The translations under genes were made by a program, and so were the position numbers. From contig OX459104.1 in NCBI GenBank assembly GCA_949775045.1, forward strand, positions 7,109,427-7,173,426: DNA of 64,000 nucleotides, written 5' to 3'. Source of the stretch: Metridium senile. Its lineage: Eukaryota; Cnidaria; Anthozoa; Actiniaria; Metridiidae. Positions within the stretch are counted from its first letter, which is position 1; every line of letters starts with the position of its first letter. Of the stretch, positions 1 to 64,000 are shown piece after piece. The notes below the pieces were generated by a model. The model made no database searches. It was given only the letters and a program-made list of their open reading frames with translations, and had not been told where the DNA came from.

Positions 1-1240
1 GTAGTATAGGTCACTGCGGACCCGTAGAAGTAGATATTTCATTGTTATTATAACAACAGCGCTTAGCGATAGCGTGATAGCATAACTTTTCGCGTGCCGT
101 ACTCTTCGTAGCCGATGGGTCATTGCAGCTCGAGCGCACTTATCGATATGTACTTGTCTTTAATAAATAAGCGGGACTATTTTTAGTCTATCACGTGCCT
201 CACTCTTCATGGCTGATGGATCATTGCGGATCTATCATAATTATGCATTATAGATCACTGCGGATTTATAGATTTCGATATATACTCGCCGTAACAAAAT
301 AGGCGGTTGAGCATACTTTAGCCTATAGCTATCAAGTGCCTTACTCTACATGGCTGATGGATCACTGCGGATCTATTATAATTATATGCGTGTGCATGCA
401 TTATAGATCACTGCGGATCTATAGTTGTCGATATATTGCCTTCAAAACAAACGAAAAAACAAAAACAAAAAAATAGGCGGTTGGGCATATCTTAGCCTAT
501 CACGTGCCGTACTCCTCATGGCTGATGGATCACTGCGGATCTATCATAATTATGTCGTGTTTATGCATTATAGATCACTGCGGATCTATAGATTTTGATA
601 TATACTCGCCTTAAAATAAAACAAGCGGTTGGGCATATTTTAGCCTATCACGTGCCGTACTCTTCATGGCTGATGGATCACTGCGGATCTATCATAATTA
701 TATGCGTATGTATGCATTATAGATCACCGCGGATCTATAGATTTTGATATATACAAGTTTTGGAATAAAATAAGCAGTTGGACATAGTTAAGCCTATCGC
801 ATGCCTTGCTCTTCGTGGCCGATTGACAATTGCGGATCCATCATAAATATATGCGGGCGCACGCACAATAGATAGTTGCGGAACCGTGGCTCAAGATATT
901 TAAAGCCGTATAAAGCCATTATAGATCACAGCGTAGTTGAAGCTCTAGATATATTTATCTTTTTAACATCGCCAGGCTTTCCGCGTGCGTTTACTCTTTT
1001 GTGTGTTAGATCATTGTGGAGTTTCACTTTTGGCTCATGTACAAGCGTTACTGATCATTGCGGACCAGTGGCATCATCTGCATATTTGCCGTTGTAAACA
1101 GCACGTAGCTTGACGCACAATTCGGCTTTGTAGCGTGCCTTATTCTCTTTAGCCGAGGGGATCCTAGCGGATCACGGCAGAGTTAGCAGGTTGGAATAAT
1201 ACGCACGTATAACAGATCACTACGGTTCCGGTTCCGTTTA
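1..1240. repeat. Degenerate tandem satellite, period about 140-170 bp
   Basis: The motif gatcactgcggatctat recurs throughout, usually twice per unit. The block tggctgatggatca appears near 210, 351, 519 and 667, with a decayed copy near 817, giving a spacing of 141-168 bp. Copies decay towards the right, but the motif can still be seen just before the retrotransposon reading frame near 1213. No long reading frame is present, and a short ORF at 876-1097 lies wholly inside repeats. The satellite may be a local array that received the element, or it may derive from the element's own leader. Confidence 0.75.
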
Positions 1241-1245
1241 GACCC

Positions 1246-2925
1246 GTGCGCTTCACTTGCGGTAACTGTACCACGGCAACTTGCCTAATTTGTCTTTTCA
1301 TTCCGGCAGATCACCCGTTGCCACCCGCGAATCACGTTACCCCTCTAGTGGCAGACAACTTCGACCGGGAACTAAGGCACCACCCAGATCAAATGCAGGT
1401 TTCCTATGTGCTAGATGGCATACGAAACGGTTTCAGATTGGGGTTTCACGACACTCAGGAGCTCAAATCTGCACGAAAGAATAAGCCTTCAGCTCATCAG
1501 CATCCCAAAGTCATCGACGATTACCTGGCTAATGAAGTGGCACGAAAACGTGTGGCTGGCCCCTTTCCATCCCCGCCTCTAGCTAACCTTCACGTCAGTA
1601 GCTTTGGCGTAGTACCCAAAAAGGGTCAATCAAACAAATGGCGTTTAATACTCGACTTGTCGTCTCCCGGAGGACGAAGCGTGAACGACGGCGTCGATCC
1701 AGACGAATGTTCGCTTCAGTACGTTAGAATGGACCACATTATAACTATGGTAGGCAAGTACGGCACGGGGGCTTTAATGGCCAAATTTGATGTGGAAGCA
1801 GCCTATCGCAACATTGCGATACACCCCACTGATCGTTACTTGCTTGGCATGAAGTGGCGCGGCTACTACTATGTGGATCTCACCTTACCGTTTGGTCTTC
1901 GGTCTGCTCCTTATATTTTTAACTCGGTGGCGTCCATGGTGGAATGGATTTTACTAAACAATTATCAGGTTTCTGATCTGGTACACTATCTGGACGATTT
2001 CATTACCGTAGGTGCGCCGGACTCCAACCAGTGTCAGACTAACCTTTCAAAAGCCTTGGCCGTCTGCAAGATGCTAGGTCTTCCGCTTCATCCAGACAAG
2101 TGCGAGGGACCATCGGAATCCCTTGTTATCCTGGGCATCGAACTGGACTCTCGTCGTCAAGTCGCCCGTCTACCCCAGGAAAAGCTTATGGCCTTACATC
2201 AGCTGTTACGGTCTTGGACGTCCCGCAGTTATTGCAACAGGCGTCAATTAGAGTCTCTGATCGGTCACCTTCACCATGCTGCGAAGGTTGTATGGCCAGG
2301 CAGAGCCTTTATCCGTCGCATGATCGATCTCTTGGCCTGCTTCCGCCGAAAAGATCATCCGATAAGATTGAATAGAGAATTCCGTCTTGATCTCCAGTGG
2401 TGGGTTCGTTTCCTTGCAGAGTGGAATGGAGTTACGTTTTGGCAATTCCCTGGTCTATCATCGCAGCCGGATGTAGAAGTAACATCGGATGCTTCAGGGG
2501 CTATTGGATATGGAGCTTTCTATCTTAACCAATGGTTCAACGGCTATTGGCACCAGGGACAAGTCCAACAATCCATTGCCTATAAGGAACTTTTCCCAAT
2601 CGTCATTGCCGCGCATACCTGGGGACCCAATTGGTCTCAAATGCATGTCCTTTTTCGCACTGACAATGAAGCCGTTGCATACATAGTAAACGCTAAGACA
2701 TCAAAAATTCCCTGTATAATGCATTTGGTTAGGGCGCTTTTGATGTGTGCAGCGCGCTATAATTTTAGCTTTAAAGCCCTACACATTCCAGGTGTGCAAA
2801 ATGAGATCGCTGACGCGCTTTCTCGTTTTCGTTGGCAGGAGTTTCGACGCCTAGCTCCGTGGGCCAACTCGATGCCATCACTAATGCCGCAGGAGCTTCT
2901 ACTGCCACTACTACTGACAGACTAG
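1246..2925 (+). CDS. Reverse transcriptase-RNase H polyprotein of the YR retrotransposon (5' partial)
   Basis: About 559 residues are open, in a frame that opens at 1213. There is no ATG at the left edge (the first start-like codon is GTG), so the true N-terminus is missing. Reverse transcriptase motifs are in order: a PKKG...WRLILDLS segment near residue 125, the motif A aspartate in AKFDVEAAYRN near 178, PFGLRSAP near 213, and the catalytic YLDDF near 248. RNase H follows with TSDASGAIGYGAF near 414, the glutamate in AYKELFP, TDNEAVAYI, and HIPGVQNEIADALSR near 513. The enzyme would copy element RNA into DNA. The last 94 bases overlap the recombinase ORF in the -1 frame, so the recombinase may be made by frameshifting or internal initiation. 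The N-terminal CGNC...C stretch may be the end of a lost gag-like zinc knuckle; this is inference. Confidence 0.9.
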   Translation: MRFTCGNCTTATCLICLFIPADHPLPPANHVTPLVADNFDRELRHHPDQMQVSYVLDGIRNGFRLGFHDTQELKSARKNKPSAHQHPKVIDDYLANEVARKRVAGPFPSPPLANLHVSSFGVVPKKGQSNKWRLILDLSSPGGRSVNDGVDPDECSLQYVRMDHIITMVGKYGTGALMAKFDVEAAYRNIAIHPTDRYLLGMKWRGYYYVDLTLPFGLRSAPYIFNSVASMVEWILLNNYQVSDLVHYLDDFITVGAPDSNQCQTNLSKALAVCKMLGLPLHPDKCEGPSESLVILGIELDSRRQVARLPQEKLMALHQLLRSWTSRSYCNRRQLESLIGHLHHAAKVVWPGRAFIRRMIDLLACFRRKDHPIRLNREFRLDLQWWVRFLAEWNGVTFWQFPGLSSQPDVEVTSDASGAIGYGAFYLNQWFNGYWHQGQVQQSIAYKELFPIVIAAHTWGPNWSQMHVLFRTDNEAVAYIVNAKTSKIPCIMHLVRALLMCAARYNFSFKALHIPGVQNEIADALSRFRWQEFRRLAPWANSMPSLMPQELLLPLLLTD

Positions 2926-3869
2926 AAGTCCGTTGTTTAAAGTTCTTGGTCAATGGTTTAGCTCCGGCGACTCGAAGGACTTATGCTTCGGCGCAAGCAA
3001 AGTTTATAGACTTTTGTGCTCAAAGGAATAGGATTCATCCCTCGGGTTCACCGTGTCCCACCGACGAATGGACGTTGTGCCTTTTTACAACATTCTTGGC
3101 AGAGTCTCTTAAGTACTCTTCTATAAAAGTATATCTATCTGCCGTACGAGCCCTTCATATCGAACAAGGTTTCCCAGACCCGATAGAACAATGTCTCCGG
3201 CTACAACGAGTTGTCCGAGGAATCAAACGCACTCAAGGTACTCACGTTGCGCAACGTTTGCCCGTCACGGACAGTATCATGCTAGTAATCTTTAGTTCCT
3301 TACAGATGACCAATTACGACCACCTTATGTTTTGGGCAGCATGTACTCTAGCTTACTTTGGATTCTTGAGATCTTCAGAGTTTACAGTGCCCAACTTGTC
3401 GTCCTTCTCGTCGTCTATTCACTTAGGACTGGACGATATAGCCGTGGATTCAAGCTCGACTCCATCTTGTCTTCGTATCCGAATAAAAGCAAGCAAGACG
3501 GATCCTTTCCGCAAGGGTTGTTTCATCCACATCGGCAAGGGACGCTCTCCTCTGTGTGCAGTCGAAGCCATGCTTTCATATCTGGTGTTCAGGGGAAACA
3601 AACCCGGTCCACTGTTCGTCCTAAAGAATGGTACGCCCCTTACGCGTCCTTTTCTCACAAGTTGGCTAAGGGAAATTGTACTGGCAGCTGGCATCCCTGG
3701 GAACTTTTCTAGTCATAGCTTTCGCATTGGAGCGGCAACAGTAGCAGCGCGCAACGGCGTGGCAGATCATCTTATTCAAGCCCTCGGTCGCTGGAAAAGC
3801 AACGCGTATCAAGTGTACATCAGGACTCCAGCTGAAAACTTAGCCAACCTATCTCAAAACCTAACTTAA
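2832..3869 (+). CDS. Tyrosine recombinase (YR integrase) of the retrotransposon
   Basis: 345 residues. The N-terminal half resembles a SAM-like core-binding domain (ATRRTYASAQAKFIDFC near residue 52). The C-terminal catalytic domain shows the first arginine in FLRSSEF near 180, HSFR (H-x-x-R) near 296, LGRW near 318 and the nucleophilic tyrosine in AYQVYIR near 325, so the catalytic set looks complete. It would integrate circular element DNA without the target duplication made by DDE integrases. The ORF lacks an ATG near its left end (it opens with TTG) and overlaps the upstream ORF in the -1 frame, consistent with translational coupling or frameshifting. It ends in a TAA about 240 bases before repeat B1. 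Confidence 0.9.
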   Translation: MAGVSTPSSVGQLDAITNAAGASTATTTDRLEVRCLKFLVNGLAPATRRTYASAQAKFIDFCAQRNRIHPSGSPCPTDEWTLCLFTTFLAESLKYSSIKVYLSAVRALHIEQGFPDPIEQCLRLQRVVRGIKRTQGTHVAQRLPVTDSIMLVIFSSLQMTNYDHLMFWAACTLAYFGFLRSSEFTVPNLSSFSSSIHLGLDDIAVDSSSTPSCLRIRIKASKTDPFRKGCFIHIGKGRSPLCAVEAMLSYLVFRGNKPGPLFVLKNGTPLTRPFLTSWLREIVLAAGIPGNFSSHSFRIGAATVAARNGVADHLIQALGRWKSNAYQVYIRTPAENLANLSQNLT

Positions 3870-3947
3870 CCATCTTTACTATCTGGATTTATAATGACAG
3901 TTAAATGCCCTATAGTTGGTCGAAGTAATAAATTCTTGATTATTTTT

Positions 3948-4012
3948 ATTATGACAATTATTATCATTATTATTATTATCATTATCCTTATCATTATTAT
4001 TATTATTATCAA
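3948..4012. repeat. (TTA/TCA)n microsatellite in the 3' untranslated part of the YR element
   Basis: An imperfect run of att and atc triplets lies between the recombinase stop codon and repeat B1. Confidence 0.85.
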
Positions 4013-4105
4013 CTTCTGTAGTGCTTGGGGTTCGTGATTGGTGCGGAGGTCCCATGTCACCCAGTCCTTAGTCCCTCCTTCTCCAAGCACAATGGAGTTC
4101 CGTTT

Positions 4106-4219
4106 GGTGGTGGACTCTGGCAGGGTTGCCATGGTTACCTCCTTGGGGTAAGCGAGATAGCGCATCAAGCTTACCTCTGTGCACCCAACCCCAAGCTCAT
4201 CATTGTCGATGAGTTTTAA
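4106..4219 (+). repeat. B1 copy of the YR-element split direct repeat
   Basis: 114 bp running from ggtggtggactctggc to gagttttaa. It appears identical to 4473-4586 at an offset of 367 bp. In Ngaro/PAT elements such a pair brackets the A2 segment and guides circular-intermediate formation. Confidence 0.85.
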
Positions 4220-4472
4220 ATGTGCCTAAATGGAATTTAGGCTAGTTAGAACCGAGACAAGCAGGTCAGCGGTTTGTTCTTGTGCCCTGACATTAGCTGG
4301 GACTCCCCGCACTACCAGTCCCTCGTGCTTTGCTAGTTGTCTTCAACGATTGCAGTACTCTGTTGTATACAGCATTTGTTCCCTCCCGCCTCTCCCTTGT
4401 CATATAGTAGTTAGTAACTTCCATTATCATCAGGTAAGCATTCCACTGACATTGTCAGTGTGACGGGTGCTA

Positions 4473-4586
4473 GGTGGTGGACTCTGGCAGGGTTGCCATG
4501 GTTACCTCCTTGGGGTAAGCGAGATAGCGCATCAAGCTTACCTCTGTGCACCCAACCCCAAGCTCATCATTGTCGATGAGTTTTAA
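4473..4586 (+). repeat. B2 copy of the YR-element split direct repeat (right end)
   Basis: Direct repeat of 4106-4219. Sequence beyond 4586 differs from that after B1, so this marks the right end of the retrotransposon. The 253 bp between the two copies should be the A2 repeat, whose partner A1 is missing. Confidence 0.85.
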
Positions 4587-4591
4587 TGGCT

Positions 4592-6525
4592 TGTTACAGC
4601 AGTTCTCAGTCACACGTGCACCGCTCACATAAAAAAGCACCGCTATAAAACGTGAAGTTGGTGTACGTCAATCAAACTGTGTTTACAAGATGCATGGTGT
4701 TTTTATTTCAGTCGGGTTGCGAAACATGTCTGAAATTCTTACAACAACCTCTTCGTCGGATTCAGACATGTTTTGCAGCCCGACGGAAGTAAATTAAAAC
4801 ACCATGCTTCTTGTAAACACAGTTTGATTGACGTCCACCAACTTCGGTGGGAGTAAACTGCAGGTTGCAGGTTGCAGGTTGCAGGTTGCAGGTCGAATAA
4901 TGTAAATAATGAAAAAAATTGATTAATTAACTTTAAATGTTTGGCAATCAACTTTTGAGACCTTCTTTAGCTAGCGAAAAGAAATAAGAAAGTGATTTAC
5001 ACCGTAAGAAATCTATCATGATAGTTAAAACGAGCCGAATCACAGAGAGCTATAGACATCTGAATGACCGTTTTACGAAACGAAACGAAACGGAATAGAG
5101 ATATTAAACAATAATGAAGATGCTTGTTTCAGCTTGTTAAGGCGAGTATTAATACAAATGATATTTGTCGAACTGGCCGGCTACGCGATTCAAACACGCC
5201 GTGACTTTTTATGATCGTGTTTGGCGCCACGGCATTTGAGCACAAGCATGCTGGTATTTATTTTATCGTTTTCAAATCTAAAATGCATAAGCACGACTTT
5301 ATCATACTTTGAGCGTAATGTTGTCTTTCCAAACCACGAAAATAAACACAAAAGCTGAAAATTTGCTCAACAGTCGAACCGTGACACAATGCCGGTATAA
5401 ATATAATCATTGTTGATCTCAACAATAACTCGTTCGCTGAATAATTCGCTACAATGAACTACATGTACCTCAAAGTCGCTTTATATTAAGTTAAGTAAAG
5501 AATATCAACTTGCTATTCAATAGACTATAAGAAATCAACTCTACTTGATAATAAAAAATAAATATTTATATTGGTATTTTATGTTCAAGGGAAGCTTGTG
5601 TTTACATTTTACATTGTCCAATCAGGAAGCGAGAAAAGCTTGTGGGCGAGTGACATTATTTGTGACATGTCACGCGTCTGTTTGATTTTTGCATTAAAAT
5701 AATATTTTTCTTTGAAGAACTAGAAACCCGGATTTTTTGTTTTCTTTTGGAAAAGTATTCTAAGTCAAGTTAAAAACGCGTTATATACTATTTTCCCGCA
5801 TTAATCACTTGTACTAATATTGTAGTTACATAATCATCTGACATGTTTTTGCTGCGAGCGAAGCGAGTTGAGACAATGATTATATTTATACCGGCATTGT
5901 GTCACGGTTCGACTGTTGAGCAAATTTTCAGCTTTTGTGTTTATTTTCGTGGTTTGGAAAGACAACATTACGCTCAAAGTATGATAAAAGTCGTGCTTAT
6001 GCATTTTAGATTTGAAAAGCCCGATAATACCAGCATGCTTGTGCTCAAATGCCGTGGCGCCAAACACGATCATAAAAAGTCACGGCGTCTTTGAGTCGCG
6101 TAGCCGGCCAGTTCGACAAATATCATTTGTATTAATACTCGCCTTAACAAGCTGAAACAAGCATCTTCATTATTGTTTAATATCTCTATTCCGTTTCGTT
6201 TTCGTAAAACGGTCATTCATATGCCTATAGCTCTCTGTGATTCGGCTCGTTTGAAACTATATAGATTTCTTACTGTGTAAATCACTTTCTTATATCTTTT
6301 CGCTAGCTAAAGAAGATCTCAAAAGTGCCAAACATTTAAAGTTAATCAATCAATTTTTTTCATTATTTATTATTCGACCTGCAACCTGCAACCTGCAACC
6401 TGCAACCTGCAACCTGCAACCTGCAACCTGCAACCTGCAGTTTACTCCCACCCCACCAACTTCACGTTTTATAGCGGTGCTTTTTATGCGAGCGGTGCAC
6501 GTGTGACTGAGAACCGCTGTAAGGA
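4592..6525. mobile_element. 1.93-kb foldback element with long inverted arms
   Basis: The left arm 4592-5412 and right arm 5868-6525 are reverse complements, starting at the ends ttacagc...tctcagtcacacg and cgtgtgactgaga...gctgtaa. Both arms contain the 7-bp minisatellite gcaggtt, with about 5 copies at 4858-4893 and about 9 on the opposite strand at 6376-6439. The centre 5413-5867 is unpaired. The ORFs at 5834-6094 lie inside the arms and show no protein similarity I recognise, so this is a non-autonomous element. The left edge abuts repeat B2 of the YR element. I could not define a target duplication. Confidence 0.85.
4655..4844. mobile_element. Hairpin MITE nested in the left foldback arm
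   Basis: A palindrome of about 190 bp with arms of about 80 bp. It begins aagttggtgtacgtcaatc and returns as gattgacgtccaccaactt, with a short loop near 4735-4757. The corresponding point of the right foldback arm (near 6450) lacks it, so it was inserted, or expanded locally, after the foldback formed. Confidence 0.75.
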
Positions 6526-6870
6526 CGTTCGCGGGGAAAAGGAAAGTAACTGTCAATTTCCTGAGACTTTGCCAGTTGACGAAACTAAATTTCACATCTA
6601 ATAAACTAAAAATAATTGGGGGTCACCGTTGTTGTTTTCGAGCTAAATGGCCTCAAAGTCGGCATTTTTCGCAAGCTACGTGACGGAATGTCTTGATGGC
6701 AAAAACAAGAAAGAAAATTAGTAAAAAATGCCAGTCATAATAAAATAAGGCCACAAAATGTTTTTGAAACTCATAATATTTGGAAATAAAGCGATTTTTT
6801 GACATTAAACGAGAAAATAAATACCTTTTTAGGATAAAAAGACCGTACGTCTCGAACAAAATGGCCGCTT
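6526..6870 (-). repeat. Dispersed repeat, inverted partner of 40808-41125
   Basis: Shared in reverse orientation with 40808-41125: the blocks ttgggggtcaccgttgttgt, aaatgccagtcataataaaa and aatcgctttatttc align. No coding potential is recognised. The partner lies directly upstream of the peptide gene at 41.3 kb. Confidence 0.7.
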
Positions 6871-7429
6871 TTTGTCGATTTCGAGGGCTTAAAAAAACTG
6901 GAAAAAGCCGATTTTCTGTGGGTTAAAAAAATGTCAATTTTTTTCAAAAACTAAACTAAGACTTGTTTTTAGTAGTAAGTTCGATGCGACATTCTTTGCG
7001 GTTTCGTCATCCTTGAAAAAACAATATCTTTGAAGTTTGTTGAACTGTAATTTACCGAGTTGAACTTGGTTGCAGGGATCGATATCACCTGGGAATGGGC
7101 ATTGAGTTATATCGATCCATTTTTATACTTATATAGTTTGTTTTGTGTTATTGCTGCTGTTGTTCCCGTTGTTGTCGAACCCATGGGCTAACAGAGCCGA
7201 CATATTAGCTACTTATTACATGATTACATCGGTTTTCATTGTTACTTTTAGGGCTTTATATCGCATATTACCCTGTTCATTATCAATTCAAGGGCTTTAT
7301 ACAGATATTGCACCCATTTGAGGGCAATATCTATATATTGCCCTTGAATACTAATGTATACTGCCCTTGAATACCAATGACCTAATCCCTATACTATCCT
7401 TGTCATTTCCGTTCTTTTTCAACTTTATA

Positions 7430-7570
7430 CAGTACAAACACTAAAAGTGTGCAATACTTTGTACTATTTACCACTAAATAGTGTTGATTAAACAATAGAG
7501 AACAAAAGAATTTGCATAATTTAGCAGTATTTAGTGGTATTTATGTTGCACACTTTCAGTGTTTGTACTC
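7430..7570. mobile_element. 141-bp Tc1/mariner-type MITE
   Basis: Near-perfect terminal inverted repeats of about 50 bp, starting cagtacaaacact and ending agtgtttgtactc. The element is flanked by TA dinucleotides (7428-7429 and 7571-7572). A CAGT terminus plus TA duplication is typical of Tc1/mariner-mobilised MITEs. Confidence 0.75.
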
Positions 7571-7649
7571 TATGTAACGTTAAAAATTGTAACGTTAGAA
7601 ATTTTCTAGTTGCGAACATTTAACGGATAAAAAAATCATCTAATAGAGT

Positions 7650-7725
7650 GACCTTTTCGAGGTTCGAACCCCGAACCCTTTGCTTACAAATCCTGACCCT
7701 AACACTTTATGCTATCTGTCCGATC
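7650..7725 (-). other. Degenerate tRNA-like sequence (pseudo-tRNA or SINE head)
   Basis: On the minus strand a B-box-like ggttcgaacct (7661-7670) lies downstream of an A-box-like tagcataaagtg near 7710. Stems pair poorly, so it is not a credible functional tRNA. Confidence 0.45.
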
Positions 7726-8089
7726 GATGTCAGTTGGTGAGAAGAAAACGTATTCATTTGTTCGTTACAGCTAGTTCATTAGTATTGTAGTGTACAACAA
7801 AACTAAAAGCCCATTGTTTGGATTGTATTCTCATGGGAAACCAAAAAAAATAATCAGCTTGATGATGCCCTTTGGGACATGAAGTTGTGTTAAAACCTAT
7901 TCAATCATGTAATAAGTCATGCACTAAAAATAAAATCAAACAATTCAAGAATCTTCTGAAGAATATATTTGTCGTCTTGAAAAAGACTTGCATCGATAAA
8001 AGTATATGACGTAAAAACCCAAATGTTGCATACAAAATTTAAAAATACAAGGGCTTTTTGGAAAACCTCTGTAAATCATGTAATAAGTC

Positions 8090-8178
8090 AGATAAATACC
8101 TCGAACGTCGGCAATAAGCCTATAAATTAAGCCCTCGGGCCGTATACGGCTTATTGCCTCCGTTCTCGGTATTTATCT
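8090..8178. repeat. Imperfect palindrome (MITE-like)
   Basis: Arms gataaatacctcgaacg and its near-complement cgttctcggtatttatc enclose a GC-rich centre with cggcaataagcc and ggcttattgcc. A second short hairpin with ctcccccgc/gcgggggag follows at about 8274-8338. Confidence 0.55.
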
Positions 8179-8348
8179 CTTACATAAAGGGCATAATCTG
8201 AGTTCGACTACGTATATATGTTGTATCTTTGTATATCTCATTATGGTGCACGCCTACGCAAAACAGCAACTGACTAGTCTCCCCCGCGTAATGCTTCTTT
8301 TCTCTACCACAAAAAGCTAAAAACGGCTGCGGGGGAGAATAATTGCAA

Positions 8349-8505
8349 TATTCTCATTGCATACATAATTAGCATCGCGTACAAAATTATGTTAATTCCT
8401 TAAATTCTCACGTGACTAGTCCATACTAGCGGCCCAACAGTACAAAGCAGCCGCTCGCTCGAGGTCAGTGCCACTCACCGTTTTAAATTTGTGGGCAAGC
8501 GTCTT
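8349..8505 (+). repeat. Dispersed repeat, copy 1
   Basis: About 155 bp, from attctcattgcatacataa through cgctcgctcgaggtcagtgcc to gcaagcgt. It is repeated nearly identically at 32494-32660. An ORF running out of it (8491-8811) shows no recognisable domain. Confidence 0.8.
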
Positions 8506-8795
8506 TTCGTATTTTGGTCAGTAACGTCAACTGCCGCCAGCCTAGGACGGACGTTTTACCGAAGCATTCACAGAGAACGATTTCCCCTAGCCAATGTTTC
8601 TGATACGGACCTTGTAAAGTGTAATGAACTACAGGTAATTTTTTTACTAGCTGGCTCCCCGCGGTATCTAGAACCACGTGTGGTTTGCTTGGCGTTTCTC
8701 GCCGGTTATTTTAACTTCTCAAACTCATTAATAATTCATTATCTCAGGGACCAATTACAACTTTGTATTTCAGTCACGTGCATAGGTCTTGATAC

Positions 8796-8848
8796 ACCGA
8801 TCAAACACTGATCAAGACACTGATCAAGGCACTGATCAAGACACTGTA
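8796..8848. repeat. Short tandem repeat of cactgatcaagg
   Basis: Four to five imperfect 12-15-bp units containing the palindrome tgatca. A related single unit lies at about 10612, on the other side of the LINE. Confidence 0.7.
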
Positions 8849-9007
8849 TAAATTAGCTTAAAAGTAATTTCTCATTCATTCCAATTTACTCTCGTTTTTT
8901 CTCTTTATTCCTCCTTTTTTACCTGTCTTGTCTGTTTATTTACCTACCTACCTAACTAATTGCCTAACATATTTTATTTTTATTTTATATTTATTTTTTA
9001 TTTTATT

Positions 9008-9051
9008 TTGGACGTCCTGTGACTCGAACCGGGAACCTCTGGCTTGCAATT
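9008..9051 (-). other. 3' half of a tRNA-like SINE head split by a LINE
   Basis: Read on the minus strand: ttgcaagccagagg, then the B-box-like ggttcgagtca. It joins across the LINE to 10497-10535, which holds the matching 5' half. Confidence 0.7.
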
Positions 9052-10496
9052 ATAATAATAATAATAATAATAACTTTATTCAGGTGTCTATGTATTTAGT
9101 TTATACAACTAATTGGGGACACAAAGGAAAAGGAAAGAAAAAGTAAAAGTAAAAAATGTCTATATGTAATATTAATCTATAACTATAGTGTATATATATA
9201 TGTAAAATTTATCTTAAAAATATTTATAGAATTAAGTTAAGTTAAGTTAAGAAGTTATAATACAAATATATGTAAATGTATAATAGAAATTATAATAAAT
9301 ATATAGAGATATCTATTGTTACGAGTTGCATAGTTTGCAACAATTAATGTTATTTTCTAATATATTGGATAGATCCAATTTCCTAATTTTCATTTTAAAA
9401 GAGTTTATGCTGGGTGATGATCTGAGATCCACATTGAGCTTAGACCAAATATACGGTCCTAGATATCTAATAGTATGTTTACCATAACTCACTGTGTCAA
9501 ATCTAGGAATGTTGAAATCATTATTTCTAAGTGAATATCGCGCATTAGTCTGCATAAATATTTCATTGATGATATTAGGCGCCAGACCATTCTTAACTTT
9601 ATACATTAATACTGCTATATCCTGCAAACGGCGGTTCAATAATGAAGATAAATTAGCTTTCTTAAGAAGTTCTTCATATGACTCTGAGAATGATTTGAAA
9701 ACAGCTCTAAGCGCTCTCTCTTGAATGCGTTCAATCTTTCTACAGTCAGATGCTCTACAAAAATGCCAAGCTAAATGGCAATAAGTTAGATGCGGCAGGA
9801 TGGATGATTTATAAATTATAAGCTTAGCTTTAGTAGGTATTAAATTTCGCAATCTCATGAGTACCCCCACTTTCTGACTAGTCTTCGTACATATATTGCT
9901 AATATGACTAGTAAAATCAAAATTCCCATCAATTTCAACTCCTAATAACTTAATAGATGGAGTACTAGTAATGCCTTCATCTCCTATGTGCAGAATAGTG
10001 TCCTGATTTTCTCTATCTATATTTCTAGGATTGATACTAATACATTGAAATTTGTCTGAATTGGCTAAGAGAAAATTGTCTCTATACCAGGACATGGCTA
10101 GATTGCCTTGAGTGCTTAACTTTGACATGACAGTGTCATATTTAGTTCCAGTTAGATATAACTGGTGGTCGTCAGCGTACATAGTAAGATTAGATTCTTT
10201 GACCAAGAAGGGCATATCGTTTTGAAACAGGTTCCAAAGAAGAGGTCCAAACGAAGAGCCTTGAGGACAGCCACGTAACATGCTCTTCCATTCACTTGAG
10301 ATACTATCCAGCTTTACTCTGTTATATCTTTCGTTTAGAAAAGAACGAATGAGATCAAGGGAACAACTTCCAAAGCCATATGCGTCTAATTTCTTAATGA
10401 CGAGAGTATGACATAGAGAATCAAACGCCTTACTCATGTCAGTAGAGAGTACGGCCACTAGTTCCTTTCTGTCGATCGCCTGTTTCCAGTCTTCAA
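9052..10496 (-). mobile_element. 5'-truncated LINE (Jockey/CR1-like) inserted in a tRNA-like sequence
   Basis: A minus-strand non-LTR retrotransposon. Its 3' end carries gaataaag followed by a (tta)n tail (plus-strand 9052-9075). The octamer ttgcaatt flanks the element at 9044-9051 and 10497-10504, a target-site duplication. Removing the element restores a continuous tRNA-like sequence with A and B boxes. The 5' end is truncated inside the reverse transcriptase domain, the usual outcome of incomplete target-primed reverse transcription. Confidence 0.88.
9319..10458 (-). CDS. LINE reverse transcriptase, C-terminal part
   Basis: 379 residues, in a frame that stays open upstream to about 10496, so the methionine-like GTG at the edge is not a real start. 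Motif A is TDMSKAFDSL near residue 6. Motif B is the GCPQGSSFGPLL block near 63. Motif C is the catalytic YADDHQL near 94. A long thumb region and a C-terminal half typical of Jockey/CR1/Rex-type animal LINEs follow, ending in a Cys-containing tail (CCKLCNS). The N-terminal endonuclease and the first reverse transcriptase motifs are lost by truncation. The frame is otherwise uninterrupted, so the insertion is not very old. It cannot retrotranspose on its own. Confidence 0.9.
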   Translation of the reverse strand: MAVLSTDMSKAFDSLCHTLVIKKLDAYGFGSCSLDLIRSFLNERYNRVKLDSISSEWKSMLRGCPQGSSFGPLLWNLFQNDMPFLVKESNLTMYADDHQLYLTGTKYDTVMSKLSTQGNLAMSWYRDNFLLANSDKFQCISINPRNIDRENQDTILHIGDEGITSTPSIKLLGVEIDGNFDFTSHISNICTKTSQKVGVLMRLRNLIPTKAKLIIYKSSILPHLTYCHLAWHFCRASDCRKIERIQERALRAVFKSFSESYEELLKKANLSSLLNRRLQDIAVLMYKVKNGLAPNIINEIFMQTNARYSLRNNDFNIPRFDTVSYGKHTIRYLGPYIWSKLNVDLRSSPSINSFKMKIRKLDLSNILENNINCCKLCNS

Positions 10497-10535
10497 TTGC
10501 AATTCTAATGATTTACCAACTAAGCTAATAACGAA
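10497..10535 (-). other. 5' half of the tRNA-like SINE head (A box)
   Basis: On the minus strand tagcttagttgg matches the pol III A-box consensus TRGCNNAGYNGG. It continues to ttgcaatt, which is also the LINE target duplication. With 9008-9051 it forms a tRNA-like unit with a possible TGC anticodon loop, although the anticodon stem pairs poorly. Confidence 0.7.
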
Positions 10536-10985
10536 TTCGTTGAAAGTTTTGGGTTGACGTTATATATTATTGATGTTTCCTCATAGGTTGATCACTAATT
10601 ATTTGAGAAAAACACTGATCAAGACAACAAAGATGACAATAATTTTATTATCATTCAAATACAATAACAGCCATGATAACCCCTCACACAAATGTCAAAT
10701 GCGACAAAATAAATCACTGATTCGGTAGAATAAAATAATGTAAATCGAAAAATGAAAAATCAAAGTAACACGAGGTAACCTCACAATATATCCGGCTACT
10801 GCGATATTTTCTAGAAATCATGAAATCTTTAACATTTCAACTTGCATGGTGCTCAATTCTAGAGTAGAGTTAAATATAGCGAGTTTGTATGGAATTAGTT
10901 TTAGAGATTCCATATGGTCTATATGGACCATGAATGTTCAGCTAAATGGCCGGTTATTTTGTGAAGTTACTCTTACCATGATCAA
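10536..10985. other. Gene-free interval
   Basis: AT-rich DNA. Apart from one stray tgatcaagac unit near 10615 I see no gene, repeat structure or regulatory motif that I can support. Confidence 0.5.
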
Positions 10986-10987
10986 AT

Positions 10988-11287
10988 TCAGTACTGATAT
11001 GATTTGAAGATACCCCCGCAGTCTAAAACAGGCATTTTAATGACTCTTTCTCTTTGCCATTTGGTAAATAACTGCTTCGCCCAACGATTTTTGTATTTTG
11101 TGGAAGTTGGAGTAGCGGATTCTATTAGTTCACTTTCCTCCAAAGAGTTTTTAGGACGCCGAAACTGACAAGTAGCTCCTTTCTCTTCCTCCATCTCGAC
11201 GTTGTGTAAAATATTTTTTTGTCTTGGCATGTTTGCATTAATCAAATCAAATTTGTTATGCCTTAGCCTCAAGAGATTCAAAAACAA
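10988..11287 (-). pseudogene. Fragment resembling the N-terminal region of a Crypton/QRICH1-type protein
   Basis: A 99-residue open frame. Its C-terminal part (STKYKNRWAKQLFTKWQRER near residues 61-80) resembles the start of the SAM-like region seen in Crypton-derived recombinase-like proteins (QRICH1/ZMYM-type, DUF3504), where a pattern like T-x-W-x-x-x-x-F-x-x-W recurs. The frame ends in a stop soon after, and no catalytic recombinase part follows, so I treat it as a truncated remnant. The first residues overlap a direct repeat (11249-11314). The resemblance is from memory of the family, and a profile search would be decisive. Confidence 0.35.
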
Positions 11288-11413
11288 ATGAATTTTAGTG
11301 AGACTGAGAAGTCAGTTCAAAAAGAGCCACCAAAGCTAATCACGAAGAAATTTGTTATGCCTTAGTCTCAAGAGATTCAAAAACAAATGAATTATAATGA
11401 GACTGAGAAGTGA
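11249..11413. repeat. Pair of direct repeats of about 65 bp, period 101 bp
   Basis: Two copies, at 11249-11314 and 11350-11413, share tttgttatgcctta followed by ctcaagagattcaaaaac and gagactgagaag, separated by about 36 bp. Confidence 0.8.
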
Positions 11414-11546
11414 GATCAAAAACTCGTGCTTCGTGTTTGATCAGGGGCTCCAAACACCTCGAAACGGATGAAAGCACTCGGCCTGCGGCCGAGAAGCGTC
11501 TCGGTGTTTGGATCCCCTGATCAAACACTCGCACTCGTTTTTGATC
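11414..11546. mobile_element. Palindromic MITE-like element
   Basis: Arms gatcaaaaactcgtg...gtgtttgatcagggg and the reverse complement ending cactcgtttttgatc pair over about 48 bp each, around a centre rich in cggcctgcggccg. The ORF 11355-11684 on the minus strand crosses it and is not convincing as a gene. Confidence 0.7.
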
Positions 11547-11751
11547 TATTACTTCTAGGGCTAGATTTTTCTTATCTTTTGCTATATTAGTCGGATTGGT
11601 GACGTTATTTCTTAGTTCTTGCAGTTTACCAGTTAGTTTTCCGCCCTCTTTCTTTATTTGCATAGGTATGTTTGTAGTGTTCACCTATATTTTTATGTTT
11701 GTAGACTATTCTTTTATTTGCTTTCGCTCCGTTTTTTAGGTGTTATTAGAC

Positions 11752-13052
11752 CAGTCCTGATGGTTACCAAATTTGATAACCCTGATTTGTTATGATATTT
11801 GAGAAACCAAACAGTAGATCAGCCAATCAGAACTCGGTTTTAGTAGGTGACGTCACATCTAAGTGAACAACAACAAAGAATCGAGATTGTACTTTGGTTA
11901 CAAAGGCAGAAGTATTATAAAATTCTTCATGACAAGATGCTATTTATTTCATAATTGAAGTATTTTTACATCAAATCTTACAAATTTCCATTAATACCTA
12001 TCGGTCATCTTACATGTAAAGAACTTTTGTCTAAACTCAAACATAACTCTTCTGTTTTGCATAAAGATCATAAACACTTTTATATATTTCTATTTGGATC
12101 ATATATCAACAACATTTTTCTTCATATAAGAGAATAGCTTAAGCCATTGGAAATACCAGGAAAATATGAAAACATTTGACTGCGAGTATTGCTGAAGGTC
12201 AACATAATTTTATAGTATTGACCTTCGTAAGATTATCATTTTGTATTCAATTTAAAACATATTCGTGTCCGATTCTACAAAGGTCTTAGACACATGCAAA
12301 CTGCCAGCTTTCTGAAAGAGAAGCAGAAACACTGGCGATTAATACAGAAGAAAAAAAGTAAAAGTAATAATAAGAATTTGGATCATAAGTTTGTACGGCT
12401 TGAAGCCCGTCTAAATTATCAACAATTCTTGACTCTTGTTTAAAAAAAAAAAACTTAAAATAAAATGCAATACCAAATACCATCTTTTAGCCAACATGAA
12501 CAACCTTCGTCTTATAACCGATTTACAAAAGTACAGCCTATTTATCGAGCAATCGAGCAACGTTTCTTGAATGTAAACAGTATGCCTAGTATGGGGTGAT
12601 GAGCTGGAATAGACATACTCATACACAAAATCAAAGCGGCCCAGCGTTCTATAGACCGGCCCATGTTGAGATTTCACACAATGATAGAAGAATATCTCCT
12701 GAATACCCCTATATTTTTTTCGTGGAACCAAAAAAATCATTCGACAAGAAAACAAAACAAGTATTTGGGAAACCGGGGTTTGAATTGAAGCTTTGAAGTA
12801 CCAGTGTAGTTAAGAAATTTACTCACCGTTCACCATCATTTCGCTCTAACACTCCGGAAACATGCTGAGACTGTACTTAAGATAATTCTCTTCCACGTAG
12901 TATAAAATAATCTCGCAAAATCATTTTGGAAAGACAATAAAAACTCAATAACTAAAATCTTACTGCGGAATTTGTTCAACACCGGAATGATGACGTCATA
13001 ATCCTTTTAGCTGCAATGTTGTGGTTATCAAATTTGATAACCATCAGGACTG
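11752..13052. mobile_element. 1.3-kb non-autonomous TIR transposon with 5-bp target duplication
   Basis: Terminal inverted repeats of about 31 bp, starting cagtcctgatggttacc and ending ggttatcaaatttgataacc...caggactg. They are flanked by the identical pentamer tagac (11747-11751 and 13053-13057). Small ORFs inside (11955-12137, 12286-12796) show no transposase features. A CAG...CTG terminus with a 5-bp duplication would fit a hAT-like family that makes 5-bp duplications, but the superfamily is not proven. Confidence 0.8.
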
Positions 13053-13479
13053 TAGACGGTTTCGTTAGCCTTTTATTCGGTTTTTATTTATTTGTTCCTT
13101 GTGTTTTTATAGGGTTCTGTTTGGTTTCATAACCAGTTACTATTACTCGTACCGCTATAACTTGTCATAAGTTCAGCGTTTGTTTTTCTGTTCACCGTCT
13201 TATTTTGCATAGGTATGCGTCTCGGTTTTCATTTCTTTTGTAAGGTTTTCGTTATAGGTCTTCGTGCCATTGTTTAGCTCATTAGTCTTCTTTTAGTCAT
13301 TAGTTTCTTATTGTGCCCTAGTATTAGCATTTATTCGTTTTTTGTGCTCCTCCGTTTTCAAAGCGTTTTATCTAGGTTGTAGCGATTTAGTTATTATTGT
13401 GGAACCTGGTGGCACTACCTTAATAGAAGCCTAATATAGGAACTTTCTGTTCACCGTATTTAGTTTATGTTGTACTGGG

Positions 13480-14100
13480 GTGACCATGCTAATTATTTTG
13501 CTAATACTGTATTTTAGCGAGTTTAGCGACTGGGGTGACCTCGCTAAGGTCATTATATTTTTGCTTAGAGTATGTGGCGACAGGGGGTGGCCTCGCCAAT
13601 CAATATTTCGGCTAGTTAAGCGACGGGGGTGACCTAGCCTCGCTAAAACTCATAGTATTTTTTCTGGGAGTATGTGGCGACAGGGAGGACCTCGTCAATA
13701 AAATGTTTCGGCCTGTTAGCGACTGGGGTGACCTCGCTAAATCCATAAGTGTTTTTCTTAGAGTATGTGGCGACAGGGGGGGACCTCGTCAATACAATGT
13801 TTCGGCCTGTTAAGCGACGGGGGTGACCTCGCTAAATTCAAAGTATTTGTACTTAGAGTATGTGGCGACAGGGGGTGGCCTCGCCAATACAATGTTTCGG
13901 CCAGTGAAGCGACTGGGGTGAGCTCGCCAAATTCGCAGTAATTTTACTCAGAGTATGTGGCGACAAGGGGGGTCCTCGCCAATGCGATGTTTCGGGGTGA
14001 CCTCGCTAAAATTTGTTTTTCTTGGAGTATTGTACCGACAGCTAGGGGTGGCCTCGCTAAAACGGTGTTTAGGAGGGAACTCGTTCATACGGTTGTTGTG
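13480..14100 (+). repeat. Minisatellite, left segment, unit about 86-100 bp
   Basis: Units carry gagtatgtggcgacaggg, then cctcgccaat, then gcgacgggggtgacctcgct. The anchor gagtatgtggcgaca recurs near 13568, 13668, 13761, 13855 and 13941. The array stops abruptly at the TTAA element (14105) and related sequence resumes in the same orientation at 27700, showing that one array was split by insertion. Confidence 0.85.
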
Positions 14101-14108
14101 ACCTTTAA

Positions 14109-14862
14109 GAGGCAGTCCGCCTAAGAACCGACCACTCGAATTTTGCGACATCACCGATTTTGCTAAAACTTTCTGTGCTAGACAACTAATCCAAATGATG
14201 AATAGAAATCGCTTTCTTTTTAAGTTTAAGGGTTTTTTAATATTTTTTAAGCGATCATTTTCCGACCCTGTCGAGAATGTGTAAAATAGCAATTTTCAAC
14301 GATGAAATTTGTGTCTATTTTCAACGGCTCTAAAATCTTTGCCTTTTAATCAAACTTAGTCAGACTTCTTTACTATATTATTTCATGTTCGAGTAACTAT
14401 TTGAGCGAATCAAATTTAAAAAACAATAAAATGAGACTATTTGAAGAATTTTAGAAAATAGCCGCCAGAAAGCTAATTTACATTTCCTCGAAGAGTACCC
14501 ATGCTAAAATGCATTTTTCTCAAAAGTGCAACGTGATCTGAAATCCAAAATATATTCGGCATTGAGTACTAGGATCAGTTAACAAGATTCAAGAATAACA
14601 TTTTTGGGCAACGCGTATTTCGCGAAACTACAGCCTGTTAGATATTGTTAATTTTTGCAAAAAGCGATAATTTTGCTAATCGTTATAGTGCGAGTTAACT
14701 GGTTAAAGACAGCTTAGAAAGTGAAATAATTAGAAAATAAGAGAAGTTTTATTGAAATAAACGGGTAAATATTTGTAAACAAAAAGTTTTTTTCTTTTAA
14801 ACAATGTCACGCTGAATGCGTTACACACGTCAATTTTGATAAAAATTAGCATGATTGCCGAA
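14109..14862. repeat. Left terminal inverted repeat of the 13.6-kb element
   Basis: Reverse complement of 26920-27682 with few mismatches. Pairing ends near ttagcat (about 14855). A 114-residue minus-strand ORF here (13948-14292) has an alike counterpart in the other arm (27499-27699), simply because the DNA is duplicated. Confidence 0.85.
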
Positions 14863-14945
14863 ATATGCAAAACATTTCTCTTTAAATTCTATGATCTTTT
14901 TATTGCAAACAGTCGTGGTTTTGATGTACGTTTTATGTGGTTTAA

Positions 14946-16333
14946 GGCTGGTGCCTAGTGTTGTTCATGCGCATTCTTACTGCGCATCTAGTTCGAAAGT
15001 GCAGTCGAAAATAAGTTCGCGGAAAATACCGTAAAAAAACAATAATCGAGCCACAAAAAGGAAAAATCCCTTCCTCGTTTTATTATAGAAAGAAAAGAGA
15101 AAATGTCTGTGTCCATTTGATTAACTTTTTGAGATAAAAACCGTACATAAAACGATGTTTGTGCGTAAATTGCACTTTTCGTGGACCTTTGGTCGATTAA
15201 AAAAGAGATTTATTTATGCAATTCTCACATCCTCATAAACGGAAAACATTAAAAATGAAATAAAATACAAATATAATTCAAAATTGGTTGAGTAACTTTT
15301 GTTTATTTTGACTTTTTAGGCCTACTAAACGAGCTTTTTAGTAGTTTTTACTTCGAAATTGTACGAGTTTTTTTTACTAACAAAATGATGCTTAACACAA
15401 ACTTATTCATAATAAAATACCTTGTTTTAACTTTCTTGTCTTTTCAAATCGATCCTGTGTTGGTAGAACGGATTCTTGAGGCTTTTTATTCCATTTCAAA
15501 AGAACTTTCAGGTTGTTTTTTGTTAGTTTGAATTTGAAAATTTGCCGTGATGTCTTTTTAATAAATCTTACGATGAAAACTATATTTTACAAAGAAAATG
15601 TTATAGAATTTCTTTTTCGACTTTTAATATATAGTTACCACACTATTAAGTTCTAGTTGAAGTGAATCTTTTGTCAATTTGAAGCTCAAAAGTTTGATTT
15701 TTCTCAGTGTTTTGCCTTGTGTTTGAAGCGAATTTGAAGGTTCATTGGCGTTTGCAAACGCGCCAGGTAGAAATCTTGGCACGCGGTGACGTGACACAAA
15801 GTCACGTGTGTCACGAATTTTCGCGCGTTTTTACCTAAAAATGAAATCTAAAAATTCATATCTTTCAAAAACACGTGGATACCCCTAATTTGACTTCGCT
15901 AGAAATGTTATATCGATATCAAAGTTTTTTTCTAAGTTGATATTTTAAAAATAAAAATGGTTTTGGTTTGACATTTAGTCAATAATACGGTATGCACACA
16001 AAATGTTTTTTTCGTGTTTTTCTCCAAAAAGCTATTATAAAACATAGCTGTCTGCATGATAAATAACATTTTTGACTTAAAGTCGAAAATATATATGTCA
16101 TAGATTATTATTTCACGTTTATTTCTTGAGCAACTCTTAACAGTATGAAATAGTATTTCTTTAAAATTCGCAAAAACACACCTACGTCATCAGGTATTTA
16201 ACAATAATTATCTCGCTTCGATGAGAGGTGACCCCCCAATTTTTTTTCACTTTTAGATAGCCCATTGGGTGTTTGAAAAAACTGGTATAGTTTCAATGAA
16301 ATAAAAATGGGTTGCAATTACTAGGCACCAGCC
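14946..16333. mobile_element. 1388-bp TTAA-flanked non-autonomous element
   Basis: Terminal inverted repeat ggctggtgcctagt (14946-14959) and actaggcaccagcc (16320-16333), bounded by TTAA at 14942-14945 and 16334-16337. No ORF of note. It sits inside the larger TTAA element near its left arm. Confidence 0.8.
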
Positions 16334-16564
16334 TTAACGGGATTTGAATAATATTAAAGATAAAGTTTGCGTGACAACAGCGGCTTCGTTAGATAAATAC
16401 ACGTCAGTGCAGATACATACTAATGTGATTTCAGTAACAAATCGAAGCAGATAACATTAACTTATACAACGTGTTACTATGTATAATATTTTGTAGCTGT
16501 TTCGGGAGCACTTTACTAATATTTTGTATTTAATACTGTTTCGATTGTTTTTTTTTTGTTTTTT

Positions 16565-17690
16565 TCACGCAAACTTATAGCATTCGCAAGATTCCAAAAA
16601 TGAAGAGATTTTGGCTTGCAAATCTTTTTTTCTATCTTTAGAGACGAAGGAGATATCAAAATATTGAAGCATTTCCTTTAGCATAGCCACACCAAACTTT
16701 TGTAGTTCACCGTTGCGCAGGCAGTCACACAGACAATATGTGTCAAAACAAATAGGGTGCCTGGGGCCAAGTTCCGCTGCAAGCTCATCCAGTAGTCTCA
16801 CTCGGTCATCTTCTTCAGCTTCCGCGATTGCTTCTTCGAGGTCCTCTAGATCTTCTAGGTCTATTTCTCTGTTATTTTTTTCCCTTCTTGCAAAGGCTAG
16901 TCGAGAGAAGCAACCTTGGACTTGACTCTTTTTAAGCCATTCATCCCGACTGAATAGTCGGGATCCATCTGGTTTCCTAGCAGTTCGCATATCAGCTGCG
17001 AGATGGGCGGGGTCTGACTTTTTCCCAGTTTTCTCGCCAATATCAAATCGTTTGGTTAAGTAGTCTTTAACACTTTCCGAGAATCGAACATTGCCTGACT
17101 TAGATTTGTGCAGTGCCCATCCACTGTCCAAATCACATTTCTTGGTCTTATCTGTCTTCTTTCTTAGTTGTGGACAAGGCCCTGCGGTACTAGTGCTAGA
17201 ATCATCTTTAGATATGTCAAGCGATTGGAATTTGGCAACCCATCCTAGCCTCAGGCTATCGTAGACTGTGCGATTTTCTTTTGTCTTCTCTGTGACGTGA
17301 TCACCAACATCTAAGTGACTTTCTAACTTACTAAATGATTTAAACACCATTTTGCAGCCGGGTTCAGAGCAGTAAAATAGACCATCATGCTGCGCATTGC
17401 CTTCATTTGAATTTATTTTGTAAGTCCTTGTATCTTTGAATGGTAAAAAATCCTCGCTGATATTCAGACTCGGAGAGACTTGTTGCTTGTTGACTATATC
17501 CTTGAACTGGATCAGCTTTCCCGTTCCAATTCCATACGCCCTCCATAATCGTACCCCTTTCTTTTCAAACTTGAAATTATGATACCGGCTGAAACTGTCG
17601 ATCTTATTGACTTCCAGTGTTTGCTTGCTCTCATCGATGGAACACACACATGCTGAAGTGCCACGCACTGGCCTTTGTGTTAGAGCTGTG
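16565..17690 (-). pseudogene. Transposase-like gene, segment D (C-terminal third: zinc finger, acidic region, SAP-like end)
   Basis: About 370 residues continue the broken gene that begins at 26057. A basic and aromatic stretch (LWRAYGIGTGKLIQF near residue 42) is followed by a C2H2-like finger CSEPGCKMVF...ESHLDVGDH near 99-122. Next comes a lysine-rich linker, then a conserved block KKSDPAHLAADMRTAR and GSRLFSRDEWL near 216-243. An acidic helix (DLEDLEDLEEAIAEAEEDD near 272) precedes a C-terminal segment with SAP-like spacing (MLKEMLQYFDIS...KDLQAKISSFLE). I recall this block order from multi-copy cnidarian and molluscan proteins of unknown function. The codon at the left edge of the open frame is GTG; the true protein joins segment C, from which it is separated by a frameshift near 17685. 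Confidence 0.7.
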
Positions 17691-17988
17691 CACTTACGAC
17701 ATCATGCCCTTCATTGCAATATCTGCGAATAGACGACTTCATCGGGCATAAAATTCTGTCACAGATATCTTTGCCATATTGTGGCTCAGAAAAGTCATAA
17801 CCAGTTACATTGATTCCAATTGCTTGTGCAATATCTCTTACTGACGCGATTAGATAATTGTTGTGGTAGCACCCAGCTTCGTCGCTTCTTAACTGTACCT
17901 TTGTTATTTCAGGCTTTTCACTTTTGATCCTCCTCAGAGTGTTCTCGATAATTGAGAGGACAGCAAACCAGTCTTGTTTGCATGCGTC
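17680..17988 (-). pseudogene. Transposase-like gene, segment C (RNase H-like core, second half)
   Basis: Read on the minus strand from the insertion edge this encodes about 100 residues, including QDWFAVLSIIENTL, QLRSDEAGCYHNN and YDFSEPQYGKDICDR, ending EGHDVVSAQL before a TAA at 17682-17680. The aspartate in RSDEAGCY and the acidic residues of SEPQYGKDICD sit where the second and third catalytic acids of a DDE/RNase H-like fold would be expected; this is inference. The frame then breaks: the next segment continues in another frame with ALTQRPVRGTSA, as if about ten bases had been lost. Confidence 0.7.
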
Positions 17989-18059
17989 TCACAGGAAATG
18001 GCTCTATGCAATCACATGTGGTGATTGATCAATGAATTGTATAACTCTATACAAATATA

Positions 18060-18975
18060 TGTTGGATTGTATAGTTGGGTACAACTATAAAATCCTACAT
18101 GGTATTGTATAAAGGATTGGATTAGTCCTATAAAATCCTACATGGTATTGTATAAAGGATTGTATTAGTCCTATGCAATACTAACATGGTATTGTACAAA
18201 GTATTGGATAGATCAATGCAATAACACTGTAGTATTGTACATAGGATTGTCTAGTTCAATTCAATCATACATGGTATTGTACAAAGTAGTGGATAGATCA
18301 ATACAATAACACTGTAGTATTGTACAAAGGATTGTCTAGTTCAATTCAATCATACATGGTATTGTACAAAGTATTGGATAGATCAATACAATAACACTGT
18401 AGTATTGTACATAGGATTGCTACTAGTTCAATTCAATCATACATGGTATTGTACAAAGTATTGGATAGATCAATACAATAACACTGTAGTATTGTACAAA
18501 GGATTGCCTAGTTCAATTCAATCATACATGGTATTGTACAAAGTAGTGGATAGATCAATACAATAACACTGTAGTATTGTACATAGGATTGCCTAGTTCA
18601 ATTCAATCATACATGGTATTGTACAAAGTATTGGATAGATCAATACAATAACACTGTAGTATTGTACAAAGGATTGCCTAGTTCAATTCAATCATACATG
18701 GTATTGTACAAAGTAGTGGATAGATCAATACAATAACACTGTAGTATTGTACATAGGATTGCCTAGTTCAATTCAATCATACATGGTATTGTACAAAGTA
18801 TTGGATAGATCAATACAATAACACTGTAGGATTGTACAAAGGATTGTCTAGTTCAATTCAATCATACATGGTATTGTACAAATTAGTGGATAGATCAATA
18901 CAATAACACTGTAGTATTGTACATAGGATTGCCTAGTTCAATTCAATCATACATGGTATTGTGTAGTGGGTAGAT
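18060..18975. repeat. Left subterminal tandem array, 85-bp unit
   Basis: The anchor catacatggtattgtac recurs at 18266, 18351, 18438, 18523 and 18608 and onward, spaced 85-87 bp. The unit contains gtagtattgtaca and ggatagatcaatacaata in alternating variants. The first two units (18080-18190) are shorter, about 51 bp. Confidence 0.92.
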
Positions 18976-19600
18976 CAAATCAATCAAATATATGAATTGG
19001 TTCAATGCAACAATGGGATATTTAGCAAATTAAGTTAGTCAATGATATAGTAAAATCAAGCCTTTTATTTCAACTTTTTCAGTTTCAATTATAAAAACAC
19101 ATTCCAATAATATCATGAAGATAGGGAATTGATATTTATGACATTTGTATTGTACATAGTCTTTCAATAATCTGAGTTGGTCGACATTAAAATCAGTAAT
19201 TAGCATTTAATGTTATGAAGTTTACAATAATTGTATAGTCGACTGTGAAATTTCAATTCTACTAAAAAAGTGCATTTTTAATTACCTATAACACAATGCA
19301 CGATAAGTCATTTGAAACCATGACTCCCAAGAATACTGCCCACTGGAAGTAACATTAATTTACATGGCTTTCTGGGGCAAAAATACCCATAAATCACTAT
19401 GAAATAACCTATACAGTTATGACAGCACTGTTACCTCCCTCACCTCAATTTATAAATGCTTTCTAAACAACATCAGATGTCATATTACTTCCCCGGCCTT
19501 CCCAGGGAGTCAAGGTTTTTATTGACCGATGCAAAAAAGTTCCATTTCAAATAAAAATTATATTTTTCTTTAAGTTGGTTGTAGTGTACGAAAGCCGATT
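18976..19600. other. Interior of the CAC element, no recognised feature
   Basis: AT-rich sequence after the left array, with no reading frame or repeat that I can support. Confidence 0.5.
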
Positions 19601-19601
19601 A

Positions 19602-19765
19602 AAATTAACCTAGGATTAGTGTTAATCTACGATTAAAATCCCTGACCCAGAATGAGTAAATCCAGGGTTAGTTTCCCATTTGATCAATGCATTTTTTAAC
19701 CTAGGATTTACTCATCCTGGGTCAGGGATTTTAATTGTAGACTAACACTTATCGTAGGTTAAAAT
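19602..19765. mobile_element. Palindromic MITE inside the CAC element
   Basis: Arms ttaacctaggattagtg...aatccctgacccag and ctgggtcagggatttta...cgtaggttaa pair over about 65 bp with a short loop near 19680. Confidence 0.75.
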
Positions 19766-20231
19766 TCTCTTTAAACCAGAGATTGATTCAGTGATATTTC
19801 AGCTGTTTTTTCAGCAAGAGTTTGGCCCTTTCTTTTCTCAGATTAATGATATCTAATGTGCTACAAGAAAACCTAAAAATTGAATGCTTTCATTTGCGAG
19901 TTGATAAAAAACGTATTTTACTCAAAAAGTTCTTATTAAACTGCTTTGCCATGATTTTTGGGTTATGTCAACCAGTACATATGTATCTTTAAAACTGTGT
20001 CTTCTGTTTTGATAAAATGCTTAGTTTTTGAGTAATGGCCCGTGGTGTCAAGAAAAGCATTTACTGATTGAAATAATTCAGAAATGATGGCAAAGTAGTA
20101 TGAAGTTTTGTACTTATACGTTTTAAATAAAAATGTTGATTTTGAGGTTTTATGTGGAGCATTGATTATATGCTGCCTGAGAGCTGGAGTTAAAAATTCA
20201 GTGAAAAAGTCAAGAAGTCCAAAATTAAAAA

Positions 20232-21429
20232 TGATTTAGGGGCATATTACAAAGTTGTCTATTTTACCTTTGTCATTGACACATCTGACTTTAGTTAGAA
20301 TTGATTTTGTCACTTTGTCACAAAACACTTTGCCCCATTGCAACTTGTCACAGAACAATTTCGCTTTTGATGTTTTTCTGTTGAACATTTTTCTTTTTTC
20401 ATTTTGACTTTTTTATTGCCACTCTTGTTCACAGTGGCCAAGAGTGACATTAAGTCAAGGTCAGATCCAAAGGTGTTCCTTGCACACTATAGAGAAAGGA
20501 CTAGTAACTATAAACAATCCACCACTGTCTTGTATGCATTTTACATGTACCGGTATACCATGAAAAGTGGCTTCTAAATTAATTCATTTCTTTGTTTTAA
20601 AATATGATGTTCTTGCAGGTAAATATTTCCTCTCTTTTGGATAAAGGTTTAGTGATTGGTTTCCAGCGTTTTCTCTCCAGAAAGTGATTTGTTTTACATC
20701 TTAACTTTAATTTGGCACAGATTACAATGATTAGCCAGTTTTTAAATCAGACTGAATCTATTGTTTTTGCGTTGTTCTAAAAGAGTGCTAACTGTATATC
20801 CGAAAGGAACAATTCTTTGCAATATTTGAAAATCACCATCAGTCAGGTTTAATAACTGAATAGAGTGCAAAAAGTATATCTGTGAAACATTAATAATACT
20901 AGTTAGTGCAATTTTATGCAAATTCTATTGTTTTCTATTGTTTTATTAGCACTATTTTACACTATTTAATAATTTGTATTTCACGGATGTATTTTTTGCA
21001 CTAGAATTGTTGTTTTAAATAATCAAAGTTAAGACTAAATAGGTTGCCTTGTGGAGATGAAACTGCTTGAAATAAATCAACAACCTCAGATATATTTATG
21101 TTATATAGTTATTTACATTTCCAGCAAGAATGGATGTTATATTTCATGTAAATATGCATGCACAAAGTGATGGATTGATTGATCAAAGCACATGTATATA
21201 GTTAACGTAAACAGTCTTTTCTCTATAGTGCACAAGAAATGCCTTTGAATCTGACTTTGATATTGTACTGACAAATCTCCTGTAGATACAATGTCAAAGC
21301 TCAAACGAAGAAACGTCAAAAGCGAAAGAGCTTTGTAACAAAGTGACATACTACAGCAACAAAAAACAAGATGCGTCTATGACAAAGGTCAAAAAGCCAA
21401 CTTCACTTTGTAATATGGCCCTAAATCAC
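20232..21429. mobile_element. 1.2-kb TIR element inside the CAC element
   Basis: The left end tgatttaggggcatattac and right end gtaatatggccctaaatca are inverted, and similarity continues inward for about 150 bp (caaagt...acctttgtca, tcgcttttgacgt). It has no coding sequence and contains a further MITE at 20863-21002. A target duplication is not resolved, because pairing continues into A/T-rich flanks. Confidence 0.65.
20863..21002. mobile_element. 140-bp MITE, third nesting level inside the CAC element
   Basis: Inverted ends gtgcaaaaagtatatctgtg and cacggatgtattttttgcac. TA on both sides (20861-20862 and after the right end near 21002) may be the target duplication. Confidence 0.6.
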
Positions 21430-22189
21430 TTTTACTTTGAGATGTTTTTAATTTTTGAGATTTTTAGATCACAATTTTGGCACCAAAATTCAAAATTTTA
21501 AAATTCTTTTTGTTCTTTTTGTCATTAATTTGCTACTTTTAGTAACAAAATGGCCAAATTAAGAGGTTTTCTTCAATTTAAAGATCCTTTAGTCAAGGTA
21601 TTTCAAATAATAATTGTAGTATTATAGATTACTTTGATCATAAAGCAAATTTTGGCGCCAAAGTTGAGAAGCCTTTTCCCTACCAAAATGACTCTCCTTT
21701 TCCCCTAATGAACTTCTTAGATCAAGTTATCACTTTTTCAATGTCTAATTCATTGATTATCTTAGTTATAGAATAACCAGTCTAGCACAACCTCTACAAA
21801 GTGTGTGCTTTCAAAGAAAAAGCACATATATCAATATGAGCAAGATCACTTATCTCTCGTTGATTGCCTTTGTTTACAAGTTTAGATGCTCTTTTCCTGT
21901 TCAATTCATTTTCGTAGATTTATTAAGGACCCAATAATGTACAACCTAAGTAATAAAAGAAGCAAATTACTGAGTTATTTTACTGTGCTTTTAGTTAGTA
22001 ATTTTTCGCAATAATGCAATTTTTAAATATGCAAGGCAAACGTGCAAGATTTGGCTGTATGTACGTGCTTCAATGTTTTAAAACACAGTTGAAATACTGC
22101 TGATGTCCATAATAATGTCAATGGAATGTAATAACACAATAATACTCTGATAATTATGTAAGTAATGCTAAATTACACTTACCAAAGAT

Positions 22190-22480
22190 TTGAAACTGTC
22201 GATTCGAGCTGACAAATTTTCGAGTCTTGTGAAAGTCTTGTAAATCAGCTGTTGTAACTCAAAAACATACTCTCCCTTCCGCTATGGACATTAAGCAATA
22301 TTTCCCAAGTAATTCTACAATGCTCAAAACACTAAAACATCAAAAACGGATGATTTTTAACAGAAAAGTAACTTGTAATTCCCCCAAGGCCACTGAAGTC
22401 ATTCAAACGGTTAAAATGGCCGCTCTGCGCCCAAATTTGATTTCAATCACGTGATTCAATATCTCCGCTTTGATTGGCTA
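22190..22480 (-). promoter_or_regulatory. Possible captured promoter and first exon inside the CAC element
   Basis: On the minus strand an inverted-CCAAT-type block (ttagccaatcaaagcgg near 22480) and an E-box cacgtg (about 22448) precede gcggccatttta (a YY1-like AAAATGGCCGC on the plus strand near 22415). About 230 bases later a consensus splice donor gtaagtg follows tttg (about 22187). Plant CACTA elements are known to capture gene pieces. Here the reading as a captured 5' exon is inference from motif order alone. Confidence 0.35.
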
Positions 22481-22924
22481 ATGATTTTTGAGACAGGAAC
22501 CCCAATCATTTACTCGTATAACAACATAAAAGGAAGCAAACAGACAGACCGACTGAAGAGAAAAAAAAGGGAAAAAAATCAAAAATAAAACAAACACGCA
22601 CAACAAACTAACAAACAGACATATAGACAAACAAACAGACGAACAAATAAAACAAACGAGCCTAACGAACTTACAAACAAGCATATATCATTGATTTTGC
22701 ACCTTTTATACGGTTTTAAAACTTTTAAACATTCTCTGCCTCAGAGGGGCAGGGGCTGGGGGCTTAGCCTTGAGGTTATGATCAAAACCGTCTTCGTTTT
22801 GATTCAAAAGGCTCAGCCAACCGGATAAAATTGACCTTACTTCTAAAATGATCAACTATTGTTGTTAAAATTGCCGTATTCCTTTCGTTAACACTGGAAA
22901 ATAGCGTATCCAGTTTTAGGTGAC

Positions 22925-23105
22925 CTTAGGTGTCCACACGAATCCGCGTATCCGGAGGATTCAAAAGTATCCTATTTGGAGAGTGGTTTCAAAAGTATGT
23001 GGTTTCGGTGACCGGATTCACTGGATTCGTGTGGACAATAGGCCGATTCGCATCAAAAAGTATTGCGGTTTCAAAAGTATCCGGATCCGTGTAGATGGGG
23101 TCTAA
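22925..23105. repeat. Repeat-like segment with inverted tgtccacacg / cgtgtggaca
   Basis: The phrase ttcaaaagtatcc and the words gtgtccacacgaatcc and gattcgtgtggac occur several times within 180 bp in both orientations. This is probably a degenerate palindromic MITE. Confidence 0.5.
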
Positions 23106-23329
23106 GTTCTGAACAATCACACTATGGTATATTGTACAGAGGCTTTTCCTGTGATACAATCCATTAATTCAATGGCTGCAGTATATTGCATTAGATGGTA
23201 TAATAATAACTGAACAATAACAATAGCAATATAAATAATAGTTATAAGTATAAGTATGTTTTATATAGTGTCAGTATCATTTCAATGTATAGCCAATATC
23301 ATACAAGTCCAAATGACTTTGTACTGTAT

Positions 23330-24330
23330 TGATTTTATATCCAATCATATGCATTGGTTTGTATAGGTGTTGTATAGATCTATGCAAGCCCTTATCCAAA
23401 CCAATGTTGTATTGTATAGACTATCCAATCACATGCATGGGTTTGAATAAGTGTTGCACAGATCTATGCAAGCCCTTATCCAAACCAATGTTGTATTGTA
23501 TAGACTAATCCAATCACATGCATGGGTTTGTATAGGTGTTGTATAGATCTATGCAAGCCCTTATCCAAACCAATATTGTATTGTATAGACTATCCAATCA
23601 CATGCATGGGTTTGAATAAGTGTTGCATAGATCTATGCAAGCCCTTATCCAAACCAATGTTGTATTGTATAGACTTATCCAATCACATGCATGGGTTTGT
23701 ATAGGTGTTATATAGATCTATGCAAGCCCTTATGCAAACCAATGTGGTATTGTATAGACTAATCCAATCACATGCATGGGTTTGTATAGGTGCTGTATAG
23801 ATCTATGCAAGCCCTTATACAAACCAATGTGGTATTGTATAGACTAATCCAATCACATGCATGGGTTTGTATAGGTGTTGTATAGATCTATGCAAGCCCT
23901 TTCCAAACCAATGTGGTATTGTATAGACTTATCCAATCACATGCATGGGTTTGTATAGGTGTTATATAGATCTATGCAAGCCCTTATACAAACCAATGTG
24001 GTATTGTATAGACTAATCCAATCACATGCATGGGTTTGTATAGGTGTTGCATAGATCTATGCAAGCCCTTATGCAAACCAATGTGGTATTGTATAGACTA
24101 ATTCAATCACATGCATGGGTTTGTATAGGTGTTGCATAAATCTATGCAAGCCCTTATGCAAACCAATGTGGTATTGTATAGACTAATCCAATCACATGCA
24201 TGGGTTTGTATAGGTGTTGCATAGATCTATGCAAGCCCTTATGCAAACCAATGTGGTATTGTATAGACTAATCCAATCACATGCATGGGTTTGTATAGGT
24301 GTTGTATAGATCTATGCAAGCCCTTATCAA
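23330..24330. repeat. Right subterminal tandem array, 85-bp unit
   Basis: The anchor acatgcatgggtttg recurs at 23431, 23516, 23600 and 23685 and onward at 84-85 bp. Units contain gtattgtatagact, gttgtatagatctatgcaagc and ccaaaccaatg. The unit length equals that of the left array although the sequence differs, apart from tattgta-type words in both. Confidence 0.92.
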
Positions 24331-24533
24331 ATACAGCATAGTATTAGACAGTGCAATACAATACGACATTGTATTGGAAAAGGTATTGTATATAGCTATC
24401 CAATACAACATATCATTGTCAATAGGATTTCATTGCACAATACAATGCATGTAAAATACTTTGTGGTATTGTATAAGTGTAATACAATTTCTATGCAATC
24501 CAACTATGGGATTGCATAGAGCCATTTCCTGTG

Positions 24534-24776
24534 TCTAGTAAATGGGCATATGTTTGAATGTCTAGATCACCAGTATCCTTGTTTACTGTTATTACTGTAG
24601 ATACATGCCAGCTTATTCCTCTCTTTCCAAACCAGTCGGATTGTTTTTCCCGATACTTTATCTGTTGAAATTTCATCGCCCAATCCATCACTAGCAGTGC
24701 CGTGTTGTGGTCGTTCTGTTTAAGAAGGTCTTGCTTGGCTTGATCTTGATTGATGGATCTCAATATATGTGATTTT
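24534..24776 (-). pseudogene. Transposase-like gene, segment B (RNase H-like core, first half)
   Basis: After the frameshift at 24772-24780 the frame continues as KSHILRSINQDQAKQDLL, then ALLVMDWAMKF, then REKQSDWFGKRGISWHVSTV and HLLD, where the CAC element is inserted. The aspartate of VMDWAMKF is a good candidate for the first catalytic acid of a DDE-type core, with segment C supplying the others. This is inference from spacing and local pattern only. Confidence 0.7.
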
Positions 24777-26057
24777 TCAGAGAAAAATGTCAGTCTGAGC
24801 ACATCCAAAGTCATAGAGTAGATCTTGTTGTTGTTCGTCGCTGTATGGTGTCCATAAGGTTCCTTTCAGTGCATGTTCTATATCGTTTATTGTTGTCTTC
24901 AGTGACTGGCAGTCTTCACAAATCGTACTGTGTTGATGTGTACAGCGCTGGCGGAAACTTGCATCTTTTTCATCGCTGAGCGCATATTTGCGACAATGAT
25001 CAGCACAGGTTGATTCACTAGCCTTGCAATGGACACGATAGTCTGTTTTGAGATACTTCTTTGAATCTCTCAATCGTCTGCCGACATCGGAGCACCAATG
25101 TTTGTCCATACCCCCTTTCTCCAGAGCGTCGACTATTGTCTCCAGCATTTGGAAAGCTGAAGCACCGTCGGCGGCTGTGTTATCCAGGCCTTGCAGAGAC
25201 TTACGCTGAGATGCCTCTCTGACTTCCAGTATTTTAAACAGAGTCGTTCTACTCAGTGGGTCGTATTCCTGCTCTTTGCAGTATTCCAAATATTGACTGA
25301 CCATAGTTGCTCTTGTAACAGTCCTTACTACATTTGGCATCTCGATCTTTTTACCACTGTCAAGTGTAAGAATCTTGCTACCATAGGACACATCTTGGTA
25401 GAAGTGAGGACGGTTAACAAATTCTACAAAGTGGTCTACCTTGGCCATGTCAAGACGAACGCGGTGTCTTTTTTCATTTGCAGGTAAAGTACCGGGACCA
25501 CTTGATCGAGCGTGTAAACGAGCTTGCTTTATCTGCCAAGTTGAGAGTATTTCATATGACTCGTGGATTTTCTGAAGTGCTTTCACTGGGTATCTGTATG
25601 CGTACAAACTGAGGATTTGTCTCTTGAGGTTTCTGGTACCAGCATTCTTATATGCAGTCATTAGCACTACCAAGTCGTCGGGTATCACGACGTCATTTGG
25701 ATCATCTAAACTGGTCATAGAGTGAAATAATTCTTCGCCATCATTAGGAGCTATCACATTACAAACAAGGAGGCAATCGTCTCTGGCTTTTTCAACGATG
25801 CGCAAACGCTCTTTTTTGCTCACGTTATTCAAAGAAGCACCAAGTTGTGAGTCAAGATGGCTTCTTGTTACTGGTGGGTTGACAAGACTTGCAATTGTGT
25901 CCATTGCTGAGTTGTATGATGGTACGACTTCAGAGCTTCGTAGTTGAGTGCTATACCCTGGTCCTGGAGTCCAACATGGCGTACTAGTAGGGTGTGGTGT
26001 TGGCGTCTGCGGTTTACGAAAGGGAGTTGAGGATACTAAAGAGTTCATTATTACCAT
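24777..26057 (-). pseudogene. Transposase-like gene, segment A (N-terminal part with Cys/His cluster)
   Basis: 426 residues from an ATG at 26057 (MVIMNSL; a second ATG lies three codons on). The N-terminus is Pro/Thr-rich and low complexity. A basic central part contains VEFVNRPHFYQDVSYG near residue 210 and RTTLFKILEVRE near 269. A Cys/His cluster at about 343-383 (HC...C...HC...C-x-H-x-H...C-x-x-C) probably binds zinc. The frame ends at TGA (24779-24777) within an A-run; one extra base there moves the continuing protein (segment B) into another frame. Segments A to D together would make a protein of nearly 1000 residues with an RNase H-like core. It is the only substantial gene of the 13.6-kb TTAA element and could be its transposase or a captured gene. 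Confidence 0.72.
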
Positions 26058-26099
26058 GGCAAGTGTTTTAGCTGGTCTAGTTGAGAAAATTCTGAATTA

Positions 26100-26920
26100 A
26101 TCAGTTATTTAACAAAAACACTTTTTTAACTTTACTATATAAATCTGTCAGTGTAATTAATTAATCGTATGGACAAATGAAACTAACCTTTGCAGGGGAG
26201 ATGATTCATCAGACGTCATCGGATGTAGCCACTGCGCTTCCTTGCTGATTAGGTCGTTATGTTATGTCATTTTTAAGTTATGATAATGGCTAACGGATAA
26301 ACATAATACACTAATCGAACTGACGGCTCATTTTAGATTATACATGATTTTAGATTCGCGCGTAAAATAGACATATACAATTAGCAAGGCTCGTAAATAA
26401 TCACATGAGATTTAACTCACTCAATGCTTCAGCTTTGAGATCTCTTTTTACGCAGTGTCAGACTTGTAGTATATTATTTTATTCAGTGACAATCCGTGGA
26501 AATGTAAGGGATTGATCTGTGTGTAAAGAAGTCAATAAAGATACTTTGAAATATATGTATAAGTATATTTTACGCGCAATTGAAGTTATCAAAGCGTTAA
26601 AGAGATCTCAAAACGCAATAAATATTGATCATGGTACAGCAGCATTCAAATTTAGAAATTTTTCAAATGACTTACGTGATCCCACGGGAATAGCTAGACC
26701 AAAGATTGATCTGACTTCGCGCACGAGTTTCAGGTTAAAAACATGAGAACCTGTTAGGGGTGGACCATTTGACTTTTGAGGGGGGGGGGGGGGGGGGGGT
26801 GGATGATTTTGTCCGTGCAGGAAATTTTTTTTAGCCCGCTGGCATGTGAGAAATCAGAGAACTCTGTTATGAATTTAAATTGGAAAACTTATAGTACTAG
26901 TATGGAATGGAAAACAGCCC
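26100..26920. other. 5' flank of the transposase-like gene; no further gene seen
   Basis: A 75-residue ORF (26519-26746) resembles nothing I know. A run of 20 G lies at 26780-26799, followed by gcaggaaattttttttagc. Promoter elements for the minus-strand gene are not identifiable. Confidence 0.45.
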
Positions 26921-27682
26921 GACAATATGCTAATTTTTATCAAAATTGACGCGTGTGTAACGCATTCAGCGTGACATTGTTTAAAAGAAAAAAACTTTTT
27001 GTTTACAAATATTTACCCGTTTATTTCAATAAAACTTCTCTTATTTTCTAATTATTTCACTTTCTAAGCTGTCTTTAACCAGTTAACTCGCACTATAACG
27101 ATTAGCAAAATTATCGCTTTTTGCTCAAAAATGCAAAAATTAACAATATCTAACAGGCTGTAGTTTCGCGAAATACGCGTTGCCCAAAAATGTTATTCTT
27201 GAATCTTGTTAACTGATCCTAGTACTCAATGCCGAATATATTTTGGATTTCAGATCACGTTGCACTTTTGAGAAAAATGCATTTTAGCATGGGTACTCTT
27301 CGAGGAAATGTAAATTAGCTTTCTGGCGGCTATTTTCTAAAATTCTTCAAATAGTCTCATTTTATTGTTTTTTAAATTTGATTCGCTCAAATAGTTACTC
27401 GAACATGAAATAATATAGTAAAGAAGTCTGACTAAGTTTGATTAAAAGGCAAAGATTTTAGAGCCGTTGAAAATAGACACAAATTTCATCGTTGAAAATT
27501 GCTATTTTACACATTCTCGACAGGGTCGGAAAATGATCGCTTAAAAAATATTAAAAAACCCTTAAACTTAAAAAGAAAGCGATTTCTATTCATCATTTGG
27601 ATTAGTTGTCTAGCACAGAAAGTTTTAGCAAAATCGGTGATGTCGCGAAATTCGAGTGGTCGGTTCTTAGGCGGACTGCCTC
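26920..27682. repeat. Right terminal inverted repeat of the 13.6-kb element
   Basis: Inverse of 14109-14862. The outer end gactgcctc abuts TTAA (27683-27686). Confidence 0.85.
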
Positions 27683-27699
27683 TTAAGCGGCCGCAATAA

Positions 27700-28100
27700 C
27701 CTCATTAGAGTCTGTAGGCGACAGGGGTGACCCCGCTAAAGTGTGTAAAGCGACCGGGATAACCTCGCTAAAGTTGTAGAGTGACAGGGGCGACCTCGCT
27801 AAAGTTTGTAGGGCGACAGGGGCGACCTCGCTAAAGTTTGTAAAGCGACCGGGGTGGCCTCGCTAAAGTGTGTAAAGCGATAAACAGCAACAGGAGTGAC
27901 CTCGCTGAAGTTTGTAGAGCGACAGAGGTGGTCTCGCTAAAGTAGGTAAAGCGACAGGGGAGACCTCGCTATATTTTGTAGCTAAAGTTTGGAGAGCTAG
28001 ATTTTGTCGGCCTAGTCTTCTGTAAAGCGACCGGGGTAGCTGGCTAGATTTGGTTGACAACGTTTGAAAAGCAACCGGGGTGACCTTGCTGCAGTATGGT
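27700..28100 (+). repeat. Minisatellite, right segment, unit about 36 bp
   Basis: At least nine units of gcgacaggggtgacctcgct followed by aaagtttgtaaa. The core is the same as in 13480-14100 and in the same orientation, but the unit here is the short half alone. Confidence 0.85.
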
Positions 28101-28510
28101 AAGATTTACTTGTCGGTCTACTTTACGTAACAGTAGTAACAAGTTTGCTGGTCTAGTCTGTGAATTGACCGGAGTGGGTTCGCTAAAGATACGAATAAAG
28201 AGGTTTCACGCCATTCTTCGCAAACGTAGTCCATTTAGTGGAGACGGCCGCCTCGGCATGATGGTCGCGCGGCCCTGGCCCTGGGCTATCAAGAGAGATA
28301 GCAGGTGGAGGCAGGTACGTCCTCATTCATAGGGACGAAGCCAGGAGATTGCGTAATTGCAGTTTGTCGTGCATGTGGCATTGTGGGGTACTTTGACCAT
28401 ACCTGTCCTATAGTCGTCTTGAAGCTTGCACCTTGTAGGGTTACATAATAGTATCTTTGTAATGTAACTTGTTTCCTTTGTTACCGTATTTATTAAGGTG
28501 AAGGTAATGA
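28101..28510. other. Gene-free interval with decayed minisatellite
   Basis: A few degenerate gaccggagtgggttcgct units continue to about 28190. Then comes a GC-rich patch (28240-28330) without a recognisable reading frame. Confidence 0.45.
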
Positions 28511-28515
28511 AAGAA

Positions 28516-28516
28516 A

Positions 28517-28553
<37 letters not shown>

Positions 28554-28580
28554 ATAATAATAATAATAATAATATAATAT
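28516..28580. repeat. (TAA)n microsatellite
   Basis: About 20 taa/tta triplets, with an inversion of phase in the middle. Confidence 0.9.
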
Positions 28581-28995
28581 AAACAGTCATGTAGGCATGA
28601 TATGATGCATGTGTATATATGTATCCTTCAGTTGGTTTAGCTGTTGAGTTGCTCATCCTATGGTATATTAAAAATTGCTGTCTAGGCTATCCTAACCCGG
28701 ACTCTGTTGACCTTGGGGGATCTTCTCAGTATCTCAAAACCCGTCATTTTTGAGCGAAACTAAGGGTAGAATATATATATGCATATTGTATTGAATGGTC
28801 TGAACCCAGGTGAATGAATGTTTATCGAAGTAACAATATTTGTCGAAGTAACAATATTTGTAATAGGATCATCCGGGTGGATGTAGCCCTCAGAAGGGCT
28901 GTTTGATGTGACTGACGTTTCGACATCCTGTGCGGAAGTCATCTTCAGAGTCAAGTGAATAAAAAGTCAGATAGAGTGATATTTATACTCCCACG

Positions 28996-29232
28996 CTAAT
29001 TAATGGATGTAGCGTCATTAGCGGCATCGGTCTTGTTGTATGGCTGAACCGCTTGGGTGTAATTAGCGGCATAAGTCCCATTGTGTGGCGGTACCGTTTC
29101 GGCGGTGTTTTGTTTGCTAAGTTTGTTTACAAGCCGGTTGTATTGTGTTGGAAGTGTAATAGATCTATTAATTGGTTGATGTTCTAACTTGGTAAACCAA
29201 CTTTCAAGGACTAAAGCCCTTTTGGAGAACAC
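28996..29232 (-). pseudogene. C-terminal remnant of a Penelope-like ORF (inverted copy)
   Basis: 78 codons. KRALVLESWFTKLEHQPINR near residue 4 is followed by LPTQYNRLVNKL and an end TYAANYTQ...NKTDAANDATSIN. The last 28 residues equal the end of the plus-strand ORF. The part before them is the usual Penelope C-terminal extension and is missing from the plus-strand copy, which jumps from ECISFS to GTYAANYTQ. Confidence 0.75.
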
Positions 29233-30319
29233 AACTGCCGATACTAGACTTCCAATGCCAGCATGTGAGATTATGGCTCTATTAAAATTATGCCTTGAAT
29301 CTACATTCTTTCAATTCAATGGTAAACATTACAAACAGCTTCACGGCACAGCTATGGGTTCTCCTGTCTCTGTGGTTGTCGCAGAGATTGTGATGCAGAA
29401 AATCGAACAAAAAGCCCTTGAAACGTATGAACAGCCGTTACCATTCTGGTTTCGATATGTAGATGATACCATAACTGCCTTACCATCAGATGATATTGAC
29501 GCCTTTCATAACCACTTAAACGATCAGAACCCTCATATACAGTTTACCAGAGAGCTTGAGGATAACGGTAAAATACCATTCTTAGACTGCCTAGTTAGCC
29601 GCCACGACAATACCCTACACACTACTGTATACCGTAAGCCTACTAATACAGACAGGTTACTTGACCAATCATCATATAACCCAACATCTCACAAGGCTAC
29701 GACCATCAAAACTCTTTCAAGGCGTGCTCAAATCATTTGTGACTCAGCAGATAGTTTACACAGTGAGACTCAACATCTAAAAAATGTGTTTCATAAGAAC
29801 AACTATAGCGATAAGTTTATTAATACCAACACGCATAAACCAAGAAATCATAGGGAAAGTCTTATTGACATGTCTTCCTCGCCCAAATCCTATATTTCAC
29901 TACCATACATCAGAGGGACGTCAGAGATCATATCACGTATTTTACAACCGCACAACATCAGCGTAGCTCATAAACCCATATCTACACTACGCCAGATCCT
30001 GACTAAGGTTAAAGACAAAGACAGTCCTAATGATCGAATCGGTGCTATATATAAAATTGCATGTAATGACTGTGAGGCTACATATATTGGTGAAACAGGT
30101 AGATCGTTTAATACTAGAAAACAGGAACATCAGAAAGCAGTTCAACAACAGGACAATCGAAACAACATCGCCATGCATTATACCAAGACTGGACATTCCA
30201 TTAACTGGGATTCTGGTGAATGTATTTCTTTTAGTGGGACTTATGCCGCTAATTACACCCAAGCGGTTCAGCCATACAACAAGACCGATGCCGCTAATGA
30301 CGCTACATCCATTAATTAG
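29189..30319 (+). CDS. Penelope-like reverse transcriptase + GIY-YIG endonuclease (5' partial, internally deleted)
   Basis: 376 codons, of which the first dozen belong to the junction with the inverted copy. Reverse transcriptase motif B is HGTAMGSPVSVVVAEI near residue 52 and motif C is the catalytic RYVDDT near 90. The IPFLDCLVSR and VYRKPTNTDRLL segments typical of Penelope elements follow near 129-155. The GIY-YIG nuclease domain is near 281-310: AIYKIACNDCEATYIGETGR with downstream Arg and His (RKQEH). The enzyme would nick target DNA and prime reverse transcription. Motif A and everything upstream are absent, and about 50 codons near the C-terminus are deleted relative to the inverted copy. 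This copy should therefore be inactive despite its open frame. Confidence 0.9.
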   Translation: MVNQLSRTKALLENTTADTRLPMPACEIMALLKLCLESTFFQFNGKHYKQLHGTAMGSPVSVVVAEIVMQKIEQKALETYEQPLPFWFRYVDDTITALPSDDIDAFHNHLNDQNPHIQFTRELEDNGKIPFLDCLVSRHDNTLHTTVYRKPTNTDRLLDQSSYNPTSHKATTIKTLSRRAQIICDSADSLHSETQHLKNVFHKNNYSDKFINTNTHKPRNHRESLIDMSSSPKSYISLPYIRGTSEIISRILQPHNISVAHKPISTLRQILTKVKDKDSPNDRIGAIYKIACNDCEATYIGETGRSFNTRKQEHQKAVQQQDNRNNIAMHYTKTGHSINWDSGECISFSGTYAANYTQAVQPYNKTDAANDATSIN

Positions 30320-30600
30320 CGTGGGAGTATAAATATCACTCTATCTGACTTTTTATTCACTTGACTCTGAAGATGACTTCCGCACAGGATGTCGAAACGT
30401 CAGTCACATCAAACAGCCCTTCTGAGGGCTACATCCACCCGGATGATCCTATTACAAATATTGTTACTTCGACAAATATTGTTACTTCGATAAACATATA
30501 TATGCATCAAAGTACGGATTGGCAGCGACTCTACAATCATCCTCGCTATAGTGAGTCGTCTGGTAAATGAAACGGGCGAGAATTTGAGCTTCATATATAT

Positions 30601-31600
30601 AGAGACATTGCTTAAACATAAAAAACTAGACCCTTGTAGGAGGGTGAACTTCTACCGGGCCGAAAAGGCAGGCGGGTATATGAGGTTAGGCCCAGATGTA
30701 ACAATGCAGTAATTAGGAGTTTGACTGACATGATAGAAATCTGTAAATTACGTAAATTTTATTGTACGTGGTTGGTCACTTTAGTCATCTTTGACAAAGA
30801 CAGTCTAGTAGTATTGCGTCTTGTATTTATGCCCAGCAGCCGTTGAGTGTTTTTGCACTGTCTGTTCACGGCCCGATGCATGGTTTAGTTGTCGCGAGAT
30901 TTCGTGCATTTATCCATACCTAACCAGTGGACCTCTAATTTGAATAGTTAACTCGAGGTCGGTGGCAAATAGAATGTAATTGCTAGTGTGTGCTTGTGCG
31001 TGGAGAAGAGCTTGGTTATGTTTTTTTTCTCAACATCAAAGGTTCGAACATATTAAAAAAACAAAAACATTAAAAACAAGTTACTGGATGCGCAGAGTCA
31101 GCTCTGTAGAACAGAAAATGTATTAAACGAATTACTATGTCTTGGCTAGCATCAGCTCAAAGGAAGAATTTATTAAATGATATATGATCCATGCATACTC
31201 AGCGGAAATAAGTACGCAAACGGTTAATCCAAATCTACAGCTTTAATAGGGTGCATGGTTTATTTGTACTTTAAATTTTGTAGCCACTTCCTATAGGGCC
31301 GACCGCGCGCATGGTTTACGCGTGATCAAGACAACGTGGATCAAAACAATTACAACGTCAATTGCAATCAATCAATTCGCAAAATACAACAACAACCCCG
31401 AATGTGATACAGATCTTGTATTGTGAACGACATTTGAGTTGTCAAAGAAAAAACCGCTAAGAGGACTCGGTATTATTGCGCACTTAAAGGATGGCAACGA
31501 GATTTTTTTTTTCATTAGAGGCGCCTTAGACTGAGAACAACTACTGCAGTAACTTAACTCCCCCATAAACATCCTCAAAGACATCCTGGACTGCAGGCGG
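30601..31600. other. Gene-free interval
   Basis: No reading frame, repeat array or RNA gene that I can support. Composition is less repetitive than its neighbours. Confidence 0.5.
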
Positions 31601-31619
31601 GCGTGTCACTTCAGCTCGT

Positions 31620-31946
31620 CTAGTAATCCCCTCTCTTGTTAACCCACCCATCCAGACAGCTTCCAGAAATAGACTGTATGCTCATTGAGGCGTGGTCCAT
31701 TGCCGGTCGACTACTTGTTCTCAGGCATTTGATCTCAGGTCTTTGGTCAGTAACAGCCAGAGGGGTAATCAACACTGGTTTATAACGAACCTCGAGGTCC
31801 AGCGAACGTATTTGATCAGCCTTTTGCCTTGAGTTAAGACCAGTCAGCATGTACGAGTTGTCGATCACCTTGTGTTCTGGTGGACTTTTATTCATATGAC
31901 CAGGGTTTCGATCTATTAATATTCTCCCTGAAAAAGGGAACTTCAC
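31620..31946 (-). other. Unrecognised open frame preceded by a splice-acceptor-like site
   Basis: On the minus strand ttccctttttcag (about 31938-31926) is followed by about 100 open codons ending in TAG at 31620 (ILIDRNPGHMNKSPPEHKV... to VNKRGDY). Composition is balanced and unlike the surrounding AT-rich repeats, so an exon or gene remnant is possible. Upstream on the same strand a YY1-like gcggccatttt lies near 32265. I do not recognise the protein and assign no function. Confidence 0.25.
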
Positions 31947-32436
31947 GCCAATTTGTTTCTCGTAGCCAATAAGAGGTCTTGGTTGACTCTGCCCGGTTTT
32001 GTGGTTGTTTTGCTACATACGTTCATGCATGGGATGCTTTCAAGAATACATTGTCGCAGTGTCGTTCGTGCAGAATCACTCGGAAATAAAACTATAGCCC
32101 TCCCGATTATGAAATATTTGACGCAGACTAAGAGACAGGCACCGAACACCCGTTCGTCAGACGTTCAAGGAGCCAGTATTACTGGAAAACGTTGTCCCTA
32201 TGGTGTGTGCATTTGGCCGGGGTACCATATTTCATCCAAGTGAGTCATCAACCTCTCTCAAAATGGCCGCTCCCTCTTTACCAGTCAATGGTATACGGGC
32301 TTTGTTTTTTTTCTGAGTAATGGGAGAGATCAATAATGTGCAGTTTCAGTTATGGTGGTTCAGTAAGCTTTCTTGGGTAGTAGACCGGATTCGCGTTATG
32401 TAACGCAGATGACACACTGTGTCATGGGCGGGAGCA

Positions 32437-32802
32437 GAACCATCCATAACTTATTATCACGCAATGGTAATGAGTATGCAGTGAGGATATATTACTATTC
32501 TCATTGCATACATAATTAGCATCGCGTACAAAATTATGTTAATTCCTTAAATTCTCACGTGACTAGTCCATAACGCTTTGCGGCCCAACAGTACAAAGCA
32601 GCCGCTCGCTCGAGGTCAGTGCCACTCACCGTTTTAAATTTGTGAGCAAGCGTTTTTTTCACCCCACCCACCCACCCCTGGCGGCAGTTGATGGCTCACA
32701 CCTCGCATTCTCGCTGCATACTTGTCGCCATTGCGGTCGCGGAACCATCCATAACTTATTATCACGCAATGGTAATGAGTATGCAGTGAGGATATATTAC
32801 TA
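32437..32802. repeat. Pair of 60-bp direct repeats enclosing dispersed repeat copy 2
   Basis: gaaccatccataacttatta through gtgaggatatattact occurs at about 32439-32498 and 32743-32802. Between them lies 32494-32660, the second copy of the repeat at 8349-8505, followed by a ccaccc-rich stretch. The arrangement looks like a small element with terminal direct repeats, or a local duplication. Confidence 0.7.
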
Positions 32803-33014
32803 GACAGGGTCAAAGATGTTCTGCAAGATTGGTGAAGATAACTGCTTTGTTATTGTATAAAAATTTCCCTCACATCTGTTTTTTACGGTTAGTTACTCTG
32901 ACTGATTACAGCTCTGGATAATCAAAGGATATCAAAATGAACGAAAATAAAGAAATCAACAAATGAAAATAAGTAATAACAAATAAATAGCACTTCTATC
33001 TTGACAAAGAGTTT

Positions 33015-33183
33015 TCCGGCTTGCACTTTAACGAGATACAAAGATACAAAACGTCAAGCAGAACGTCAAGACACTTGCAAATGCCTGAATGCCGTGACAT
33101 TGACATAGATCGTATTTCAGCTTTGAAATCTGATATGCTTGTATCTTTGCGGTATCTTTGTATCTCGTTATAGTGCAAGCCAT
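33015..33183. mobile_element. MITE 1 of the tandem unit (intact in unit 1)
   Basis: Inverted ends ggcttgcactttaacgagat and atctcgttatagtgcaagcc enclose about 130 bp. The right end is eroded in the other units, where it reads gtagctcgttatagtgcaattg. Confidence 0.65.
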
Positions 33184-33348
33184 TAAGTAAAAGCAATTGA
33201 TTTGATAAAAACTGCATAGGATTAGATATTCGAAGAGGGAGAGACTCTAAACTGACCAAAGTATAAGAATGAATTGATTGCGAATCCGCGTTATTTCTAG
33301 ACAGTGAATGAAATGAACAAGTTTAAAGCCCGTTTAAGATCCGTTTAC

Positions 33349-33540
33349 ACTAGCAATTTTGTCGCGCGACAAGAGCTGCGATTTTAATGGCGATATCTAT
33401 TGCAGATTTGTCAATGCTTCTTTGAACATGCTCTAAATTTAGTGCAATTTGCTGCGACTTTCTGTCTCCTAAATTCGAGCGTATTCGAGATCGCAGCTCT
33501 TGACGCGCGACAATATTGCTAGTATAAACGGGCCTTTACA
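33349..33540. mobile_element. MITE 2 of the tandem unit (single copy in unit 1)
   Basis: Inverted ends tttacactagcaattttgtc-gcgcgacaagagctgcgat and atcgcagctcttgacgcgcgaca...gctagtataaa. Later units carry two adjacent copies, at about 35208-35430 plus 35448-35628, 36707-36930 plus 36948-37125, and 38800-39022 plus 39040-39220. Confidence 0.8.
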
Positions 33541-36500
33541 CGCTCTTAGACATGGCAGTTTTGCATAATCTATTTTATTCATTTATTTATTATTTATTTC
33601 TCTGTCGACACGTCTATGTATCTATTCATTTATTCGCTACAATATACTTCCAAATACAACTGAAAGAAAATAATTTATACTATAATAAAGCAAGAAACGG
33701 TAATAATGATTAAACGTAAATTAAAATGTCATATTCTGTAGTGATCATACTTCAATATAGTAAATATGATATTGTCTAAAACGTTCTTCTAAAAGCTTTG
33801 AAAAATGCATAAGAACTTTAACAAATGATATTTGCTATAGAAAAAAAAATTGATTTTAGTTTAAAATGTTCGGTTTAATTGGCTTTTTATTGACTTTAAA
33901 GTTTGCATAATCTCGTGTTTTGGTTGCAGCCTCGTTTCCAAGTTGTGCTCAAATTGCCGTCATAGCCGGTGACAAAAAAAACTCGTTTTTGCCGTCTTCC
34001 CCTCTTGGGACTTTTTGGGACTTTTTATATGTTGTAAGGCATATAATTCTTAGTCGAAAACCGTTGAGAAACGTTCTGTTGCAATTAGTGGCAGGCTGAG
34101 GTCAATATTTTCGTAGATTGAAGATATATATTATTTCTAGAGATAACATTGAAAACTGTATATAAATAAAAAAAAATGCGGTGGCAAAACAGAAAGAATC
34201 TCAAGTGTTGGATTGAATTGAAAAGCGGGTCAAACTGAAGAATAAAGTTCAGATAGTGTTTTGTTTTTCGTTTTGCAATTTTTGTTTACTCCGCGAGGCA
34301 GCTTTTTTCTAGGATATAATCTTAGATATTAAAGTGGAGCTTTATTTATAAAACGCTGGAGCGAAGTTTATGTTCGTATATTCAAGCGGTAATTTGCATA
34401 AATGTTCTAGTCGTGGTCTAAAACACGTAAATCCTCATTTTCTCGAAAAGAAAATAGTTTTTGAAGAAAAAAACTTTGCCAGAGTTCTAACCTCCCTAGG
34501 GCCTATTGATATGCAGAAAATAAAGAAAATTGTTTTTTTTTTATCTGCCGAGACAGTCTCTGTTGAGATCAATATGTGGCAGTTTCTAGAGCTCTTGTCG
34601 CGTATCACTAGGAGACGTTTATAAGCTCCAAGAATCCAACGTCTATTCAGTGTTAGGGAAAATCATGCAGTTGGCTAAAATGAATTATTAATTAATGAAC
34701 AGCAGTTTTGCATAAGAAAGTGAGGTTCTCAGTTTGGTCATATCATAGTTTACAATTGGACTGCGTCAATTTGCTCAAGTACAGCTGATAAAGTAAGTTT
34801 CAGCTTTGCTCTGTTAATATGAAAATAAACAAATGAAAACAACAACAAATGAAAATAAGTAATAACGAATAAATAGCACTTCTATCTTGACAAAGAGTTT
34901 TCCGGCTTGCACGTTAACGAGATACAAAGATACAAAACGTCAAACAGAACGTCAAGACACTTGCAAATGCCTGAATGCCGTGACATTGACATAGATCGTA
35001 TTTCAGCTTTGAAATCTGATATGCTTGTATCTTTGCGGTATCTTTGTAGCTCGTTATAGTGCAATTGATTTGATAAAAACTGCATAGGATTAGATATTCG
35101 GAGAGGGAGAGACTCTAAACTGATCAAAGTATAAGAATGAATTGATTGCGAATCCGCGTTATTTCTAGACAGTGAATGAAATGAACAAGTTTAAAGCCGG
35201 TTTAAGGTCCGTTTACACTAGCAATTTTGTCGCGCGACAAGAGCTGCGATTTCAATGGCGATTTTATCGCAGATTTGTCAATGCTACTTTGAAGATGCTC
35301 GAAATTTAGTGCAATTTGCTTCGATTTTCTGTCTCCTCAATTCGAACGTATTCGAAATTGTGGCGACAAATCTGCGATAAAATCGCCATTGAAAACGCCG
35401 CTCAGGTTGTGCGACAAAATTGCTAGTGTAAACAGTTCTTTACACTAGCAATTGTGTCGCGCGACAAGAGTTGCCATTTTAATGGCGATATCTATCGCAG
35501 ATTTGTCAATGCTTCTTTGAACATGCTCTAAATTTAGTGCAATTTGCTGCGACTTTCTTTCTCCTAAATTCCAGCGTATTCGCAATCGCAGCTCTTGACG
35601 CGCGACAAAATTGCTAGTGTAAAGAACTATAAAAAATATTATTTCTAGAGATAACATTGAAAACTGTATATAAATAAAAAAAATACGGTGGCAAAACAGA
35701 AATGTGTTGGATTGAATTGAAAAGCGGGTCAAACTGAAGAATAAAGTTCAGCTAGTGTTTTGTTTTTCGTTTTGCAATTTTTGTTTACTCCGCGAGGCAG
35801 CTTTTTTCTAGGATATAATCTTAGATATTAAAGTGGAGCTTTATTTATAAAACGCTGGAGCGAAGTTTATGTTCGTATATTCAAGCGGTAATTTGCATAA
35901 ATGTTCTAGTCGTGGTCTAAAACACGTAAATCCTCATTTTCTCGAAAAGAAAATAGTTTTTGAAGAAAAAAACTTTGCCAGAGTTCTAACCTCCCTAGGG
36001 CCTATTGATATGCAGAAAATAAAGAAAATTGTTTTTTTTTTATCTGCCGAGACAGTCTCTGTTGAGATCAATATGTGGCAGTTTCTAGAGCTCTTGTCGC
36101 GTATCACTAGGAGACGTTTATAAGCTCCAAGAATCCAACGTCTATTCAGTGTTAGGGAAAATCATGCAGTTGGCTAAAATGAATTATTAATTAATGAACA
36201 GCAGTTTTGCATAAGAAAGTGAGGTTCTCAGTTTGGCCATATCATAGTTTACAATTGGACTGCGTCAACTTGCTCAAGTACAGCTGATAAAGTAAGTTTC
36301 AGCTTTGCTCTGTTAATATGAAAATAAACAAATGAAAACAACAACAAATGAAAATAAGTAATAACAAATAAATAGCACTTCTATCTTGACAAAGAGTTTT
36401 CCAGCTTGCAAGTTAACGAGATACAAAGATACAAAACGTCAAACAGAACGTCAAGACACTTGCAAATGCCTGAATGCCGTGACATTGACATAGATCGTAT

Positions 36501-39500
36501 TTCAGCTTTGAAATCTGATATGCTTGTATCTTTGCGGTATCTTTGTAGCTCGTTATAGTGCAATTGATTTGATAAAAACTGCATAGGATTAGATATTCGG
36601 AGAGGGAGAGACTCTAAACTGATCAAAGTATAAGAATGAATTGATTGCGAATCCGCGTTATTTCTAGACAGTGAATGAAATGAACAAGTTTAAAGCCGGT
36701 TTAAGGTCCGTTTACACTAGCAATTTTGTCGCGCGACAAGAGCTGCGATTTCAATGGCGATTTTATCGCAGATTTGTCAATGCTACTTTGAAGATGCTCG
36801 AAATTTAGTGCAATTTGCTTCGATTTTCTGTCTCCTCAATTCGAACGTATTCGAAATTGTGGCGACAAATCTGCGATAAAATCACCATTGAAAACGCCGC
36901 TCAGGTTGTGCGACAAAATTGCTAGTGTAAACAGTTCTTTACACTAGCAATTGTGTCGCGCGACAAGAGTTGCCATTTTAATGGCGATATCTATCGCAGA
37001 TTTGTCAATCCTTCTTTGAACATGCTCTAAATTTAGTGCAATTTGCTGCGACTTTCTTTCTCCTAAATTCGAGCGTATTCGCAATCGCAGCTCTTGACGC
37101 GCGACAAAATTGCTAGTATAAACTGGCCTTTACACGCTCTTAGACATGGCAGTGTTGCATAATCTATTTTATTCATTTATTATTTATTTATTTCTCTGTC
37201 GACACGTCTATGTATCTATTCATTTATTCGCTACAATATACTTCCAAATACAATTGAATGAAAATAATTTATACTATAATAAAGCAAGAAACGGTAATAA
37301 TGATTAAACGTAAATTAAAATGTCATATTCTGTAGTGATCATAATTCAATATAGTAAATATGATATTGTCTAAAACGTTCTTCTAAAAGCTTTGAAAAAT
37401 GCATAAGAACTTTAACAAATGATATTTGCTAGAAAAAAAATTGATTTTAGTTTAAAATGTTCGGTTTAATTGGCTTTTTATTGACTTTAAAGTTTGCATA
37501 ATCTCGTGTTTTGGTTGCAGCCTCGTTTCCAAGTTGTGCTCAAATTGCCGTCATAGCCGGTGACAAAAAAAACTCGTTTTTGCCGTCTTCCCCTCTTGGG
37601 ACTTTTTGGGACTTTTTATATGTTGTAAGGCATATAATTCTTAGTCGAAAACCGTTGAGAAACGTTCTGTTGCAATTAGTGGCAGGCTGAGGTCAATATT
37701 TTCGTAGATTGAAGATATATATTATTTCTAGAGATAACATTGAAAACTGTATATAAATAAATAAAAATGCGGTGGCAAAACAGAAAGAATCTCAAGTGTT
37801 GGATTGAATTGAAAAGCGGGTCAAACTGAAGAATAAAGTTCAGCTAGTGTTTTGTTTTTCGTTTTGCAATTTTTGTTTACTCCGCGAGGCAGCTTTTTTC
37901 TAGGATATAATCTTAGATATTAAAGTGGAGCTTTATTTATAAAACGCTGGAGCGAAGTTTATGTTCGTATATTCAAGCGGTAATTTGAATAAATGTTCTA
38001 GTCGTGGTCTAAAACACGTAAATCCTCATTTTCTCGAAAAGAAAATAGTTTTTGAAGAAAAAAACTTTGCCAGAGTTCTAACCTCCCTAGGGCCTATTGA
38101 TATGCAGAAAATAAAGAAAATTGTTTTTTTTTTATCTGCCGAGACAGTCTCTGTTGAGATCAATATGTGGCAGTTTCTAGAGCTCTTGTCGCGTATCACT
38201 AGGAGACGTTTATAAGCTCCAAGAATCCAACGTCTATTCAGTGTTAGGGAAAATCATGCAGTTGGCTAAAATGAATTATTAATTAATGAACAGCAGTTTT
38301 GCATAAGAAAGTGAGGTTCTCAGTTTGGTCATATCATAGTTTACAATTGGACTGCGTCAATTTGCTCAAGTACAGCTGATAAAGTAAGTTTCAGCTTTGC
38401 TCTGTTAATATGAAAATAAACAAATGAAAACAACAACAAATGAAAATAAGTAATAACGAATAAATAGCACTTCTATCTTGACAAAGAGTTTTCCGGCTTG
38501 CACGTTAACGAGATACAAAGATACAAAACGTCAAACAGAACGTCAAGACACTTGCAAATGCCTGAATGCCGTGACATTGACATAGATCGTATTTCAGCTT
38601 TGAAATCTGATATGCTTGTATCTTTGCGGTATCTTTGTAGCTCGTTATAGTGCAATTGATTTGATAAAAACTGCATAGGATTAGATATTCGGAGAGGGAG
38701 AGACTCTAAACTGATCAAAGTATAAGAATGAATTGATTGCGAATCCGCGTTATTTCTAGACAGTGAATGAAATGAACAAGTTTAAAGCCGGTTTAAGGTC
38801 CGTTTACACTAGCAATTTTGTCGCGCGACAAGAGCTGCGATTTCAATGGCGATTTTATCGCAGATTTGTCAATGCTACTTTGAAGATGCTCGAAATTTAG
38901 TGCAATTTGCTTCGATTTTCTGTCTCCTCAATTCGAACGTATTCGAAATTGTGGCGACAAATCTGCGATAAAATCGCCATTGAAAACGCCGCTCAGGTTG
39001 TGCGACAAAATTGCTAGTGTAAACAGTTCTTTACACTAGCAATTGTGTCGCGCGACAAGAGTTGCCATTTTAATGGCGATATCTATCGCAGATTTGTCAA
39101 TCCTTCTTTGAACATGCTCTAAATTTAGTGCAATTTGCTGCGACTTTCTTTCTCCTAAATTCGAGCGTATTCGCAATCGCAGCTCTTGACGCGCGACAAA
39201 ATTGCTAGTATAAACTGGCCTTTACACGCTCTTAGACATGGCAGTTTTGCATAATCTATTTTATTCATTTATTATTTATTTATTTCTCTGTCGACACGTC
39301 TATGTATCTATTCATTTATTCGCTACAATATACTTCCAAATACAATTGAATGAAAATAATTTATACTATAATAAAGCAAGAAACAGTAATAATGATTAAA
39401 CGTAAATTAAAATGTCATATTCTGTAGTGATCATAATTCAATATAGTAAATATGATATTGTCTAAAACGTTCTTCTAAAAGCTTTGAAAAATGCATAAGA

Positions 39501-40807
39501 ACTTTAACAAATGATATTTTCTAGAAAAAAAAATTGATTTTAGTTTAAAATGTTCGGTTTAATTGGCTTTTTATTGACTTTAAAGTTTGCATAATCTCGT
39601 GTTTTGGTTGCAGCCTCGTTTCCAAGTTGTGCTCAAATTGCCGTCATAGCCGGTGACAAAAAAAACTCGTTTTTGCCGTCTTCCCCTCTTGGGACTTTTT
39701 AATTGGGACTTTTTATATGTTGTAAGGCATATAATTCTTAGTCGAAAACCGCTGAGAAACGTTCTGTTGCAATTAGTGGCAGGTTTAGATCATTATTTTC
39801 GTAGATTGACTGGACTAATTATGCATTTTAATTAATCAATACAAAGTAAGATAAATATTATTTCTAGAGATAATATTGAAAACTGTATATAAATAAAAAA
39901 AATACGGTGGCAAAACAGAAATGTGTTGGATTGAATTGAAAAGCGGGTCAAACTAAAGAATAAAGTTCAGCTAGTGTTTTGTTTTTCGTTTTGCAATTTT
40001 TGTTTACTCTGCGAGGAAGCTTTTTTCTAGGATATAATTTTAGATATTAAAGCGCTGGAGCGAAGTTTATGTTCGTATATTCAAGCGGTAATTTGCATAA
40101 ATTTTCTGGTCGTGGTCTAAAACACGAAAATCCTCATTTTCTCGAAAGGAACATAGTTTTTGAAGAACAAGAATTTGCCAGAGTTCTAACCTCCCTATGG
40201 CCTATTGATATACAAAAAATAAAGAAAATCGGTTTTTTTTATATCTGCCGAGACAGTCTCTGTTAAGATCAATATGTCGCAGTTTCTAGAGCTCTTGTCG
40301 CATATCACTAGGAGAAGTTTATAAGCTCCAAGAATCCAAGGTCTATTCAGTGTTATGGAAAATCGTGCAGTTGGCTAAAATGAATTATTAATTAATGAAC
40401 AGCAGTTTTGCATAAGAGAGTGAGGTCCTCAGTTTGGTCATATCATAGTTTACAATTGGACTGCGTCAACTTTTTTGCTGTGTTAATATGAGGTGAAGTC
40501 TACCAAGGCCTGCCTAGAATCCTTATAATGTCGCTTAAAATCTCCCAAATACGCCCAAAATCGCGTAAAAACGTCTAAAATCGCATTTTAATTTAAAAAT
40601 TGCCCAAAAGTGCTCTTTCTTTTCCCGTAATTTTGCTTAATGTACTGTAATTACAATACCCAGAATAGTTTTGATGGGAAGAATAAGTTTCAAAGTAGTA
40701 ATCAATAAAGTCAACAGTAGAAAATATATTTTTCTATATATAATGTCGTAAAGTCGTCATTTGAAATCGCCTACAATTGATATTTTTTCTCAAAACACCT
40801 TAAGCTA

Positions 40808-41125
40808 AAGGACGTTCGACAAACGTTTTGTGTCAAAAAATCGCTTTATTTCAAAATGTTATGAGTTTCCAAAACATTTTATGGCCTTCTTTTATTATGA
40901 CTGGCATTCTTTACTAATTTTCTTTCTTTTTTTTTTGCCACCAAGACATTCCGTCACAATGCTTGCGAAATTGCTGAAATTGCCGACTTTGAGGCTATTT
41001 TGCTCGAAAACAACGACGGTGACCCCCAATTATTTTTAGCTTATTTGATGTGTCTAATTCAGTTTGATCAACCGGCAAAGTCTCAAGAAATTGACATTTA
41101 CTTTGCTTTTTCCCGCTAACATCCT
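40808..41125 (+). repeat. Dispersed repeat, inverted partner of 6526-6870
   Basis: Shares (reverse complemented) aaaatcgctttatttc, ttattatgactggcatt and acaacgacggtgacccccaa with 6526-6870. It ends less than 200 bases before the signal-peptide exon and may contribute 5' flanking sequence to that gene. Confidence 0.7.
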
Positions 41126-41283
41126 TGAAAACATGGTGTCACATGAAAAAAGAACATTAGTAATTTAGTAAGAGAGAAATAACTGTAAGAAAGAGTTGCC
41201 GCTTCTTTTGTCTTTTAATTAAAATGGTATGATTTGCTTAGTACGTTCATGTTACATTTCTCCTTTCATCTATTTAATTTTAG

Positions 41284-41426
41284 ACTGATCCAGAAGTGAA
41301 CGATGCATGCGAAATACATTGCAATTGCCCTTATTTTAGTGTTTGCCATGATTGGCAACGCCATTGGTGAGTATAGAATGATTTTCCATCGTCCGTAAAA
41401 AATAGTACGCATAATAGAGACCCTGT

Positions 41427-41469
<43 letters not shown>

Positions 41470-44400
41470 TACATTATAACGAATCACTCAGTTGTAACGA
41501 TCACTGAGAAAGGTCTATAAGTTTAGATCGAAACGTCTGGATAAATTTAACCAAAATCAGGCAAGAGTCAAACCCATTTGTATTTTAATATGAATCCTGG
41601 CTGCAAATTTGACATTTTAATAATTTGTATATACTAGTGACTACTATTTAGTCACTATCACGCAACCAAAAATATCAAATACAAACTTGAAGGAAAAAAT
41701 TAATACCTCATTTAATGGATATAGTGCTCTAGCACAAGAACGAATTATTTAACAAGTTTTATTAACATTTCTGATCATCTATGACCGCCCGCGATGGAAG
41801 ACAAAGCCTTCCCACAAATAAAGTGAAAGGCGAGAGTTAAAAGTGAAACTCATGACTATTGACTGATACTATCTCTTTTGTCTTTTCATAGCAGGACATG
41901 TCCGTCCACCTCCGGCAGATGCTCCAATCAAGCGAGGTAAATATCCGCACTACCCTAACTTTATACTCACTGTGTTCTATGCATCACAAGAAAAAAAGCA
42001 GTATTTAAAGTGCACCTGACGGCGCCCTTCATGATATTTTGCAAATCTGTTGTACATGAGGTGTATAATAAGTATACTTAATAGGTGACGTTATGAGGTG
42101 ACGTTATCCCAGGAATTTGTCAAAGTTTTGCTTCCAAGCTGACAGCAAGCTTGTTTTTGTAAAGTAGTAAAAATGTCGATGGTAGTGTGAATATTAGTAA
42201 TACAGATATTGAGCTTTAAAAAATTGCTATAATTGTTTTCAGAGAACTACAACTTTTGTATATTTAATGAGGCCTGGGATGAAGTCACCTAATTTGCATT
42301 TTCAGATTTCAAATATTTATAATTTCAGAAAGGAGAGGTCGACATCAAGAAAAATTAAGTACACTTATTATACACCTCATGTACAACAGATTCGCAAAAT
42401 ATCATATGAAAGGCATCAGGTGCATTTTGATAGATGCCAAAAAATATATATCGTCTTTTGTCAAATATAACTAACTTACGGTACGTATACTATTTCACTC
42501 ATAAACTTGGCGGCAGGAATGAGAAAGGAAGGATATCATTCAGTTTGTAAATCGGTTTCAATGGTGAGAATAATCACGCAGGATTGAGTTAGGATGTACA
42601 GGATAAAAGTACAAATTTATGTCGACTACTAAACAGCTATTATTAAATATTTATCCAATCAATGTTAAAGGGTTCAGATTTCTTATTCCCTATATGAAAA
42701 ATACCATTTTCGAGTTTGATGTTACCGTGCATGAATAATATTTTTCATATCAATATATCTCCTAAACAATTTTGCCGTTCGTGCGCTCTTGCATATTTGA
42801 AATACAAACAATTATGTGAATATCGCGATACAAATACAATAGTTTATAACTATTATGTAGCCTCCTCCGCAGGCTACTCTTTAGGGATTCCTTTGTTGAA
42901 CCGATCTGGATTCCTGTGTTGCAATATTTGGCAGGGAAGAACTGGGGACGAGATAGGAGAAGAGATTTTTTCTCCTCACCACAGTAAGCCCGATGAAAAG
43001 AAATATAAGAGATGCTTGCCGAGGAGGTTAATAACTACACTTGGCCGAAACCAAGAACGAGCGTCAACAAACAAATGTGACAATCTAGATCTCTTGAAAC
43101 ATGAATAATACGAATACAAATTGTCTAAAACCGACATGAGATTGTGGTAGATTTATTAATAAATGGCGAGACCATATTAACATATCGATCAGGGTCTTGA
43201 CAAGAGATTTGTTCGTGCACGTGATCGATTATACAAAAAATTGATCTCTGAACCCAAACTGTTTCCAGATGATCCTAGCTGAACCCATTTGATGAATTTG
43301 ATGTTCAAAATTATTGCATAGACTTTGACAAAGGCGAGAGTTAAAAGTGAAACTCATGACTATTGACTGATACTATCTCTTTTGTCGTTTCATCGCAGGA
43401 CATGTCCGTGCACCTCCGGGAGATGCTCCAATCAAGCTAGGTAAAAATACAAACAACCCCAACTTTATACTTATAGCCATATTCCATATTTTTTTTCTGG
43501 TTTTCGTACTTGAAGCGTAGCTTGCAGTGAAAGCCAGCTGTCAAAGTAGAACTAAAAACTGTTTATTTTAGTGCTCACTGTGTTCTATGCATTACAAGAA
43601 AAAAAGCAGTATTTAAAGTGCACCTGACGGCGCCCTTCATGATATTTTGCAAATCTGTTGTACATGAGGTGTATAATAAGTATACTTAATAGGTGACGTT
43701 ATGAGGTGACGTTATCCCAGGAATTTGTCAAAGTTTTGCTTCCAAGCTGACAGCAAGCTTGTTTTTGTAAAGTAGTAAAAATGTCGATGGTAGTGTGAAT
43801 ATTAGTAATACAGATATTGAGCTTTAAAAAATTGCTATAATTGTTTTCAGAGAACTACAACTTTTGTATATTTAATGAGGCCTGGGATGAAGTCACCTAA
43901 TTTGCATTTTCAGATTTCAAATATTTATAATTTCAGAAAGGAGAGGTCGACATCAAGAAAAATTAAGTACACTTATTATACACCTCATGTACAACAGATT
44001 CGCAAAATATCATATGAAAGGCATCAGGTGCATTTTGATAGATGCCAAAAAATATATATCGTCTTTTGTCAAATATAACTAACTTACGGTACGTATACTA
44101 TTTCACTCATAAACTTGGCGGCAGGAATGAGAAAGGAAGGATATCATTCAGTTTGTAAATCGGTTTCAATGGTGAGAATAATCACGCAGGATTGAGTTAG
44201 GATGTACAGGATAAAAGTACAAATTTGTGTCGACTACTAAACAGCTATTATTAAATATTTATCCAATCAATGTTAAAGGGTTCAGATTTCTTATTCCCTA
44301 TATGAAAAATACCATTTTCGAGTTTGATGTTACCGTGCATGAATAATATTTTTCATATCAATATATCTCCTAAACAATTTTGCCGTTCGTGCGCTCTTGC

Positions 44401-47400
44401 ATATTTGAAATACAAACAATTATGTGAATATCGCGATACAAATACAATAGTTTATAACTATTATGTAGCCTCCTCCGCAGGCTACTCTTTAGGGATTCCT
44501 TTGTTGAACCGATCTGGATTCCTGTGTTGCAATATTTGGCAGGGAAGAACTGGGGACGAGATAGGAGAAGAGATTTTTTCTCCTCACCACAGTAAGCCCG
44601 ATGAAAAGAAATATAAGAGATGCTTGCCGAGGAGGTTAATAACTACACTTGGCCGAAACCAAGAACGAGCGTCAACAAACAAATGTGACAATCTAGATCT
44701 CTTGAAACATGAATAATACGAATACAAATTGTCTAAAACCGACATGAGATTGTGGTAGATTTATTAATAAATGGCGAGACCATATTAACATATCGATCAG
44801 GGTCTTGACAAGAGATTTGTTCGTGCACGTGATCGATTATACAAAAAATTGATCTCTGAACCCAAACTGTTTCCAGATGATCCTAGCTGAACCCATTTGA
44901 TGAATTTGATGTTCAAAATTATTGCATAGACTTTGACAAAGGCGAGAGTTAAAAGTGAAACTCATGACTATTGACTGATACTATCTCTTTTGTCGTTTCA
45001 TCGCAGGACATGTCCGTGCACCTCCGGGAGATGCTCCAATCAAGCTAGGTAAATATCTACACTACCCCAACTTTATACTTATAGCCATATTCCATATTTT
45101 TTTTCTGGTTTTCGTACTTGAAGCGTAGCTTGCAGTGAAAGCCAGCTGTCAAAGTAGAACTAAAAACTGTTTATTTTAGTGCTCACTGTGTTCTATGCAT
45201 TACAAGAAAAAAAGTAGTATTTAAAGTGCACCTGACGGCGCCCTTCATGATATTTTGCAAATCTGTTGTACATGAGGTGTATAATAAGTATACTTAATAG
45301 GTGACGTTATGAGGTGACGTTATCCCAGGAATTTGTCAAAGTTTTGCTTCCAAGCTGACAGCAAGCTTGTTTTTGTAAAGTAGTAAAAATGTCGATGGTA
45401 GTATGAATATTAGTAATACAGATATTGAGCTTTAAAAAATTGCTATAATTGTTTTCAGAGAACTACAACTTTTGTATATTTAATGAGGCCTGGGATGAAG
45501 TCACCTAATTTGCATTTTCAGATTTCAAATATTTATAATTTCAGAAAGGAGAGGTCGACATCAAGAAAAATTAAGTACACTTATTATACACCTCATGTAC
45601 AACAGATTCGCAAAATATCATATGAAAGGCATCAGGTGCATTTTGATAGATGCCAAAAAATATATATCGTCTTTTGTCAAATATAACTAACTTACGGTAC
45701 GTATACTATTTCACTCATAAACTTGGCGGCAGGAATGAGAAAGGAAGGATATCATTCAGTTTGTAAATCGGTTTCAATGGTGAGAATAATCACGCAGGAT
45801 TGAGTTAGGATGTACAGGATAAAAGTACAAATTTGTGTCGACTACTAAACAGCTATTATTAAATATTTATCCAATCAATGTTAAAGGGTTCAGATTTCTT
45901 ATTCCCTATATGAAAAATACCATTTTCGAGTTTGATGTTACCGTGCATGAATAATATTTTTCATATCAATATATCTCCTAAACAATTTTGCCGTTCGTGC
46001 GCTCTTGCATATTTGAAATACAAACAATTATGTGAATATCGCGATACAAATACAATAGTTTATAACTATTATGTAGCCTCCTCCGCAGGCTACTCTTTAG
46101 GGATTCCTTTGTTGAACCGATCTGGATTCCTGTGTTGCAATATTTGGCAGGGAAGAACTGGGGACGAGATAGGAGAAGAGATTTTTTCTCCTCACCACAG
46201 TAAGCCCGATGAAAAGAAATATAAGAGATGCTTGCCGAGGAGGTTAATAACTACCATTGGCCGAAACCAAGAACGAGCGTCAACAAACAAATGTGACAAT
46301 CTAGATCTCTTGAAACATGAATAATACGAATACAAATTGTCTAAAACCGACATGAGATTGTGGCAGATTTATTAATAAATGGCGAGACCATATTAACATA
46401 TCGATCAGGGTCTTGACAAGAGATTTGTTCGTGCACGTGATCGATTATACAAAAAATTGATCTCTGAACCTCTTATAGTACAAATTTGTGTCGACTACTA
46501 AACAGCTATTATTAAATATTTATCCAATCAATATTAAAGGGTTCAGATTTCTTATTCCCTATATGAAAAATACCATTTTCGAGTTTGATGTTACCGTGCA
46601 TGAATAATATTTTTCATATCAATATATCTCCTAAACAAAGTTGCCGTTCGTGCGCTCTTGCATATTTGAAATACAAACAATTATGTGAATATCGCGATAC
46701 AAATACAATAGTTTATAACTATTATGTAGCCTCCTCCGCAGGCTACTCTTTAGGGATTCCTTTGTTGAACCGATCTGGATTCCTGTGTTGCAATATTTGG
46801 CAGGGAAGAACTGGGGACGAGATAGGAGAAGAGATTTTTTCTCCTCACCACAGTAAGCCCGATGAAAAGAAATATAAGAGATGCTTGCCGAGGAGGTTAA
46901 TAACTACCATTGGCCGAAACCAAGAACGAGCGTCAACAAACAAATGTGACAATCTAGATCTCTTGAAACATGAATAATACGAATACAAATTGTCTAAAAC
47001 CGACATGAGATTGTGGCAGATTTATTAATAAATGGCGAGACCATATTAACATATCGATCAGGGTCTTGACAAGAGATTTGTTCGTGCACGTGATCGATTA
47101 TACAAAAAATTGATCTCTGAACCCAAACTGTTTCCAGATGATCCTAGCTGAACCCATCTGATGAATTTGATGTTCAAAATTATTGCATAGACTTTGACAA
47201 AGGCGAGAGTTAAAAGTGAAACTCATGACTATTGACTGATACTATCTCTTTTGTCGTTTCATCGCAGGACATGTCCGTGCACCTCCGGGAGATGCTCCAA
47301 TCAAGCTAGGTAAATATCTACACTACCCCAACTTTATACTTATAGCCATATTCCATATTTTTTTTCTGGTTTTCGTACTTGAAGCGTAGCTTGCAGTGAA

Positions 47401-50400
47401 AGCCAGCTGTCAAAGTAGAACTAAAAACTGTTTATTTTAGTGCTCACTGTGTTCTATGCATTACAAGAAAAAAAGTAGTATTTAAAGTGCACCTGACGGC
47501 GCCCTTCATGATATTTTGCAAATCTGTTGTACATGAGGTGTATAATAAGTATACTTAATAGGTGACGTTATGAGGTGACGTTATCCCAGGAATTTGTCAA
47601 AGTTTTGCTTCCAAGCTGACAGCAAGCTTGTTTTTGTAAAGTAGTAAAAATGTCGATGGTAGTATGAATATTAGTAATACAGATATTGAGCTTTAAAAAA
47701 TTGCTATAATTGTTTTCAGAGAACTACAACTTTTGTATATTTAATGAGGCCTGGGATGAAGTCACCTAATTTGCATTTTCAGATTTCAAATATTTATAAT
47801 TTCAGAAAGGAGAGGTCGACATCAAGAAAAATTAAGTACACTTATTATACACCTCATGTACAACAGATTCGCAAAATATCATATGAAAGGCATCAGGTGC
47901 ATTTTGATAGATGCCAAAAAATATATATCGTCTTTTGTCAAATATAACTAACTTACGGTACGTATACTATTTCACTCATAAACTTGGCGGCAGGAATGAG
48001 AAAGGAAGGATATCATTCAGTTTGTAAATCGGTTTCAATGGTGAGAATAATCACGCAGGATTGAGTTAGGATGTACAGGATAAAAGTACAAATTTGTGTC
48101 GACTACTAAACAGCTATTATTAAATATTTATCCAATCAATGTTAAAGGGTTCAGATTTCTTATTCCCTATATGAAAAATACCATTTTCGAGTTTGATGTT
48201 ACCGTGCATGAATAATATTTTTCATATCAATATATCTCCTAAACAATTTTGCCGTTCGTGCGCTCTTGCATATTTGAAATACAAACAATTATGTGAATAT
48301 CGCGATACAAATACAATAGTTTATAACTATTATGTAGCCTCCTCCGCAGGCTACTCTTTAGGGATTCCTTTGTTGAACCGATCTGGATTCCTGTGTTGCA
48401 ATATTTGGCAGGGAAGAACTGGGGACGAGATAGGAGAAGAGATTTTTTCTCCTCACCACAGTAAGCCCGATGAAAAGAAATATAAGAGATGCTTGCCGAG
48501 GAGGTTAATAACTACCATTGGCCGAAACCAAGAACGAGCGTCAACAAACAAATGTGACAATCTAGATCTCTTGAAACATGAATAATACGAATACAAATTG
48601 TCTAAAACCGACATGAGATTGTGGCAGATTTATTAATAAATGGCGAGACCATATTAACATATCGATCAGGGTCTTGACAAGAGATTTGTTCGTGCACGTG
48701 ATCGATTATACAAAAAATTGATCTCTGAACCTCTTATAGTACAAATTTGTGTCGACTACTAAACAGCTATTATTAAATATTTATCCAATCAATATTAAAG
48801 GGTTCAGATTTCTTATTCCCTATATGAAAAATACCATTTTCGAGTTTGATGTTACCGTGCATGAATAATATTTTTCATATCAATATATCTCCTAAACAAA
48901 GTTGCCGTTCGTGCGCTCTTGCATATTTGAAATACAAACAATTATGTGAATATCGCGATACAAATACAATAGTTTATAACTATTATGTAGCCTCCTCCGC
49001 AGGCTACTCTTTAGGGATTCCTTTGTTGAACCGATCTGGATTCCTGTGTTGCAATATTTGGCAGGGAAGAACTGGGGACGAGATAGGAGAAGAGATTTTT
49101 TCTCCTCACCACAGTAAGCCCGAGTAGTATGCGAGTACCAATCCTACGCCACCCGCACCGGCGGTGCGCCGGTGCAACCCAGAAACAAAGGAAATTCCTC
49201 ATATTTCAAATTCCTTAGCATGCGTCGAACAAAAGAAGACGCGGCGTCCTTTTGCAGAACAAAGGAAATTCTCGGCTCTAGGATTAAATGTGGCGTCCTA
49301 TTTCGCTAAACAAAAGAAATTCTTCATATCTAAAACTCCTAAGCGTCATTTTTAAAATTCCTTTAATAATAGCGGTTTTTCTAACTACAAACATGCGCGT
49401 CACCAAATGCAAATCTTTTGTGTTTAGTTCATTGACAAAAGAAATGCTTGATATTGAAGTCAACAAACAAAAATTGTGTTATATCAGTATTTCTTACTGA
49501 TAGAACACGAGAACGACGGCCATTTAATAGCTTTTTTTTTTTTTTTGTGATATTTATTATGATAATGTGTTTTTACAGTCTTGGCGCGTGCCGCGTCACC
49601 ACCTGCAAATCTATTGTTTAGTTCATAGACAAAATAATTTTTTTTGTTTTTGAAGTAAAATTGCAATGCTTGCCTATAAATCGAGAAATAAACAAACAAA
49701 ATTATGGCGTTAGATATTCCTTACTGATATAACAAAAATAGACTACGCAGTTCTTTCTTTTTAAACAATAATAAGTGTGCCGAATTAAACAATAACACAT
49801 CGTAGCTAGGTATAGTCAATTAAAGGTTGAATGAGTACATTTGTAAACATTGAGTAATTCAACGGGTTTTATTAGCTTTTCTTAATTAAACTTTAACTAA
49901 CCTTAAAGTTAAAACTTTTAAAACAGTTTTTGCGATTAGTTTTTGGAGCAATTACTAATCTTACTGATATAACAAGAGAACGAAGAACTTCTTACTTTTC
50001 AAACACTAATATTATAATAATGAGTTTGTACAATTAGTCTGGGCGCGTGCCTATTGTTTAACTTATCCTTGTACATGTTTTGTTTGTTTATCAAATTTAA
50101 ATCATTAAATGAGTTTGAGCAGTTTGTATTCTATATATAATGCTATATAACTTTTAACATATCCGATAATTGAAAGTATCCATTATATTTCTTCGACTGG
50201 CTTTTCTCCCGACTGCGTTAAGTCTGTCAGCCTCGTAGAGGCATATCTTGTAATGATGAAAATATTATATAGTAATTATATTATATAGTAATTATTATAT
50301 AGTATGAAACCCAGGATGATGAGGACAAACCCAGGATGATGAGGACAAACCCAGGATGACAAGGACAAACGGGATTAAATTCAACTTGTTGTGTATTCCC

Positions 50401-53400
50401 CTAGCCTATTGTGCTGACATTGCAGTTTTCTCTTTGAGTTTGTCAACATCCCCAGACTTGCCCCGCGATTCCACCAATACAAATACGGAGTTATTCATAC
50501 ATATATGGCATACTTTTTAAAAACATTTATTGAGGATAAGATATAATAAAGGAGACGACAGCTTATATAGTCATTTGAAAAGGGAACGCTATAAGAGAAC
50601 CATGTCTCATTCCGACTCCGGCTATGAAGATGAAAGTTTGCATAGTGATGAGGAAAGTATCCAGGAAAGCGATGACTCTTCTGAAGACAGTCATGAAGAG
50701 GATGAGCTGGATGATGGGGTCGAAGTGAACGTCTGGGAAAGACTTCAAAGCGAAGCGGTCAAAAGGCATGAAGACGAATGGGAAGATTTGGTACAGAAAT
50801 ATAAGCAAAATGGGGATAGTGATGAAATAGCAAAAGTTAAAGCGAGTAATGCCGTGGTTCCTACTTTCAGAAAAGAACTCAGGGAGGTTCTATTTGAGCA
50901 CCTAAAATGGATGCACTATTTGAAAAAGGATTCTCTTTATAAAAAAGTTATGACTACCAAGAAAAACCTAATTGATATGGAAGACTATAGCTGGGAAGAA
51001 GCAACTGAATCAGCCATAAACCAAAGAAAGTTTTTGCTCAACAAACTGTTTTCGAAACAAGAAGTTCCTATACAAAGTCCGGTGAATTTTGACACTTTTA
51101 ACCCACATGATTGCAAATTTCACAGATGATTATGTTATCGTGTACAAGCATAATGTGTATCTTTAATAAAAATATATATTCATAAACGGTAAAGTCTAGT
51201 CTTGTTTGATTTTTAAAACGTATGCCATATGTATGAATAACTCCGTATTTGTATTGGTGGAATCGCGGGGCAAGTCTGGGGATGTTGACAAACTCAAAGA
51301 GAAAACTGCAATGTCAGCACAATAGGCTAGGGGAATACACAACAAGTTGAATTTAATCCCGTTTGTCCTTGTCATCCTGGGTTTGTCCTCATCATCCTGG
51401 GTTTGTCCTCATCATCCTGGGTTTTGTCCTGCTCATCCTGGGTTTTGTCCTGCTCATCCTTGCCTTAAACCTCGATAAATGTGAACATTTGGGGTAAACG
51501 TCGTCTTTTCCAAGAGAACGTCAAAGTATCAACATGGTCAATCGAGTCTGTCGTGATTGTCCTATCCCTGATTGTGGAGCGAAATACTTGGTGAAACTAT
51601 CAAATCATCTAACTGATGTACATCAATTAGATCACATTGAACGAAGGAAATGCCTACAAGAAGCAAAACTTCAGCCGAAAGTAAAAGTGGTTGTCTATCT
51701 CGACTCTAAAGAGAAGAATAAATTAAAGTATGAAGATAGCATTGTTTATGAACCATCTTTACCAAGAAAGCCACAACAAGTCCAAAGACGGAAAAAGATC
51801 AGTAGACCTCGAAACGTAAAGAGAAAATCAAAGAAAGCTCTCTGAGCTATGAACCCACTTTGGTTTGCAGAATATATAATATTTTCATCATTACAAGATA
51901 TGCCTCTACGAGGCTGACAGACTTTACGCAGTCGGGAGAAAAGCCAGTCGAAGAAATAGATTGGATACTTTCAATTATCGGATATGTTAAAAGTTATAGA
52001 GCATTATATATATAGAATACAAACTGTTCAAACTCATTTAATGATTTAAATTTGATAAACAAACAAAACATGTACAATGATAAGTTAAACAATAGGCACG
52101 CGCCCAGACTAATTGTACAAACTCATTATCATAATATTAGTGTTTGAAAAGTAAGAAGTTCTTCGTTCTCTTGTTATATATCAGTAAGATTAGTAATTGC
52201 TCCAAAAACTAAACGCAAAAACTGTTTTAAAAGTTTTAACTTTAAGGTTAGTTAAAGTTTAATTAAGTAAAGCTAATAAAACCCGTTGAATTACTCAATG
52301 TTTACAAATGTACTCATTCAACCTTTAATTGACTATACCTAGTTACGATGTGTTATTGTTTAATTCGGCACACTTATTATTGATTAAAAAGAAAGAACTG
52401 CGTAGTCTATTTTTGTTATATCAGTAAGGAATATCTAACGCTATAATGTTGTTTGTTTATTTCTCGATTTATAGGCAAGCATTGCAATTTTACTTCAAAA
52501 ACAAGAAATTCTTTTGTCTATGAACTAAACAATAGATTTGCAGGTGGTGACGCGGCACGCGCCAAGACTGTAAAAACACATTAGTTGGGGGAAAAAACAA
52601 CCCCACTATTATTAAAGGAATTTAAAAAATGATGCTATATCTAATCCTCAGATGAAGAATTTCTTTTGTTTAGCGAAATAGGACGCCACATTTAATCCTA
52701 GCGTCTTTTGTTTTGCAAATGGAAACCGCGTCTGTTTCTAGTTTCTTTTGTTCGACGCACGCTTAGGAATTTGAAATATGAGGAATTTCCTTTGTTTCTT
52801 GGTGGAACCGGCGGAACCGCCGGTTCGGGTGGCGTAGAAGCGGCATTCCATATCTACTAGCCCGATGAAAAGAAATATAAGAGATGCTTGCCGAGGAGGT
52901 TAATAACTACACTTGGCCGAAACCAAGAACGAGCGTCAACAAACAAATGTGACAATCTAGATCTCTTGAAACATGAATAATACGAATACAAATTGTCTAA
53001 AACCGACATGAGATTGTGGCAGATTTATTAATAAATGGCGAGACCATATTAACATATCGATCAGGGTCTTGACAAGAGATTTGTTCGTGCACGTGATCGA
53101 TTATACAAAAAATTGATCTCTGAACCCAAACTGTTTCCAGATGATCCTAGCTGAACCCATCTGATGAATTTGATGTTCAAAATTATTGCATAGACTTTGA
53201 CAAAGGCGAGAGTTAAAAGTGAAACTCATGACTATTGACTGATACTATCTCTTTTGTCGTTTCATCGCAGGACATGTCCGTGCACCTCCGGGAGATGCTC
53301 CAATCAAGCTAGGTAAATATCTACACTACCCCAACTTTATACTTATAGCCATATTCCATATTTTTTTTCTGGTTTTCGTACTTGAAGCGTAGCTTGCAGT

Positions 53401-56400
53401 GAAAGCCAGCTGTCAAAGTAGAACTAAAAACTGTTTATTTTAGTGCTCACTGTGTTCTATGCATTACAAGAAAAAAAGTAGTATTTAAAGTGCACCTGAC
53501 GGCGCCCTTCATGATATTTTGCAAATCTGTTGTACATGAGGTGTATAATAAGTATACTTAATAGGTGACGTTATGAGGTGACGTTATCCCAGGAATTTGT
53601 CAAAGTTTTGCTTCCAAGCTGACAGCAAGCTTGTTTTTGTAAAGTAGTAAAAATGTCGATGGTAGTATGAATATTAGTAATACAGATATTGAGCTTTAAA
53701 AAATTGCTATAATTGTTTTCAGAGAACTACAACTTTTGTATATTTAATGAGGCCTGGGATGAAGTCACCTAATTTGCATTTTCAGATTTCAAATATTTAT
53801 AATTTCAGAAAGGAGAGGTCGACATCAAGAAAAATTAAGTACACTTATTATACACCTCATGTACAACAGATTCGCAAAATATCATATGAAAGGCATCAGG
53901 TGCATTTTGATAGATGCCAAAAAATATATATCGTCTTTTGTCAAATATAACTAACTTACGGTACGTATACTATTTCACTCATAAACTTGGCGGCAGGAAT
54001 GAGAAAGGAAGGATATCATTCAGTTTGTAAATCGGTTTCAATGGTGAGAATAATCACGCAGGATTGAGTTAGGATGTACAGGATAAAAGTACAAATTTGT
54101 GTCGACTACTAAACAGCTATTATTAAATATTTATCCAATCAATGTTAAAGGGTTCAGATTTCTTATTCCCTATATGAAAAATACCATTTTCGAGTTTGAT
54201 GTTACCGTGCATGAATAATATTTTTCATATCAATATATCTCCTAAACAATTTTGCCGTTCGTGCGCTCTTGCATATTTGAAATACAAACAATTATGTGAA
54301 TATCGCGATACAAATACAATAGTTTATAACTATTATGTAGCCTCCTCCGCAGGCTACTCTTTAGGGATTCCTTTGTTGAACCGATCTGGATTCCTGTGTT
54401 GCAATATTTGGCAGGGAAGAACTGGGGACGAGATAGGAGAAGAGATTTTTTCTCCTCACCACAGTAAGCCCGATGAAAAGAAATATAAGAGATGCTTGCC
54501 GAGGAGGTTAATAACTACCATTGGCCGAAACCAAGAACGAGCGTCAACAAACAAATGTGACAATCTAGATCTCTTGAAACATGAATAATACGAATACAAA
54601 TTGTCTAAAACCGACATGAGATTGTGGCAGATTTATTAATAAATGGCGAGACCATATTAACATATCGATCAGGGTCTTGACAAGAGATTTGTTCGTGCAC
54701 GTGATCGATTATACAAAAAATTGATCTCTGAACCTCTTATAGTACAAATTTGTGTCGACTACTAAACAGCTATTATTAAATATTTATCCAATCAATATTA
54801 AAGGGTTCAGATTTCTTATTCCCTATATGAAAAATACCATTTTCGAGTTTGATGTTACCGTGCATGAATAATATTTTTCATATCAATATATCTCCTAAAC
54901 AAAGTTGCCGTTCGTGCGCTCTTGCATATTTGAAATACAAACAATTATGTGAATATCGCGATACAAATACAATAGTTTATAACTATTATGTAGCCTCCTC
55001 CGCAGGCTACTCTTTAGGGATTCCTTTGTTGAACCGATCTGGATTCCTGTGTTGCAATATTTGGCAGGGAAGAACTGGGGACGAGATAGGAGAAGAGATT
55101 TTTTCTCCTCACCACAGTAAGCCCGATGAAAAGAAATATAAGAGATGCTTGCCGAGGAGGTTAATAACTACACTTGGCCGAAACCAAGAACGAGCGTCAA
55201 CAAACAAATGTGACAATCTAGATCTCTTGAAACATGAATAATACGAATACAAATTGTCTAAAACCGACATGAGATTGTGGCAGATTTATTAATAAATGGC
55301 GAGACCATATTAACATATCGATCAGGGTCTTGACAAGAGATTTGTTCGTGCACGTGATCGATTATACAAAAAATTGATCTCTGAACCCAAACTGTTTCCA
55401 GATGATCCTAGCTGAACCCATCTGATGAATTTGATGTTCAAAATTATTGCATAGACTTTGACAAAGGCGAGAGTTAAAAGTGAAACTCATGACTATTGAC
55501 TGATACTATCTCTTTTGTCGTTTCATCGCAGGACATGTCCGTGCACCTCCGGGAGATGCTCCAATCAAGCTAGGTAAATATCTACACTACCCCAACTTTA
55601 TACTTATAGCCATATTCCATATTTTTTTTCTGGTTTTCGTACTTGAAGCGTAGCTTGCAGTGAAAGCCAGCTGTCAAAGTAGAACTAAAAACTGTTTATT
55701 TTAGTGCTCACTGTGTTCTATGCATTACAAGAAAAAAAGTAGTATTTAAAGTGCACCTGACGGCGCCCTTCATGATATTTTGCAAATCTGTTGTACATGA
55801 GGTGTATAATAAGTATACTTAATAGGTGACGTTATGAGGTGACGTTATCCCAGGAATTTGTCAAAGTTTTGCTTCCAAGCTGACAGCAAGCTTGTTTTTG
55901 TAAAGTAGTAAAAATGTCGATGGTAGTATGAATATTAGTAATACAGATATTGAGCTTTAAAAAATTGCTATAATTGTTTTCAGAGAACTACAACTTTTGT
56001 ATATTTAATGAGGCCTGGGATGAAGTCACCTAATTTGCATTTTCAGATTTCAAATATTTATAATTTCAGAAAGGAGAGGTCGACATCAAGAAAAATTAAG
56101 TACACTTATTATACACCTCATGTACAACAGATTCGCAAAATATCATATGAAAGGCATCAGGTGCATTTTGATAGATGCCAAAAAATATATATCGTCTTTT
56201 GTCAAATATAACTAACTTACGGTACGTATACTATTTCACTCATAAACTTGGCGGCAGGAATGAGAAAGGAAGGATATCATTCAGTTTGTAAATCGGTTTC
56301 AATGGTGAGAATAATCACGCAGGATTGAGTTAGGATGTACAGGATAAAAGTACAAATTTGTGTCGACTACTAAACAGCTATTATTAAATATTTATCCAAT

Positions 56401-59400
56401 CAATGTTAAAGGGTTCAGATTTCTTATTCCCTATATGAAAAATACCATTTTCGAGTTTGATGTTACCGTGCATGAATAATATTTTTCATATCAATATATC
56501 TCCTAAACAATTTTGCCGTTCGTGCGCTCTTGCATATTTGAAATACAAACAATTATGTGAATATCGCGATACAAATACAATAGTTTATAACTATTATGTA
56601 GCCTCCTCCGCAGGCTACTCTTTAGGGATTCCTTTGTTGAACCGATCTGGATTCCTGTGTTGCAATATTTGGCAGGGAAGAACTGGGGACGAGATAGGAG
56701 AAGAGATTTTTTCTCCTCACCACAGTAAGCCCGATGAAAAGAAATATAAGAGATGCTTGCCGAGGAGGTTAATAACTACCATTGGCCGAAACCAAGAACG
56801 AGCGTCAACAAACAAATGTGACAATCTAGATCTCTTGAAACATGAATAATACGAATACAAATTGTCTAAAACCGACATGAGATTGTGGCAGATTTATTAA
56901 TAAATGGCGAGACCATATTAACATATCGATCAGGGTCTTGACAAGAGATTTGTTCGTGCACGTGATCGATTATACAAAAAATTGATCTCTGAACCTCTTA
57001 TAGTACAAATTTGTGTCGACTACTAAACAGCTATTATTAAATATTTATCCAATCAATATTAAAGGGTTCAGATTTCTTATTCCCTATATGAAAAATACCA
57101 TTTTCGAGTTTGATGTTACCGTGCATGAATAATATTTTTCATATCAATATATCTCCTAAACAAAGTTGCCGTTCGTGCGCTCTTGCATATTTGAAATACA
57201 AACAATTATGTGAATATCGCGATACAAATACAATAGTTTATAACTATTATGTAGCCTCCTCCGCAGGCTACTCTTTAGGGATTCCTTTGTTGAACCGATC
57301 TGGATTCCTGTGTTGCAATATTTGGCAGGGAAGAACTGGGGACGAGATAGGAGAAGAGATTTTTTCTCCTCACCACAGTAAGCCCGATGAAAAGAAATAT
57401 AAGAGATGCTTGCCGAGGAGGTTAATAACTACCACTGGACGAAACCAAGAACGAGCGTCAACAAACAAATGTGACAATCTAGATCTCTTGAAACATGAAT
57501 AATACGAATACAAATTGTCTAAAACCGACATGAGATTGTGGCAGATTTATTAATAAATGGCGAGACCATATTAACATATCGATCAGGGTCTTGACAAGAG
57601 ATTTGTTCGTGCACGTGATCGATTATACAAAAAATTGATCTCTGAACCCAAACTGTTTCCAGATGATCCTAGCTGAACCCATCTGATGAATTTGATGTTC
57701 AAAATTATTGCATAGACTTTGACAAAGGCGAGAGTTAAAAGTGAAACTCATGACTATTGACTGATACTATCTCTTTTGTCGTTTCATCGCAGGACATGTC
57801 CGTGCACCTCCGGGAGATGCTCCAATCAAGCTAGGTAAATATCCACACTACCCCAACTTTATACTTATAGCCATATTCCATATTTTTTTTCTGGTTTTCG
57901 TACTTGAAGCGTAGCTTGCAGTGAAAGCCAGCTGTCAAAGTAGAACTAAAAACTGTTTATTTTAGTGCTCACTGTGTTCTATGCATTACAAGAAAAAAAG
58001 CAGTATTTAAAGTGCACCTGACGGCGCCCTTCATGATATTTTGCAAATCTGTTGTACATGAGGTGTATAATAAGTATACTTAATAGGTGACGTTATGAGG
58101 TGACGTTATCCCAGGAATTTGTCAAAGTTTTGCTTCCAAGCTGACAGCAAGCTTGTTTTTGTAAAGTTGTAAAAATGTCGATGGTAGTGTGAATATTACT
58201 AATATAGATATTGAGCTTTAAAAAATTGCTATAATTGTTTTCAGAGAACTACAACTTTTGTATATTTAATGAGGCCTGAGATGAAGTCACCTAATTTGCA
58301 TTTTCAGATTTCAAATATTTATAATTTCAGAAAGGAGAGGTCGACATCAAGAAAAATTAAGTACACTTATTATACACCTCATGTACAACAGATTCGCAAA
58401 ATATCATATGAAAGGCATCAGGTGCATTTTGATAGATGCCAAAAAATATATATCGTCTTTTGTCAAAAATAACTAACTTACGGTACGTATACTATTTCAC
58501 TCATAAACTTGGCGGCAGGAATGAGAAAGGAAGGATATCATTCAGTTTGTAAATCGGTTTCAATGGTGAGAATAATCACGCAGCATTGAGTTAGGATGTA
58601 CAGGATAAAAGTACAAATTTGTGTCGACTACTAAACAGCTATTAATAAATATTTATCCAATCAATGTTAAAGTGTTCAGATTTCTTATTCCCTATATGAA
58701 AAATACCATTTTCGAGTTTGATGTTACCGTGCATGAATAATATTTTTCATATCAATATATCTCCTAAACAAAGTTGCCGTTCGTGCGCTCTTGCATATTT
58801 GAAATACAAACAATTATGTGAATATCGCGATACAAATACAATAGTTTATAACTATTATGTAGCCTCCTCCGCAGGCTACTCTTTAGGGATTCCTTTGTTG
58901 AACCGATCTGGATTCCTGTGTTACAATATTTGGCAGGGAAGAACTGGGGACGAGATAGGAGAAGAGATTTTTTCTCCTCACCACAGTAAGCCCGATGAAA
59001 AGAAATATAAGAGATGCTTGCCGAGGAGGATAATAACTACCACTGGACGAAACCCAGAACGAGCGTCAACAAACAAATGTGACAATCTAGATCTCTTGAA
59101 ATATGAATGATACGAATACAAATTGTCTAAAACCCACATGAGATTGTGGCCGATTTATTAATAAATGGCAAGACCATATTAACATATCGATCAGGGTCTT
59201 GACAAGAGATTTGTTCGTGCACGTGATCGATTATACAAAAAATTGATCTCTGAACCCAAACTGTTTCCAGATGATCCTAGCTGAACCCATCTGATGAATT
59301 TGATGTTCAAAATTATTGCATAGACTTTGACAAAGGCGAGAGTTAAAAGTGAAACTCATGACTATTGAATGATAATATCTCTTTTGTCGTTTCATCGCAG

Positions 59401-62400
59401 GACATGTCCGTGCACCTCTGGGAGATGCTCCAATCAAGCTAGGTAAATATCCACACTACCCCAACTTTATACTTATAGCCATATTCCATATTTTTTTTCT
59501 GGTTTTCGTACTTGAAGCGTAGCTTGCAGTGAAAGCCAGCTGTCAAAGTAGAACTAAAAACTGTTTATTTTAGTGCTCACTGTGTTCTATGCATCACAAG
59601 AAAAAAAGCAGTATTTAAAGTGCACCTGACGGCGCCCTTCACGGGTTTCTTACTTAAAGCGTAGCTTGCAGTGAAAGAAATCGGTTAAAGTAGAACTAAA
59701 CACTGTTTATTTTAGTGCATACTGTGTTCTATGCATCGCCAGAAAAATCGAACCAAAAGGGGAGGAGCTTAATATGTAGATTTTATAGAACATAAATAGA
59801 TGCCAATCAAATACTTTGTCTTTTGTCAAATATGATTGGCTTACGGTACGTGTACTATTACTCTGATACACATCTCGGTAGGAATGAGAAAGTAATTATA
59901 TCATTCAGTTTGAAAATTGGCTTCAAGGTTGAGAATGTTCACGCTGGATTATTGAGGTACGACGTACAGGCCTACCAGTACAAATTTGTGTCGACTACTA
60001 CACAACTATAGTATCAAAATATATTATCCAATCAACGTTAAAGGGTTCAGATATCTTAGTCCCTAGATGAAAATTACTATATTCGTGGTTGATGTCACCG
60101 TGGAATAATATTTTAAACAAAATTGCCGTTCGTGCGCTCTTGCATATTTGAAATACAAACAATTATGTGAATATCGCGATACAAATACAATAGTTTATAA
60201 CTATTAAGAAGCCTCCTCCGCAGGCTACTCTTGAGGGATTCCTTTGTTGAACCGATCTGCATTCCTGTCTTGCAATATTTGGCAGGAAAGAACTGGGGAC
60301 GAGATAGGAGAAGATATTTTTTCTCCTCACAACAGTTTAAGCCCGATGAAAAGAGATATAAGAGATGCTTGCCGAGGAGGTTAATAACTACCACTGGACG
60401 AAACCCAGAACGAGCGTCAACAAACAAATGTGACAATCTAGATCTCTTGAAATATGAATGATACGAATACAAATTGTCTAAAACCCACATGAGATTGTGG
60501 CCGATTTATTAATAAATGGCGAGACCATATTAACATATCGATCAGGGTTTTGACAAGAGATTTTTCCGTGCACGTGATCGATTATACAAAAAACTGATCT
60601 CTGATCCCAAACTGGTTCCAGATGATCCCAGCTGAACCGATCTGATGAATTTGATGTTCAAAATTATTGCATAGGCTTTGACAATCAAAAAAATTGTTAT
60701 ATCAACAGGTTACAAAAATCACTGCAGTTTCTTGTTTTTTTTTAATCTTTAGAATGAATTAAATGATTGTTATGATAGAATAAATTTATTGTATGCACAC
60801 ATATTCTTGACTCTTTGTATCTATCACCAACTATTACGCACTACTACAAACTAGTTAGTCATTTTTCTTTCACGGACGACGGAACATCACTCTACCTTCG
60901 TAAAGAAGGTTTAGATATCATGTCAAAGTATTAGAGCGAAAACACCAAAACCATTAAATAAAAACAAAATAGCTACTAACTAATATAGTTTCTATATAGT
61001 GACTACTATTTAGTCACTATCACTCAACCAGAAATATCAAATACAAAAGGAAAAATACAATACCTCATTTAATGGATATAGTGCTCAAGCACAAGAACGA
61101 ATTATTTAACAAGTTTTATTAACATTTCTGATCATCTATGACCACCTGTGATGGAAGACAAAGCCTTCCCACACAACAGTGAAAGGCGAGAGTTAAAATT
61201 GAAACTCATGACTATTGACTGATACTATCTGTTTTGTCTTTTCATCGCAGGACAACGCCCACCAGGAAGAGTAGATGCTCCAATCAAGCGAGGTAAATAT
61301 CCACACTACCCTAACTTTATAGCCATATTCCAAATTTTCTTTTCGGGTTTCTTACTTTGTCTTTTGTCAAATATGATTGGCTTACGGTACGTGTACTATT
61401 ACTCTGATACACATCTCGGTAGGAATGAGAAAGTAAGGATATCATTCAGTTTGAAAATTGGCTTCAAGGTTGAGAATGTTCACGCTGGATTATTGAGGTA
61501 CGACGTACAGGCCTACCAGTACAAATTTGTGTCGACTACTACACAACTATAGTATCAAAATATATTATCCAATCAACGTTAAAGGGTTCAGATATCTTAG
61601 TCCCTAGATGAAAATTACTATATTCGTGGTTGATGTCACCGTGGAATAATATTTTAAACAAAATTGCCGTTCGTGCGCTCTTGCATATTTGAAATACAAA
61701 CAATTATGTGAATATCGCGATACAAATACAATAGTTTATAACTATTAAGAAGCCTCCTCCGCAGGCTACTCTTGAGGGATTCCTTTGTTGAACCGATCTG
61801 CATTCCTGTCTTGCAATATTTGGCAGGAAAGAACTGGGGACGAGATAGGAGAAGATATTTTTTCTCCTCACAACAGTTAAAGCCCGATGAAAAGAGATAT
61901 AAGAGATGCTTGCCGAGGAGGTTAATAACTACCACTGGACGAAACCCAGAACGAGCGTCAACAAACAAATGTGACAATCTAGATCTCTTGAAATATGAAT
62001 GATACGAATACAAATTGTCTAAAACCCACATGAGATTGTGGCCGATTTATTAATAAATGGCGAGACCATATTAACATATCGATCAGGGTTTTGACAAGAG
62101 ATTTTTCCGTGCACGTGATCGATTATACAAAAAACTGATCTCTGATCCCAAACTGGTTCCAGATGATCCCAGCTGAACCGATCTGATGAATTTGATGTTC
62201 AAAATTATTGCATAGGCTTTGACAATCAAAAAAATTGTTATATCAACAGGTTACAAAAATCACTGCAGTTTCTTGTTTTTTTTTTAATCTTTAGAATGAA
62301 TTAAATGATTGTTATGATCGAATAAATTTATTGTATGCACACATATTCTTGACTCTTTGTATCTATCACCAACTATTACGCACTACTACAAACTAGTTAG

Positions 62401-62834
62401 TCATTTTTCTTTCACGGACGACGGAACATCACTCTACCTTCGTAAAGAAGGTTTAGATATCATGTCAAAGTATTAGAGCGAAAACACCAAAACCATTAAA
62501 TAAAAACAAAATAGCTACTAACTAATATAGTTTCTATATAGTGACTACTATTTAGTCACTATCACTCAACCAGAAATATCAAATACAAAAGGAAAAATAC
62601 AATACCTCATTTAATGGATATAGTGCTCAAGCACAAGAACGAATTATTTAACAAGTTTTATTAACATTTCTGATCATCTATGACCACCTGTGATGGAAGA
62701 CAAAGCCTTCCCACACAACAGTGAAAGGCGAGAGTTAAAATTGAAACTCATGACTATTGACTGATACTATCTGTTTTGTCTTTTCATCGCAGGACAACGC
62801 CCACCAGGAAGAGTAGATGCTCCAATCAAGCGAG
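41284..62834 (+). CDS. Secreted repetitive Pro-rich peptide precursor encoded by a micro-exon array (gene span, 3' end outside window)
   Basis: One signal-peptide exon and ten micro-exons on the plus strand. All micro-exons are exactly 42 nt, phase 1-1, preceded by a pyrimidine tract with tcatcgcag (tcatagcag in the first) and followed by gtaaa. Splicing in any number therefore keeps the frame. Each adds 14 residues of the form G-(HV/Q)-R-P/A-P-...-D-A-P-I-K-(R/L). The reading frame predicts a secreted concatemer. Lys-Arg at the end of the first and last two repeats could be prohormone-convertase sites, as in cnidarian neuropeptide precursors; proline-rich antimicrobial precursors such as insect apidaecin are another analogy. 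I recognise no exact family. Units of 1.5-2.3 kb carry one micro-exon each, and introns hold MITEs. Transcription of the whole array is inferred, not shown. Confidence 0.72.
41303..41366 (+). CDS. Exon 1: signal peptide of the micro-exon gene
   Basis: The ATG at 41303 opens 21 codons plus one base: MHAKYIAIALILVFAMIGNA, then Ile, then G split by the intron. It has a positive N-terminus, a hydrophobic core of about 13 residues, and a plausible cleavage after GNA. The donor is g|gtgagt at 41367. Upstream, tttctcctttcatctatttaattttag ends at 41283 and looks like an acceptor, so a further 5' untranslated exon probably exists and this exon starts at 41284. Confidence 0.8.
41429..41468. repeat. Poly-G tract of 40 bases in intron 1
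   Basis: An uninterrupted G run. It is a likely G-quadruplex former on the plus strand and a difficult region for assembly, so its length is uncertain. Confidence 0.9.
41895..41936 (+). CDS. Micro-exon 1: GHVRPPPADAPIKR
   Basis: 42 nt between tcatagcag and gtaaatat. The Gly codon is completed by the last base of exon 1. Ends in Lys-Arg. The preceding intron sequence (from about 41630) is homologous to that before the micro-exons at 61251 and 62793, marking this as an ancestral-type unit. Confidence 0.8.
42008..42428. mobile_element. Intronic MITE (copy 1 of 7, plus one truncated)
   Basis: Ends agtgcacctgacggcgccc and atcaggtgcattttga are inverted, with further pairing of gttgtacatgaggtgtata with tatacacctcatgtacaac. 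Other copies lie at 43616, 45224, 47485, 53488, 55749 and 58010 (each about 420 bp). Only the first 25 bases or so remain near 59615. Units after 61.2 kb lack it, showing the empty site. Confidence 0.85.
42716..43108 (+). other. Repeat-borne 130-codon ORF (first of ten closely related copies)
   Basis: Present in every expanded unit (42716, 44324, 45932, 46585, 48193, 54196, 54849, 56457, 57110, 58718, plus one cut by insertion at 48846). It lies in the introns of the micro-exon gene. In the diverged units (60.2, 61.8 and 63.5 kb) the same DNA is open only in a different upstream frame, while the last 40 codons (DEK-x-YKRCLPRR to LLK-x-E stop) stay in frame. The frame is therefore not conserved as a whole, and I do not call it a gene. 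Confidence 0.25.
43399..43440 (+). CDS. Micro-exon 2: GHVRAPPGDAPIKL
   Basis: 42 nt between tcatcgcag and gtaaaaat. The final Arg of micro-exon 1 is replaced by Leu (CGA to CTA), removing the dibasic site. First of the amplified class. Confidence 0.78.
   Translation, partial: DMSVHLREMLQSS
45007..45048 (+). CDS. Micro-exon 3: GHVRAPPGDAPIKL
   Basis: Same 42-nt exon as micro-exon 2, 1608 bp downstream, with donor gtaaatat. Confidence 0.78.
   Translation, partial: DMSVHLREMLQSS
45825..47130. repeat. 653-bp internal duplication making the 2261-bp unit
   Basis: The segment starting gtacaaatttgtgtcgacta at 45825 repeats at 46478, with a junction at tctctgaacctcttata. Three further units downstream carry the same junction (48.7, 54.7 and 57.0 kb), so the duplication occurred once and was then amplified. 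Confidence 0.9.
47268..47309 (+). CDS. Micro-exon 4: GHVRAPPGDAPIKL
   Basis: 42 nt, 2261 bp after micro-exon 3. Flanks are the same as in the other amplified units. Confidence 0.78.
   Translation, partial: DMSVHLREMLQSS
49155..49175. other. Subterminal GC hairpin, left end of the 3.7-kb element
   Basis: gcaccggcg / cgccggtgc pair over nine bases around a gtg loop, about 30 bases from the end. The counterpart is at 52805-52826. Confidence 0.7.
50602..51129 (+). CDS. ORF1 of the 3.7-kb element: acidic helical protein of unknown function
   Basis: 175 residues from the ATG at 50602 (gaaccATGTCT); the frame is open 24 codons further up, but only from a TTG. The first 50 residues are Ser/Asp/Glu-rich (SDSGYEDESLHSDEESIQES). 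The rest is predicted helical with basic and aromatic patches: WERLQSEAVKRHEDEWEDLV, FRKELREVLFEHLKWMHYLK, and EDYSWEEATESAINQRKFLL. An aataaa (about 51164) follows the stop within 40 bases, a fitting poly(A) signal. It lies in the unique spacer between the arms, so it exists once per element. I recall similar small acidic proteins accompanying cnidarian and molluscan repeats but cannot name a family. No catalytic motif seen. Confidence 0.7.
   Translation: MSHSDSGYEDESLHSDEESIQESDDSSEDSHEEDELDDGVEVNVWERLQSEAVKRHEDEWEDLVQKYKQNGDSDEIAKVKASNAVVPTFRKELREVLFEHLKWMHYLKKDSLYKKVMTTKKNLIDMEDYSWEEATESAINQRKFLLNKLFSKQEVPIQSPVNFDTFNPHDCKFHR
51534..51845 (+). CDS. ORF2 of the 3.7-kb element: small C2H2-like zinc-finger basic protein
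   Basis: 103 residues from an ATG at 51534. A C2H2-type finger at about residues 9-30 reads CPIPDCGAKYLVKLSNHL then TDVH (C-x4-C...H-x4-H). The C-terminal 25 residues are Lys/Arg-rich (RRKKISRPRNVKRKSKKAL), suggesting nucleic-acid binding. It lies within the right inverted arm, but the left arm lacks it: there 50250-50310 has only a short ttatatagtaatta filler at the matching place. It may be a DNA-binding partner of ORF1 or of a transposase supplied elsewhere; this is inference. Confidence 0.7.
   Translation: MVNRVCRDCPIPDCGAKYLVKLSNHLTDVHQLDHIERRKCLQEAKLQPKVKVVVYLDSKEKNKLKYEDSIVYEPSLPRKPQQVQRRKKISRPRNVKRKSKKAL
52805..52826. other. Subterminal GC hairpin, right end of the 3.7-kb element
   Basis: gaaccggcgg / ccgccggttc pair over ten bases around an aa loop. 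Relative to the left hairpin one pair has changed from C-G to A-T with pairing kept. Confidence 0.7.
53271..53312 (+). CDS. Micro-exon 5: GHVRAPPGDAPIKL
   Basis: 42 nt. Separated from micro-exon 4 by 6003 bp because the 3.7-kb element interrupts this intron. Confidence 0.78.
   Translation, partial: DMSVHLREMLQSS
55532..55573 (+). CDS. Micro-exon 6: GHVRAPPGDAPIKL
   Basis: 42 nt, 2261 bp after micro-exon 5. Acceptor tcatcgcag, donor gtaaatat. Confidence 0.78.
   Translation, partial: DMSVHLREMLQSS
57793..57834 (+). CDS. Micro-exon 7: GHVRAPPGDAPIKL
   Basis: 42 nt, 2261 bp after micro-exon 6. The downstream intron starts to diverge (gtaaatatcc) towards the older units. Confidence 0.78.
   Translation, partial: DMSVHLREMLQSS
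59401..59442 (+). CDS. Micro-exon 8: GHVRAPLGDAPIKL
   Basis: 42 nt with one replacement (CCG to CTG, Pro to Leu), 1608 bp after micro-exon 7. The intron behind it carries only the truncated MITE end (about 59615-59642). Confidence 0.76.
   Translation, partial: DMSVHLWEMLQSS
61251..61292 (+). CDS. Micro-exon 9: GQRPPGRVDAPIKR
   Basis: 42 nt with a divergent N-terminal half, a conserved DAPIK end, and the dibasic Lys-Arg restored. After Gly the N-terminal Gln could become pyroglutamate if processed, as is common in cnidarian neuropeptides. Confidence 0.78.
62793..62834 (+). CDS. Micro-exon 10: GQRPPGRVDAPIKR
   Basis: Identical to micro-exon 9, 1542 bp downstream, acceptor tcatcgcag, donor gtaaatat. 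No terminal exon is found before the window ends. Confidence 0.78.
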
Positions 62835-64000
62835 GTAAATATCCACACTACCCTAACTTTATAGCCATATTCCAAATTTTCTTTTCGGGTTTCTTACTTA
62901 AAGCGTAGCTTGCAGTGAAAGAAATCGGTTAAAGTAGAACTAAAAACTGTTTATTTTAGTGCATACTGTGTTCTATGCATCGCCAGAAAAATCGAACCAA
63001 AAGGGGAGGAGCTTAATATGTAGATTTTATAGAACATAAATAGATGCCAATCAAATACTTTGTCTTTTGTCAAATATGATTGGCTTACGGTACGTGTACT
63101 ATTACTCTGATACACATCTCGGTAGGAATGAGAAAGTAAGGATATCATTCAGTTTGAAAATTGGCTTCAAGGTTGAGAATGTTCACGCTGGATTATTGAG
63201 GTACGACGTACAGGCCTACCAGTACAAATTTGTGTCGACTACTACACAACTATAGTATCAAAATATATTATCCAATCAACGTTAAAGGGTTCAGATATCT
63301 TAGTCCCTAGATGAAAATTACTATATTCGTGGTTGATGTCACCGTGGAATAATATTTTAAACAAAATTGCCGTTCGTGCGCTCTTGCATATTTGAAATAC
63401 AAACAATTATGTGAATATCGCGATACAAATACAATAGTTTATAACTATTAAGAAGCCTCCTCCGCAGGCTACTCTTGAGGGATTCCTTTGTTGAACCGAT
63501 CTGCATTCCTGTCTTGCAATATTTGGCAGGAAAGAACTGGGGACGAGATAGGAGAAGATATTTTTTCTCCTCACAACAGTTTAAGCCCGATGAAAAGAGA
63601 TATAAGAGATGCTTGCCGAGGAGGTTAATAACTACCACTGGACGAAACCCAGAACGAGCGTCAACAAACAAATGTGACAATCTAGATCTCTTGAAATATG
63701 AATGATACGAATACAAATTGTTTAAAACCCACATGAGATTGTGGCCGATTTATTAATAAATGGCGAGACCATATTAACATATCGATCAGGGTCTTGACAA
63801 GAGATTTTTCCGTGCACGTGATCGATTATACAAAAAATTGATCTCTGATCCCAAACTGGTTCCAGATGATCCCAGCTGAACCGATCTGATGAATTTGATG
63901 TTCAAAATTATTGCATAGGCTTTGACAATCAAAAACATTGTTATATCAACAGGTTACAAAAATCACTGCAGTTTCTTGTTTTTTTTTAATCTTTAGAATG

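Follow-up and report, generated by a model that had tools for sequence, protein, structure and literature searches.

A cnidarian genome, that of Metridium senile, contains an array of ten 42-nt segments that probably represents a genuine peptide gene made of micro-exons, a familiar gene architecture in a new form. The array lies at the end of the window that we analysed (a stretch of 64,000 nucleotides). We give somewhat better than even weight to the reading that it is part of a protein-coding gene, one that makes a secreted, repetitive peptide precursor from a signal exon and a chain of micro-exons. A phase-1 signal exon would be spliced to a series of symmetric phase 1-1 micro-exons, with 14 residues added by each. 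The length of every exon is divisible by 3 and its two phases are equal, so that the duplication or loss of a unit, or the skipping of an exon, keeps the reading frame. Unequal crossing-over between the kilobase units could add or remove 14-residue blocks in this way without a frameshift.

More tentatively, a cnidarian lineage may have independently evolved a micro-exon gene in which the copy number of kilobase units sets both output and diversity. Its frame-neutral 14-residue blocks, one of which would be gained or lost with each recombination event, would pair a fast-changing payload with a constant DAPIK processing tail, and individuals would differ in the dosage and mix of their peptides. 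If expressed, the gene would give an easy test of whether the copy number of a repeat unit tunes peptide dosage between individuals.

Predicted gene anatomy

The coding part of the signal exon is 64 nt long and ends in phase 1 (Table 1). Its most hydrophobic 9-mer in translation is IAIALILVF (mean 3.5), and the hydrophobic start MHAKYIAIALILVFAMIGNA, together with the phase-1 donor, predicts the N-terminal signal peptide that is characteristic of micro-exon gene (MEG) architecture. The donor stands at the 99.5th percentile of all GT dinucleotides; the 5' acceptor is weak (84th percentile).

All ten downstream segments are 42 nt with phase 1-1 as predicted exons, which is the form of MEG-type exons (a multiple of 3 with equal phases). 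Read in phase 1, they begin GHVR... or GQRP... The coordinates and the open frame thus bear out the initial annotation, which had proposed a signal exon with a donor followed by ten AG/GT-bounded exons of identical length and phase. Under the predicted splicing, the signal exon and the ten micro-exons form a stop-free sequence of 484 nt (161 residues). Each block would consist of a changeable front (GHVRPPPA, GHVRAPPG or GQRPPGRV) and a constant DAPIK tail. No terminal exon was found within the window; if one exists, it would start near 63997 or further on. Note that there are only four distinct sequences among the ten micro-exons (exon 1, exons 2 to 7, exon 8, and exons 9 and 10), so these are not ten independent observations.

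Table 1. Predicted exons and associated features, in window coordinates.
Feature	Position	Strand	Sequence or product	Remarks
Signal-peptide exon	41284..41366	+		Possible acceptor before 41284; ATG at 41303; donor GTGAGT from 41367
Signal exon, coding part	41303-41366	+	MHAKYIAIALILVFAMIGNAI plus first base of a Gly codon	Translation
Micro-exon 1	41895..41936	+	GHVRPPPADAPIKR	AG/GT bounded; phase-1 frame
Micro-exon 2	43399..43440	+	GHVRAPPGDAPIKL	AG/GT bounded; weakest donor of the ten (94th percentile)
Micro-exon 3	45007..45048	+	GHVRAPPGDAPIKL	AG/GT bounded
Micro-exon 4	47268..47309	+	GHVRAPPGDAPIKL	AG/GT bounded
Micro-exon 5	53271..53312	+	GHVRAPPGDAPIKL	AG/GT bounded
Micro-exon 6	55532..55573	+	GHVRAPPGDAPIKL	AG/GT bounded
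Micro-exon 7	57793..57834	+	GHVRAPPGDAPIKL	AG/GT bounded
Micro-exon 8	59401..59442	+	GHVRAPLGDAPIKL	AG/GT bounded
Micro-exon 9	61251..61292	+	GQRPPGRVDAPIKR	Strong divergence from exon 1 in the front half
Micro-exon 10	62793..62834	+	GQRPPGRVDAPIKR	Identical to exon 9
Possible acceptor of a next or terminal exon	63977..64000	+	TTTTTTTTTAATCTTTAG, then AATG	Exon would start at 63997; window ends 4 bases on; score at 94th percentile
111-nt candidate exon (symmetric, open, splice-like)	42873-42983 and ten further copies to 58875-58985			In repeat units and 653-bp partial copies
3.7-kb mobile-element-like insertion	49124..52858			Intron between micro-exons 4 and 5, inside one repeat unit

Amplification of kilobase units

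The start-to-start spacings of successive micro-exons are 1504, 1608, 2261, 6003, 2261, 2261, 1608, 1850 and 1542 nt. Eight of the nine match the units of 1.5 to 2.3 kb that had been described for this array; the 6.0-kb spacing does not, because an inverted-repeat element has inserted into that intron. The element has long inverted repeats (approximately 713 bp at 97%, 217 bp at 99%, and 382-bp ends at 75%) and is flanked by a target duplication of 6 to 7 bp (AGCCCGA at 49117-49123 and 52859-52865). Where the spacing is 2261 nt, it includes a further, partial copy of the unit that is 653 bp long. The first intron contains a run of 40 G (41429-41468), and another run of 20 G lies at 26780-26799.

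The 700 nt upstream of exons 2 to 8, with exon 5 left out, are 97.4 to 100% identical to one another, which supports the earlier proposal that kilobase units were amplified around a micro-exon. Upstream of exon 5, the corresponding 700 nt reach into the inserted element and show 68 to 70% identity. The likeness among exons 2 to 8 is uninformative, because the surrounding DNA is alike too. In particular, exons 2 to 7 are identical and their introns nearly so, and they therefore add no independent evidence.

This amplification of units 2 to 8 as whole kilobase blocks, with near-identical introns, is also what a non-coding tandem segmental repeat would look like. In such a repeat, one AG-42-GT stretch would be an unused or decayed exon, and the true gene, past or present, might comprise just the signal exon and exon 1. 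We regard this as the best-surviving alternative, possible and well short of an even chance.

Splice-site strength

We scored splice sites with approximate matrices. The ten acceptors fall between the 98.9th and 99.8th percentiles of all AG in the window, and the ten donors between the 94.2th and 98.8th percentiles of all GT. Ranked as AG...GT pairs, the micro-exons take places 2, 3, 6, 20 to 25 and 33 among the 1006 pairs of the region. The top-ranked pair spans 136 nt and uses the acceptor of exon 9, and the 111-nt candidates score in the same range as the micro-exons. Furthermore, the 41 kb upstream of the gene hold pairs that score equally high (top score 19.35, versus 18.77 for the best micro-exon). 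AG/GT boundaries alone are thus weak evidence for exons, and chance splice-like pairs of equal score elsewhere are compatible with a non-coding repeat. What chiefly raises the pattern above chance is the comparison of diverged units.

Divergence between units 1 and 9

Unit 9 departs from unit 1 at 17 of 295 aligned intron positions (upstream, 16 mismatches in 266 aligned bases plus nine gap columns; downstream, 1 in 29). Within the exon, 12 of the first 22 nt differ and none of the last 20. Exon length, frame and both splice sites are kept. No other 22-nt window in the 346-column alignment diverges as much as the exon front: with gap columns included, the front has 12 differences and the runner-up 8. 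The binomial probability of the front is 5e-10 for a single window, uncorrected for the choice of that window. For the unit tails, in three alignments of 912 columns each, the highest-scoring window reaches 19 and lies on a 19-column gap; the next five listed windows have at most 8.

Two other features of the exon are expected fairly often by chance. Zero changes in the rear 20 bases have a probability of approximately 31% at the intron rate. Approximately 80% of outcomes of 12 random changes in the front stay stop-free, so that the open frame of the diverged front is weak evidence. Taken as a whole, divergence that is concentrated in the front, with length, phase and splice sites kept, speaks for a genuine coding micro-exon whose front changes fast and whose DAPIK tail stays constant, and it argues against a non-coding repeat. 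Note that the divergence of exon 9 represents one lineage difference (exons 1 to 8 versus exons 9 and 10), perhaps a single multi-base event.

Aligned by hand at the codon level, exons 1 and 9 differ by two 3-nt indels and seven base changes (four nonsynonymous, three silent); ungapped, the counts are 8.5 nonsynonymous and 3.5 silent. Exons 1 and 2 differ by three nonsynonymous changes and no silent ones, and exons 2 and 8 by one and none. There is no excess of silent changes in any of these three pairs, and the exon comparisons therefore lend no support to purifying selection on the peptide. The changes are compatible with a front half that evolves under relaxed constraint or by diversification.

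Controls and a rival candidate exon

As a control, we collected symmetric candidate exons of 15 to 200 nt that are open in phase 1 and have both splice scores above 2 (or above a threshold of 0). Between units 1 and 9, one of three candidates with scores above 2 was kept, namely the 42-nt exon; all three are nested on one donor (45, 42 and 18 nt). None of the three candidates from units 8 and 10 was kept at this score, these three overlapping and sharing sites, and at the threshold of 0 one of eight was kept, a weak 21-nt candidate.

Eleven copies of the 111-nt candidate are open. In its three diverged copies (60224, 61765 and 63468), phase 1 is interrupted by a stop, and the donor scores −6.0 or −3.2 rather than 5.7; they keep the GT itself, and one other frame is open. 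A 130-aa intron ORF, with this 111-nt candidate inside it, was weighed as the true coding part and rejected on account of the phase-1 stop and weak donor in all three diverged copies. That the rival candidate is closed in phase 1 where the units diverge, and the micro-exon is not, counts against the non-coding alternative. The control is thin; together with the 111-nt comparison it favours the exon reading without proving it. Sequence and unit comparison thus lend qualified support to the original proposal that the array is a gene.

Predicted processing of the precursor

Judged by eye, signal cleavage would fall after GNA, and the mature chain would start IGHVR. Three of the ten micro-exons end in KR (exons 1, 9 and 10) and seven in KL (exons 2 to 8). 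A prohormone convertase could cut at the KR ends of blocks 1, 9 and 10, giving a first peptide of 13 residues and a piece of approximately 110 residues that holds exons 2 to 9, with exon 10 supplying the last peptide. Unless another protease acts, the seven KL blocks would remain attached to block 9. One 14-residue peptide per exon had been claimed: each exon does encode 14 residues, and release of a peptide is doubtful for the seven blocks that have no dibasic site, a feature that also suits a non-coding repeat. The QRPPGR of exons 9 and 10 could yield amidated pQRPP. Predicted peptide candidates include IGHVRPPPADAPI, GQRPPGRVDAPI, GHVRAPPGDAPIKL and pGlu-Arg-Pro-Pro-amide.

Two other coding strategies are conceivable. 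One, which we consider unlikely, resembles that of schistosome MEGs, with alternative inclusion of symmetric micro-exons producing many secreted variants. The array shares with it a signal exon, short symmetric exons and long introns, and something like a mobile element has inserted between two of its copies. Short exons of symmetric phase, signal peptides and an enrichment of transposon insertions are on record for MEGs (PMC8293314, PMC4350168). However, seven of the ten exons here encode nearly the same block, so skipping would alter length far more than sequence.

The least likely is a precursor of the cnidarian neuropeptide type, in which exons 9 and 10 give pGlu-Arg-Pro-Pro-amide from QRPPGR and the other blocks are related peptides or spacers: amidated preprohormones carry Gly and a basic residue after each copy, whereas Gly-Arg, the amidation signal of exons 9 and 10, is confined to these two of the ten blocks, and KR to three. 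Moreover, the would-be peptide varies and the would-be spacer DAPIK is constant, the opposite of the usual pattern. A signal peptide, tandem copies and KR, RR or R sites are nevertheless shared with hexacoral preprohormones, which have up to 50 copies (PMC7523074). On the main reading, our guess is that the micro-exon gene makes a secreted peptide of defence or effector type rather than a neuropeptide of the classical cnidarian kind, since its payload would be the part that changes.

Homology searches and neighbourhood

The 161-residue precursor had no protein homologs at E ≤ 1 among the 7993 scored candidates that shared most words with it, nor did a 77-residue query among 239 word-prefiltered candidates (together covering proteins of approximately 42 to 281 aa). 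This lack of homologs for the predicted precursor would also be expected of a non-coding repeat. We found no cnidarian case of the architecture in the open-licence literature, and no matches there for three peptide strings. The initial annotation knew of no described family with this sequence, which agrees with the protein searches in that size range and with the peptide-string search. Gene finders tend to miss 42-nt exons, and similar precursors may therefore be overlooked in other genomes.

Viral contigs contained no exact match to the DNA of the exon end with its donor, Rfam gave no matches at gathering thresholds, and a tRNA scan (bacterial code) found none. Pfam searches of nine ORFs returned only RVT_1 (two ORFs) and Phage_integrase (one ORF) above curated cut-offs; two ORFs of the repeat units (42716-43105, plus strand; 60116-60490, minus strand) had no match up to E 0.1.

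The remainder of the window holds several ORFs of mobile-element character. At 1246-3869, an ORF for a reverse transcriptase (RVT_1) precedes one for a tyrosine recombinase (Phage_integrase), presumably a DIRS-like pair, and an ORF at 29189-30319, with RVT_1 and GIY-YIG matches that are both under the Pfam cut-off, we take to be Penelope-like. A further RVT_1 reverse transcriptase ORF lies at 9319-10458 on the minus strand. The ORF at 16565-17668 (367 aa) has 52 relatives and weak C2H2 and HeH/LEM matches below cut-off; five of the 52 relatives are named, all from Scleractinia (three from Oculina patagonica, one from Porites lobata and one from Stylophora pistillata), which supports an anthozoan origin of the DNA.

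Comparison with known systems

Apidaecin-type antimicrobial precursors are like the array in carrying several proline-containing peptide copies in one secreted precursor. However, as the initial annotation stated, a single exon or a small number of exons usually holds all their copies, and here there is one predicted exon per copy.

The micro-exons of MEGs mostly differ among themselves, whereas here one exon type has been amplified together with its introns. In 1988, Davis reportedly described a gene of S. mansoni in which 81-base exons are repeated in tandem. Schistosoma MEGs are otherwise close to the array in outline: they are described as having a signal peptide, symmetric exons that are for the most part very short, an enrichment of transposon insertions and fast-evolving secreted products (PMC8293314, PMC4350168), as well as long introns (PMC10526429). 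The MEG families are described there as confined to schistosomes or platyhelminths (PMC8293314, PMC4350168), and the array, being cnidarian, is not a member.

Cnidarian preprohormones (GPRGamide, Antho-RFamide, GLWamide and others) are likewise secreted and contain many peptide copies, as reported for corals (PMC7523074). They differ in that amidation and dibasic sites occur in only a minority of blocks in the array; the comparison is one of precursor proteins.

The architecture has precedents in the schistosome genes and in the caerulein and magainin precursor genes of Xenopus laevis. Our predicted gene, by its anatomy and unit alignments, has one block per exon and exons duplicated with their introns, and the Xenopus genes, in the account that PMC3731216 gives of them, are a clear architectural precedent for such a one-block-per-exon array. 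For their repeats the authors propose recent duplication, slow evolution or gene conversion, and unequal crossing-over is mentioned (PMC3731216). In the related genes of S. tropicalis, peptides are flanked by RXXR, KR or RR (PMC3731216), whereas seven of the ten blocks here have no dibasic site. The caerulein and magainin genes belong to a vertebrate family derived from cck, and the likeness is one of architecture, not of sequence alignment. If the array is expressed, it would be a cnidarian case of a secreted peptide built from amplified symmetric micro-exons, having arisen by convergence with the skin peptides of frogs and the micro-exon genes of flukes.
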